NCBI GenBank assembly: GCA_950295325.1
Contig: OX485807.1
Location: 22,043,666 to 22,107,665 of the forward strand
Source of the DNA: Polytrichum commune
Lineage: Eukaryota > Streptophyta > Polytrichopsida > Polytrichales > Polytrichaceae
DNA length: 64,000 bases
Direction of reading: 5' to 3'
Shown here piece after piece: positions 1 through 64,000 of the stretch. Positions within the stretch are counted from its first letter, which is position 1. Every line of letters starts with the position of its first letter. The notes below the pieces were generated by a model. That model did not search any database. It was given only the letters and a program-made list of their open reading frames with translations, and was not told the origin of the DNA. A program made the position numbers and the translations under genes.

Positions 1-1718
1 TTCCATTTTTTAACTGATCCAAATATCGAAGACAAAGACCTCCTTGGTCCATTGTTTTGAGTGGTTTAAATGCCTTGTGGACTCACAAATAGTTGTTAGG
101 AAGTTTGTTGAAAAGAATCCCCTCCCATCTAGGAAATCCCAACTTTGTAAGGCTAATGCTTGTTAGGTTTTGCTAATGGACCACCACTCAAGAAGGTATT
201 GCCCTCAAGATATGGATAAAGCGAAGGAGTTTGTGCCAAAGTATTAATATCGGGAGATCGCCCAATGCATTCTTAGGTCTCACGATGCTATGCTATTTTT
301 TTAAGTTTCAAGGGGACGAGGTTTACTAAAAAGGGAAAGAAAGGATTATCCTTGCCCCCAAACAATGTCATGGAAATTTTCCAAGAGTCTTGCTCCAACT
401 GTGGGGCACATTGGGAGATCAACTCAACAAGTTCCTAGGTACTCTAGGTAATCTGGGAGTATCCACACAAACCAATTACTTTCGGAATGCAGTTCATCAC
501 ATCTTCACCATATGTCCATGTCCTTAGGTTTCCTCGGGAGTTTCACAAAGGGGGGCTTGGGTTTACACATTTTTAACTTCTTTGGGTTCTTTTTTTCAAT
601 CTATGACTTTTTGATCTATGACCTTGACATCCTAAAATGCTTTGATATTCATCAAGGAAACATGGACCATAAGTTGTATTTGTAAATACTTTCAAGCCTT
701 GTAATTTTATTTTATTTAAAAAAAAGTATTTTTGGGTATACTACCAACAATATTTTGAGATTCCATGAATGAGTGTGTATTAATGTATTTGTTGCTTGTT
801 ATATGTTTTCTTAACACGCATGTTTCCTAATACTAGCGTCGGGATCTCTCCCAGTCTATATTTTGTGCATGATTTTGAGGTTCCTAGCACCCATGTGCGG
901 CCTAAATACCAATCCAATCAAGGCCCTTTAAGTTGATCATTCTCCTTGTCGATGGTCTACTTTGTAGTTGCTCTTTGCCGAAGGTGAAATAGAAGGCCAT
1001 TATGCGTTTAATGGACATGGTAATTTTGGAAGGGATAAGCTGCGAGATCTCAAAGTTTGTCCAAGGTTATGGGAATTTATGTCAGTACTCATACAAAATT
1101 TCCATATCCATGTGTGGTCATGCATGAAAGATGTTGTCCTTCATAATGTGCTTCGACACTTATTTTCATAGAACGTCATTCGTACGTTGGCATTTGTGTG
1201 GAGCATATGTAAGTGCACAAATACAAATGGGTTCATTAGTAGAGACATATCTTTCCTCCTTAAACATGAAGTTTTTCTCTTTAAGCACCACAAAAACATG
1301 TTTGGTTGCAAGGATGGCAACATTTGTTCATTGATGATCAACCTTGTCAACACATTAGGAACAAGGCCTCAAAATGTTGTTATTTTCCCCACACTTGACC
1401 CGGTCCTAGTGTTATAGATAATATCACCACCGCTTGTTATCTCTACATTGAGAAACTTGTACACGCACCAAATGTTCTTGTATATATTGTAAATCATATC
1501 ACAAATGAACAACCCCCAATTTCGCATTACCATAAATGGTTTGGGCCGTTTGTGACCAACAACCACTTGCCAAACTCTATAAAATCTCATAACACATTGA
1601 ATGAGTATTTTCCAATCTCTCTCTATTATTGTTTAATTTGTTTATTTTTTGTCACCACCATGGACTAGAAGGTCTTCTGATCCATCATCTACTTAATTAA
1701 ATTGAGACACTCCAATAA
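1..1718. other. Spacer with no recognised gene
   Basis: AT-rich sequence with only short frames (under 80 codons) on both strands. None of them reads like a known protein, and I see no splice-joined homology. It is probably decayed repeat DNA beside the Copia fossil that follows. Confidence 0.5.
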
Positions 1719-2002
1719 AAAATTTATACTATTGAAGTACAATAAAACTAGACATCAAATTGCACAAGCATATATACACACACAAAGACACATGAACAAT
1801 GCTTGGAGTGAGATGATCATCCTTACCCCTTGCCTTGACCATTATTGCATTTTTCCTCTTTGGTTCATACAATGCATATGGGATATATCAACTCCCATTT
1901 TTCCACAACTAAATGTATTTATACATAGCTTATTCACTCTTAATTATCTAACATGCACTATCATGTGACTATGAGCAACCTAATGCCCTACCTTCAACAT
2001 TT
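1719..2002 (-). repeat. LTR-like direct repeat, distal copy
   Basis: Matches 5463-5732 in the same orientation, including the shared run ACCCCTTGCCTTG and the shared end CTACCTTCAACA. It lies on the pol side of the Copia fossil, where the 3' LTR of a minus-strand element would sit. The outer edge is approximate. Confidence 0.6.
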
Positions 2003-4079
2003 TCACTTTGCGAGTATTAAAATTATTTCAATTTTATTACCCTTGATAGTGATTGTTGTCTATCATTCTTAAACACCATATTTTCAAATGACAAGCTTTC
2101 ATACAACTTCAAATTATCAATAAAATAAGTTCAATTTCCCCTTTCTATAACATGTTGGTGCAATATGTGGTTCTTCCACCATTTTCCAAATACATTTCGC
2201 ACCCTTGTGAGTTATCTTTGCTCTTCTAGAGGTTGCCCCTCCCCAACAACACCTCAACTTCATTGCATTCCACCATTACAATTGTTTTGGGGTGGAGGTG
2301 TTGACGAACACCCTTTGTTTGTTGGTTCTCCTCTTGGTGTTTAGATCGCAACTAAAATATCTCTCACTTGCTTCTCATGCACCTCAATATCTTCACCAAG
2401 ATCAAACATATGTAATTTGGAAGATTCAACCACCCCAACCACCATAGGAGCCTCATTTCTCCCACTTGGACGCATTCCCAAATCACTCGCATTACTCATA
2501 CTATCATCTATGAACACAACATCTTTCATGCCCCCAAACACGTGCAAACGTGTTATATGTAATGGTTTATTTACTCGCCTTCCCTTATAGTTGGGAAATG
2601 CCACCCTAAGTTGTTGTCCTTAAATGCATGTTTCACGAATCGATGAAGATGTGGTACGAAAAATATTGCTAAAATTTATGCCACTTACCACACTTTGAAG
2701 TGCATGAACATGCTTCATATTCCAATGTCCAAGCCGATAATTCTCACACTGAAGTGTACCATTTTTTCCTTCATGATTGTGCCAAATGGGTTGCATCCCC
2801 TCCGTGTATTTTGTATAAATTGTATAAATTACCATTATGTAGTCCCATAGTAATCACCTCTTCATCCGGACCTTTCATAACGCATTTTTTTAGGTTGAAT
2901 TGTACTTTCAACCCATTTGACAAAAACTTGCTAACCGGGAGTAAATTTGCTTGCAACTTGGGCATGTGAAGGGCATCTTTGATATGAACTCTTCTGATTT
3001 TACCTCTCACCATCACATCAACTATAATGGAACCCAATTTGACTGCTTTCACAACGTTGTCACCCTCCAAATACACATTGCATGAAGCAATTACCTCATA
3101 TGTATCAAATGCTGCTCTACGGGAAGTCCTATGGTTTGATGCTCCCAAATCCATGATCCACTTATACATTGCATTTGAATATGCTTTATGTTGCGTTGAG
3201 AATGCATAATCATCATTTTTGGTGTTGTTTGCATTTTCTTGATCGTTGTTGTTTGCTTTGTAGCAAAAATGTACAATGTGTCCCGATTTTCTACAATGGT
3301 AGCACATCTTGATGTCTTTATGTCAAGATGGATTGTCCGTTTTGCCTCGACGTAATACCATTGCGACATCATCACCTTCACGTGCATTTGCCTCTCTCAT
3401 CGTCATCTCAAACATCAAACGTGCCGTCATTTATTCCATAATCAATTCCTTTTATTGACGTCATCTTCAAGGCCGTAATCGAGTATTTGTAGGAGGGTGA
3501 CAAACTCTCAAGCAAAGTCGTGTAAACATATTTGTTTCTCTTAGGCTCCTCCAAGCAAAGGAGTTGATCCGCAAGTGCCTTGACCTTGTTGATATGGTCC
3601 AACAAGTCATCACCTTCTTGCATCTTGTACTTGAAGAACTCGTGGCAAACAAAAAGAATGTTGGACAAATTTCTCATCTCATGGATGTTACAAATGGTTT
3701 TCCATGCCTCCGCTGGTCTTTTGCAACTTGTAATATGCACGAGTTGGTTGTCTGCCAAATAGAGTATAATGATGGACATTGTATTCTTTATATGCCTTTG
3801 GTACTCTTCTTTCACTTTCAAATTAATATTGGGAGGTGAAGTTCCCTTAGATTTGTTCATAATGTCCCAAAGATCCATAAAAACAACCCCATCTTCAATT
3901 TGAATTTTCAAAGATTGAAGTTCTTTTCATTGAATTTGTCAATGGCTCCCACACCATCACCCTCAAATGATGTCATGTTACACTCAAAGATTGGAAATGA
4001 TTTATAATCACTTAATCAACGTCTTCTTAGTGATTACATGACTTACAAACCTCAGCTAATCCCTTCTAAAGTTAAACAA

Positions 4080-5260
4080 ACCCTTCTTGGATTCAAATGT
4101 ATCCTTCAATCTCAATGTACAAAATCATTTTTTTCTCTCTCTAAAGTGTGTTTTTCACCTCAATCCTATTCAAATCATACATTTTTTCTTTGAAATTGAC
4201 CCTTGAATCCTAAATCCACTCAAATAAACATTTTTGTTCTCAAATGTGCCTTTGCACCTGTGATCCACTCAAAGTCATATCATTTTCAATTTAGATGAAC
4301 CCTCTTGCTTTCAAATATGCCTTTGTACCCTAAATACTCTCAAATCAAGCCTTCTACAATTGTAATGTGCATTTCACCCCCACACCACTCAAATCAAGCC
4401 TTTTAGAACTCAAATGTGCATTTCAACCTTCAATTCACTCAAAACAATCTATTTCTCGATTCAAATGAGCCTTTGTGTTCCCAATATACTCAAATTGAAC
4501 CCTCTTCAACTTAATGTACCATTGCACCCCCAAACCACACAAAACAAACATTCTTCAACTCAAATGCGTCTTTGTGTTCCAAATACATTCATATCAGACC
4601 CTCTACAACTCAAATGTGCCTTTGTACTCCAAATGCACTCAAATGAGGTTTTCTTCAACTCATATGTGCCATTGAATCCTCAAACCACTAAGAACAAAGC
4701 CTTCTTCAAAGCAATTGCGTTTTTGCATCCTCAAACCACTAAAAAACAAACCTTCTTCAATTCAAATGCGTTTTTGCGCCCTCAATATACTCAAATATTA
4801 TTATTCAACCCCAAATATGTTTTTTTCCTCCCAATACACTCACATTAAAGCCTCTTCAACTCAAATGTGCCTTTGCACTCTCAATAAACTCAAATGACCT
4901 TCAATACTCTAAAATGTGCCCAATTGCATTCAACAAACTCAAATAAGGTCCCCTTCAACTCAAATCACCTTAAAACTCTCAAATGTATACAACTTGCACT
5001 CAACACCCTCAAAACATGTCCTCTTATCTTCAAATGACCCTAATAAGCTCAAATGTGCATGGTTGCATCCAACACCCTCAAATCAAGTCATTTTCAACTC
5101 AAATGTGCACAATTACACTCCACAACCTCAAATCATACCTTTGTCAACTCAAATGACCTTCAATACACTAAAACAATACACTAAAACAATGCACAAATGC
5201 ACTCAACCAACTCAAATCAATACTCAAATGTATCAAACATGCATGCAAGCAATAAAAACA
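4080..5260. repeat. Degenerate minisatellite, about 50-bp unit
   Basis: More than twenty imperfect units of roughly 50 bp run head to tail. Each is built around CTTCAACTCAAATGTGCC, followed by TTTGCACCC and then ACTCAAA. Clean examples start near 4551, 4602, 4653, 4701 and 4753. The array lies between the Gag-like region and the 5' LTR-like repeat of the Copia fossil. The plus-strand open frames here (about 4.4-5.4 kb) come from the stop-poor repeat unit, not from a gene. Confidence 0.85.
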
Positions 5261-5462
5261 TTCAAATCGACACTTACGACCTCCTCAAATGCTCCAATCT
5301 CCAAACCTATGAGCAACAACGAATGTCCCATATGTGTTTCAATGCACCTCCAACATGAAAGACCCCAAAAACTCCTCTGAGCACTAAAACCTCTCAAGAT
5401 CCACTCCCTAACCAACTAGCAATGAAATATCTAACTCTAAAATTTGCATGAGTGGGCCCATA

Positions 5463-5732
5463 ATTTATTGAAACACAATAGAACTAGAGATCAAATTGTA
5501 CAAGCATATACACATACACCAAAGCATATGAACAATGCTTCGAATGAGATGGTCACCCTTACCCCTTGCCTTGCCCTTTATTGCATTTTTCCTCCTTGGT
5601 CCATACAACAATACATATGGGATATCTCAACTCCTACAAAGCATATGGGTTTATTCAAACCTTATTCAATCTTAATTATCTAACAAACATTATCCTATGA
5701 CTACAAGCAACCTAATGCTCTACCTTCAACAT
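5463..5732 (-). repeat. LTR-like direct repeat, proximal copy
   Basis: Partner of the repeat at 1719-2002. On the minus strand it begins TGTTGAAGG. It sits upstream of the Gag-like region of the Copia fossil. I did not find a primer-binding site beside it, so the inner boundary is uncertain. Confidence 0.6.
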
Positions 5733-7483
5733 ATGTATCAAATGTTTGTGATTGTGGTACTATCAAGTACCACGTTTTTGAAACCCATGAGATCTACAAG
5801 GAGATTTGAAGAGAAGCACATGGACTTGTGACCCACGAAGCTATTGAAGTATAATTCCTATGTTGTTTACCACCTAAGGCAAATCATTGTAGTTGATTCT
5901 TCCCCGCTAGAATGCAAGAGGTTGTGTGTTAGATGATGTCTACAACTTTCAGGAGGTAGTATGACTTTTCCTTTAGTAGTAGTAATAGTAGCAATATTAC
6001 TACTGGTAGTTATTTTTTATTTAAAAAATATATTGGCTCTGTTATTATATTGATACAAGCTCACATCTTTAGTTTTTTTATTTTTTCGCATGTTCGACCA
6101 CCTCATTTCCTTCTAAGTTCTCATTTATTTCCCACACCTCAAGGCTTTGCCCAGACATAAACTAGCCAACTAACTTATGTCACTAATGACTATCAAGACA
6201 CTCGGAACTCTCCCGGTCCTCTATTTCTTCTACAAAGAAGACATGAAATTCGTGAGGAGGCTTTACAAATGATGGTTGATTCAAGATTATTTAACCACTT
6301 GGAGCCCTCCCAATATTATGTTGATATAGTAGAAGCATATAATATAAGATTTATGTATATTTATGGACTATAGTTTATTTCTTGATTTACTACGCATTGT
6401 TTGATGCAATGCACAACTCGTGTTTGAGATTTTATGAATAAAGTTGTATTTCTCAAATCCCATTTTTACTCTCCACATGTGCTTCATTTTATATTTTTTT
6501 GTAGAGTGTATTTTATTTCCAGGGGTATAGTTGAGGAGACCTCTCGATGCACTTGTAGATTAAACTTGTTATCATAATCTATTGTGAAATTTGTAGTATA
6601 CTTGACTACGTCTCTTCTTGTATTAATACTTGTTCTTTTACTTGATGCCAAAAATAATTTGGGCATTGGGAGTGCCCCCAGTCTCATTATTGTTTACTAT
6701 AATGTTTTAGGACTTTTATAATCAATTTCCTAAATAAAATTTTAAATAATAATCATCATTTAATTAAAATAAATATTTACACTCCTTAATTGTCTATATC
6801 TAGTTAAATACTTGTTGTAATGGTAATCCAATAATCCAAATTTAAACTCCAATCATTATAGAGATGTATGCATTCATAATTTTCTTTCTTTCTTTCTAAT
6901 ATACTGATAATCTACATGAAAAATTTGAGAACAAAAACATTATTGAATTAATTCAAAAAAAATCAATGAACTCGATAGTGCCATATTGAATTCTAAATAT
7001 ATCATGATTAAATGCAAGTTGACAATCTAGGAGCAACACATCCATTATATAAAGTAAAATGCAATCTTTCTTTTCAATGGCTACCTACATGCATGGGGAG
7101 TGCACTTAGTGGTAAAAGTTAGGTATAACGTGTGTGCGTCACCTACAAATTAATACCCCTATATATGGTTTTATTTCATTAAAAAAATGACACACACACA
7201 CATACATACATACACACAACAACAACAAAGAAAATCCTAATGTATGTGTGCATGTTCAAAGTAAATTAAAAAAATAAAAGCCTAACATACATATACAATG
7301 AAAAACATGGTCTAAAAAATAAATCTGGATTTTTTTTCACTTTAAAAGTATTTATTTATCGTTGATGAAATCATTAAACAAATTTTCATCCATAAGATGT
7401 AACTCCTACAAGGTTTTTTCCTACTACAAAAGTTATTGTAGCTAGTGCAATTATAGTTTCTAAGTCTATTATGATATAATCTG
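5733..7483. other. Spacer with no recognised gene
   Basis: AT-rich. It contains a short (GTA/TAG)n stretch near 5970-6010 and a CA-rich simple repeat near 7190-7225. A 67-codon minus-strand frame at 6484-6687 resembles nothing I know. Confidence 0.5.
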
Positions 7484-8272
7484 TCAAGTCATAAGTCCAT
7501 AGTGATTCATGATCTTTTGGTACCAATACAATCCAATCTCCATATGAGATGATTGATCCAACAAATCAACTGGTTCTTTATATTCAATCCACTTATTAGC
7601 AATTTTTCTACGCAGTCTATAAACCCTTCTTAAATACCAAGTTTTAGTGATCAATACTTTTGATTTGTTTGGCCTTCCTTTATTAAAAAAGTTTAGTTGT
7701 TGCCTCAGTGACAAAAACCACAGCTCAATCATATGCCAATTTCAGACTGAAATCATTATCACCAACTCTTGATGTTTTCTTCTTAGACTTGGTATATAAC
7801 ATACCAAACTTAGTTCTAGTAAACCTATCCTTGGACAATGTGGGGTTGTCATTTAATTGACTAACCAAGGTACTTTTAAAGATCTTGGAACCATCAACAA
7901 CAACAAATGGCATCACATAATATTCCAAAGGAATTTCTTCATGCTCATCAAACATACTATCCAAGACATGTCTTAATTCAAATTTCAAAATGGATGCATT
8001 AGTACCTGGTTCTTCATGGATGTCAACATTCTCTGATGTACAATTTGAACTTGTAGCACTTGCATCGTTTTGGGCTGAATCAAAATGATCACTGGAATGA
8101 TGAAATTCACAAGTGTCCTCCTCTTCCTTGTCCTTGGACAATTTAGCTTCCATTTGCCTCTCTGCACCCAAAGAGCTATCCACCAACACCCATGTTCAAT
8201 TTCAGTCGGTCTCAAACCTAGAGTTGCACATGTAGCTTGAGCTTTAGCAAAGCCTTCATGTAAGGTTGCCAC
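7484..8272 (-). other. Unrecognised minus-strand coding remnant
   Basis: Three successive minus-strand frames (about 8272-7985, 8189-7725 and 7732-7484) have protein-like composition and overlap end to end. The middle one (154 codons) has an acidic, serine-rich first half and a second half with runs such as DGSKIFKSTLVSQLN and TLSKDRFTRTKFG. The last is rich in basic and aromatic residues (KTWYLRRVYRLRRK). None of the long frames begins with ATG. I do not recognise the family. It could be a transposon-borne protein or a decayed host gene, and no function is assigned. Confidence 0.35.
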
Positions 8273-9808
8273 TAGATGTTTTTTAGTTCCAATACTAAAA
8301 TAATCCTATGTGTGAATAAAAATGGGCTATGTATATTTACAAAATTGACCAAAGTAATACCCTAAGCTCTATTTTGTAAACCTACCCCATAATTTAATAC
8401 CCCTTGTGTTCACTCACGTGCTTCCATACGGGATATTGTAATGCACCCCCGGGCCTACATGCACCTACATGATTGTCACCAACTACACAAATTGTTGGAA
8501 CTCAAATGATAAAGAAAGAACATGAATGTCCCTAGTGTATCATAAATATCTTGGAACTCTCACATCAAAATTGCAAACACAAACACAAATCGCACATTTC
8601 AAGCAATACAACATGATTGCATAATTTGTCATGTGTAAAATAGCTTCAAAGTTTGTAATAATGCTTAGACATCTCTATTCAAAACATATGATTATTCGTC
8701 TTGTACCAAGCCATGATATGTTGACAATTATGAAGAAATGATGGGCATGACAACATCGTGCATGGTAGATTATACAAAAATTACCCAAAGACTACAATAT
8801 TACTTACAACCACCTTTTGTGATTATGATGGGCGAGGCCAAAATCGTGCCTTGTGAGGACCAAGGCTTCGCCAATCCAAAGTAATCCAATCCAATCGAGC
8901 CCCTAGGTGTATAAATGCTACCAAAATGGCTCTTGAAAGGGTGACATAATCAACTATGGAAGGTGATGTCATTGTCAACGCCTCTTTCTTCTTTCCTTGA
9001 GCCTTTGGATTACATGTAATAATTTGGCAAAGAAAGACCTGTCACAATTATTCCACCCACTTCAATAAACTTCACGCTAAACAAATTGTATCACACAAAT
9101 GCCTCAAATATAGTTGTTGAATCCAAATCATTTGTGAACAATGATTTTGCCGCATCTCGTTGTGTTTGATATCATGGTAACCTCTATGTCATTATGCACC
9201 TCTATGTAAATGTCCATCTAGAACAAACTATAATAACTTCCTTCACGAGGAATTTAAGAAATTTGGCATAAGTTATAATGTACAATTATTGAATGGCTCC
9301 ACATATTGGAAACTCTTAGAAGTCGAGTTTACGTTTCTCCCACCAAACTAAAGTCACTTCAAAATCAATGATATTTTGCCATAATTTGAGGGTATCATTG
9401 GAACCCTCACTTCCTCTTGTGGGTGGCACAAAGAGTAGTCTTCATCTTGTTTTGTGTGGTTTGTGCTCATGGGATTTTTGTATGATGTTGACTTCAATGT
9501 AGAATTTAAAAAAGGAAAAGTCGAAGTCAAAGATATTCTACAATGAAGCCAATGGCCATTCAATGATGGTTGGCGAAGCATTTAGGTAGCCATATCCATT
9601 GTGTTGAACTTTGAATATGTGAAAAATGTACGATTTTAGTTTATCTCAAGCACATGTATCCAAAACTTAGTTCATTTAACAAATTTTGGATGTTATACAT
9701 TCATCAAGTGTAAAGTAATTCAATTAAATACTACATTTTAAATACTACATTGGTTTGAATGCTTCTACACAATTAGGGTGACAAAAATATACTGTGTGAT
9801 ATAAGGCA
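8273..9808. other. Spacer with no recognised gene
   Basis: No frame over 80 codons and no recognisable domain. I see nothing structured here. Confidence 0.5.
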
Positions 9809-10396
9809 ATGATGAACATCGAAATTGGAGAGTACTTTTCATTCTTTGGCTTTCTTCCTGAAAGGTCGATCATAGTGGTTAGACTAAGCGTTTTTGCTAG
9901 TTTTCTATTCCTAATTGGATACAAGGCGATGCATTATCACTTGTAACCCAAACCCTAAATCATGGATTGACCACTATTGATTGACACCCAATGGACATAT
10001 GTCACCTTGCCACTGGTTAAAGTAGACACCCAACATCCATCTCAGCGACTATGGCATGGCTCCTTGCATCCATCACCTAACTTGCAGAACATTGACATCA
10101 TTGCAATATGTGGTGTAAGAAAAGGATGAGCATTGGAATTGGAGAAAAATTTTCGTGTCTTTGGCTTCCTTCTTGAAAAGGTGATCATAGTCATCATAGG
10201 AGATGATTCTACTGCCATATTTATTCTTAATTGGATACGAGGAAACACATTATTGATTGTAATGAATGACCTGGCATATAATTGACCACTAGATGATTGA
10301 ATGGACACACGTGTCGCATTCCCATTGGAACATCAGGCACCCAGTATCCACCTCGGCACCGCAAGGTTCCTTGCATCCATTACCTAGTTTTGTGAT
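9809..10396. repeat. Imperfect tandem duplication, two units of about 270 bp
   Basis: Units at about 9809-10082 and 10124-10396 align along their length (about 75% by eye). Both carry GATGA-CAT/ATT-G-AATTGGAGA, then TTTGGCTT, then CTTAATTGGATAC or close variants, and end near CTCCTTGCATCCAT or TTCCTTGCATCCAT. There is no coding potential. The second unit ends in the target-site duplication of the small LINE tail that follows. Confidence 0.7.
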
Positions 10397-10485
10397 GTGG
10401 CCATCGGGTTCATTGGCATTACGAACGGACACTTTATTCACGCCGGCCCCTTGCTAAAAAGGGACCGGAGTTTCTATCTATCTAT
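10397..10485 (+). mobile_element. 5'-truncated LINE tail (copy 3)
   Basis: This 89-bp piece carries the same 3' end as the large LINE at 35.9-41.5 kb: GGACACTTTATTCACGCC, then a GC-rich hairpin (CCGGCCCCTT-loop-AAGGGACCGG, one mismatch), then a (TCTA)n tail. It is flanked by direct repeats CTAGTTTTGTGAT (10384-10396) and CTAGTTCTGTGAT (10486-10498), 12 of 13 identical. This is the signature of a target-primed LINE insertion truncated almost to its 3' terminus. A SINE borrowing the LINE tail is a less likely reading. Confidence 0.8.
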
Positions 10486-10498
10486 CTAGTTCTGTGAT

Positions 10499-11200
10499 CA
10501 TTGCCTTGGCAGTAATAAGTGCTTCATCTGCATGCGGTCACGCCATTGATGTTGCCGCTGCAGTGGTAGGGTAACTTATATAGTTTAGGAACTGGCCATC
10601 ACGCTAAATAGTACACTGAACTTAAATCTTCTTCTGTACCTCTGCAATGAAGCTGCACATCTTGGAGTTGCATTCTTTGGAAGCACGGTCAGAGCTGTGG
10701 CTTGGGGCTGGATGAATGAGGTGGAAAATAGCGCAGGAATTAGAGAATTTTGTTGTGTTTGTCGATTTCTTATGTGCTACAGCCTGAGAGGAATTGAACT
10801 CGGTGCAGCTTTTGTGGACGTTAGATGCATCGGGTTTGGAGGAAAGGAGGGAAGGAAGGAGCCAATCGGTTTGAGGTAGGAAGAAGGAAGGGTCCTTGTT
10901 GTTGTTGTTAAGCAGCATTTCAAGTAGAGGAAGTCTTCCTTCACGGTCGCTATTTGCAATAAAAACTCGCCTTACCCTAAATTTGTTTTGCCGATTTTTT
11001 TAGCAAATTACAAACCTTGCAAGTACTGTAAATCCCGAAAGTGGGAAGAGAGACTCACCGAGAGTGATAGAACTGAAATTATCTCTATGCTTTTTCTTCT
11101 TCTTTTTACAGTATATAGCTTTCCGGAATAAATTAAATTTTGTGAATTAAATTTTGTAATATTGTAATATTGTAATATTGTAATTTTAAGTTTGTGATTC
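10499..11200. other. Upstream flank of the epoxide hydrolase gene, no firm gene
   Basis: A minus-strand frame starting with ATG at 10918 and running to 10622 (98 codons, Asn/Ser/Pro-rich) is open but unlike any family I know, so I do not call it a gene. A short (ATATTGTA)n-like repeat lies near 11150-11183. Confidence 0.4.
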
Positions 11201-11214
11201 AAGTTTTAGGATTT

Positions 11215-11495
11215 AATTTCTCAACACCCTGCTGGAGATTTCTCTGTTTGCGATTCCGGGTTCTTACACACACTTCGAGTCACACTCTTGGTTCTTGTTT
11301 CTTTCTCGACAGTAGAGCTTAAAATTCTCTTTTTACACTTCCTCTCCTTTTATACAGCTTGTCCTGGATCCTAATCCCATCCTGTGATTATGAGCAACTG
11401 AAGAAGAAGCTCGTAGAATTTTGAAAGCGAAAGTGTACGAAACCTACTTCTTCCAGGTTTTTGAATATAATTTCTCAACACCCTGCTGGAGATTG
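11215..11495 (+). repeat. 26-bp direct repeat in the leader/promoter of the epoxide hydrolase gene
   Basis: The string AATTTCTCAACACCCTGCTG and its next six bases occur twice without mismatch, near 11215-11240 and near 11469-11494, about 254 bp apart. Both copies lie upstream of the start codon at 11633. They may be a local duplication or paired regulatory sites; the sequence does not decide. Confidence 0.75.
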
Positions 11496-11632
11496 TCATT
11501 TGCTCCAAGAAATTGCAAGGCGTAGGTAGTCAAGTCACTCTTGTTTTTTCTGGATTTGGCCGTTGTTGATTCCGAGTCTACGAACAACACCAACAAGGGT
11601 GTAACCATAGAATAGAATTGAGTATTGGAGGC

Positions 11633-14032
11633 ATGGCATCATCATCATCAGCGGTGAATGGCAAGTTGCCCTACATAACCCACCGCATGGTGAAGACAAA
11701 TGGCATCAACATGCACATAGTGGAGCAAGGCACAGGGCCAATGCTACTCCTCCTGCATGGATTCCCAGAGTTTTGGTACTCGTGGCGCTTCCAAATCCCC
11801 GTGTTGGCCGATGCGGGTTATCATGTGGTGGCACCAGACCTTCGTGGCTATGGCGACACGGACGCACCCAGAAGTGCGGAGCTCTACACAAGCTTCCACC
11901 TGGTGGGCGACCTGGTGGGCCTTGTGGATGCTGTTGCTGGAGAGAATCAGAATCACAAGGGCAAGGGCGTCTTCATTGTTGCACATGACTGGGGCGCCGT
12001 GGTGGCATGGGATTTTTGCCTCTTTCGCCCAGATCTTGTGAAAGCCATGGTCATTCTCAGTGTGCCCTTCTTTCCTCGCTCACCTCAAGGCAGTGCCATC
12101 AAGGCTTACCGGGAGACGCTGGGCGAAGGATTTTACATGTGCAGGTCTGTTTGTTTCTGCTCTCTATTCTCATATGTTTGTTGATGTAAAGTGGGTGTTA
12201 TTCAGTTAGTTTTTCTTGTTCTCCATCTCCTATTGATCAGATTTATGTCTTGAAATTTGTGTTCTATAAGCAAATCTATAATGAGCCATCAACAAAAATC
12301 GGATTGAAAATTGGACCTTGCATAAGTTAGTTATGGTTTTTGGAAGTGCATGTGTGTTGATACCTTAAATGAATGCATGTAGTCCCCTCAATTGTCTTGA
12401 CTATTGAGTGTGGAGTAGTCAATAAAATGTGAAGATGTAGTCCAATCTCTTTCAAACATGCAACTTTATGGTGTCTATTCTTAGATCCAGACCTAACCAC
12501 ACACCATAAAATGGTAGGTGGCTAATTAAGAAAAGCAACCAAATAACACCTTCATACCTTGTCAGATGTGGTGAGATGGGTTAATTTTTTCATTCATTTT
12601 TTATAAGCGGGGTCGTGGAAGTGGAGAAACAACAATCTCCTGTTGTTTGACGAACTGTTTGTTGGTTCAATTAACCATGTGAACTTCACATTAACAGGAA
12701 GCAGCAACAATGTCACTTGCAGGTAACCTTGAACTGACACGTGGATAATAACAATCCGCTGTTGTTCCTCAGTTCATTTAACCATTTGAACTTCACAGGG
12801 GGAGGAGGGAGCGTCACTTGCAAGTGAATTAGGGAGTACTTCAATTTTGTCATGATATAACGCAGATCCTTCTTTTGCTAAATCTTTTGTGGCATGGGAG
12901 AGGACACTAGTGCTAATATATCAAGTTTTGAAACGGGTCATTTCTGTATCATGGTTATTGTCGAATATCTCTCAATTACACTTAAGGCTACTGACCAATA
13001 CACCTCAAGTAGTTAACCTAATCAGATCATTAGTCAAGAAGGAGCTCCTCCCTCAGAAGTTTCATGCCATCTTTCCTATCTGCTTTCCAAGCCAGGCTTT
13101 TGGTGTGGCTTGGGCAGAAGCAGGTACAGTCGAAATACCTTTGATGCGCTCTTTCAAACAACTGAACATAGTTCTTTATATTAGAATGACTTATTTCTCT
13201 ACTGGGTCTTATTGGAAATTGAAAGAGGATTTTGACAATTGAATCCTGCATGAATTTTCAAAGTGTTGTCTATAAGTGTAACTCAATAATTGACCCTACA
13301 CTCACAGCCTTCATGTACATATTTGTAATCAATGTCTAGGTTAAGGATTGCTTTTTGGTCAAAATATAGGGATCGCTTTTGGGCCAAGGTTTTCCTACCA
13401 CATGTTGCAGAAGCAAATTCAGTACTCACACACAATGGGTGTGCTGATTCCACATTACGATTCTACAGAGAGAGTTTTACTCTTTTGACACAAGTTTGTT
13501 GAATGTATGCTATTTTTGCAGATTTCAGAAACCTGGCCGGGCAGAACGAGATTTTGCTCGAATAGGATCAACAGCCACACTTTCAAAGCTGCTCTTTCCA
13601 GCAAAGACCAACATGATTGCTCCAAAGGATAAAGAATTGATGGATGCCATCCCCATGCCAAAGAAACTACCTCCATGGATTACCGACACTGACCTACGAT
13701 TCTATGCAGAGGTTTACGAAAAATCTGGGTTCACAGGCTCTTTAAATCTTTACCGTGCCATGGACCGGTCATGGGAGCTCAAAGCGCCCTGGACAAACGT
13801 TGGGGTGCAAACACCGGCTTTATTTGTTGCAGGTGACAAGGACCTGGTCATGGGTTTTCCAGGTGTCAAGGCACATGTTAGCAAGAAGATGAAGTCATTT
13901 GTGCCGAATTTGAAGGAGGTTGTGTTTCTGAAAGGTGGGCATTTTATACAACAAGAACAGCCTGCAAGAATAAATGAGTTGATCACCGCCTATTTCCAGG
14001 AGCAAACTCTTGCAACGAGCTCCAAACTGTAA
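11633..14032 (+). CDS. Soluble epoxide hydrolase (alpha/beta-hydrolase), 2 exons, 340 aa
   Basis: Hydrolyses epoxides to vicinal diols through an alkyl-enzyme ester. In plants the family acts on fatty-acid epoxides in the cytosol or peroxisome, in cutin synthesis and defence. Exon 1 is 11633-12144 and exon 2 is 13522-14032, joined within an Arg codon by a GT-AG intron of 1,377 bp, giving 340 aa, close to plant sEHs. Visible landmarks: oxyanion-hole HGFPEFWYSW, the nucleophile Asp119 in HDWGA, lid tyrosines Tyr168 (FYMCR) and Tyr248 (LNLYR), acid Asp278 (GDKDLV) and base His311 (GGHF). Every catalytic residue is present, so the gene looks functional. ATG at 11633 is chosen; an in-frame TTG five codons earlier is not a eukaryotic start. 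No signal peptide is obvious. The intron contains a dispersed repeat also seen at 22-23 kb. Assignment rests on motif recognition, not on a search. Confidence 0.93.
12355..12965. repeat. Dispersed repeat inside the epoxide hydrolase intron
   Basis: Shares blocks in the same order and strand with 22030-23290: TAGTCCAATCTCTTT, TTTATGGTGT, a TAGGTG-CAATTAA-like block, TTAACCATGTGA, ACGTGGATAA or a variant, and ATCAAGTTTTGAA. The copy at 22 kb has several hundred extra bases in the middle. No frame or terminal structure identifies the family. Confidence 0.6.
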
Positions 14033-15669
14033 AAGTTTTATCAGCTCCTTATACTTCCCGATACAACAGCCTGCATTTGTTGTTCAACTATCCCTTATGT
14101 TACAATGTTCACAGTTCCCTTGACAGTGAGTTCCTTTTCCTCCTACATCACAAGGATCAAATCATTGGGATGTGAGTGTATTCCACGATTCCAGCCTATG
14201 GACGAAGTGCAAGCTGGAGGATTTGGGGCTCATCAATTCTCCCATTAAAGGGAATAGAATGAGTATTAGGGAACAAGCTCAGTAGGCAAAAGATTCATCT
14301 CGGTGCATTTGAAAATGCATGATGCATTCCACAAATTTTTAGGAATTTGGGATAGATCAGAAGTTGGTCAACCATCCTCCAACTGTTTAATTATCTTAGT
14401 AATGTTCATTTTAAAGAAAGAGAGACCTTGCACCTTATAAACTAGGTGATGGTTGCAGGGAGCCTTGTCACGAGCCATGGAAATGGTGAGGTAGATTTTG
14501 GGTGCCTACTACAATTGTTGGCAAGGTGATACGTGCCCATTGCCAGACGTTGTGGGCAGGTTATGATAGGGACATCAATAACGGATGATAACGTGCCTCC
14601 TTGTATCCAATCAGTAATAGACATGTCAGGAAAATCACTTGGCCTGACCACTACGAGTGGAGGTGGTTCTTTGAATAGTCAGCCCTGTCAGAAGTGGTTT
14701 GGTGGCATGCCATTGGAGAAACATGAAGACCTTCACTCCCATCCTCCATTCAGGTTGATTTTCAGTGGAGCTTGCAAATGTATTTGAGGTTAGCCTGCCA
14801 CTTTATTTGACTCTGCTTCACTTTCATAGTCAAAGTTGTGCTATTGATGAAGGCTACATTAATTCTCTACAATGCACATTGATTTTCAACCCATGCTGAA
14901 TTTCTACCTCAAAATTAGTGTGGGCCACATTAATTACTTTCCTTAGGATATTGATGTGGGTGAGCATCTTACTTTATGCTACTCTTGTCCTTGAACCAAT
15001 GCTCAAAGGTTTTTCGTGGGAAGTCTCCAGGAAGACTTAGGGGACTTAGGGGAAGACCTGGGTCTTGGGCCCACATTATTTCCACCATGTCTAGACAATT
15101 GGCCCACTTTAATTATTCCCACATCAAATTTTTCACCCACACTAATAGGACGATTTAGTGTAGTTGTTGGGGAGGTCAGAAAGGGCTTGATTTGTCAAGT
15201 TTAGCCAAATGGAAGTCATCAGATAAGTATGTCAAACTGGAGTATTCTGACTCCACAAATTGCATACTTCAATGGAAAGAGGGAGGCTGGGCTGCCTAAG
15301 TTCTCTTTAGAAATGAATGGGGACAACCGACTGCTAGTTACAGATGAACTAGTTGAGTTTGAGAAATAATCAGTTGAAGTTCAAGACTTCAGATAAATTA
15401 CCAATCATTTTAGAGGAACTTAGAGAACATACCTCAAATCAAGAAAGAAAACCAGAAAGATCTCAACATGTAACCGGTTGGACTTGGAAACACTAGGATC
15501 TTGATTGATTATGCCCAAAAACCTTCCTGGACACTGCTCTTCAAGTGCCTCTAGAAAGTCAAGTCATGTCTAAACTTCATCTGTATAGCTGACTTCACTT
15601 TTACCTCCATCACGCATGTAGTTAAGTCTATGGTGTTCACACTGGCCATGGGAAATTATTGCATACGAG
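14033..15669. other. Spacer downstream of the epoxide hydrolase
   Basis: 3' flank, then unremarkable sequence. Frames are all under 90 codons and unlike known proteins. Confidence 0.5.
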
Positions 15670-15671
15670 TA

Positions 15672-15984
15672 AGGTAGCGGGGCACATTCCCGCTCGAATT
15701 TCAGATTGGCATGTTCATTGGGGAGTTATTAAGGGGGAATCAATCTTGGAAGATGTGCAAAGTACATTGAAAATTGGACCAATTGGAATAATTAATTTTG
15801 GATTAATATTGAATTAGTTATGAATTTTGGAAGGAGAACTCATAGGGGTACCCAAAACCACTCACCCCAAAAATGTACACCATGATTACATAGAAATTTG
15901 AGGTTGGAAGCTATAATGTACCTCTTGTTTGGATAGGTCTAGTGAGCGGTTTAAGGACCCGAGTGGGAATGTGCCCCGCTACCT
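15672..15984. mobile_element. MITE, 313 bp, with TA target duplication
   Basis: Terminal inverted repeats of about 25 bp with one mismatch: AGGTAGCGGGGCACATTCCC at the left and its reverse complement at the right end. Each end is bordered by TA (15670-15671 and 15985-15986), the target duplication typical of the Tc1/mariner superfamily (Stowaway-like). The interior codes for nothing, so it is non-autonomous. The near-identical TIRs suggest it is fairly young. The superfamily is inferred from the TA alone. Confidence 0.75.
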
Positions 15985-16040
15985 TAACTCTCATCCATTT
16001 AGACTGAAACTTCCCACTCAAGTTTTTGGCATAATTTACT

Positions 16041-16228
16041 TTCCAGGATACTTTACCAAAGTCTTACAGTCAAAATCGGGCTCTCTGTTTAATCATCACC
16101 ATACTCATCTGTTAATCACTGCCTTATTAATACGAAGTTGTATAATTTGTTATTGATCACTTTCCGCATCCAAGCAACCTGTTGAAGAATGGTTGATGAC
16201 TGTAAGACTTTGGTAAAGTATCCTGGAA
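16041..16228. repeat. Perfect 32-bp inverted repeat, 124-bp spacer
   Basis: Arm 16041-16072 (starting TTCCAGGATACTTTACCAAA) is the exact reverse complement of 16197-16228. Transcribed from either strand this would fold into a 188-nt hairpin with 32 uninterrupted base pairs. It could be a young MIRNA-like foldback or a small MITE. No target-site duplication is visible at the outer edges. Confidence 0.85.
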
Positions 16229-18100
16229 TGAAAACCTTGTGCCACTTCCAAGAGTATTGATGAATATTTAATGGAAGAGAAGATTGGTGCATGCATGCTT
16301 CTAGTCAGTTGGCAATCTCTTTTTCCCCTCTCGCAGCTTGATTCACCAGCACCAGGCAGTCCCCCTCTTCCATGCCAAAAAGATCTAGCAAAGGGGGGAA
16401 GAAAGCAAGGGATCCGTGTCATGACAAAAGTGAAGTATTTCCTAGCTGCACAACTCATGTGCAGACTTGTGCTTGCACAAGTGCAAAGGAGTTCTTCTCT
16501 TGAAGAAGGTTGTTATTCAATTGCCTATTGATTCTCAGACATCTTAAAGTGTGCAATACTAACCAAGTGGGTTGCTTTCATTCTCTAGCATCTAAATGTT
16601 GTGATGACTTACCTATTTGGTGGTCACTTTACATACTCAAGCATCTAATATGTGTTGTGATGATTGAGCTACTTGGAAGTTTACTTCCCTTGCGTGCTAT
16701 GGACAATTATCCAGATGTTGATATTTAATGCTTGAAACATGCAAGTGGTGCTTCCTCCCTGTCATTCACTTGAGTAAACGAGCCGCTAGGGGCCAAAGGC
16801 CCACCGCTGGTGGGAGAAGAAGTCCGCAAGGAAGTTGGCAAAGTAGAGAGTTTGTTTGGGTAATAGGTATTGATGCTTACACCAAAGAAATCATCAAAAC
16901 AACTACAAAACAATATGGAATTGTTTCACCTTTGTTCTTGGTATTGAAATCTGGCCCCCACAATGCTATCTAGCAAACCATGTTATTGCAATAATCTTTC
17001 ATTAGCCTTCTGAATTTCAGATACAATGAGAATGTACACGAGGCATCTTATCTTTGTGTACATAGGTTGCCAACTGCGAAATAAAGATAGGATACAAGAC
17101 CTCCAAATCAACCCAAATACACCTAATTAGAGCAACCGAGTAGCAGAAGCAAAGTACACATCAGCTTGAACAAAACAATTGGTCGCAGCAAGCTAAAAAA
17201 TTCATAGCTGCACTATGGTTTCTAGTCTTCAGACTTGTATCTCAAAAGCAAATGCCAGTAAACCATTTTCCTGCCATGATTGCTCCGAACTCCACCCAGA
17301 ACATATGTAGGAAATCAAAGACATGCTTCACACAAAAATTAACATTAACCACATATAGTTACACCTGTACAACTTAACTCCCCAATATGTAAGAATTTGC
17401 CTGATATTTATCTACAGGATCATAGATAACTTTAATGTAGTGATCCAAGATATCCATTGACATAGTTGGCAACCGATGGACGGCATGAGGTCCAATATTT
17501 ATCTTACTGTAGGGCGGCAGGCAGTAAAAAGATCAATTTTAGGAGGCCACGAGGTTTTTGGCCAGCTGCCAGTTGCTAGCAAGGCCACTGCACCCCATTC
17601 TCAATAAATGTTGGATGACAAACAAACGCTCTTACTAAGATCTGTGCATCCTTTAGTGGTCACACTTGATATTACTTTGGCCACTATACATCCAGTGTTC
17701 CAAGATTGAAGTCTTCAATGCCCTTCAAACATGATTTGGCCCTTCAAAATATACCTTTTTCAAAACAACCCCAAATTGGAAATGAAGACGTCACTTGAAG
17801 TCTTCATTATAATATGTCTGCCACAAGAACCAACAAGCATAGGGCATTGTCACTACAAGAAGTAGAGTTAGATGGTTGATTCTTAATTCTTTACATTGTA
17901 TTGCAAACATGTACCATATAATTCATGCACAAGTTCAATATGAGTTTTGTATTTCATTTCTATATTCTTGAATTACCGTCTTGGATTTGAACCCTTGAAC
18001 TGTAGAGTTGAAATATTAGATCCCTTCAAAATGAAATTCATATGAGGGCTTCAATCTTGAACATTATATAGATCCCCACATCACTTAGCAAAGAAACAAT
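16229..18100. other. Spacer with no recognised gene
   Basis: No frame over 100 codons resembles a known protein, and I see no repeat structure beyond short matches. Confidence 0.45.
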
Positions 18101-18173
18101 GATAACTAGACTATCCACCATCAACGTTAAAAATGTACAGGGAAAGGCCTTGATGGAGGATAGTCTAGTTATC
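18101..18173. repeat. Short hairpin with 24-bp arms
   Basis: Arms 18101-18124 and 18150-18173 (GATAACTAGACTATCC on the left) pair with one mismatch across a 25-base loop. A direct repeat, ATCAACGTTAAAAATGTAC or a near copy, starts in the left arm and again at the right-arm end. It is too small for most MITEs. A hairpin RNA or a local inversion-duplication are the options. Confidence 0.75.
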
Positions 18174-18356
18174 AACGTTTAAAATGTACCCTTATACCAA
18201 ATATACATTGTGTTAAACTTGGTGGAACTTGTTCCTAATATTGACACAAGGGACTCTTCTGAGTACTGCTGCATTATTATTCTTGCAGTATGGTGATGAC
18301 AAAAGAAACCACCTTGCGATTCTCAATACTGTCCTTGAATGTGAAAGAGTACTCAC

Positions 18357-18590
18357 CTCTGCCTCCATCATGATTGCATCTCCTTTGCGACCAGGAGTTC
18401 GTTGAGAAGTTGGCAATGGAGTCATCCCAAGCAGAGTTCGAGAGTAGTTGGAGAGCAATGCTCGGGTTACACCACTGTCCTCCTCTGGTCCAGCTTCACC
18501 AACAATACAATCTCTAGCGTAACCCCTCTTTGCAATCTCTTCTACCAGACTTCGGAGCTGTCCAAAAGAGTCTCTTCTTAAACCCTAACC
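18357..18590 (-). pseudogene. CDC5 (MYB-type spliceosome/NTC protein) exon fragment
   Basis: The minus-strand frame reads LVEEIAKRGYARD, then EDSGVTRALLSNYSRTLLGM, then TPLPTSQRTPGRKGDAIMME and AE, ending at a GT donor (GAG|GTGAGT). It closely follows the plant CDC5 segment ELEEIAKMGY...TRALLANYSQTP...MTPLRTPQRTP...KGDAIMMEAE. CDC5 is a core subunit of the NineTeen complex. Only this piece is convincing. Upstream, a weaker match (KKRLFWTAPKS against the KRSKLMLPAPQIS region) is in a shifted frame, and I found neither the MYB repeats nor the exon that should follow. Conserved TP motifs have changed (QRTP is kept, but LPTS replaces LRTP and RTLL replaces QTPR). The retained donor argues against an mRNA-derived copy. 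It is most likely a decayed duplicate, though an exon captured by another gene is possible. Confidence 0.75.
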
Positions 18591-19218
18591 TTACTATGGC
18601 CTCAAGAGTTTCTTCCTGAGTGGCGAAGGAAAGGTTCTATGATCTATGAAGGATGTACATTTCTGGCCCAGAAGTATATAGCATTTTTTCTAGATTGAAA
18701 ACGGTAAAGGGCTTGATGGAGTCATCATCTTTGAACTAGGCAACAGAGAAGGGCTACACAAATAAGTGCGGCCAGATTGAGGTTCTTCAAAGCCTTTGAT
18801 TGAAAGATTTGCAACTCTCTATTATAGGCAGTATTAGAACACATCATTCTGCAAAATTTACAGTTGCACAATGAGTTTTTAGATTACTTTTGTACCAAAA
18901 ATTGGGTGATTTAGGTGTTCAAATGGAATTGTTTTTTGCATGTTGCCATTGTCATGTTGCCTTGCTGAGCTATTCTGTTGCAGATAGCAATTGCTCTTAG
19001 TGGTAACCACACACACTATGTATGTCAACACATTCAAGTTGATGGATGCCTGAAATATTCTCACAATTTTTGGTCCTATATACACTTATACTAGTAGTCA
19101 TTACGATTTCTGTCCTTTAGGTGTCTAGTGAGGACCAGACGATCTATTAATATGGCATGTTGATAGGGCCACTCACATTCCAGACACAGATTTCATTCAC
19201 ATTGTCTTGGTCCTCTTT
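18591..19218. other. Interval between the CDC5 fragment and REV7
   Basis: Probably the 3' untranslated flank of REV7 plus decayed sequence. No frame is recognised. Confidence 0.4.
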
Positions 19219-20985
19219 TCAGTTTCTATTTGATGGTTCTTCAACAGGATGCTCAACATACAACTGCAAGTCCAAAATCTCACTTTGCATTGACTTGATG
19301 GTTGAGATTGTGAAACCCTGATGCCATCCTTCGCTATCAGCTGGTATCCAGAACTGCCCTTTGTTGGTAATGTCTGTGGAGAGTTCTTTCATGTACGCAA
19401 CAAGCTCCCAGGAACAATCTGCCACAAGTTTGTAAGTAGGATCTATCAGATTCAGCTAGTACTCAACAAATCACTTCCCCCATTCAACATCGGCAAAGCA
19501 GTAGACCACATGAGTCTCACATGATCGTCATAGCACATAATACCCTTGTAAGTGTCAAGGTTAGGTCAACAGTTACAGATAGAGGTAACCAGTAAACCAT
19601 GAAAAAAGGCACAAGGCTTTTGGAGTGTTAAGGTCCAGTAAATACTGTGAATGAGCCGAAGACATGAATCAAAAGTAGGGAATACAGACCCGACGCTATA
19701 ACAAAGAAGCCCTCAGATATGCAATACTCTGCCACAGTGGGTGTGTACAAGTATGGTGGGTGCACAATTCGAATAGTCTCTCCAGATGGCCACTCCCTTA
19801 GCCAAAAACTGGCTTAGCTCAGACTGTCTCAAATCTGAAGTGTTCGATTCGAAGTTGCCCCCGGTAGAGAGTTCCTCTGTTGACCTATCTATCAAAACTT
19901 TATCTTATCTTAACTTGAATCCTTCGAAAGGAAGGTCTTTGGAGAAACTAGTAAAATTGTCTTCCCTATTAAAACTACTAAACTACCTGGTTAACATAGA
20001 GGTACATGAATCAAAGTGATAGCACATAATCATGGAAAACAAATAAATAATAATGGTGATTGAAGCTTTAAGATGGTGCTATTTTACCAGAGGGTATGGA
20101 AGGCGAGAGCAATGGGCTGCAGACAGACAGTTTGAGCAGGAAGCCTCGCAGGGCAAATTCAAGATGTTGTGCTGGCACGCCTGCCTTTGAAAGCTGTTTC
20201 AAGGATACCTTGAACACAAAATTCTCTACGGGTATGTGATTGGAATCTATAACCAGAAGGGCGACCTTCTCCACAACACCCTGTCCAAGACATGGCATTA
20301 GTATCATCACTGCTCATTTAAATTGGTGACCTTCAAGTGCGGAATGCAAATAGAAGCAACAAAGGCGACCTGAATGTGAACCCTAGCCGTCTCGTAACGA
20401 GCTACGAGATTATTTTTCACAGAACATCAGCAATTTGCAGGATAAAAAGAAGAATGATGACGTACTTGCTGGATGTGGGAGTGAAGGTTTGTAACGGCGG
20501 AATGGATGTACTCCCTCAGATCCGGGTGACGAGCCCACTGCACCGGAACATTGAAGTGCCGTCGCCTTTCAAAAGTTTCTACACAGAGTCACGCATGGAT
20601 CTGAGCACAATTCGCTACACAACTCCTCCTACCTGTACTTTCTACAATAGAATTCTACATAAGTCGTTTCCAATGTCACCCCGTGTCTATGGAAAATTTC
20701 CTGACTAGGAAAGAGACAACAAACTTTGACCCACAATCGTCAAGCGAGAGAAGATACCTGGAGGATAAAGCTCTCTGATGCACAACAACTGATGAATGAC
20801 GACCTCCAGAAATTCGCAAACAAGCCCTGCAACTTCTCCTGCAACTCACCACCGAAAGCTGAATGATTGAATACCGAATAGTTGTGGGATCTCCACAATC
20901 CAGATTGAAATGCCTAAAAGCTCAAGAAACCCAACATGATTTGTTGGCACCCCGTACCTGGTTCAGAGAGACGAACAACCTCCAT
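19219..20985 (-). CDS. REV7: REV7/MAD2B HORMA-domain protein (DNA polymerase zeta subunit), 5 exons, 204 aa
   Basis: REV7 (MAD2L2) is the HORMA-domain adaptor that binds REV3 and REV1 in translesion synthesis in the nucleus. Exons on the minus strand: 20985-20958, 20838-20758, 20578-20466, 20280-20088 and 19418-19219. All junctions are GT-AG and the phases agree, giving 204 aa (human about 211). Recognisable blocks: LVCEFLEVVIHQLLCIRELYP at about 15-35, ERRRHFNVPVQWARHPDLRE then YIHSAV, VEKVALLVIDSNHIPVENFV then FKVS, and near the C-terminus QFWIPADSEGWHQGF and IKSMQSEILDLQLYVEHP, matching the safety-belt region. The first exon codes only nine residues plus one base; its ATG is the first in the leader with a usable donor, so the start is inferred. 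A telo-box (AAACCCTAA, 21042-21050) lies 57 bp upstream, as in many plant replication and translation genes. Not visible as one frame because of the introns. Confidence 0.9.
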
Positions 20986-21041
20986 TTGTCCTCTACCGGA
21001 ATTGTGCTCCCCGATACAGGCCCTGCATTTAGATCATCCCA

Positions 21042-21050
21042 AAACCCTAA
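21042..21050. promoter_or_regulatory. Telo-box upstream of REV7
   Basis: AAACCCTAA lies 57 bp before the REV7 start codon, with a second ACCCTAA-type motif near 21222. Telo-boxes are known in plant promoters of proliferation-linked genes. Its role here is inference. Confidence 0.4.
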
Positions 21051-22029
21051 ATCCTACTTTCCATTATACCACCCGACACGCAATTTTGAGTGAATAGAGT
21101 ACAATGAAAATGGGTTTCATATCCTGGAACGATGACAAAGATAGGAGAACTCTGATACTCCACGAATTGTAGCAATGTGCATTTTTTTTGTCGTGGGATC
21201 AAGAGACAATAGGCCCATAACCCTAATTTACTTCATTCCACAACGATGAGGGAATTTCAAATCAACGCACTATCAATAGGAGAGTTTCTTCCTCGCTTCT
21301 AATGGCCCCAATATTAAAAAAAAAATCATATCTCACATTTAGGAGGATCTCTGATTGAGAAACCTCTCTAATGGGAAAAAAACCAGTTTGGCAAGTTAGG
21401 TGAATTGAGGTGAAAAAACATGAAGTACTAATTATTGAGCTACAAATTCAATTAGGTTGCCTTCTTCTGGCACACCACACCCACAGCCGGCCATTGGAGC
21501 AACTTGGAGTTAGGATCGAAGTGGAGTTCATAAACGAACGCAGATCTTGGTGTATTGAAATGCACCCAAGCAAGGTAATTACCGAAAGCTCAAGGATCAA
21601 ACCATAAAAAGCCAACAATGAAAGACCCTCATGCTCAAGCCATGCACACAGATAAAAAAAACCAAGAATTCCGAAATTGGGTGCAGGTCTTACATGATGT
21701 GGGTGTAGATCCCACCAAAGGTTGATCTACTTCAAAACACCTCTCCTTGCTCCTGCTGCCTAGAACACCAAACCTTGCTCCTCCAGCTACACAAGTAGAT
21801 GTGCACAACCCATGGAAGCTTTAACCCCTCACAACTTGGCCAATGCAGTGTACATTCCCCTTGGAGCTCACTTTGTAAAGTTTATGTTTATATACATCCC
21901 CGGCAGTATCCTTTTTTTCTGCACAAGTACATGGCCTCTGTCATTGAATAGGCCGTGTTCACACCCTCTTCTAGATAATCAACGGATAACTCTATTATCA
22001 AAATGAAATATTCTCATGCTCATTAAATG
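21051..22029. other. REV7 upstream region
   Basis: Contains probable promoter sequence. No coding frame is recognised. Confidence 0.4.
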
Positions 22030-23290
22030 GTTGTATAGGTCTCATAATGGTCATATGTGGTATGTCGACTATTGAGTTTACAACGGTTATCATATTTTGA
22101 AAGCATAGTCCAATCTCTTTTAAACACATGTATTTATGGTGTTTGTTCTTGGAGACACACCTAACTACATACCACTCAAATGTAGGTGTCCAATTAAAAT
22201 AAGTGACCGAATTAGGTACATCTACTTTAGCCCAAGACTGAGAGGCCTATTCTTGGGCTTTCCTTGAGCCTGAAGGCATCATACGTAGGTAGGTGTATGA
22301 AGTTACTTGCTATTAATTTGAGTTGTTGATGTCAAAAGTAACTAAGGTCAACAATTGTAAGCTCAAAGAAATGGGCCTTCTCATTGGTGAGGACTTCTTA
22401 TGCATGATTCTTCACTCAAGTCCACTTTACATTTGAGCTTTTAACTTCAAAACTTGAACAACTTATTGTGCTCACAATGGTAGATGGTGTTTTCATGCAT
22501 TCCACATGGATAGATAGAAACACTAGCCTTGATTGAGGCAACTACGAATGAAGAGTCACTTCGCCCATGAGCTACTACCACCTTACAGTGGTTGGCATTT
22601 ATTATGCATTTTGAATGGAAATAGAACCAAAGCAAGTAAACCACTACCACAATCACAACCACCCTAGTTTAAATGACCCTTGAGTCACCAATTCAAAGTG
22701 CCTAGTCCACATCATCTGCTAAAACCTTTTCTTGGATGAATTTGCAATGGATCCTAATGTGAGATGGGGGGCTTCCATTAATTGAAGCACTGGAAGCTGA
22801 GAAAAATCAAAATCAAAATAATATATCCTATTGGTTGTCGGTTTATTTAACCATGTGATTCACCATGGGGAGGAAGCACCACTTATAGGTCAACTTTCAC
22901 TGGTATGTGGATAATTGTGAGTACAATGTAGGACAATGATTCTCAAGTAGGTTAATCATTGCAAGACTCATAAGATGCTTGAGACCAGGAAGGTAGCCGG
23001 CAAGTAGGTCAATCATCCCAACACTTGGATGCTTGAAGATTAGAAAGGCAATGGTGCACACGCATGTGAAAGAGCACCCTTCTTCAAGAGGATTGCTTTG
23101 TATGAATTATGCAATCACAAGTTTGCACTTGAACTATGTGGACAGGGATACTTCACTTTATGTCGTGATGTGAATCACTTGTTTTTTTTCCCCTTTTGCC
23201 AAATCTTCTTGGCATGGAAGAGGGGTGGTGTGGTGATGAATCAAGTTTTGAAGACAGTTGCTAGTTCTCTTTCTGGAGTTCTTCAGTACT
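22030..23290. repeat. Second copy of the dispersed repeat found in the epoxide hydrolase intron
   Basis: Blocks TAGTCCAATCTCTTTTAAAC, TTTATGGTGTTTGTTCTT, TAGGTGTCCAATTAA, TTAACCATGTGATTC and ATCAAGTTTTGAAG occur in the same order as in 12355-12965. About 550 bp in the middle (roughly 22210-22790) has no counterpart there. No epoxide hydrolase exon accompanies it, so this is a repeat family and not a duplicated gene. Confidence 0.55.
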
Positions 23291-24861
23291 TCCCTTGAAA
23301 TTTGATATTCTTGAGATGCAGGTTTTGTCCTTCAAGCCACATCTGTATCTGGTTTCACATTACCTACCAGTTTTTATATAACACGCAATGAGAAGTTCAA
23401 GTGCTTACTCGAGTCTGGCACTAGTAACTGTCAAAATCTCAAAATATTATATTGGAAGTCAAGAACTCATTCAAGGCTAAGTGGGCAAGCATGTCCATAG
23501 TTTGATAAATTCCTACACTACTCAAAAGTTGTGTATGAAGTTTGTTCTTGCTTTATCTTCCCAAGGCCTTGGTGTGATTTCGTTGTTATTCAGGCAAGAA
23601 GCTCATTGATGAAGGGAGCAGTACAAGGTCTACCCTTGCAATCGATCAGTAAAGTTGCAATCAATTGATATGCCAGATTCAGAGCAATGATTCTTGTGAT
23701 TAAAAATGAAGCTCCCTTTAAAAGTTTCATTTTCTACACACTAAGATTTGACGCACACAACACATGGCTTGGATATTGCATTACAGATACCTTGTGCCCA
23801 GCTTCTATAAATCAAAAACTACAATAGTTCCTAGGGTAACAAAGATAGTTATTACCGAACATCCAGAAGGAAAGCATTGAAGCTTGAATAATTGTTGGAG
23901 CAAATTGAGACTTGTCAAGTTTACTGCAAAACCCACTTTCACCAGACTCTTGAGAATAATGTCATGACATGATGGCAGGAAAGGTGCTCTGTTCGTCCTA
24001 AACATCTTGCCAATTACCCTTAAGCTATTAGATTTGCATTGAATTTCAAAAGATAGCACTGAAGGGATTTGTTGACAAAAGGAATATGGAATGTTCATAT
24101 GTTTGAGATCAAGAAGCGTGTTCATAGTTCTTGAAGTGTCCTTGTGTCCAAGGCCCAATTTCTCCTCCATGTCCTCCTGCCTTTGTCTTGTTAGCTCCCA
24201 TTAAGTTACGCCTCACACACTTATTTCCTAGCAGATTTCTTAGTGAATTTGTAGGCAGAGGTACTGTCGCCTCCAGCATCATTAACTCCCACTGTGCATA
24301 AAAGCCAGGTGCAAGGAACCTCATCAATGCAAGAATATGGGGCGATATCCAGCTGTTCTCCGTCATAATATACAGATATGATGTTATTGACATGAATTCC
24401 AGAAATGCATATCAGTGACAAAATCTTTGAGATATAGTACTTATTTGTTAATTCCATCAGAGTATTGATCAGGAGTTGGTATCTTTGCATACCATACTTA
24501 CCATGTTCGGTAACCTGTTGGTGCATGTTTGGAGTTGGTGTGGAGGTTCAGATCAATAAAATCTTATATAAGAACACAAAATTCCGGTCACTCATATTCA
24601 ACAAGGGCGAGCACATTAGGAAAAATTGAAATGATACAGTATAACACCTGGAGAAATTAAAAAGCTTCCATAGTGCAACGAAGGAATACGATAACCACTA
24701 CTACATCCACAACAGTAGACAGCCTGACGAGGTAACACGACAAACCCTACAACATGCGTGATCAGTATTCCTCGGTATTAACGTCCCAAGGGAGCTAGCA
24801 TAGGTTAGAACTTATACCCAATTTTCCATGACATCCATAGTTCCTTCATATGCAGACATAT
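23291..24861. other. Spacer beside the SHMT arm A
   Basis: Two minus-strand frames of 101 and 121 codons (24526-24221 and 24170-23805) are open but not recognised. Otherwise there is nothing to report. Confidence 0.4.
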
Positions 24862-25134
24862 ACGACCTAACAACACTATTCGTGACACACAACTAAAATG
24901 TGCCACATTGAACTAACCACTTCGGATGCAATCAAAAAATGCCAACACGTTGACATTCAAATTATTACCATCGTCAAAAGAATGTACCTACCACTACAAA
25001 ATTGTTGCCAAGTCATCAGTGTTCCAAGAAGACGTATTACAGGGTGCGCAAACAGGCAATAATTCCTCTTTGCAATTTTCTAACTACTTACCTTTCGACC
25101 ACTCACGTTTCTACTTCATATCATCATTAACACC

Positions 25135-27413
25135 CTATTCCTTGCCGTACTTCAAGTTGTTCACGTCAAATCCCGGCATGTCAAAAGACATCGAGAACTT
25201 CTCTACATCACCCTTCAAGGCAGCAATTTCTTCATTGTTTTCTACCCCCTTGTTGAACTCCTTCAGAAGCTTGCCCCTCTCCTTTTGAACCTTCAAAGTG
25301 ATGTTCACAGCACGCTCCAGAAATTCGGCGATCTGCTCGAAGTCCTTCTCCTTCAATCCACGTGAAGTCATTGCCGGTGCACCTGTCACCACGACCCACA
25401 CACACAACCTCGTATCAGCTGCGCGAAGACAATTCATCACCAAACCTCCGTGATTACTTCTCCCAACCTTACCATAACCCTCCTTACAATCCGAAAATCT
25501 CACCTTGCGATTCGACCAAACATGGATTTCCCCCGATTACAAACGGACAAACAATTCAAGCACATTCATTAACTACCTTTTCCCACTGTCTCGTTGACTG
25601 CCACCTACTGTCTACAGCTGGCTCTTGCCTTGTTTCTACGGGCAAACTCCACGAATTAAGCTGCCTACAACTTACTCTTCACTCAAATTGCCACTGAAAA
25701 AGACTGCACCGCAAACAACCAACGGAAAGGGAACCGTACCGATGCGAACACCTCCTGGGGCTAGTGCACTACTGTCACCGAACACGGCATTCTTGTTCAA
25801 AGTGATGTGAGCCAGTTCGCACACCTTCTCCACCTTGTTACCTGAGTACATCATAACACCACTACCATCACCGGAAATGTCTTCGTGTAAAAACATCCAT
25901 GACAAATCACCAAACAAGCCCGTAAGTTCACATCAATTGAAGGCAAAAGGCTGCCAATGCCTACCGGTAAGACCCAGAGGACGCAAATCCCACAGAACTA
26001 GATGGTTCTCGGTGCCGTCGGTCACCATCTTGTAACCCTTCTTCATCAAAGCGTTTCCGATGGCGACGGCGTTCGCCTTCACCTGCTTCGCGTAAGCCTT
26101 GAATTGTGGCGTGTCCACTTGCTTCAGTGCCACGGCAAGGGCGGCAATTTGATGGTTGTGAGGTCCGCCCTGCAACGACGGGAACACGGAGAAATTGATC
26201 TTGTCCTCGTAATCGTACACGGCGTCTTCCTTCTGACCCTTCTTCGGGGGCTTCGGACCCTTCCTGTAGAAGATCATGCCCGCACGTGGTCCTCTCAGAC
26301 TCTTGTGGGTCGTCGTCGTCACCACATCGCAGTACTCGAAGGGTTGGTTTGCTTCCTGCACTACGCATATCCGACCAACTTGTCAGCCTTTTCTCTTTGA
26401 TTCAACAACGCCTCCACTGTTGCCACAAATCAAGCCGCCTACGGAAAATCGGTATGCTGAAAGACGCCAATTACCTGGGCGGCCACGAGGCCGCTGATGT
26501 GAGCCATGTCGCACATCAGCAAGGCTCCACACTTGTCGGCGATGGTCCTCATCCTTGCAAAGTCCCAGTCCCTGGGGTACGCACTTCCACCCGAAATGAT
26601 CATCTTGGGACGGAAGTCCAACGCCTTCTCCTCCAGCTTGTCGTAGTCGATGAACCCGGTGTCGTAGTTCACCTTGTAAGGCAGACTCTCAAAGAAGATC
26701 GAGGTCGCCGAGATCTTCTTTCCATTGGAAGTGTAGTACCCGTGGGTCAAGTGACCGCCTGCATTGGTCGAACCAGTTACAATGTGCTAACACTTCCGGC
26801 GTACAACCAACCTACCACATTCCACACATGTCTCTACATCCCTTTCCGCGACCGAGATTAACTACGCAGGCATACAAATCCAACGGAAATCCCTACATTT
26901 CTTTACCTTATCGTACCTTAGGTATCCAAGCATACCGATTCAAATACATCTCTACGCCACTCTACATGATTCAGCTTAGGCGTGCAACCATCGAGGTTCA
27001 CCTGAGGGCAGATCGAGACCCATGATGCGGTCATGGGGCTGAAGAAGGGCTGTGTACACTGCGAAGTTCGCAGGAGACCCCGAGTATGGCTGCACATTCA
27101 CACCCCACTTCTCACCGTCCAAGTGGAACGCCTTCAGCGCTCTGGCCTTGCACAAGTTCTCGATCTGGTCGATGAACTCGTTGCCTCCGTAGTACCGTGC
27201 TCCAGGAAGCCCTTCCGAGTACTTGTTGGTCAATGCGGACCCCAATGCCTCGATCACAGCCTGAGAAGTGAAATTCTCGGACGCGATCAGCTCGATACCC
27301 CTGCATTGCCTCACCTTCTCGTGCTCGATCAGGTTGTAAATCTCCTCGTCCGCTACATCCAGGGGCGTATTTCCCCACGAAGCCACGCTTCCCTCTGGAG
27401 CCTCTGAACCCAT
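25135..27413 (-). CDS. SHMT: Serine hydroxymethyltransferase, cytosolic type, copy A, 5 exons, 478 aa
   Basis: PLP enzyme that interconverts serine plus tetrahydrofolate with glycine plus methylene-tetrahydrofolate, the main source of one-carbon units. Exons: 27413-27002, 26758-26475, 26355-25965, 25841-25740 and 25382-25135, joined by short GT-AG introns; total 478 aa, normal for plant cytosolic SHMT. Landmarks: [37 protein letters not shown], the PLP lysine Lys250 in [14 protein letters not shown], and [20 protein letters not shown]. There is no transit peptide: the protein starts [18 protein letters not shown], hence cytosolic. Exons are GC-richer than the surrounding spacer. Both SHMT copies encode the same protein as far as I can read, and neither has a break. 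Its 5' end faces the 26-kb spacer that separates it from copy B. Confidence 0.97.
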
Positions 27414-28359
27414 GTTGCCTGTTCACAGGCCGCACACATTCCATCAGCAGGTGTTGTCACAAGAAACTATGACACAAAGAGTCTGCCTGCATAAAGATTG
27501 CGCTAAAATCCGAATCCCGTCATCCACCATGGAACCAGAGCATTACAAACCGTTCGCATCTACCAAGAAAGGTTGAGGGACAGCCGTTTTATCAAAGATG
27601 CCAATTATCGAACAAAGCGCTTCTAAGTGATGGGAAGGACTTCGTGCTCGTGCGCATTCAGTGGAAACACGAGCCTAGACATTACAAAAATCCGGTTCAA
27701 AGGAAAGACCCAGGAAAGCTATACAGCATCAAATATAGCAGCAGTGCATCACTATAGCTTTACGATCCTATTTAACAAAAGGATGTAAAAAATCATTCCT
27801 CTCTTGGCGCAGATCCTTAGACAGCCCACCTTGGAGCAGAGAGGGATGGCCTCTAACATAGATCTCTGCCCAGAAGTGATTTCTGTCTCTAGAAACCAAA
27901 AGAATGTTCACATCAGGACAAGTCACCGCTGTCTTCACACATAAACAAACTCTTGCACATCTCACATGAAGCTCAAATCCAAGATCTCTCACGACCTACC
28001 ATCCGGAAGAGTGGCCAAAGATGCCGTGTCCATGCAAGCCCACCACCAAGTAAGGCAGAGAGGGTTATGTGAAGTCCACAACGCAAGTTTGCACAAGAAA
28101 CTAGTTCCCATTAAACCTACGTTCCCAACCCAAACCTCTAGCAAAAAAGAAGACATCCACATGAGAGCCGTTCATCAATCCCAAAGCCCTTCAAAGGAAG
28201 CCCACATGCTGCTAAAAAAACACAGAGCAGCTCCATCGCAAACTAAAAGGACCCACATCAACAACACCAACATGGTAAGTGCGGCCAATCGCAATAAACC
28301 CCAATCCTTTGATGGGCATGGATTTCAATCTTACCCATCACATTTGCGAACCAAATCCC

Positions 28360-28745
28360 TTAACATTTGAAGACAACCAAACCGGCATTTGTGAGAGAAC
28401 CCAAAACCCCACTCCTTCCTCTTCTTCTTCTTCCCCTTCTTCTCACGACAACATCACTGAGTTGTCTACACCAAAACCCCAAGCAAAGCAACCGTGCACT
28501 TACCAAATAACACGGCAAAGGAAGATGCGTCCGCTGGAGCAAAAGCAACAATGGCGGTGACCCCAGTGAGATCGAGTGGCAGCAGATCTGTGAAAAGGCT
28601 CGTAATACTTCAAGGTTGTGGATGTTGTAGACGCGGATGGGACGACAATCGTGCAACCCGGCACATACCCGCTCTGATCTGGGGTATCACCTCACTTTCA
28701 ATCTTTCCATTCCTGGCCCTGCTTTCCATTTACTCACGGCGATAG
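28360..28745 (+). pseudogene. Degraded counterpart of a small divergent ORF upstream of SHMT copy A
   Basis: The ATG at 28551 corresponds to the ATG at 54983 in arm B (both start ATGGCGG.GACCCC). Relative to arm B the reading frame here is changed by single-base losses, one within the first six codons and another about 50 bases on, after which a stop follows quickly. It therefore no longer encodes the arm-B peptide. The family is not recognised. It may never have been a protein-coding exon. Confidence 0.35.
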
Positions 28746-28755
28746 GCTCGGCTGT

Positions 28756-31700
28756 ACGGAGGATAAAATGGAATTCAACATACTTAATAATATTGCTATT
28801 GCAAGGGTGACACCCACCATGTCCTAGGTCATAGGTGTCACATGCATGGTAACATCCTCAATTCTCATAACAATATTGTTCTCCCTCTTTAGTAAGACAC
28901 GTTTGGGAAACACACAAAAAGTCATCGTATTATTTCTCATTAATATGACAAATGACGTAAAGTTGTCGGTTTATAGAGGGGATACGAAAACATAAGTAAT
29001 ATGAGCTAAAAATATATATACAATATAGATGGCATGAAATGATAACTTTCAACTCCAAACAAATACAAATCTTCTCGAGAACTCTTGCAAATAGGAGTCC
29101 AAAGATCTTTGGTGTTGCCTACCCAAGTTAGTAACTGTCATCTTATCTGAATTCCCTGCTGATTTTTGAAAACTAATAATTTCATTGACATCGAATTACG
29201 AAGAGTTCTCTGATAAGAAACTAGACAACAATGATGCATGACGATTAGCATCGAGATACTAGTGATATTATATCACCCGTGTACAAGGCCACCATACTAG
29301 TTAGGAGGCCACTCTAACCCTAACCATGTCCATTCTACACTAATAACCTTGATTCTCGTTAAGTTCCCAATGATAAGTGAAGTTCCCAAGTAGTTCCCAA
29401 GTGAAAATCGATGTATTTTAGATGTACACAACATAGATGAAAGGAATTTTAGCATCAACTACCTCTTTAATATGACAAAATGGAGATTCTAAATGTCACA
29501 TTATTGAGTGTCGTAGTCGTACTGTATAAAAGAGGGAGTTTTGAACTAAAAAGTTTGGTCGCAATTGTGTGTCGTAATATCGAGGGTGTCGTATAAACGA
29601 GTGTGGTAATAACGAGATTGGAATGTATATTGGTTGTGTCCACGGCCACACTTAGCATTTCCATGATTAGGCAACAAAAAGGCACTTCAAAATACACTTG
29701 ATGCAGTACTATAGAATTCATGGCCATGAACATTGCGCCCTGGTCAATCCATGAAATGTATGATTGCGTGATTGTCAGACGTAGTGGGTGGACATCCCCA
29801 AATATGTTCATTTACAATGAAGAACATTTGTTGCAATCTTTCGAAGCAGATGGTAGGTTTAGGATTGGAGGCTCAAAGGGAATACAACTACGGGGAGCAT
29901 ACAATCTTAAACACAATATATACTAATCCTGCAACCACACAAACTTGTTGGAGGTGGCCTTGGCCACCAACCCAACAATGACAACCGTTGCATGCACATC
30001 CATGGTGCACTATGGCTAGGATGACGACAATGTTGATGGGGGTGGTTGCCACGAACATCACCACAATGACCATGGTCATCAGAGGTGTCGCCATGGTGAC
30101 TTGCTATTGAGGTCAATATTCCATTGGGTGCATTTGTGTGCTTTAACTCTTAAATGCTTAAGATGCCAAAAATTGGTTGTGAGTATTTGTCAAGAAAATC
30201 TTTCTTAACTTTGTTTATATGTTTTTTTTCTTTCACTTTCAAAATGTAAAGTTCTACACCATCTAGACATCTAGAACAAACCAATATTGATTATTTAAAA
30301 AACCTCTAAAGATATGGACCTTGAAGTAGTTGCAACCCCTACAAAACACATGTCACAAAATCCTTTTTTTTTTTTTTACCCCAATGGTGATGAGCATGTG
30401 TTCTTCAAGGCTTCGATTTTTGCCTTGGGATCTATGCTCCCAAAAATAAGGTGGCCACGAGGTTCCCTTTAAGGGCCTAATTATGTGCATTACAATCTAT
30501 GCTTAGAGGAATGATGTGCCCATGATATTTTTTTGATCATGCCCTAAAGATTCATTTTTATTTTCAAGTGGCTTTCAATTTGACCCTTCAACAATGTTCA
30601 TTGTATGCCTTAAAGTGCTTAAAGAACCTAGGTGGCTTGGAAATGTATGCTTCAAAATCTATACTCCTGGAAAAATCCAAGTGTTCGTTTCAATGTGGCT
30701 ATTGGCATAGTCAACATTATTGTCATTTGCTTGATGAGGTTAGAGGCGAGGTTCAAGACAATGTCTAGGTGAAGGTAATATTGGGGTTGGAAAAAATATT
30801 TTATTTTATTTTGCAACATGTCTTTGAATATATGTTTTCTCATATTCATGTATTGTGTTTGAAGACATGTCATCCCCAACAATTGTTGATGATGATTGTG
30901 AAGATTCGTCAGATGAGGGTCCCCTAGACATGAGCAAATCCAACAAGAGTAATTATAATTCTATGAAAGGAAGCATATATTTGAGGCCCATTAATAAATG
31001 TAGGCTCTCAATCCTTCTTTGTTGTTTGAAGACTTTGGTTGTGGTACATCCTATTTTGGAGGTAGATGTTCAATTACTATAGAATGATTTTGTTGATGGA
31101 TATAGGTGTAACCATTCCAATGTCATAAATGAACTCAAATACACTTCAAGTGTGCATTGGCAACATGCTAATAATGTACGTTGAGAAATTGCTTTGATTT
31201 GATGATGACTACATTTCATTGAGAAGGAAGATTTTTATTTTTATTTTTTATTTTTTTGGGGGGGGGGGTCTAGGGAGGCAATCGTCATCTTCCTACATGG
31301 AGTTGCCATATCCAAAAGTTTCATGCAAATGAGCCAAGATGGTATATCTTCATTGATTGTACATGCCACAATCCTTCTAGCTTAGTTGGCATGTGTGTTG
31401 GATACCATGCATGGCATTAATAAGTAAACCCATGTCTTTCAATTGGTTGCAACCATGTTTTTGAGTTTGTCTTTGCTATTCAATTTATAGCGCATGCCCG
31501 AACCACAATTGGTATGCCACTCATAGGTTGACACCTCCCTCACCCCTTCCGGAGTGAAACAATCGACGCCCTACAAAATTGCTCGAGATAGGAGTCCGCC
31601 TCTATACATACCCCAATACTAGAAATGGGGTTTGTCTTGTTCATCTTCACAACACCCCCTTTGGATTCAATGTCTTTAGCTATGTCCATTAGATTAAGTA

Positions 31701-32587
31701 TTCTAGATGCATTAAAGAGACCCAAATCCATTAAAAATGTGAAATTAAATTTTGTCTTTATAGATTTTGAAACATTGAGGTATGCAATGTGAAGTACCTA
31801 CCTTTGTATTTTGACGATAATTTTATATTTGTGTTCCCACCATTGTTGGATGGAGTTCCCCCATCCTATAGACAGGGGATGGATGGTATGGGCAAGCTTT
31901 ATGATGGCCATGTGTAGTACACCACCAAAATAAAAAAATTTAAAACGATTCCTTCGGTAGGTCACTCTATAGGATTTTTGTGCACCACATGCAGCGGAGG
32001 GGTATTTGTTTAAGGGCTATTTACCGTCAAGGCACAAACTAAAAGCTCCCTATAATTACTTAATTCTCTGAAATGACCTATTTTTTTGCACCCTACCATT
32101 ACTTATATTGTCCACGTCATTGCAACTTTTTGTAGTTTACATTCCTTTTGATTAAAAAAATTAATTCAAAAGTGTATGCAATGCAAAAGTGGTGGAAAAA
32201 AACATGGCAAAAAAAGGGCATAAAGCATACATACCATTGCAAAAACTAGTGCAAAAACTTATCATACAAGTGAAAGACTTGTGCTTACCAAAACAAATCT
32301 TAACTTGTGCAAAATATGTGTATCGTTAACCACGTCACAAAAGAACAAGTGTGATAACATGATGCATATCATTCCAAGACCATAACCTGAATGATATCAT
32401 ACAATTGCAAGTGATGAAGAACACAAGGATACTTAAACATCATACAGTTTAATTTTTTCTTTAAAATCTTTAGTTTTACAATTCATAGAACATAACTTTC
32501 ATGCGTCAACAAAAAAACAACTTAGGGTGGAAACACAACAAGAGTGAGTGTGTGTTCACAAACACAATACGTGCTATGTAAAAGTCT
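28756..32587. other. Spacer, left part of the 26-kb interval
   Basis: No recognised gene. Contains a poly-T run near 30367, a G-run near 31258-31269, and a 114-codon minus-strand frame at 29811-29467 of unknown character. Confidence 0.45.
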
Positions 32588-33320
32588 GACCCAAACACAA
32601 AAAACTGCAACCATTGCAGCTATGCAAAAGACATGTGGTTTCCTACAAGTTTGTGAGGTGGGTTTAGGGTATGCAAAACAAACAAACCTATGTAACCATG
32701 TCCCATACCTTAGTGTCCAATCATGCACCAAAGAAACAAACAATTTACAGCCCAAAAAATATAAGCCTTAAGATCTAAGAGTAGGGGTTACCTAGACTCC
32801 CACATTGTCAACCGAACCATGACCATGATGGACAAAGTATTCTCGTGGCTAGCCTGACTTGAGGTGCAGATTGTTTGCATAGAGGTATGTTATGTCGAGG
32901 TGTGCAAAAAAATTCATGCGAAGGCGGTCGGGCATTGGGTTATTCAAAACCCACGACTTACACATAAACTCCATATCGGCGTCAAAGTTATTGATGATCA
33001 TCAAACCTCAAATTGCATGCTGGTGTGGAGGAAATGTAGCGACATTGGCTTGGATGAGCCAAAACACACCAAATTCTATTGTGTTACCCACAAAAAAACC
33101 GCAACCATTGCAACTATGCATAAGTCATGTGGTTCCCTACAAGTTTGTGCAAGTGGGTTTAAAGTATGAAAAACAAAACAAACCTATGTAATCATGTCTC
33201 ATACCTTAGTGTCCAATCATGCACCCAAAAAGAAAGGATTTACGACAAAAAAGAACATACAAACCTCAAGATCTAAGAGTAAGGGTTACCCAAACTCTCA
33301 CATTGTCAACTGAACTATCG
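32588..33320 (+). repeat. Direct repeat pair of about 235 bp
   Basis: 32588-32822 and 33087-33320 match at roughly 80-85%, sharing GCAACCATTGCA, TACAAGTTTGTG, CATACCTTAGTGTCCAATCA and AAGATCTAAGAGTA. The copies are about 499 bp apart with unrelated sequence between. No coding content is seen. Confidence 0.75.
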
Positions 33321-35839
33321 CCCTTCATAGTCCACATCTTCACTTCAGTTGTCATTCGTAAACACCAACACAACTGCCCTAACATAAGCGGAAGAATCAA
33401 TCACAAGCCGCGCACAAAAACTCTAAATCCTAAATTGCCTCCAAAACAACAATAAGACCTTTTAGCCAATAAAATCAAAGCCCTATGTGGAACTTCACGG
33501 CCGCCCTTGATCCTAAAGCAACTACAAAGGCGACTCTACAAAGGAAATCCTAAACCAACTACAACAAGACATACTTGTTGGACTTTGTTATCATAAGCTT
33601 CAACAAGGAGGAGCTTCAACCAAAAGTTGCCCAAAGCACAACGGACTTGAGGAAGAAACAAAAACCTAGGTGTTTTTTACAAATGGCAATGCAAGAAGAC
33701 GACCAGTAATGGGCATTGTGATTTTCATCCATTTTGGGCAAATGATGAGTCATTTTCCATCCATCCATCGTGAGGCATGCGTACAAAATTGATCCTACTA
33801 AACATACATCCTAGGATCCTTATTTCCAACCTCTATATTATTTTTACAAAAAGGAATGGCATACATTTTTAGTCTATCTACCTTGTAATGAGATCGTCTA
33901 GTTTTAATGGACCTTTCTTATTTGGAATTATTTTATAATTTTTTATGTCAAAAGAATTTAATCCTCCCTATATTATGTTGCACATCCTTTTTAAAATGCA
34001 CTAAGTGAACTACTCATGAACAATTTTGGGTTAGTATGTCACCTTTCTACATGTGTTGGACATCTTCAATGCCCAACAATTTTTGTGACTATCTTCACGT
34101 TGGAATGTAAGGTATGTCATTTCACACCGATTTGTATTGATGTATGCAATGTTCGCATTGTTTAAGTCCATTCCACAACTCTTGGGATGTCCAAGGTTGC
34201 ATTCATCTAGGGGTGCATGATCATCGTGTGTCCAATAGCACATGTCGCGAGTCTTTGGACATTGCCTACTAATGTGTTGCTAGTGAGGTGATGAAAATAC
34301 CCACTGAAGAAGAAGAAAACCCAACTATAACAACAACAAACAAACAAACAATATTGCTAATTGTGAGAGTAGGAAAATGATTGATTGTACATATTGCATT
34401 TAAATGAAATAAGTATCATGATTATTTTATAATGACAAATTTTAGAGACAAAATATGATTGTCAAGAGAAGAAGAAACCAAGTATGATCTAAAAAGAATT
34501 TAAAAGGGCATATCAAGAACGAAGATGAACAAGATGATTTTGAAAGATAAAGTGAAATAAATGATATCAAAAAATGAGATGATCAATTCAATCTTAATGA
34601 TAATATACTACCAAATATAAGAAGCAAGTTGATCTCAAGAACTAAGAGAAGTAACAAAAAAAATTAAAATGAAGAGATACAATTAAGATATTATAGAATA
34701 GGAGAAGCTAACATATTTTAAAGAAGAAAATAATGCACACAAGGTATGTATTACAAGGGAATTTCAAGGAAGGAGAAAAAAAAAGTGATCTCACATAAAT
34801 AAATAAATTTCTTTAAAAAAATGAAGGTCTAGAATATGAAAAAACATAAAATAAGAAAGAAGAAGGATAAATAAATAAATTCAAGAAAGAAAAATACTTT
34901 CAATGATGATAAATAGAAGAAAAAAAATGGTTTCATAAGGTTTCATAAGAAAGAGTTAACAATGAATAAGTGGAGCAAAGATTGGGCAAGGTAATTACAA
35001 AGTGGAAGAGAAACAAGGTAAAAACCCTATAAGTAATTTATGTGGTATGTGGATTGTGGAGTGGCAAGAATGTGGAAGGTCCCACACAACCGCAAGTTGG
35101 CAAAACTGCATAGTCAACAACCTATTGTTAGCTTAGGATTTTTTAGAATTTTCCAACATGCACTTATTTTTATTCATCAAGAGACATAATACCATTTTAT
35201 TGCTTATTGCTTAAAGCATTTGTATTAAACTGAGCATTATCATTGATAAGATGAAAGTGAATGAAGAACACTCTAACTATGAAACTTCTTCAATGCCACA
35301 AATCCCCAATCATAATAGGGTGAGAGATAGTACCATGCCAATGACACTCAACACCAAAAACAATGTAAGGTAGTAAGGCTGATGTGGACACCTTCAATTT
35401 TGTGGAATCATCCAACGGATGTATTCAAGAAACAGAAGCTCGAGCACATTAATGATTATGAATCAAGACCAAAAAAAATTGAAATCAGAGTTGAGGAAGG
35501 TGTTGATATAGGCTTTGGAATCAAAGAGACTCTACTTCCCAAACTAATGTTCTAGGGGGAAATTCTTTTATCGTTTTATGTTGTATAATTGGACAACATC
35601 AATAGCAAATTCTACATGGATCATTTGCCGAAGAAAACCAAGTTCAATGCCAATAATGGCTATATCATGTCTCAAAAGTGGTCAAGGGCAAGATAAAATG
35701 TTGTTGAATTGGTTTTTCATTATAGAATGCCTACAATACAAGTTTGTCAATGCCTCATAGCCACATGCCGCCTCCTAATTTGCCCACCTTGGACACAAAA
35801 TTCAAGTGTGTCATAGATCAGTGAATATTACTCCTAATT
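33321..35839. other. AT-rich spacer with a purine-rich strand tract
   Basis: No gene is recognised. From about 34430 to 35000 the plus strand is dominated by A and G (AAGAAGAAGGATAAATAAAT is typical), a strong strand asymmetry. It ends at the target-site duplication of the large LINE. Confidence 0.5.
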
Positions 35840-35845
35840 ATAGAG

Positions 35846-35905
35846 GATGGTGAAGAAGAAGAAGAAGAACTCCGGTCCCGCCTAGGGGGCTGGAGTGAAT
35901 AAAGT
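35846..35905 (-). terminator. LINE 3'-terminal hairpin and (TTC)n tail
   Basis: On the minus strand: CAGACACTTTATTCACTCCA, a C/G-rich stem-loop closing with GGACCGGAG, then (TTC)5. The same ending occurs at 10397-10485 and 51595-51654, where the tail is (TCTA)n or (ATCT)n. LINEs that lack poly(A) often use such a 3' structure for template recognition by their RT. Confidence 0.6.
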
Positions 35906-36073
35906 GTCTGTTCGTAGGACATCCGTGGCCATACCCCAAGGTAGTGGCGTTGGATGTAATACTACACCCTTTGCAGGGAGTAGGCACTATGTTAGTAACT
36001 AGTGATTTTGCCGTTTAACCGGTTGGGGGGGGGGGGGGGAAGTGTGTTGGGTTCATAAATTTTATTGTTGTTT

Positions 36074-37216
36074 TTAATTATGATTTTGTAAGTTTGTGAT
36101 GGGTTGTCTATTTTCTATCCGTCTTTTATGGATTAATATTGAGTGTGCGTATTGTATGGAGATTATATTAATTTGTTTGAATGTGCTCCTAATTTGTGAT
36201 GTAGGGAGTTTAAGCTTTGTCTTGAGTTCATTCATAGAGGGTATGTGAGTTGTGGCTCTGGCCCCTGATGCTAATACAATAAGTGGGGCTACGTTCCAAC
36301 CTCTTGCTATAATATTATTGATGAGTGGTTGATATTTTGTAATTTTCCGTTCTCTTGTTTCAGCAGAGAATCTGTCATTGCAGTATGTAAACTCAATGAA
36401 TTGTATAGTAATTGTGGGTGTAGGTGCTTCTGGTGGTGGGGAGTCATATGGGTGGCCTAAGAGGCATATTATGTCGGGTTTGAGCCTAGCGTTGCAGTGG
36501 CATCTTTGGGTGTCGCATGTGCATGGCAGTAACCATGTTGGTACTGTGTTTTCTTGGGGTAGTTCATTGTATGTACCGGCATTCATAAGTATGTAATGTC
36601 TTGTTACTTTGTTTGAGACGAGAAGTTTGCGTATTTCCCATACCGCTTTGTTATGTCTATTTGTTATGAGCACATGGATGTGTTGTTGTTTACATTTTAG
36701 GAGTACATGTAGCCATGTGTCTGCTTCTAAGGAGTTACAAATAGGGCATGTATGGGATGGATATGCGTTTCTACCAAAGAAGAGTTGTTTCCGAGCATGT
36801 CCCATATATTGTCCGGTTCGGAATTTTATTAGGCATGTTTTTTGCCTATCTATGATGACTGGGTTATTCCAAAAATCATTTGATAATGTTTTGTCTATAT
36901 CTTTGTTGTCTAGCCATTTGTGTAATTGGTGTGTTTGGGTTGCTATGAGGGCTAGGTTATGTTTTTTGTCATATTTAATGATGTATTTGCCAAGGTGTCT
37001 AATGGGGCCTTTGTATGGTGTTTCTTGCATTGAGTGCCACCAACCTTTTTGTAGGCAGTATGGCGTGGGGTGGGCATGTTCGTATGTTGCTAAGGCATCT
37101 CTATGGTCTAATTCACATCTCATTTTGGCTAATTTTTCCGCTTGTTCGTTGCCATTTATATTCGTGTGGGCTTTGACTTTATGTAGTGTGGTGGTTTGTG
37201 TACGGGATTGTAACAT
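36074..37216 (-). CDS. LINE C-terminal ORF: end of RNase H, CCHC finger, RLE-like domain (380 codons)
   Basis: Longest open stretch of the LINE. Residues about 10-35 are the last RNase H motif (KVKAHTNINGNEQAEKLAK; the usual Asp of the AD pair is Glu here). Residues about 155-180 hold CPICNSLEADTWLHVLLKC, a CxxC-H-C finger like that preceding the nuclease of R2-type LINEs. Residues about 235-310 hold KPDIICLLGH, then IEFTYCND, then KITKYQPLINNIIARGW, which reads as PD...E...K of a restriction-like fold. The same tail is partly preserved in LINE copy 2. The nuclease call is by motif only. The frame is part of a larger polyprotein interrupted upstream. Confidence 0.7.
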   Translation of the reverse strand: MLQSRTQTTTLHKVKAHTNINGNEQAEKLAKMRCELDHRDALATYEHAHPTPYCLQKGWWHSMQETPYKGPIRHLGKYIIKYDKKHNLALIATQTHQLHKWLDNKDIDKTLSNDFWNNPVIIDRQKTCLIKFRTGQYMGHARKQLFFGRNAYPSHTCPICNSLEADTWLHVLLKCKQQHIHVLITNRHNKAVWEIRKLLVSNKVTRHYILMNAGTYNELPQENTVPTWLLPCTCDTQRCHCNARLKPDIICLLGHPYDSPPPEAPTPTITIQFIEFTYCNDRFSAETRERKITKYQPLINNIIARGWNVAPLIVLASGARATTHIPSMNELKTKLKLPTSQIRSTFKQINIISIQYAHSILIHKRRIENRQPITNLQNHN

Positions 37217-39918
37217 CCTAATTATAGATTCAAGTATCGCCTTGTTTGGATGACTATTGTGTGAGGTTGGGTGTTTCGTTTGTGTGTTTAGGAGGTATAA
37301 TACATTAAGACAGTATGTGAAAATATGTGCGGGTTCATTTCGATATATATGTAGTAGTGAGGAGGCATAGAGTGTGATGGATAGCCATCAGTTCTGCTCG
37401 TAGTATATTTTGGAGTCCTGGTAGTCTTTATGCAATTTTAAGATTTTTAAAAGGGTTATATATGCCGTATCCTGCCTTTTCTCATTTCCAATGTTCTTCG
37501 GTTATTGCTTTGGGTGGTATAAATGATCCATCGGTATAGTAGCAAAATTGTGGTGGGTATTTGGGGGGTAGGCATATGTCATGATTCGTGATTGGTGGAA
37601 TATTGGTAGTTTGGGTCGGGGGTGGGAGGGGCGGATATGTACGTTGAGACCAGTTCTTACTACGGTTTACTGATGTGTTTATTGGTGTGGGTGGTGCGGT
37701 TGTGCTAAATATAGTGGGTTTTTGTAAAGATTTGCCAATATTGTGCATGCGACCTACATATCATGTAGGACCAACGGGCGTGGTTTTGTGGTGTATACAT
37801 AATATTCTAATGTCATGATTTTTTGTTCGGGGTTCGATTCGTTGTTCCGGTGGTATTGTGGGTTCATCATATGTAATGGTGTTTGCTTTAAAGTGTGTGA
37901 TGACGTGTGAGTCCGGGAAAGGGCCTTCGTGGGGGTTGATGTTATGATACCAATTTGGATCAGTTGTTATAAGTATTGTGATTGTGTCTGGGTTATTTTG
38001 GGCTGCAAGTCTTGCCTAGTGGAAGGCTTGTTGGGTGTCATTTTATATATGTGGATGGGCGTACCCATTGCCTGTCCATTTGTGTTGGAATGCCGTTCCT
38101 ATTGACCCAAAAACTTTGTCTCGGGAGAATGTGGAGGCAAATTGTCTTAGCTTGGTAGGGCATGTGACAGGTGATGAGAAGTATGAGTGTGTGATGTGGA
38201 AGGAGTCAATGATATGGTCAAGGATGTCGCTTGGGAGTGTATATTGCGAGAGTTTGAGGGGGTCATTTTTGGGCAGTTTATATTTATATCGTTGGTATAG
38301 CCATACAACTTCTTTTTCTAATGATTGTGTGGGGGGTTCTAGATCATGGGGTTTGCTTAATGCATTTTGATATTGTTCCTATAGCCATTTCAATCTTTGT
38401 TCGGGGATGGTAATTAAGTGGCGGCCGTCGTTGTCGTAGATGTGTGATACCCCATGTTGGCTTTGAATGGTATTTTGAATGCATGCTATGTCATTGTCTG
38501 GGTTACATTCGTTGACGTGGATATGACACAAGGGTATGACTTGTGGCGGGGGGATGTATCCGGTGTCTCTTAGTTGTTCTTCATGGAAGTGTAGTTGTAG
38601 GATGTTGGTGAAGTGTTGGTTTTTTTTGTGAGTGTAATATTGTGTTAGGAGTAGAATGTTATGGTTTATGGTGTTTTGATTGTTCCATGGGAACAAGTCT
38701 TTTTGGGGGAGCCATTTGTTATATATGGTTTCGTTTGGGAGCATCCATTAGCATAGGTAAGATGTGTACTTTTTTGTAATTTTTGTTGTTATCTTTGTAA
38801 GTATGGGGGCGATCTTTTAGTATAGAATGTATTGGATATTGTATGTGATTGTTTTGTATATGTAAGGGTGGTTTTGGGTATTCCGGTGGTGGGGGTGTGG
38901 GAGGATGTGCATTGTGCCTATTTGTTCTTGTATTTATGTGGTGGTTTTGTATTTTGTATATGTTTTTAAGGGTGTTTGGTAAGGTATGTGTCGGACAATT
39001 GTTGTGGCATGGGTTATGACACGGTGGTTCGTAAAAGAGAACTCGAGCTTGGTCTAGGGCGGCTTGGATTGTTTTAGTGGGTGTGTCATAGTAATATTTG
39101 AATTCATCGTTTGTCATTAAGTGTATGCCATTGGGATGTGTTATGTGCTTGAGTTCGGTTATGTTGTGAAGTATGACTTTATATAGGTATTTAAGGGAGG
39201 TTGTGAGGGTTAGTGTTGGAGTAGTTTATGCTTGATGCATCCATTGTGTTTATAGTGGTGTGGGAAGGAGGGGAAATTTTTCAAGTTTCCTCCTTAGGTA
39301 GATGCCACTGGTTGTTTTGAGTAGGAATAATGTACGTGTGATTGGTGATCTAATACAATCTTGGCGGGATATACGTGGTAGGTTGAGTGATCCGCCATGT
39401 TTGACAAGTATGTGTTTAGTTAATTCATTATATATTTTTCCTAGTCGTCATTTGTCATTGAGGGCGTTAATAAGTTGTTCATCTATACATGTGAGGTATG
39501 TTTTTTTTTAGTGAGAAAGTTTTTGTGCCAAACATATCTTGTGGTAGTTGTGTAACGACATTGGACATGCATTTCGGTAGTCCACATATGGTTTTGTGTA
39601 GAACGGTTATTCTTTTATCTAGTTTTCTAATGGCGGGGAGTGAGTATGGAACGGCATAGAAACTATAGGCGATGCTAGCTCGTATGACCGTTTTAACCAT
39701 TTGTATTTTTTATTTTATAGTGGCTGGACATGCGATTAGTAGCTTGCATTGTTTGATTAATTTAGTGGTTGTTATGTGTGTTTAAGTTTTCCATTGTAAC
39801 GATGAGACTAGATTGATTCCGAGATAAACATATGGCTCGTGTTGGCTTATGATAGGTATGGGTTGATTTCTGAAATTAATATTGGTGTTTTTAATATGTG
39901 TTTTAAAGGCCTTGGGGT

Positions 39919-40767
39919 TTATTTTTGTTTTATTGGAGCAACCCGTGATTGCACATTTCGGGATTCACAAGATTTGTCGAGTTTGTTTAGTTGATGTTGG
40001 ATGGATGTCAGATTATTAGATATTGCGGCTAGGTCATCTACGTAAGCTGCAGAGCATATTTTTGTATTGGAGGTATTAAAGGTATGTCCATTGTTTTCTC
40101 TTTGTAACCATCTAAGGAGTGGCTCAAAAAATATGATAAAGAGATATGGGCTCAATGTGTCCCCTTGTATAGTGCCTCTTTGTATGGGTATTGGTTGTGT
40201 TTTATTAAAGTGTTCTCCAGTAACTGTGGTAGTGGATTGTGAGTAGATGTTGCCTACTAGGGCTACAACATCTTGTGGGTAGCCTAAGTCTTTCATAATG
40301 GCGAGAAGTCTGGCGGGGTCAATAGAGTCAAAGGTATTTTTAAAATCAATGTATAGTATATAGATGTCTTGAGTGGTAAATTTTGCATCTTCTAATACTG
40401 CTATGAGGGTTTGTAGTTGCCGGGCGGTGCATCGTTCAGCTCGGAAGCCTTCTTGGCTGTCGTGTAGGATTTGGTATTTTTCACCATATGTAGATAGCAT
40501 GTTTGTGAGTGTGCTAATAAATAACTTGTAGATTGTATTGGCGAGTGCGATTGGTCTATGGTTGGTTAGGTGGTGGGGGTTTCCCTTTTTGTATAGGAGT
40601 ATTGTGAGGCTTGTTTTCCATGATGTGGGAATTTGTTTTTGTTTGTAGTAGTGGGTAAAAAATAATAGAAGAAGTTTATGGAATCTTGGTGGCATATTTT
40701 TCAATATGGCGTTAGGTATTTTGTCGGGTCCAAGGGTTTTCCCATTGGCTAGGTTTTTAAGGCACAT
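39919..40767 (-). CDS. LINE reverse transcriptase domain (partial, 282 codons)
   Basis: Contains the RT blocks in order: NGKTLGPDKIPNAILKN, WKTSLTILLYKKGNPHHLTN then HRPIALANTIYKL, GFRAERCTARQLQTL, ILYIDFKNTFDSID, GTIQGDTLSPYLFIIFFEPL and the catalytic AAYVDDLAA. The YVDD variant and the P-D-x-I-P spacing are typical of non-LTR RTs. The frame stops just after the palm, and the thumb continues in another frame at 39700. It is non-functional as it stands. Confidence 0.93.
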   Translation of the reverse strand: MCLKNLANGKTLGPDKIPNAILKNMPPRFHKLLLLFFTHYYKQKQIPTSWKTSLTILLYKKGNPHHLTNHRPIALANTIYKLFISTLTNMLSTYGEKYQILHDSQEGFRAERCTARQLQTLIAVLEDAKFTTQDIYILYIDFKNTFDSIDPARLLAIMKDLGYPQDVVALVGNIYSQSTTTVTGEHFNKTQPIPIQRGTIQGDTLSPYLFIIFFEPLLRWLQRENNGHTFNTSNTKICSAAYVDDLAAISNNLTSIQHQLNKLDKSCESRNVQSRVAPIKQK

Positions 40768-41642
40768 GTCGTATATTTTTCGGTCGAAGTATGTGTATAT
40801 AAAGGTTAATGCTTCGTCTCTTTTCTCGAGAGTGTATCCGTTTAAGCCATGCCACGGGTATTGTCTAACTCCGCATATGCATTGTTGTGTATGGTCGGGT
40901 TGATAGTAGCAAGTTGGGACAGTTGGCCTGTTGCTAGTTGATTGTTGGACATGTATTTATTGTGCGATGTCTGTTGGGCTTGTGAGGATGTTATTGAATC
41001 TATTTATGAGGCAATTGAATGGAGGGGTGTCGGTATTCTTAAAGACTTTTCTGTTTATGTTTTTTGGGCTTTTGTCATAAAGTTGCTGATATTTAGATAT
41101 GGTTTTTTTAATTTATTTGGTGGTGTAGTCGGTTGTGATTTTGTGGGCTTTGTTTTTAGCTTCTTTGGCGATTTTTGCTAATTCATCTATCCATGAGTCG
41201 TGCGGGAGAGAAGGATTTGGTGGTGGGGGTATGATAGCGTGAGTGTGGGTGTTTATTTCTTGAGTAATAATGGGGTGGGTGCGCCAATTCGGATTGTTTT
41301 TATTGTATATATTATTTTCCGGATGAGGTGGTAGGTAGATAAGTGTGATTTCCAGATTTTTTTGGGTTTCTTGAGGAGATAACCCCTTTGGTTGGCAATT
41401 CTGTTTGGTAGTATGGGGATGGGTGGAGCGCTGCATGTTTCTAGGACAGTGGTGGTGATAGAGAATGGTGATTATAATTTGACATTTGCAAAGGTGACTA
41501 ACCCAAATATCATCAAGGTGGTAACTAAATTATCATATATTAGTCATCGACTAAATTACAACGACTGTACCACGGATGAGGAGCCAAAAATAGGTGTCCA
41601 ATTAAGGAAGCTAACCGAATTAGCCTCATCTACCCTACATAT

Positions 41643-42810
41643 GGGGGGATGTTAAACTCCCCCCCCCCGCCACCAAATGTTTTGGGGGCGGTAGATTCGG
41701 GCAAGACCAACTGCCCGTCCAAAAAATCCAGATTTTTGGGACCCTACCAAAAATTGGTGTCCTCCCAACCTCGAAAAAAACATTGCCCTTGCATTCTTGA
41801 AGGCCACTTATCCACAAATCCCATATTGAGTGCACTTCAACTTCAAGGTCCAAAATCCAATATATATGGTCACTTCCATTCAATAAATAAGCAATTGACT
41901 GGGATTTCATTTTCAAAGTGAAACCTCCAAAAAACATGTAATTAACTTGAAAGACAAAAATATTACAAAACCCTCACTAGCACTGGGGTTATAATTTTTG
42001 TTACTTATCATTGAAAGAGTCTTTGTCATTCTAAAATGGAACTAAATTTAGTGATTTTTTAAAAATAAATTAAGTATTATAGTCTAGTTAAAACCTTCTA
42101 CTTTCATAAAGTAGTCGTATGCATTTATACCAATTAAGTGTGATTGAATGTAATTAAGTCTAATCAATTCTGATTAATTTTAATTCAAGTAAATATAATT
42201 TTAAATATTTATGAATAATTAATTTGGTAAGCATACTTTCTGATTTAATTGGGCTTAATTAGGATAAATCAAAATTCATTAGACTTGTTACATTCAATCA
42301 CACTTAATTAGTTTAAATGCATATGACTACTTTGTGAAAGTAGAAGGTATTAATTAGACTATAATATTTAACATATTAAAAATAAATCATTAATTTTAGT
42401 TCCATTTTAGAATGACAAAGACCCTTTTATTGATAAGTAACAAAAGTTATAACCTTAGTGGTAATGAGGATTTTGTGATATTTTTGACTTCCAAGTTAAT
42501 TACATGTTTTTTTGCCGGTTTCAATTTGAAAATGAAATCCCAATCAATTGCGTATTTATTCAATGGAAGTGAATATATATATATATATATATATGATTTT
42601 GGACCTTGAAGCTGAAGTGCACTCAATATGGGATTTGTAGATAAGTGGCCTTCCAAAATGCAAGGACAATGGCTTTTTCGAAGTCGGGTAGGCAACAATT
42701 TCCCATCGGATCCAAAAAATCTAGATTTTTTGGACAGGCGGTTGCCCCTGCTTGAATCTACCTCCTCCGAAAAGTTCGTGAGGAGGGGGGGGGGGGTTTA
42801 ACATCCCCCC
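41643..42810. mobile_element. Foldback element, 1.17 kb, near-complete inverted repeat
   Basis: The left arm (41643 to about 42150) is the imperfect reverse complement of the right arm (about 42300-42810), roughly 80% paired, with a small AT-rich centre. Both ends begin GGGGGGATGTTAAAC followed by a C-run. The right arm has an expanded (AT)n at about 42573-42594 where the left arm has only a few units. There are no coding frames of note. The target duplication is unclear. It could be a non-autonomous foldback DNA transposon. If transcribed, it would make a hairpin of about 500 bp, a natural siRNA source. Confidence 0.85.
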
Positions 42811-43984
42811 TTACGTACATTCATGAAGCTTTGGCCTGGTGCGAACTACTTTTGGGGTCTCGAGTCTCATCGAGAAAACACCTGTGGAAATTGTGTGAGA
42901 AAATGAAGACTTGATTCATGGGCCCTGATTGAGAGTGAGTTTGAGTTATTCACGACGGAATATGAGTTATCTACAATTTGTAAATTGAATTATTGTAGTT
43001 CAGTAGTATGTGCTCTCCAATTATTTTTGTGTTCCCAAGGTATTTGCAAGTGCTGTAGCATCGAAAGCTGCCTAGATTTGCATACCGACCATAAGCATAC
43101 ATGGTGGAGCATGGAATCCCTGTGGTGCTTTACCCCCAATAATTCCACGTTTCCATGATGCTAATTTGTCTTCTTTCTGCTCTGAGGAGAGTTGTCAGGT
43201 ATTTAAGGTGCTGGGTAAATATGGTAGGTGGCAATTCTGATCAGGCTTTTGGTACAGAGCCTGTAATCATGGCCTGGTGTAGTTGTCAACCTGCCACGGA
43301 CTCCTCAAATAGATACCCATAAGTGTAAAACTTCATAAACCTGTCAGTAAGAAGCTCACACAGTCCAAACTAATGTGGTAAGTTTTCCTTTTTGGAGGAT
43401 CAAATGAGATCTACCCATGAAAGGAGATAAAATACACTCCAGAGGGTAAGCCAAGTACCAAATAAACTAGACTCCCTTCACCTCAAAGACTTTCTCAACT
43501 ATGAATGCCACACATGTTCAAAGCAACCCTTGACTCCACCCCAATGCAACATTATTGATTTTTAGCACACCTGAAATCAGACTCAGCATTAAAATTGGCA
43601 GGTGGCTGACTATCCCAATCCCCAAAGATAGCATATTATGCCACTTTCGCTCTTACATGTAGTTGAAATGAGACCCACAAAGTATTGGAGTCTCCCTTCC
43701 ACAACTCCATTGGAGATAGGCTTCCTTCCCTATTTCAGAATGTCATGCTAAGCAATCTTGCACTTTCTTCCAACTTGGTCATCAAGACCCAAGTTGTGTC
43801 CCCCAGGTTAATGTGGCATATTATACCAGCCTACTCTGCTCAATCCTGGATCCTTCGCTTTCAAATAAGTTAGTCAGACCTTTTCACACCTAAATCATAT
43901 GCATACAGAAGTTCTGAACGTAGCGAAAGATGATACCAATGAATAAAACCCACATTCGTTGTCTTGCTTCAGCCAATATGCATT
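42811..43984. other. 3' flank of the HflX gene
   Basis: Non-coding. Likely includes the HflX 3' untranslated region near 43.9 kb. Nothing else is recognised. Confidence 0.45.
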
Positions 43985-46900
43985 TCAATATGAATCTTGA
44001 CTCTCATTTGATGCGACTACTTCCGCAAGTTGTTTGTCAAGAATATCTAACAGAGCTCCTAATCCAACTCCTGTTGCAGCTGATGTGCTCACTTTAGATA
44101 TGCCTCCTTGAGACCACCCAAAACCTGTCACAATGGACTCTGACACTGCCTCTTCATCAGAATCTGTAGTTGTTGATGCCACATTGTCATGTTGTTGTCT
44201 ACAGTCCACTTTCCGTTCTGCTGCTAGACTATTGAATAGTTGATTTTCGTCAGGGGGGTCATTTGGCCAGAACGTACGTGGCTCATCCAGCATGAGTGTG
44301 TTGATGTCCTCCGAGGTATCTTCCAGGAGATCCACCTGTGTGAAGTCCATCACCAACTTTGTGTCAATTATCAAGCTCAACCCCTAAACACTTTTAGCAT
44401 GTTCATACTAGTTGCGTATTCTCTCTTTACACTGGATGACATGAAATCTTCATCAAACTCCTTTCAAGTTACTTTTTGTGGGCATCAAAAAGAATAACGT
44501 TGCAAGACAACAAGCTATCACTACCCACCAAAAAGTCACATTACAATCTATGTTGATCACAAAGTTGATGTAGGACAACCTCATTGAAATAACACATATA
44601 CATGGAAGGAACCTTGATAACCAAAAAGTATACATAGAGCTTGGTTCCAGAGAAGTTGATCGACAAACAATTCATTTCAACAACAAACATGAAACTCCAA
44701 TTGACTAATCCTGTTCATCTTGATAATAGGTGATGCATAGCAGTTTCATTTCACTATTTGCTACAAATGAATCACAAGAACGACCTTCCAGTGTTGTATG
44801 CAAACAAATTCATTTCCCTCATCATTGTTGATTTGAACTGCCTCATAGTCACGGAGAGGTCACAGATTCTCCTGTGTGAGTCATCAATTAGGTGTGGACC
44901 ATCCATCCTCTCTGGGCAAGAAATCATGGGGTTCCATAATATCAACTCAGAAACATGAAATACCTTGTTCCAGGCTTCCACCATGCAGGTGTCCAGTTTA
45001 GCTTGTGGTACACCAATTTCTCGAAGGACTTTTAACACCACCTCCCGCTGCTCATCCGCATTTGGGGCACTGCTATCAATAACATGCTGGAAAAGGGGAC
45101 GGACATATAATTAAGAGAGTTATTTTCTTTTGCAATACTAAATGAAAGTTTTGATCATCACAATACAAACAACAATTGTAAGTTTTGCAGAGAGACATAT
45201 GTTGCAGACTCACCAGCAAAAAATCGGCTTCAACAACCTCTTCTAACGTTGCTTGAAAAGCCTCCACCAGCTGCAAATAGGGCTTTGAAACATAAGCCAG
45301 AAAATATAATGCCACTATAACACTCTTCAGCTGGAGCATACCTCCTCACCTACTTCGGAATATTGACCCTATCTACGATAGTGTCAGCTTGATTGTCTCA
45401 ATTGACCAAATTAGACTTCAATCTAGTGTACTTTGGAATACTTATGGGTTAACTGTTAAAGGTCCAAGAGGTCCATTATGGGCCTGAAGGTGTCATACAG
45501 AGAGATCTAACCTTCTGATAATTTAGCTAAAAGAGTCACAAGTGATCATACTAAAATTATGCCAATTATCATATGCAGTAATCCTGTCAGAACAAACATA
45601 TATAAATTGAATTATGGGCAGATTTGAACTCATATAAATGACCTAGACTCAAATACATACCACATATACCTAGTGACCGTTGTCACAATTGACTTTATTT
45701 TTACTTCCTCTTTTTTAAAGGTTGTGCTTAATATTAATTCAATATGTTAGACCAAATTAAATATCACTTCAATACTTCTTGGGGGTTTTGTAGTAATTGG
45801 CACACATCGCATACAAACACACCCCTGGTGCTGACAAAGTTAAGGACTCTGAATCTTGTCAATTTATGTACACCATCAAAATGCAAATACCATATGAACA
45901 AAGAACTACGGTGCATAGTGGTAAGCCAACCAACAAGAATTGCATGAAGACTTTGTAAGTCCGCTGACATGACATGCACCAAGAACTGTGTTAACATACC
46001 CAAGAATCAAACTAACCTGGTGAGGTAGGTCAGATATGAAACCAACTGTGTCGCTTAGCAGTATTTTTTGCCTGCAATTGCAAGAGGTGACAATCACTTT
46101 CTTAGTCCACTTTTGTCTGCAACCACCCAAGTGTCCAAGGCAATGATGTACATCCAGAAACATCGATAAATGCATTGATTTCACATGCATGTACTGCTGT
46201 AACAGGAATATTTGGGGTCCACGGATTAAGTACGAAGATGGTTTTGGGGTATGAGGATGATGGGACTTATTACCCTGAAGGCAAGACCACACTTCGCACA
46301 CGAGAATCAAGTGTTGCAAATAATCTGCAACACCCTCCACCTCATCAGTGAGGTTCAAGAGTTGCACTTCAATGAAAAAAGTTGAAAGAAGGTAGAATAA
46401 CATAAAATATTTCCAATGAAAAACAAAACATAGAGAGGTCCATCAAATCAGTGCCAAAAGATGCTCAGGACTGTAGTTAGGCATCTGTTATGCATGTCAA
46501 ATATTAGATGGGTACACACAAGTAAAACGTATAGTTAACTTGAGCATACTCAAAAGCAAAGGCATTTCATCTTATATTGTAGCATGGGGAAACCCATGAA
46601 CAATACATGGCTAGTGGGGCACTGATGTTAGTAGGGGTTTTTTCTCTATTTGACTTCCTTTATTTGAATCATTTAGTGTTACTTCATTGTATAGATTCTG
46701 AAAAGGAGGCACTAATACTAAGGGCAAGATAGTACCTATCATCAACATAGACATCGCTTTGGGATAATGCAGCCACCATAGATGATTTTCCCTGCAAAAT
46801 AATCCCAAATACATGTGCCCTCAATAAATGGCATGAATCTCCACACTACTGCTGACTGCACCAACAGGCTCAATGTCGCCATCACTATACCAGAAGTGTT

Positions 46901-49900
46901 GCATGTTATTCTAAATTGCAACAAGGTCTACATCTGATACTTCCTGACCACTGTGTGAACTTGACCATGAGTTGGTTCAAAGAAAACATAACTTCCGAAG
47001 GAAATAGTAAATTGAAGCACATTGAATAAGGGTGGATCTCAAAAAGTACATCTGCACATACCGCATTTGTATATCCAACAACAGCTACAAGAGGAAGACC
47101 TAGACCACTGCTTCCTGCTAAAGCATGACGCTGACGAGCAGCGCGGTGTAACAAGCGTGTTCGTTGCACATCTGCTAGCAACTTCTTTAAGCGTGTCCTT
47201 TTTTGTCCAATCCTGTGGCAAAGAGGGACATGAAAGGTCTAATGAATCTATAAGAACTTGTATTGCAGCACACGTGCAAGCATTCAATATGGTTTAACAT
47301 GTTTACTAGATGTGTTAGGTTTTAATCAGCTCCAAGATGGAGGCCAGCAAAGAAAGTGAACCACACTAGCTAAGATGCCTACCTGCGTCGCTGCAGCTGA
47401 AGCTCTGTCTCACCAGCCCCACCAATGGCACCGCTTGCTCGCCTGGAAAATGTTCAGCCAGTAACTGTTGATCATATCCTTATTTATCTTATGAAACTGG
47501 TGTTTCAGTCTAATTGTGTTTTAGATGTCCATCCCTAAACCCATGATGCAACTTTCTCTATTACAAGAGACTGTTATGGTCCCGTAGATGAAAGCATCAG
47601 GAGCGCATGGCACTTTTCATATTTAACAACAATGGCGGTTGGTATTTGATTAAATTCATCCATAAACAACAAGGGAGACACTTCTTAATCAATCAACTTT
47701 ATATTGGTTGTTCTGTGGCTAACAGCGTGCACTAACTTTACAGCAAGAGAACTCTTCAGTTGGAGAATGTAAGGAGAATACTTAATCAGCATGTTATGGC
47801 CAAGCTATTCATGAATACCTTTACATGTGCTAACATCCCTCTGGTTGAACAGTCTGAACCCTCTGGACTCTCTTATTATTAGCACAACCACTCACTGTTC
47901 TCAATTAACATTGATTTACAGAGAGAAAATAATACCCTCGTGCACTGACCACTTCAGCTTCCCCATCTTGACCAAATCTTAGTCTTCCTCCCTTGCCCAT
48001 AACACGAACCAATCGTGTTTTCTGATAGTCTAGAGCAGCAAGTTCAACCTGATGCACAAGAATTTCAAGTCATTTAGAGTTGCTCAAAGAACAGGGTCCT
48101 AAATCAATGGATATAGCCCAACTTGGATGTTCAAGGCCCAATTCAAATATGGTAGCTCATAGAAGACTTGAAAGATACCCAAGATGTATCTTTCTCATTA
48201 AACATTCTAAAGATCTGCACATTTCCAAATAGAGGTAGCCAACCAAGAAATATGGGTCAAAATTGAAGGGCTCACTTCATAGGAAACCTGAAATTGGCCT
48301 CTAAAAGGGAAATGGGAAAAACCAACCACTTCAGGCAGAACAAAGGTGTATCTTTCTAGTTAGTTGAGAAGAAGCCTAGTAGATGATGATGAAGTGTATG
48401 TTAAAAGGAATCAGGAGATGCAAATAGCGACAAACTATACCTGAAGTTTGGCCTCTCTGGTTTGGGCATGTGCACCAAAAATCTCAATAATTAGTCCTAC
48501 TCGGTCAAGCACAGGCCTGCCCCATGCAGCCTGCACAAATGGACACATACCTGCACCGTTAGAAATCTATGCCACATATGAGAGAACCCTAAATCCTAAA
48601 CCCTAATGTCTGAAAGTCATTTCTACAATCAAACCTAGTCACATAGGACACTCACAGGTCAAGGTTAAGTGAAGTGAGTGAAGTTGAGCACTGAAAGCTT
48701 CTATAATATTCTTACCATCCAAATAAATCCATGTAAAAATAATCAAATAACATTGAACTAGTGTGTATCAACTATTTATTTCTCTCTAAACCATGGTCCT
48801 TACGCCCTTACCTCAAGGGTACGTTGCTGAATACCGGATAAGGTCACATTAACGAAGATAGCATCGAGTTCCTCCTGCAATGGTGTACAGAGAAGTCAGT
48901 CAATATGGAATTTGCATTTAGTATTGCCAGCACCCTCTAGATTTCAAAACAAAACCAGGACTTTGAGCACATGAGGCTTAAAAGCATTGAAAGATAGACG
49001 GTGTGAAAACCTAACCTGTGAAGCTGCTACATCCACATGGGCACGAACAGTTTCAATTGTGCCTGCTCCAAAATAACCTCCTGCACTGTTTCCCAAGCAT
49101 GAGCAGGGGCGTCTAATTTGAGGATTGGCTCGTTTACACATTCAGTATTGAAAAAGAGGAATTTAGAGATTTCATTTTCCATCCAACAAAGATTACCGAC
49201 ATACTCAACCCATATGAACTTATAGCTGCCTTGCAAGTGGTTATGACTCCACCTCATCCTGCACATTTGTCACTGATTAAGAACAACTCAAGGTGAAGGG
49301 AACAATCGCTATTTTTTTGGCCTTCCCCAACAACTTTGCAATACAACCAACGGAAATTGTTCAGAATTCCACATTCACTATTGGAAAATGGGGGTTTAAA
49401 GACCTCAATCTCCTTCCAACAAGAACAAGCACCCACATACTCAAGCCATATGGGTTGATGGCCGCTTTGCAACGAGTGGATGTGGATCATTTTCTAAGGG
49501 ATTACTCACTACAAAAGGAAATATCAAGGTTAGGAAAATAGTAGCTAATTCTTTGATCTTCTCCAACTTTGCAATAGAAAACCAGTGATACAAAATTGTT
49601 CACCTGCACGAAGACGCTTGGTAGATGAGCGCGTGCGAGGACTTTGAACCAACACAAAAGGCGTCTCCCTCTTCTTCTTCTTCATGTTGGAATTGGAGTC
49701 ATTATCACCATCGCCCCTGAGCCCCTCCAATGCATCCGCCAGCCGCATGGCCTCTATCAGCTTGGCTTTCAGAATGGTGCGAGGGTGCACCCTAGGCTGC
49801 ACAATTAGCAACCTGGGCAACTTCTTCCCATGGCCTCCCTGGAATACAGATTGGGAATTCGGAGCAGATCCATGCAGCAGTTGAAGTGGAGACAAACCTC

Positions 49901-50093
49901 CCCATCCTACACTTTGTGTTGAAGCAACAAAAATTGCAGCCAAGTATTTCTGCAGTCCAAAACCCCAGTGCATTGTCTGGGTTTGAGGTTTAGTGCCGTT
50001 CGGGAATGCATTACAACAAACATGAGTGTGGATGTTGTGCAAACTCAAACTCCACCTTGCTGCCAAAGCCCCCCATGGCCGTGATGTCAACAT
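43985..50093 (-). CDS. HflX: HflX-type ribosome-associated GTPase, organellar, 13 exons, 574 aa
   Basis: HflX is a translation-factor-class GTPase that binds the large ribosomal subunit and splits or rescues stalled ribosomes; plant forms are mostly plastid or mitochondrial. Exons: 50093-49604, 49080-49016, 48874-48812, 48530-48441, 48048-47936, 47442-47383, 47212-47062, 46791-46736, 46324-46274, 46071-46017, 45270-45214, 45086-44964 and 44335-43985. All junctions are GT-AG with consistent phase. N-domain: LLIVQPRVHPRTILKAKLIE, GGYFGAGTIETV, GRPVLDRVGLIIEIFGAHAQ then TREAKLQ, and GGAGETELQLQRRR. G-domain: GYTNA|GKSS (340-348, split by an intron), DDRLFATLDS, DTVGFISDLP (387-396), NK|VD (457-460, split by an intron) and STSAATGVG. 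The first 90 residues are poorly conserved and transit-peptide-like. There is an acidic insert before the last motif. The gene is intact. ATG at 50093 is the first in frame. Confidence 0.95.
49137..49480. repeat. Duplicated segment inside HflX intron 1
   Basis: 49137-49240 and 49370-49480 share ACATTCA.TATTG, CATCCAACAA or CTTCCAACAA, ACATACTCAA and CATATG at about 70%. An intronic duplication with no coding meaning that I can see. Confidence 0.5.
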
Positions 50094-50917
50094 GCTCAAT
50101 TTCTTAACCCTTTGAGGATGTTCATACAGATTGTGTATTCTCTCTTTGTACTGAATTATTTGAAATCCTCATCAAACTCTTTACATGTCACTTCTGTGTG
50201 TGTATGTCAAGAACTTCACCAAAGAGGCCCAAATCAGGTCCCATAAGCGATAATTTGTTAATCAATCGCAACCCGAAGCGGTACTGAGTCACGTAGGCAT
50301 CTGTGCATCAAAGGAGACATCATTTGACATTGATCTCTCCTTCCTTCACACAAGTTCTTGTCAAATCTCTCCCTCATCCTCCCAAGCTCAAGTGGCATTC
50401 ATGCCTTGCTTGATATCAACTATTAAAGGTTTACTGGCTTGACAGGAGTCTCCTTAGGGCCACTTCACACACGAGCCAAGAGCCGTGACCATGAAATTGT
50501 GAGAGCCCAAAAGAAGTGTCCAAAAGCCCTCCCAAGGCACTTCCAAAATCATGTAGTGTGGTCATGGGTCCTCAAGTGTAGTGTGAAGTCGTATGTGACT
50601 GGTCCTCAACCAAATGAATGTTGTTTCAATGAATATCTATTCATGCATGGTCCCCACACATGGTAATATATAATAAATCAAAGGTTGTGAGATTTCAGAG
50701 TGCCATGGTCTCCCAATTTTATGCTAGGCCTACCTCTAAGAGGTGGTTTTTGAAAATAGTCTATGAATGAAAACATGATTCATTTGATGTCATGCAAGAA
50801 TCCATGTAGACTTTACATCCAACTTGCAGTCACTTACTCCATTAGTGCCTCAAGTGTAGTGTGAAATGAAGTTGGACTAGCTCCACCTTTTCCACCAATT
50901 AGAGTGCTTGAAGTACA
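50094..50917. promoter_or_regulatory. HflX upstream region and spacer
   Basis: Probable promoter of HflX (minus strand). No TATA-like motif is clear enough to call, and no other gene is recognised. Confidence 0.3.
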
Positions 50918-51654
50918 GTACCAACCCCTAATAAATAACATCATAGACTTAGGTTGGAAAGTCAACCCACTCATAGTCATCACAGCAGGAGTTAGAGGAA
51001 CAACGCATGCCCCCTCAATGGAACTCCTTGAAACAAACTTAAAATACCGAAAACTACCATCAAACACACATTTAAAGAAATCAACACCATCGCCATACAA
51101 CACGCCGGATCAATTATTCTACACAAAAGAAAAATAGAAAATAACCAACCCCTACCCCTAGCCCAATAAATACAACTAAATAAATATTATAAATATGTAG
51201 TATAAATAAAAACTTTATTTATAATATATATCTAGTTCAATACAAACACTTGCCTCAGGAAGAAGGGATAGGGCCGGTTGGCTCTCAACAAACTTTCCTG
51301 CCTATGATAAAATCACTAGCTGCACCAAGTCATGTATACCATTATAACACTCAAACGAACACAACGAGAATCGAACCCGGACCGTTCAATGGTAGCACAA
51401 ACGTTCCAACCAACTTTAGAACCATGACTTGGCGTCCCCAAACAAAGCCCACACCAATACATACCCATAAGACCTACCTACACCTCTCGAGGTACTAGTA
51501 ATTATCTTCAGTTACTAAAGTGTCTATTTCCGAAAGGGAAGAGTAGTCTTGAAACAATGGTCCTTTGTCCTGTGGGCTCTGGCTCATTGTCGAGACAAAC
51601 AGACACTCAATTCACGCCGGCCCCTTTAAAAGGGCAGGTGTTCATATCTATCTA
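50918..51654 (+). mobile_element. 5'-truncated LINE (copy 2) of the same family
   Basis: Begins inside the RLE-like region (YQPLINNIIDLGW matches YQPLINNIIARGW of the large copy), continues through the C-terminus and a long 3' UTR, and ends with ATTCACGCCGGCCCC, a hairpin and (ATCT)n. It is flanked by perfect 13-bp target duplications TGCTTGAAGTACA (50905-50917 and 51655-51667). The 3' UTR is about 300 bp longer than in the large copy and holds a tRNA-like segment on the opposite strand. Confidence 0.9.
51360..51440 (-). repeat. tRNA-like segment, probably a SINE head
   Basis: The reverse complement contains a D-arm-like GTTC-TAAAGTTGGTTG-GAAC (4-bp stem) and a box B/T-arm GGTCCGGGTTCGATTCTCG at the correct distance, with an anticodon-like loop GCTACCA between. 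No acceptor stem forms, so it is not a tRNA gene. The layout fits the internal Pol III promoter of a tRNA-derived SINE inserted in the LINE 3' UTR, in opposite orientation. The SINE limits were not found. Confidence 0.5.
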
Positions 51655-51667
51655 TGCTTGAAGTACA

Positions 51668-53236
51668 ATGGTCATGGGCCCTTAGTCTCATGTGTGAAGT
51701 GGCCCTTAGGTAGCCTTTGCGGGACTTGCTAAGATCTTATAATAATGTTTGGCCAACTCTTTCATGGCGAAGCTTCAATTGAAGACCTACATTTTATAGG
51801 GCAAAGCAAGCTTACCATTAAAAAAATGTGTCTCTCCAAGCATTAGCCAAAATTCTCACCATGAATTTTCCTTGGTGAAGCAATATTGCCAATGGTTGGA
51901 CGGGGGTGGGAGGTAGTTTATCACCAATTGGAACTATAATAGTTGGGTGACGAATGACAAGAGGGCGTCACAATTTCAGAAGGTGGCATCAGCAAGTAGG
52001 GGATATTGTATATTGATTTATGGGCAACAAACGTGACATTCCCACAGTTGTGTTAGAGGTAGTTGCGTTGGTGTGCAAGTTTTGCTTATATGTTTGTACT
52101 ATGACAATGCTTAATTTTTTTTATGATCTTCTATTATGCTTTTATTTGGTGAGTTAGTGCTCCAAGAAGCCAACCTAGAAGAGGTGTTTGGCCGACTTGT
52201 ATTTTTTCTTCTTGGGTAATAAAATGTTTGCGTCTGCAAAAGCTTCATGCATTTTTATCGTATATTTTTTTCATGCTTCTTACGGGGTTGGGGGCTTAAT
52301 TCATAGAATATCCAAATAAGTAGTCTAGTATGGTTCCCACTTGTTTCATGGTTAGCGTAACATAATGTTAAGTTAAACTTCACATTATTACATTATAACA
52401 TTATTTAGTTGAGTGACCAAGTTAGGTGGAGCCAGGAATATGCCATGTAGGTGCTAGAATTGTACCTTATGGATGTTTGTCAAGCACATTCAGCTTGATT
52501 AACTTGGGCTAAGCATTGTCACTGAATTTTATTATAATGGAACCACTTGTACTAGTTGAATAATGTTATGAAACTTACATGTGACCCAAATGGTGCAAAA
52601 ATAAATTTTTGTGGTTGAGTTACTACGTGCCCTTGCGGAGAGTAAAGATCATGGTTAGCTTAACATTTTTGTTAGTTTACCTACATGTGTGGACAAACAT
52701 GGGCAAGAAGGAATTATCACATACATGCGTACTTCTCATTCATCTAACATAAATGTCTTGAACTAGTATGTCATCCAAAGGTTGTCATTTCCTTTGATTG
52801 ACATTGACACCGGAATTAGTTTCAATGTCCACACATTTGTGCAATAGAACACATCTGCCCAATTCATAGAAACCCAAGTCCACATTATGATATATATATA
52901 TATATATAAACCCTCAAGGTGAGACCACTAAGTTAGGGATTTACGTGACATGATGAACCATTGTTCTCCTTGCACAATATTAGCAAGTAACTCTTCCCCC
53001 CAATCAAATATGCAAGTCTATAATGGACACTTCAAACTCCACGTACACTTTTGACAATTGGATGCGATCTCAAATTGTCTCATCCGGTTTGCCCACTATG
53101 ATCAACATTGCTTTGATCGATCAATTGTATGTAGAAGTCAATTCCATCATGGAGGTGTGGAAGTGAAAATCTCGTCGTTCCAACAAAATTTGAGAACATC
53201 CAATGATCACAAAGATGAGGTTTTCAAGTCGGACAA
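51668..53236. other. Spacer with no recognised gene
   Basis: AT-rich sequence with a (TA)n run near 52890-52908. No frame is recognised. Confidence 0.5.
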
Positions 53237-53552
53237 CTACACTAATAGTCGACGAAAATGCTAAATGTAAATTGTCTCTATAGTATTAGAACACTAAATG
53301 TCAACTCTAACACTATTTGTACCAAGTAGTAACTTTAAATATTTACATGAGCGCATTTAGTGTTAGATGATATTTTGTAAGTCTTGGAATGAAGAATTGA
53401 AGGAAGAAGAATATGAGAACCTCATAAAAGGTATAATTTATTCAAACCCTATTCAAACACTAATTGTAATATCAGTTGAAAATTAATGTTTTAGGTAACT
53501 ATTGCATCTAACACTAATGTTCATTTAACACTAATCTACCTATTTAGTGTAG
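53237..53552. mobile_element. MITE-like element 1, CTACACTAA ends, 316 bp
   Basis: Starts CTACACTAATAG and ends CTATTTAGTGTAG. Internally it has about eight copies of ACACTAA or its complement TTAGTGT, a subterminal-repeat pattern. About 75-80% similar to 54375-54757 at both ends. It encodes nothing. The CACTA-like termini are suggestive, but a matching target duplication was not found. Confidence 0.65.
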
Positions 53553-54374
53553 TGAAAATTTTGTCTTAAAACAAATGGATGATTGGATAGATGTGGACCC
53601 TAGAATCAGAGGTGAATTAAGCAAAGCTAATGGTAGGTGCTAAGGTAGAGGGTGCTAAAACCAACACCCCACCCAAAACCAACAGTTATAGATGTCTCCC
53701 AACTGCCAATACATTACTACCTTGAACCGTTCCCCATGGTGTAGGAGTGCATCGGCCCACATAGTGACAATTTTAGGTGCCATTAGCAGGCCTTCATTAC
53801 CTCTGTGTAGGGTAAGTAATGGGCTCCACTCAATCTCATGTTAGTTTAAGGTGGGTTTAGGGTGGCTTGTCAATGCTTATTCTAGCCATTCTATACACAA
53901 AGGGGGGGGGGGAGTCTAACCATTCTATTCACAAAGCCAAGGAGGGGAGGCTCACCGGTCCAAGCACAAAGGGGATCAATTCTAAGCATAAAGGGGGTCG
54001 GTTTCCGGGATGCAAGGTGATGGTTTTGCAAGCAAACCAAGTTGGATCATGGAGGTGGCCATGTGACTTTGTGCATTGTTACTAGTTGGGCTTTGATTTA
54101 ACTTGGGTCTAGTACCCAACTATGTAATGAAGATGGGGGTCCTCATTAGATTGCAAGATCATCACACACAAGGCCTAGGGATTGGTGTAAGAGAACTAGT
54201 GGTTTTGACTTTGAATGTTCATCAAATATTCAACCGAGGCTTTTTTTTCTTTTTTCATTTACCTATGTTTAGCCTAAAGGTTAATATGCAATTTTTTTTA
54301 ATATCAACCACATAGCCATATGCATGTGCAATAGCTTAAAGTGTTGGGTTTAAGCACACTCTACCTTACCAGTT
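53553..54374. other. Spacer between the two MITE-like elements
   Basis: No gene is recognised. A G-run lies near 53900-53910 and poly-T near 54241-54256. Confidence 0.45.
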
Positions 54375-54757
54375 CACTAAATAGGTAGATTAGTGTTGGA
54401 AACACTAATAGTCGACGAAAATGCTAAATGTCGATTGTCTTCATAGTGTTAGAACACTAAATGTCAACTCTAACACTATTTGTACCAATTAGTAAATTTT
54501 AATATTTAGAAAAGCACATTTAGTGTTAGATGGCATTTTTTGTAGATCTTCAAATGAAGAATTGGAGGTAGAATATGTGAGCCTCATAGAAAATGTAATA
54601 TGCTAGGAATTTTATATTACAAAATTTAAACTTAATGGAACTCAACTTTGACAATGCAAAATAAAGACAAAGGAAATTGTAACACTAATTGTACTTTCAA
54701 GTGACATTTAGTGTTTTGGGTAACTATTGACTCTAACACTAATCTACCTATTTAGTG
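54375..54757. mobile_element. MITE-like element 2, CACTAAATAGG ends, 383 bp
   Basis: Terminal inverted repeat CACTAAATAGGTAGATTAGT (left) mirrored at the right end, with the same ACACTAA/TTAGTGT interior motifs as element 1. Its right end coincides with the start of SHMT arm B. It is non-coding. Confidence 0.7.
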
Positions 54758-54983
54758 TAGCTTGGCGCTCTGAGTAAATTGAGAGCAGGGGCAGGAATGG
54801 AAGATCCAACGTGGGGTGGTAATCCGGAGCTGTAGTGGGTACGAGACACGTGTACGATCCGGATATACGGGGGTTGCAGAATTGTCCCGTCCTACAGGCG
54901 TCTACAACACCCACAAACCTCGAAGTTCTCAAAGCCTGCTCACAGATCCGGTGCCATTCGATCTCACTCGGGGTCGCCGCCAT
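54744..54983 (-). CDS. Small divergent ORF upstream of SHMT copy B (79 aa, hypothetical)
   Basis: Opens with ATG at 54983 (MAATPSEIEWHRICEQALRT) and reads GVVDACRTGQFCNPRIS further on, ending inside the neighbouring MITE end. It lies head to head with SHMT and could be the first exon of a divergently transcribed gene cut off by the duplication breakpoint. The matching place in arm A has lost the frame. No family is recognised, and it may be chance. Confidence 0.35.
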   Translation of the reverse strand: MAATPSEIEWHRICEQALRTSRFVGVVDACRTGQFCNPRISGSYTCLVPTTAPDYHPTLDLPFLPLLSIYSERQATLNR

Positions 54984-57900
54984 TGTTGCTGTTGCTCTAG
55001 TGGACTCATTTTCCTTCAACCGAGTTATTTGGTATGTGTACAGTTGCTCTGCCTTGGATTTTGGTGTAGACAATTCAGGTGTGCAGTTGTGGGAAGGAGA
55101 TGATGAAGAAGACGGAGTGGGGTTTTGGGTTCTCTCTCAAGTGTTGGTTTGGTTGTTTTCAGATTGTGGTGTGAAAGATTGAAACCAATGCCCTTCAAAG
55201 GATTGGGGTTTAGTGTGACGGGGTGCACTTAACATGCGTGCGTCGACGATGTTGTTGTTGCGGGTCCTTTTAGTTTGCGATGGGGTTGCTCTGTTTTTTA
55301 GCAGCACGTGGACTTCCGTGAAGGGCCTTGGGAGTGCTTGATGGCTCTCGTGTGGATGTCTTTTTCTTCGCTGGAGGTTTGGGTTGGGAACGTGGGTTTA
55401 ATGGGAACTAGTTTCTTGCACGAACTTGCATTGTGGACTTGACATAACCCTCTTTCCCTTACTTAGTGGTGGGCTTGCACGGACACGGTATCTTTGGCCG
55501 CTCTTCCGGATGGTAGGCCGTGAGAGATCTTGGATTTGCGCTTCATGCGAGACGTGTAATGTGAGGTGTGCAAGAGTATGTTTATGTGTGAAGACAGCGG
55601 TGACGTGTCCAGAACATTCTTTTGGTTTTTAGAGAAGGAAATCACTTCTGGGCAGAGATCTGTGTTAGAGGCCATCCCTCTTTGCTCCAAGGTGGGCTGT
55701 CCAAGGATCTGCGCCAAAAGAGGAATAAATATTTACATCCTTACGTTAAATAGGATCGTAAAGCTATAGTGATGCACTGCTGCTACATCTGATGCTTTAC
55801 AGTTTTCCTTTGCACCGGATTTTTGTAATGTCTAGGCTCGTGTTTCCACTGAATGCGCACGAGCACGAAGTCCTTCCCATCACTTAGAAGCGCTTTGTTC
55901 GATAATTGGCATCTTTGATAAAACGGCTGTCCCTCAACCTTTCTTGGTAGATGCGAACGGTTTGTAATGCTCTGGTTCCATGGTGGATGACGGGATTCGG
56001 ATTTTAGCGCAATCTTTATGCAGGCAGACTCTTTGTGTCATAGTTTCTTGTGACAACACCTGCTGATGGAATGTGTGCGGCCTGTGAACAGGCAACATGG
56101 GTTCAGAGGCTCCAGAGGGAAGCGTGGCTTCGTGGGGAAATACGCCCCTGGATGTAGCGGACGAGGAGATTTACAACCTGATCGAGCACGAGAAGGTGAG
56201 GCAATGCAGGGGTATCGAGCTGATCGCGTCCGAGAATTTCACTTCTCAGGCTGTGATCGAGGCATTGGGGTCCGCATTGACCAACAAGTACTCGGAAGGG
56301 CTTCCTGGAGCACGGTACTACGGAGGCAACGAGTTCATCGACCAGATCGAGAACTTGTGCAAGGCCAGAGCGCTGAAGGCGTTCCACTTGGACGGTGAGA
56401 AGTGGGGTGTGAATGTGCAGCCATACTCGGGGTCTCCTGCGAACTTCGCAGTGTACACAGCCCTTCTTCAGCCCCATGACCGCATCATGGGTCTCGATCT
56501 GCCCTCAGGTGAACCTCGATGGTTGCACGCCTAAGCTGAATCATGTAGAGTGGCGTAGAGATGTATTTGAATCGGTATGCTTGGATACCTAAGGTACGAT
56601 AAGGTAAAGAAATGTAGGGATTTCCGTTGGATTTGTATGCCTGCGTAGTTAATCTCGGTCGCGGAAAGGGATGTAGAGACATGTGTGGAATGTGGTAGGT
56701 TGGTTGTACGCCGGAAGTGTTAGCACATTGTAACTGGTTCGACCAATGCAGGCGGTCACTTGACCCACGGGTACTACACTTCCAATGGAAAGAAGATCTC
56801 GGCGACCTCGATCTTCTTTGAGAGTCTGCCTTACAAGGTGAACTACGACACCGGGTTCATCGACTACGACAAGCTGGAGGAGAAGGCGTTGGACTTCCGT
56901 CCCAAGATGATCATTTCGGGTGGAAGTGCGTACCCCAGGGACTGGGACTTTGCAAGGATGAGGACCATCGCCGACAAGTGTGGAGCCTTGCTGATGTGCG
57001 ACATGGCTCACATCAGCGGCCTCGTGGCCGCCCAGGTAATTGGCGTCTTTCAGCATACCGATTTTCCGTAGGCGGCTTGATTTGTGGCAACAGTGGAGGC
57101 GTTGTTGAATCAAAGAGAAAAGGCTGACAAGTTGGTCGGATATGCGTAGTGCAGGAAGCAAACCAACCCTTCGAGTACTGCGATGTGGTGACGACGACGA
57201 CCCACAAGAGTCTGAGAGGACCACGTGCGGGCATGATCTTCTACAGGAAGGGTCCGAAGCCCCCGAAGAAGGGTCAGAAGGAAGACGCCGTGTACGATTA
57301 CGAGGACAAGATCAATTTCTCCGTGTTCCCGTCGTTGCAGGGCGGACCTCACAACCATCAAATTGCCGCCCTTGCCGTGGCACTGAAGCAAGTGGACACG
57401 CCACAATTCAAGGCTTACGCGAAGCAGGTGAAGGCGAACGCCGTCGCCATCGGAAACGCTTTGATGAAGAAGGGTTACAAGATGGTGACCGACGGCACCG
57501 AGAACCATCTAGTTCTGTGGGATTTGCGTCCTCTGGGTCTTACCGGTAGGCATTGGCAGCCTTTTGCCTTCAATTGATGTGAACTTACGGGCTTGTTTGG
57601 TGATTTGTCATGGATGTTTTTACACGAAGACATTTCCGGTGATGGTAGTGGTGTTATGATGTACTCAGGTAACAAGGTGGAGAAGGTGTGCGAACTGGCT
57701 CACATCACTTTGAACAAGAATGCCGTGTTCGGTGACAGTAGTGCACTAGCCCCAGGAGGTGTTCGCATCGGTACGGTTCCCTTTCCGTTGGTTGTTTGCG
57801 GTGCAGTCTTTTTCAGTGGCAATTTGAGTGAAGAGTAAGTTGTAGGCAGCTTAATTCGTGGAGTTTGCCCGTAGAAACAAGGCAAGAGCCAGCTGTAGAC

Positions 57901-58655
57901 AGTAGGTGGCAGTCAACGAGACAGTGGGAAAAGGTAATTAACGAACGTGCTTGAATTGTTTGTCCGTTTGTAATCGGGGGGAATCCATGTTTGGTCGAAT
58001 CGCAAGGTGAGATTTTCGGATTGTAAGGAGGGTTATGGTAAGGTTGGGAGAAGTAATCACGGAGGTTTGGTGATGAATCGTTATCGCGCAGCTGATACGA
58101 GGTTGTGTGTGTGGGTCGTGGTGACAGGTGCACCGGCAATGACTTCACGTGGATTGAAGGAGAAGGACTTCGAGCAGATCGCCGAATTTCTGGAGCGTGC
58201 TGTGAACATCACTTTGAAGGTTCAAAAGGAGAGGGGCAAGCTTCTGAAGGAGTTCAACAAGGGAGTAGAAAACAACGAAGAAATTGCTGCCTTGAAGGGT
58301 GATGTAGAGAAGTTCTCGATGTCTTTTGACATGCCGGGATTTGACGTGAACAACTTGAAGTACGGCAAGGAATAGGGTGTTAATGATGATATGAAGTAGA
58401 AACGTGAGTGGTCGAAAGGTAAGTAGTTAGAAAATTGCAAAGAGGAATTATTGCCTGTTTGCGCACCCTGTAATACGTCTTCTTGGAACACTGATGACTT
58501 GGCAACAATTTTGTAGTGGTAGGTACATTCTTTTGACGATGGTAATAATTTGAATGTCAACGTGTTGGCATTTTTTGATTGCATCCGAAGTGGTTAGTTC
58601 AATGTGGCACATTTTAGTTGTGTGTCACAAATAGTGTTGTTAGGTTGTATGTTTT
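54757..58655 (+). repeat. Arm B of the 3.9-kb inverted duplication carrying SHMT
   Basis: Reverse complement of 24862-28755. Identity is near complete and indel-free from about 55815 to 58655, but lower and gapped from 54757 to 55810. The arms face each other across about 26 kb. The outer boundary near 58655 is abrupt. Confidence 0.92.
56097..58375 (+). CDS. SHMT: Serine hydroxymethyltransferase, cytosolic type, copy B, 5 exons, 478 aa
   Basis: Exons 56097-56508, 56752-57035, 57155-57545, 57669-57770 and 58128-58375; 1,437 coding bases, 478 aa, stop TAG at 58373. It has the same exon structure and protein as copy A. PLP-binding Lys250 sits in THKSLRGPR, and substrate-site blocks RYYGGNE and [10 protein letters not shown] are present. 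The fourth donor is taken at ATCG|GTACGG because it alone restores the conserved [11 protein letters not shown]. Intron 4 is the main place where the two copies differ. The 5' flank differs clearly from that of copy A, so the two genes could be expressed differently. It reads away from the 26-kb spacer, as does copy A. Intact. Confidence 0.97.
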
Positions 58656-60271
58656 TGCCTGTTGCATATTAATAGCGGTGTAAGAAGAATGCGATAACCC
58701 TTGTAGAAGTGCACATCTTTGGCAAATCTCAATGGCTAATCAAGGATATTTCAGCTCAACGAGGGGTGTATGAAGTGTTTCACAAAAGTGGGACAACACC
58801 TTCATTTAATTGAAAATCCTCGCCTGTAATAAAGTCGATTTTGTGGTGATTCGTACTTACCAATCCATTAACGGATGCCCCTTAATTGATAGTAAAAAAC
58901 TTTCCTTTAGATGAGGTACGAAACCTTGAATTAGAATATTCATAAATTTCTAAAAATTGTCATTGAAAACCTCAATGTTACCCACTCTTATGAGCCCCAT
59001 GATGTTTAGGAAGTAATCCGCATTCGGCACAACCCAATACTCATTGTCCCTCCCTTTTTCCAACAAGACGAGCGATGAGAATTGCGACTCGTAACATATT
59101 GTCATTCGAGCACGTTGTGAAGGTCACCGAGGGTAGCAAGCCTTGGGACGAGAAGGTTGGCACTTCGATGTGGTCTACCTCAACGGCCACGCTGGTGTTT
59201 AGGTTGGTTTGACCTGCGGGCATGTGGTTGGAAACATAGGTATCTGAGTACCAAGATGCGAGGAGTGCCAAATCTGCTCTCTGGACAACAGGGATGACTT
59301 TCACAGTAAATAAAGTCATGTTGTATGTGTGATTTACCCAACAGTTCTTGTGGAGGAACGTTGTTTCTTTGTAAGCATGGTGTACACAATACGATTGGAT
59401 TGAAGAGATTGCATGTTCCAATGTTGAAACCTTCTTGATTTTGCAAGGTGGGAATTAAGCACCGAAGACAAGAACATGCTTTCTAATTATGACAATGTAA
59501 CCATGGTTTCAAAGAGCAAATAATTCTTTCCTATTGCTTTGGTATGATTAGTTGCTAGTGTTGGATTCAAGACACATGATGAGGGTATTAAAAGCCAAGT
59601 TAGTTCATCAGGTATCAGTTCCAATTTGAGTGTGTAAAGATGGACAACAATGGTAACTATTGTTCTCTATAAATGGGTAAACTTGAAATCTAATATGAGG
59701 TCTCATTAGGTCCTAGCATAAAACTTTAAAAATTCATAACTAATTCATATTATGTTCAATCTTTTTTTCTTAAACATTGGAGATGATTTACAGTAAACAA
59801 TTTTTGACAAAGTGTATAATTCTCTCAATGTTAAAAACTGCTCAAAGATGTTACTCTCTATGATAGGTTCGTCCTACTGTAATGGTCCATTAAGGCCCAG
59901 GTACCACAGCTGCCAGAATCCCACTTAAGATTGTTCAGGACAGTATTTGCCACGACCAACCCTTGATGACAGACTGAACCTTAACTCTATAACTACAGTA
60001 GCCCAGGATTGAATTGTACAACACAACCAAGCAGATCCGTACAGAATGGGCAATGATGATTCAGATCAACAATGTTAGGGTAACACTACAAAATTGCGAA
60101 ATAATTCCTTCCAAACATTCAACTCTTTCAATCAAATCTGAAAAATCGTGACCTAAAAATGATTCATGCACTTTGCCAGGTTTCAGAGTTCCCAGGTATC
60201 AGCAGGATACTTGAAATAGTTGAAAATCTTGCTATTTTCTTTGCAACTCCTTGGGGCTCCTGTTTTGGATA
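58656..60271. other. Spacer between SHMT copy B and the COG4100 gene
   Basis: A 126-codon minus-strand frame (59421-59041) is open but has no ATG at its start and resembles nothing I know. The 3' UTR of the minus-strand COG4100 gene probably lies just below 60272. Confidence 0.4.
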
Positions 60272-63200
60272 CTAATCTTCAAGATTGTTGAGGGCGTCCA
60301 GAACTGCTTCTAGTGCGAGTGCCCAATGTGTCCAATGTGTGCCCCCCTGCACAAGACAACAAATGAACTTAATTCCAGAACACGTGAAGGAAATAAAACT
60401 GCATCCACTGTTCAAGTATAGTCCGAATTCTTCAGCAAAGACAAATCAACTGCTCTTTTAGTTAGTTATTGAGCTCATGGTGGCTAAAGCATCACAGCTT
60501 GCTCACAAAAAAAGTGAAAAGATTCTACGACATCCTCGAGATGAAATTCTTGTAGAGCCAAGACTATTTTGATTTTTAGGAAGTTTTGAAACCTTTTTAA
60601 TCATAAAGGTAGCCAGAAACATAACATGGTGGGGTAAGAGATAATCTTTTGGGAGGTTGAAGGCAAAGGAAGGAAAGTCTATTATTTCATAATACTTCAG
60701 TCACATTTTCAACCACCAAAGGACAAAAAACGCAATTGCCCATTTCTTAAACAAACCTGGCAAAAGACGACAAATGGCTCTCGCAAAGGGCCATCGCATG
60801 AAAGCTCACTTGTGCTGCCATCTACAAATGTCCCATCTGCGAACACTACCTGCAACATACAAGGGAATCTATTATTTTCAGCTAGCTACCCAGAACATTA
60901 TAAGATACTCAAGTTATCACTAAGACATTGCCTTTATGTTAAAGACACACCAGTGATACCTACTGTAGTCATTTTAACTTCGAACTGTAGGTCATTTGAC
61001 GAGTACATCATATGAGAAGCCTTTGACAACTCAACATACGTTGACTGACAAGAACAAAGATTTCTCAATTTGGCAAATAGAAAGAAAAGGTACCTCATCA
61101 CCATATCCTGAAGTTGTGCCAGCCACGGGCCGTATATAGGCACCAACAGGACATCTCTTTTGAACTGCTCCACAGAAAGCTAGTAGCCGTTTGCGATTTC
61201 CAAGTTGCACTGCCTGCACAGCCAGCATAGTCCATTTTATAAAAGGAAGACAAAACCAACACTCTAAAGCTAACATTTTGAAGAGGACACAAACAATAGG
61301 TACAAGAAAAAGTGGGATCCAACAAAGCTTATTGAATTTAATTGAACTTCTGTGGAAGCAATTCTTGGAAATACTTTCAAAGAACAGATTAGCAACCTGA
61401 ATTATGTCATGACGGCGAACCCGAGGAGGTGGCGAAACTTTGTAACCCTCAGCTGCCATCACTTCTGCCACTAGAAGACCACCCTGCTCCAGGTATTACT
61501 CTAGTAAAAATGTGAAAGGGAAAAGTATAGAAAAACTGTTCCATACACAAGGTATTTCAGGTCCTTTAGAGATTATTAAAATGATATTTGTAATAGATGG
61601 CTACAACACCATGAGAACTTGTTGTAACCTTCTTTAGCCATAATGACAATCTAAGTGTCTTCACATTGATATGGGTAGAAGAGAAAGGGACACATTACAC
61701 ATATCTGGTTCAAGTCCTTCACACTTCTAAAAAAAAACCAATGTCTACAGTGATACGCAATTGCATGTGAATGTTCATTGATGGCACAATCTGGCGTGTC
61801 TTCTATCAAACAATCAACAGCCTCGATCCTGTTTCAAGGAAAAACGATTTTCAGGAATCGATCAATCCTGACTGACAGAACCGTCATAAGTTGGACATAT
61901 TTAGCAACATTTTTACGTAAACCAGAAAAAAAAACCCAAGATATCCCACCTTGATCGACTCGCCAACCATTTGTGGAGCCAAAAACAAGCCTTGGAACAG
62001 CTGGCGCATTACATCTCCAGAAGTGGAGCCTGAATTCATGCCAACTCCAGGCGCACTTAATCTTGCTGCAGCAGCTTCTACCCATTCACGTTTTCCTGCA
62101 ATATATCCCCCACACGGTGCTATTGTTCCCCCTGGGTTTTTTATCAAACTTCCAGCCATCAAATCTGCACCCTACATCAGATGTCACAAGATCGACTTAG
62201 AATAAACGAATATCATTATTGCTACTTCGTGAAAAAATGTCAAGAATCTGAAATGTCACATTATCCTAATTTTTTGAACATTCATTAAAGCTCTTGATGC
62301 TTTGCCTCTAACAAGGAACTGAGCAAACAATACGCCTGATTCCCAAAAAATAACCATGGTACTCGACTTGGACAGGCACAAAATGCAAAATGGAACACAA
62401 ACCACAGATGTTGGCTCGATAGTCTCAACGAATTCACCATAACAGTTGTCTACCATCACCACACAATTAGGATTCTGTGCCTGCAAATATCAACTTCAAG
62501 TTATTACTGAATGTTAAAAGGTCAGGAGCTACTACATACGCACCCAAAACTTCATTCCCAACACCCATTACAGAACGAAAAATCGTTCAGCTTCCAGAAC
62601 ACCTATCAGACTATACATCTTGTAAGTACTCCTCACCTTGATTATAATGATGGCAGCTTCGATCTCAGCAACAGTTAATGTCTTCCGCCAGGAGTAGCCA
62701 CACGAACGTTGGATAAGAGCACATTGCGTTTCAGGCCTCACAGCAGTCTCAAGTCCTTCCCAATCAAGACTTCCATCTTCCTGAAGCTGCCAGCCGAAAT
62801 TACAGTATCACTTGGTTCGTACATATATATCCAAACATAATCACTACCATTCAAACAAGACTCCAGAATAGAAGTCGTTGATACCATGAAATCTGGTTGC
62901 ATCTTGAGCTTCCTAATTCTCATTCCTATGATCAATGCCAACCTCAAAACAACTCCTGGACCAGGAACTTGGAATCTTACTGGAAGTTCTCGGTATGATA
63001 CACCAAACTCTTTCAGAGATCCATGTTTTGGTGAGCCTCGAAGACCAATTACTTCCTCCAACGTATCATAGGGTGCACCTGCCACCGCCAGCAGCTAAAG
63101 GCCCCTAATTAAGATTCTGATTCCAATTCTGTAGGTTACAAAGCAAGTGCACACTGATAATCAATTGTGACAGTGTAGAAGAGCAATAGGTCTCAGATAA

Positions 63201-63725
63201 ATTATCTGATGTTAAATGACCGAAACCTCTGATTTTTAAATTTTTTAAATTTTTTGGTCACTAGGAGAGAGGTTCCACCCATACCTCACCACCAGGTCGA
63301 AGGGCAGCATATAAAGCGCATGCAATGGCATGTGTGCCTGAATAGAACTGCACTCAACACCACATTAAGGTAAGCGGGCTTAAACAGACACTTGTGTATC
63401 TGCACCCACTTCCAAATTTAGGTGTTCCATTACTGGATTAATCAGTGGTTGGTTCTGATACAGTTGCCTCTCCAGATAAATTGATCCAAAATTCTAAGGC
63501 CAGATTTTCAGAAACATTTGATAAAGTTGATTCTGCAATCAATCAAAACCCACCAAATTCCAGCATTATCAATGTAGCCTACAACTCTTGAGAGAAAATG
63601 TGAGAATCGTATACTTGAGAGCGCACAATGGCAGCTTCAGCTCCAGCAATACTTGCAAATGCTACATCAAGAGCCTCTCGCCCTCCTGCGTCGTTGTGTC
63701 CATACCCTGTTGTACCTGCAAAATG
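60272..63725 (-). CDS. PLP-dependent methionine gamma-lyase/'aluminium resistance' family protein (COG4100), 10 exons seen, N-terminus missing
   Basis: Fold-type I PLP enzyme related to cystathionine lyases; the family's substrate is uncertain. Exons: 63725-63615, 63347-63285, 63094-62981, 62786-62637, 62480-62403, 62171-61950, 61483-61397, 61213-61094, 60849-60757 and 60346-60272 (TAG). They give 370 aa, with every internal junction in phase 0. Blocks in order: HFAGTTGYGHNDAGGREALD, FYSGTHAIACALYAALRPGG, GAPYDTLEEVIGLRGSPKHG, IQRSCGYSWRKTLTVAEIE, VMVDNCYGEFVE, GSLIKNPGGTIAPCGGYIAG (PLP lysine in LIKNP), LFQGLFLAPQMVGE, RRHDIIQ, FADGTFVDGSTSELSCDGPL and GGTHWTHW. Bacterial relatives have about 420 residues, so about 50 N-terminal residues plus any transit peptide are not found. 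They may lie upstream in this window unrecognised, or beyond its end. No break is seen in the part present. Confidence 0.92.
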
Positions 63726-64000
63726 CTGAGAAACCACTACAATCGTCAATCTTCTGCAAATTTTCAGCAGTGTACCATTATTTAACGTACAGGCAAGAGA
63801 GATTATGCACATCGTTGATGAACTTTGTAAACAATGTGTTGGACGATATGACATTTTCCTGAATGAGGTGGATGTGTTTGAACATGAGTTTACCCTAAGA
63901 GACTTCAGGCGGAGTGGAAGAGAGCATAATCTCTACCCCAATGGAATTTACTTATTACACATTACAAACTCATTCTTAAACCCTCAACCCCCTGCCAAGA
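63726..64000. other. Window edge upstream of the COG4100 exons
   Basis: Should contain intron sequence and perhaps a 5' exon of the COG4100 gene. No segment here could be matched with confidence to the missing N-terminus. Confidence 0.35.

Follow-up and report, generated by a model that had tools for sequence, protein, structure and literature searches.

A dead, 5'-truncated copy of a probable Dualen/RandI-like non-LTR retrotransposon family carrying a PCIF1-like domain in the land plant Polytrichum commune

The window analysed here is a 64,000-nucleotide stretch of the Polytrichum commune genome (C5:22043666-22107665 of the assembly), and it contains a dead, 5'-truncated, frameshifted member of a non-LTR LINE family. 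A preliminary description, made from the letters of the sequence, had placed a LINE at 35854-41457 and quoted the motifs YVDD, YYTDGS, CPIC-H-C and KPDII...IEFTYCND...KITKYQPL. A reading-frame survey of the window located every one of these motifs on the minus strand, and the borders proved nearly exact, since homology to a relative, interrupted by one gap, begins at 41459 and ends at 35856. The copy reads, in order, reverse transcriptase (RT), linker, split RNase H, CPIC-H-C finger and RHN...KPD...IEFTY...KITKY. The linker had been called unusually long at about 2 kb, and it measures about 2.4 kb from RT to YYTDGS. The RT with YVDD sits in the ORF 39919-40956 (RVT_1, Pfam E 4.5e-25), the linker ORF 38043-38378 matches PF12237 'PCIF1_WW' (Pfam E 1.7e-10), YYTDGS sits in the ORF 37482-37760, and the ORF 36074-37387 holds HTNINGNEQAEKLA, CPICNSLEADTWLHVLLKC, KPDII, IEFTYCND and KITKYQPL. 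Because the motifs are scattered across several frames, the copy is frameshifted; it is called dead because it is truncated and frameshifted and because the catalytic D of its RNase H is replaced by Y. The 5' truncation, the frameshifts and the PCIF1-like domain in the linker had been missed in the preliminary description. The features are as follows; the direct-repeat coordinates at the two ends are approximate and were derived by arithmetic.

35840 to 35853, minus strand: 3' target-site duplication TCACCATCCTCTAT, matching the 5' copy at 13 of 14 positions (0 of 300 shuffles as good)
35854 to 35869, minus strand: 3' tail of the (TTC)n type (alignment to relatives)
35870 to 36073, minus strand: 3' UTR of the short type, about 338 bp of the L030 relative missing (homology jumps from reference position 6404 to 6743)
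36101 to 36691, minus strand: putative R2-type restriction-like endonuclease signature RHN, KPD, IEFT, K..KY (alignments, hhalign, pattern test)
36692 to 36748, minus strand: CCHC finger CPIC...H....C (alignment A1; collinear with the R2 finger)
37118 to 37285, minus strand: second half of RNase H (PF00075, E 3.5e-4; comparison with L030)
37482 to 37560, minus strand: first half of RNase H in another frame, outer borders approximate (reading frames; domain intact in relatives)
about 37524 to 37541, minus strand: YYTDGS, within the first half of RNase H (reading frames)
37761 to 38015, minus strand: continuation of the PCIF1-like region in a different frame, its C-terminal part (frames read against alignment A2)
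38073 to 38342, minus strand: PCIF1-like domain PF12237 (Pfam E 1.7e-10; the ORF ends in YAHPHI, with HPH at the NPPF position)
39952 to 40587, minus strand: reverse transcriptase RVT_1 with YVDD (Pfam E 4.5e-25)
41113 to 41459, minus strand: truncated start of the copy, from the stretch that follows the apurinic-type endonuclease and precedes RT (placed by alignment with the L030+L052 relative)
41458 to 41471, minus strand: 5' target-site duplication TCACCATTCTCTAT (direct-repeat search)

The alignment of the copy begins at base 997 of the relative assembled from the overlapping loci L030 and L052, which are one element. As the copy starts 5'-truncated at 41459, the apurinic-type endonuclease has been lost from it. 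At the other end, 26 of the 29 related loci examined (L010-L038) had a (TTC)n tail after ACCGGAGT / ACCGGAGTTC, and no tail was found in the remaining 3; the tail of L069 was (TATC)n. The DNA beyond the tails varied from copy to copy when compared by eye. Direct repeats were sought in six 5'-truncated copies with both ends, L018 being excluded because its tail was not found. They were detected in four of the six, namely the window (14 bp, one mismatch), L013 (14 bp), L038 (14 bp) and L023 (10 bp), with equally good shuffles in 0/300, 0/300, 0/300 and 1/300 cases, respectively, and were not found in L010 and L020. The repeat of L023 lies some way upstream of its aligned start. This insertion pattern fits target-primed reverse transcription with no fixed target. 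The 3' UTRs of relatives also contain a B-box-like reverse complement; no tRNA was found in the 3' UTRs of L030 and the window by ARAGORN, or by Rfam at gathering scores.

We then turned to longer relatives, in which the preliminary description had proposed that an N-terminal apurinic-type endonuclease should be sought. Such a domain was found in L052, where a 1333-aa uninterrupted stretch carries PF14529 (2.9e-7, above the cut-off) together with RVT_1; the overlapping L030 has PF12237 (2.2e-9) and RNase H (5.9e-15). In L069, RT, the PCIF1-like domain and RNase H lie within a single frame. Unlike L052, L069 gave no Pfam match to the endonuclease, but the motifs ITWNASSLN, IQETKL, CGDFNRD and NSDHYPI, which we take to be those of an apurinic-type endonuclease, begin at positions 436-677 of its frame, followed by YADD at 1234, GYAHPH at 1899, YYTDGS at 2072, CPIC at 2334, RPDIL at 2423 and NKYKPL at 2470. 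The ORF of a full member thus comprises one or more 2A-like motifs, the apurinic-type endonuclease, RT, the PCIF1-like domain, RNase H, the CCHC finger and the putative R2-type nuclease. These open-frame relatives support the main point of the preliminary description, a Dualen/RandI-like architecture as judged by domain order, with algal Dualen compared by description. We consider it probable that the copy in the window, itself dead and 5'-truncated, belongs to an autonomous Dualen/RandI-type non-LTR family in a non-flowering land plant.

RNase H (PF00075) lies downstream of RT in relatives with E-values of 5.9e-15 and 3e-12. The scored half in the window reaches 3.5e-4 (21.2 bits, under the Pfam cut-off of 25.8), since the domain is divided over two frames. 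Compared with L030, the window reads FTYCLNV, with Y for D, and EKLA for DKLA. The RT motif is YVDD in the window copy and YADD in the relatives of alignment A4. When the L052 RT was compared with PDB chains, it scored 74-95 bits with R2 and 55-57 bits with LINE-1 (among them 8c8j, presumably a LINE-1 chain, at 57 bits); as the comparison covered R2 and LINE-1 among the LINE groups, these scores exclude little beyond L1.

The C-terminus had been proposed to resemble a restriction-like endonuclease. R2 chains of known structure were retrieved with a probe sequence and then aligned; they show a CCHC finger, RHN, KPD, DV(T/Q) and K..(K/H)Y, and the plant family shows CPIC, H....C, RHN, KPD, EFT and K..KY in the R2 order. 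The hhalign comparison of the family with the R2 module was collinear, with an E-value of 0.006-0.007 and a probability of only 5-6%. On rerun it scored 22.97, compared with a maximum of 21.04 in 200 column shuffles and 11-14 in the controls (reversed profile, other parts of the element). Three divergent rows aligned just over the finger-RHN part (30 columns, E 0.0095). With an R2 HMM, the two best relatives reached E-values of 0.028 and 0.054, the window row had 5.6, and one of 2000 shuffled decoys scored 0.17, ahead of most relatives. The ordered pattern RHN, KPD, (D/E)hT, K..KY, which was composed after inspection of both families, was present in 14 of 15 rows, and none of 200000 shuffled versions of the window row contained it. 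The nuclease region had no match in Pfam, and the family profile retrieved no R2 chain from the PDB at E<=10. A structure of the window C-terminus predicted from the single sequence was discarded (pLDDT 35). The C-terminus is collinear with the R2 nuclease module, with statistics that are moderate, and its homology to the R2 nuclease is likely, not proven.

These data bear on another reading, in which the element would be an I- or L1-group LINE whose last 200 residues form some other DNA- or RNA-binding domain with a chance likeness to the R2 nuclease. LINEs of the L1 and I group have an apurinic-type endonuclease upstream of RT, as the plant family does, and we know of none with a restriction-like nuclease. 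The weakness of the nuclease profile statistics speaks for this reading, as does the fact that, according to the available part of PMC4640811, RNase H is found in I-group elements and in plant L1 too. The R2-ordered motifs (a post hoc pattern), the absence of any column-shuffled profile reaching the hhalign score and the higher RT scores with R2 than with LINE-1 (in a comparison that left the I group outside) argue against it, and we regard it as improbable. The plant family also differs from L1 in that its RT scores LINE-1 well below R2 and its tail is not poly(A).

The linker domain was examined by profile and structure comparisons. PF12237 exceeded the Pfam cut-off in three relatives and in the window, and L073 scored 1.6e-13 over positions 12-144 of the model. 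A profile of seven relatives matched the PCIF1 structures 6irx (E 0.0077) and 6irv (0.15), the match covering residues 287-408 of the PCIF1 chains, which we take to be the helical-methyltransferase part and not the WW domain, despite the Pfam name. The similarity to the cap m6Am methyltransferase PCIF1/CAPAM extends over the part with FGSxG and with the site of NPPF, the catalytic motif of PCIF1 methyltransferases. In the 6irv alignment, however, 'eanppf' stands opposite 'yahpht', so that the plant family has HPHT at this site; its H and P are invariant in all seven rows of alignment A2, and L073 has HPP. With HPHT at the NPPF site, catalysis by the domain is unlikely, and it is probably inactive as a methyltransferase. 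In one pair of relatives, dN/dS was 0.054 for RT, 0.051 for RNase H, 0.11 for the PCIF1-like domain and 0.10 for the finger-nuclease part; these values are rough, with dS at 0.8-1.4 and several more distant pairs saturated. Given its value of 0.11, the PCIF1-like domain seems to be kept by purifying selection.

Could the PCIF1-like segment match Pfam by chance, or stem from a single insertion of host sequence foreign to the element? The match to the PF12237 model is partial and the profile hit to the PDB structure 6irx is weak, but among the best-scored 150 of 697 genome candidates many lie together with RT in open frames (1000-2924 aa), and the Pfam and dN/dS results given above likewise contradict this idea, which is largely refuted and very unlikely. 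A host PCIF1 gene as donor was also considered, and it was not separable among the 150 best-scored matches.

In L069, LLKGGDIKPNPGP precedes the endonuclease, and 2A is known in other LINEs. A DNA pattern for G-D-x-x-x-N-P-G-P had 425 genome matches, compared with 1 for the reversed control, and many of them read GDIExNPGP. The positions of 100 of the 425 sites were listed, 94 of them on contig C1. On this contig, 27 of 33 listed endonuclease regions had a 2A-like motif within 2.5 kb upstream. The distance was 625-670 bp in 23 of these 27 regions; in 19 the motif shared the endonuclease frame (by coordinate arithmetic only, ignoring intervening stops), and 7 carried two or three motifs. Similarly, 23 of 26 listed RT regions on C1 had a 2A-like motif within 4.5 kb, and a downstream element was listed for 42 of the 94 C1 sites.

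The genome search covered the 408-Mb assembly of 64 contigs, seven of them large (C1-C7, 42-78 Mb). The C-terminal ORF had at least 96 scored matches among 6101 candidates, RT at least 117 among 1885, and the apurinic-type endonuclease region 131. A KPDI-x-C codon pattern had 353 matches, versus 8 for the reversed control. Relatives of the copy thus number in the hundreds. The longest open frame (2924 aa, C4:34921788) was reached from both L069 and L072, and others measured 2919, 2663 and, in three cases, 2625 aa. The C-termini of three relatives (C4:34925499, C1:51768997 and C5:46493646) are essentially identical, which suggests recent activity. No confirmed relative was found among public viral contigs (alignments A1, A2 and A4) or genome contigs (A4).

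Since green algae are reported as Dualen hosts in the literature excerpts consulted, we considered whether an associated alga or another contaminant could have supplied the elements. All seven large contigs contain copies, however, and they also carry dirigent-family genes (41 matches above the cut-off among 42 listed, on C1-C7), a family that we assume marks these contigs as land-plant; a contaminant origin is extremely unlikely. Separately, contig C8 carries an open rbcL (best PDB match 9chz, Rubisco large subunit, 1079.8 bits) and two PF00148 genes, presumably chlB and chlN. Both of these genes have been lost in flowering plants. Taken with the dirigent family, these indirect markers point to a non-flowering land plant, and the number and size of the chromosomes would suit a moss with n=7.

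Dualen/RandI non-LTR retrotransposons were reportedly described by Kojima and Fujiwara in 2005. In the parts of the literature available, Dualen is defined by both endonucleases, with RNase H included, and is read as a link between old R2-like and apurinic-endonuclease LINEs (PMC4640811). RandI is placed in green algae, with non-poly(A) repeat tails in 8/8 families (PMC3747384, Table 3), and Dualen/RandI is entered as green-algae-only in PMC4438587 (Table 3); the corresponding excerpts of other papers place Dualen in Chlamydomonas relatives (PMC8226300), in cryptophytes (PMC12747079) and in the apicomplexan Besnoitia, the last from a RepeatModeler annotation (PMC9714946). The plant family resembles these elements in its apurinic-type and restriction-like endonucleases, its RNase H and its non-poly(A) tails (as described in the available text of PMC4640811 and PMC3636483). 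It differs in its host, a land plant, whereas the hosts named in these excerpts are algae, cryptophytes and one apicomplexan. No land-plant Dualen host was named in the excerpts of the open-licence literature searched, a scope that leaves Repbase outside; 'RandI' in three conifer papers was a person's name and not the element. Two features go beyond the preliminary description, the PCIF1-like domain of the linker and the 2A-like motifs, and they may also set the plant family apart from algal Dualen.

R2 elements are rDNA-specific and are not known to carry an apurinic-type endonuclease or RNase H. R2 chains (PDB 9nl2, 9dou and 8gh6) gave the best RT match and share the CCHC-RHN-KPD-(D/E)-K..KY module, but the plant family has the apurinic-type endonuclease and RNase H, and its flanks vary among copies. 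A methyltransferase-fold domain is also carried by SymbioLINE-Dnmt, SymbioDIRS-Dnmt3 and KnitGypsy-Dnmt3; in the available text of PMC5890265 these are cytosine DNMTs, with Dam in other DIRS, whereas the plant family has a PCIF1-type domain with an altered active site, located between RT and RNase H. No PCIF1-retrotransposon fusion appeared among the listed titles of the open-licence literature.

From this domain order, a replication cycle can be sketched. Ribosome skipping at the 2A sites would separate an N-terminal protein from the chain of enzymes. One endonuclease would make the first nick, and RT would copy the RNA from its repeat tail by target-primed reverse transcription. The CCHC-nuclease module might bind the target and possibly cut the second strand, and RNase H would clear the template. 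Since another residue stands in place of its catalytic asparagine, the PCIF1-like domain would have ceased to methylate; it may instead bind RNA or the 5' cap region. We offer only tentatively, and hold to be rather doubtful, the fuller proposal of a land-plant Dualen branch that captured a PCIF1-type methyltransferase, now a dead reader of the cap or 5' end within the polymerase chain, and whose ORF is split into several proteins by at least one 2A site.

If the cap-reader model is true, a dual-endonuclease element would select its own capped RNA via a built-in module. The PCIF1-like domain hints at a type of domain capture absent from the excerpts of the open-licence literature searched. The family is abundant in a land plant, with near-identical copies and open frames, and it makes the role of the two endonucleases testable in a multicellular host.

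The window also holds the following genes and elements outside the LINE copy:

2771-3926, minus strand, remnant of a Copia LTR element (Retrotran_gag_2, Pol_BBD)
11570-14032, plus strand, alpha/beta hydrolase gene in at least two pieces, which we take to be epoxide-hydrolase-like

A 3.8-kb stretch was found in two copies in opposite orientation (24860-28659 and 54871-58650; 95% identity), with a GC content of about 0.51 in its middle. It contains one open frame of 220 aa, for which Pfam returned no match. Next to the LINE copy, near its 5' end, a foldback-like inverted repeat was observed at 41636-42817, with arms of about 590 bp each that share 82% identity.

Two relatives of the LINE copy, L067 (C3:870266-874264) and L068 (C24:7479-11477), showed the same match scores and frames. 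L067 is located on a chromosome and L068 on a 37-kb contig; because of this agreement, the 37-kb C24 is probably a duplicate, left unplaced, of the L067 part of C3.

In the 3' UTR, ARAGORN on L030 and the window revealed no tRNA, and Rfam on the window, L011, L030 and L069 likewise gave no match. Many relatives among L011-L038 carry GAATCGAACCCGG, which matches a tRNA B box when reverse-complemented, in a longer 3' UTR, and the window copy lacks the segment bearing it. Judged by this motif, the longer 3' UTR looks as if it incorporates an antisense tRNA-derived segment.
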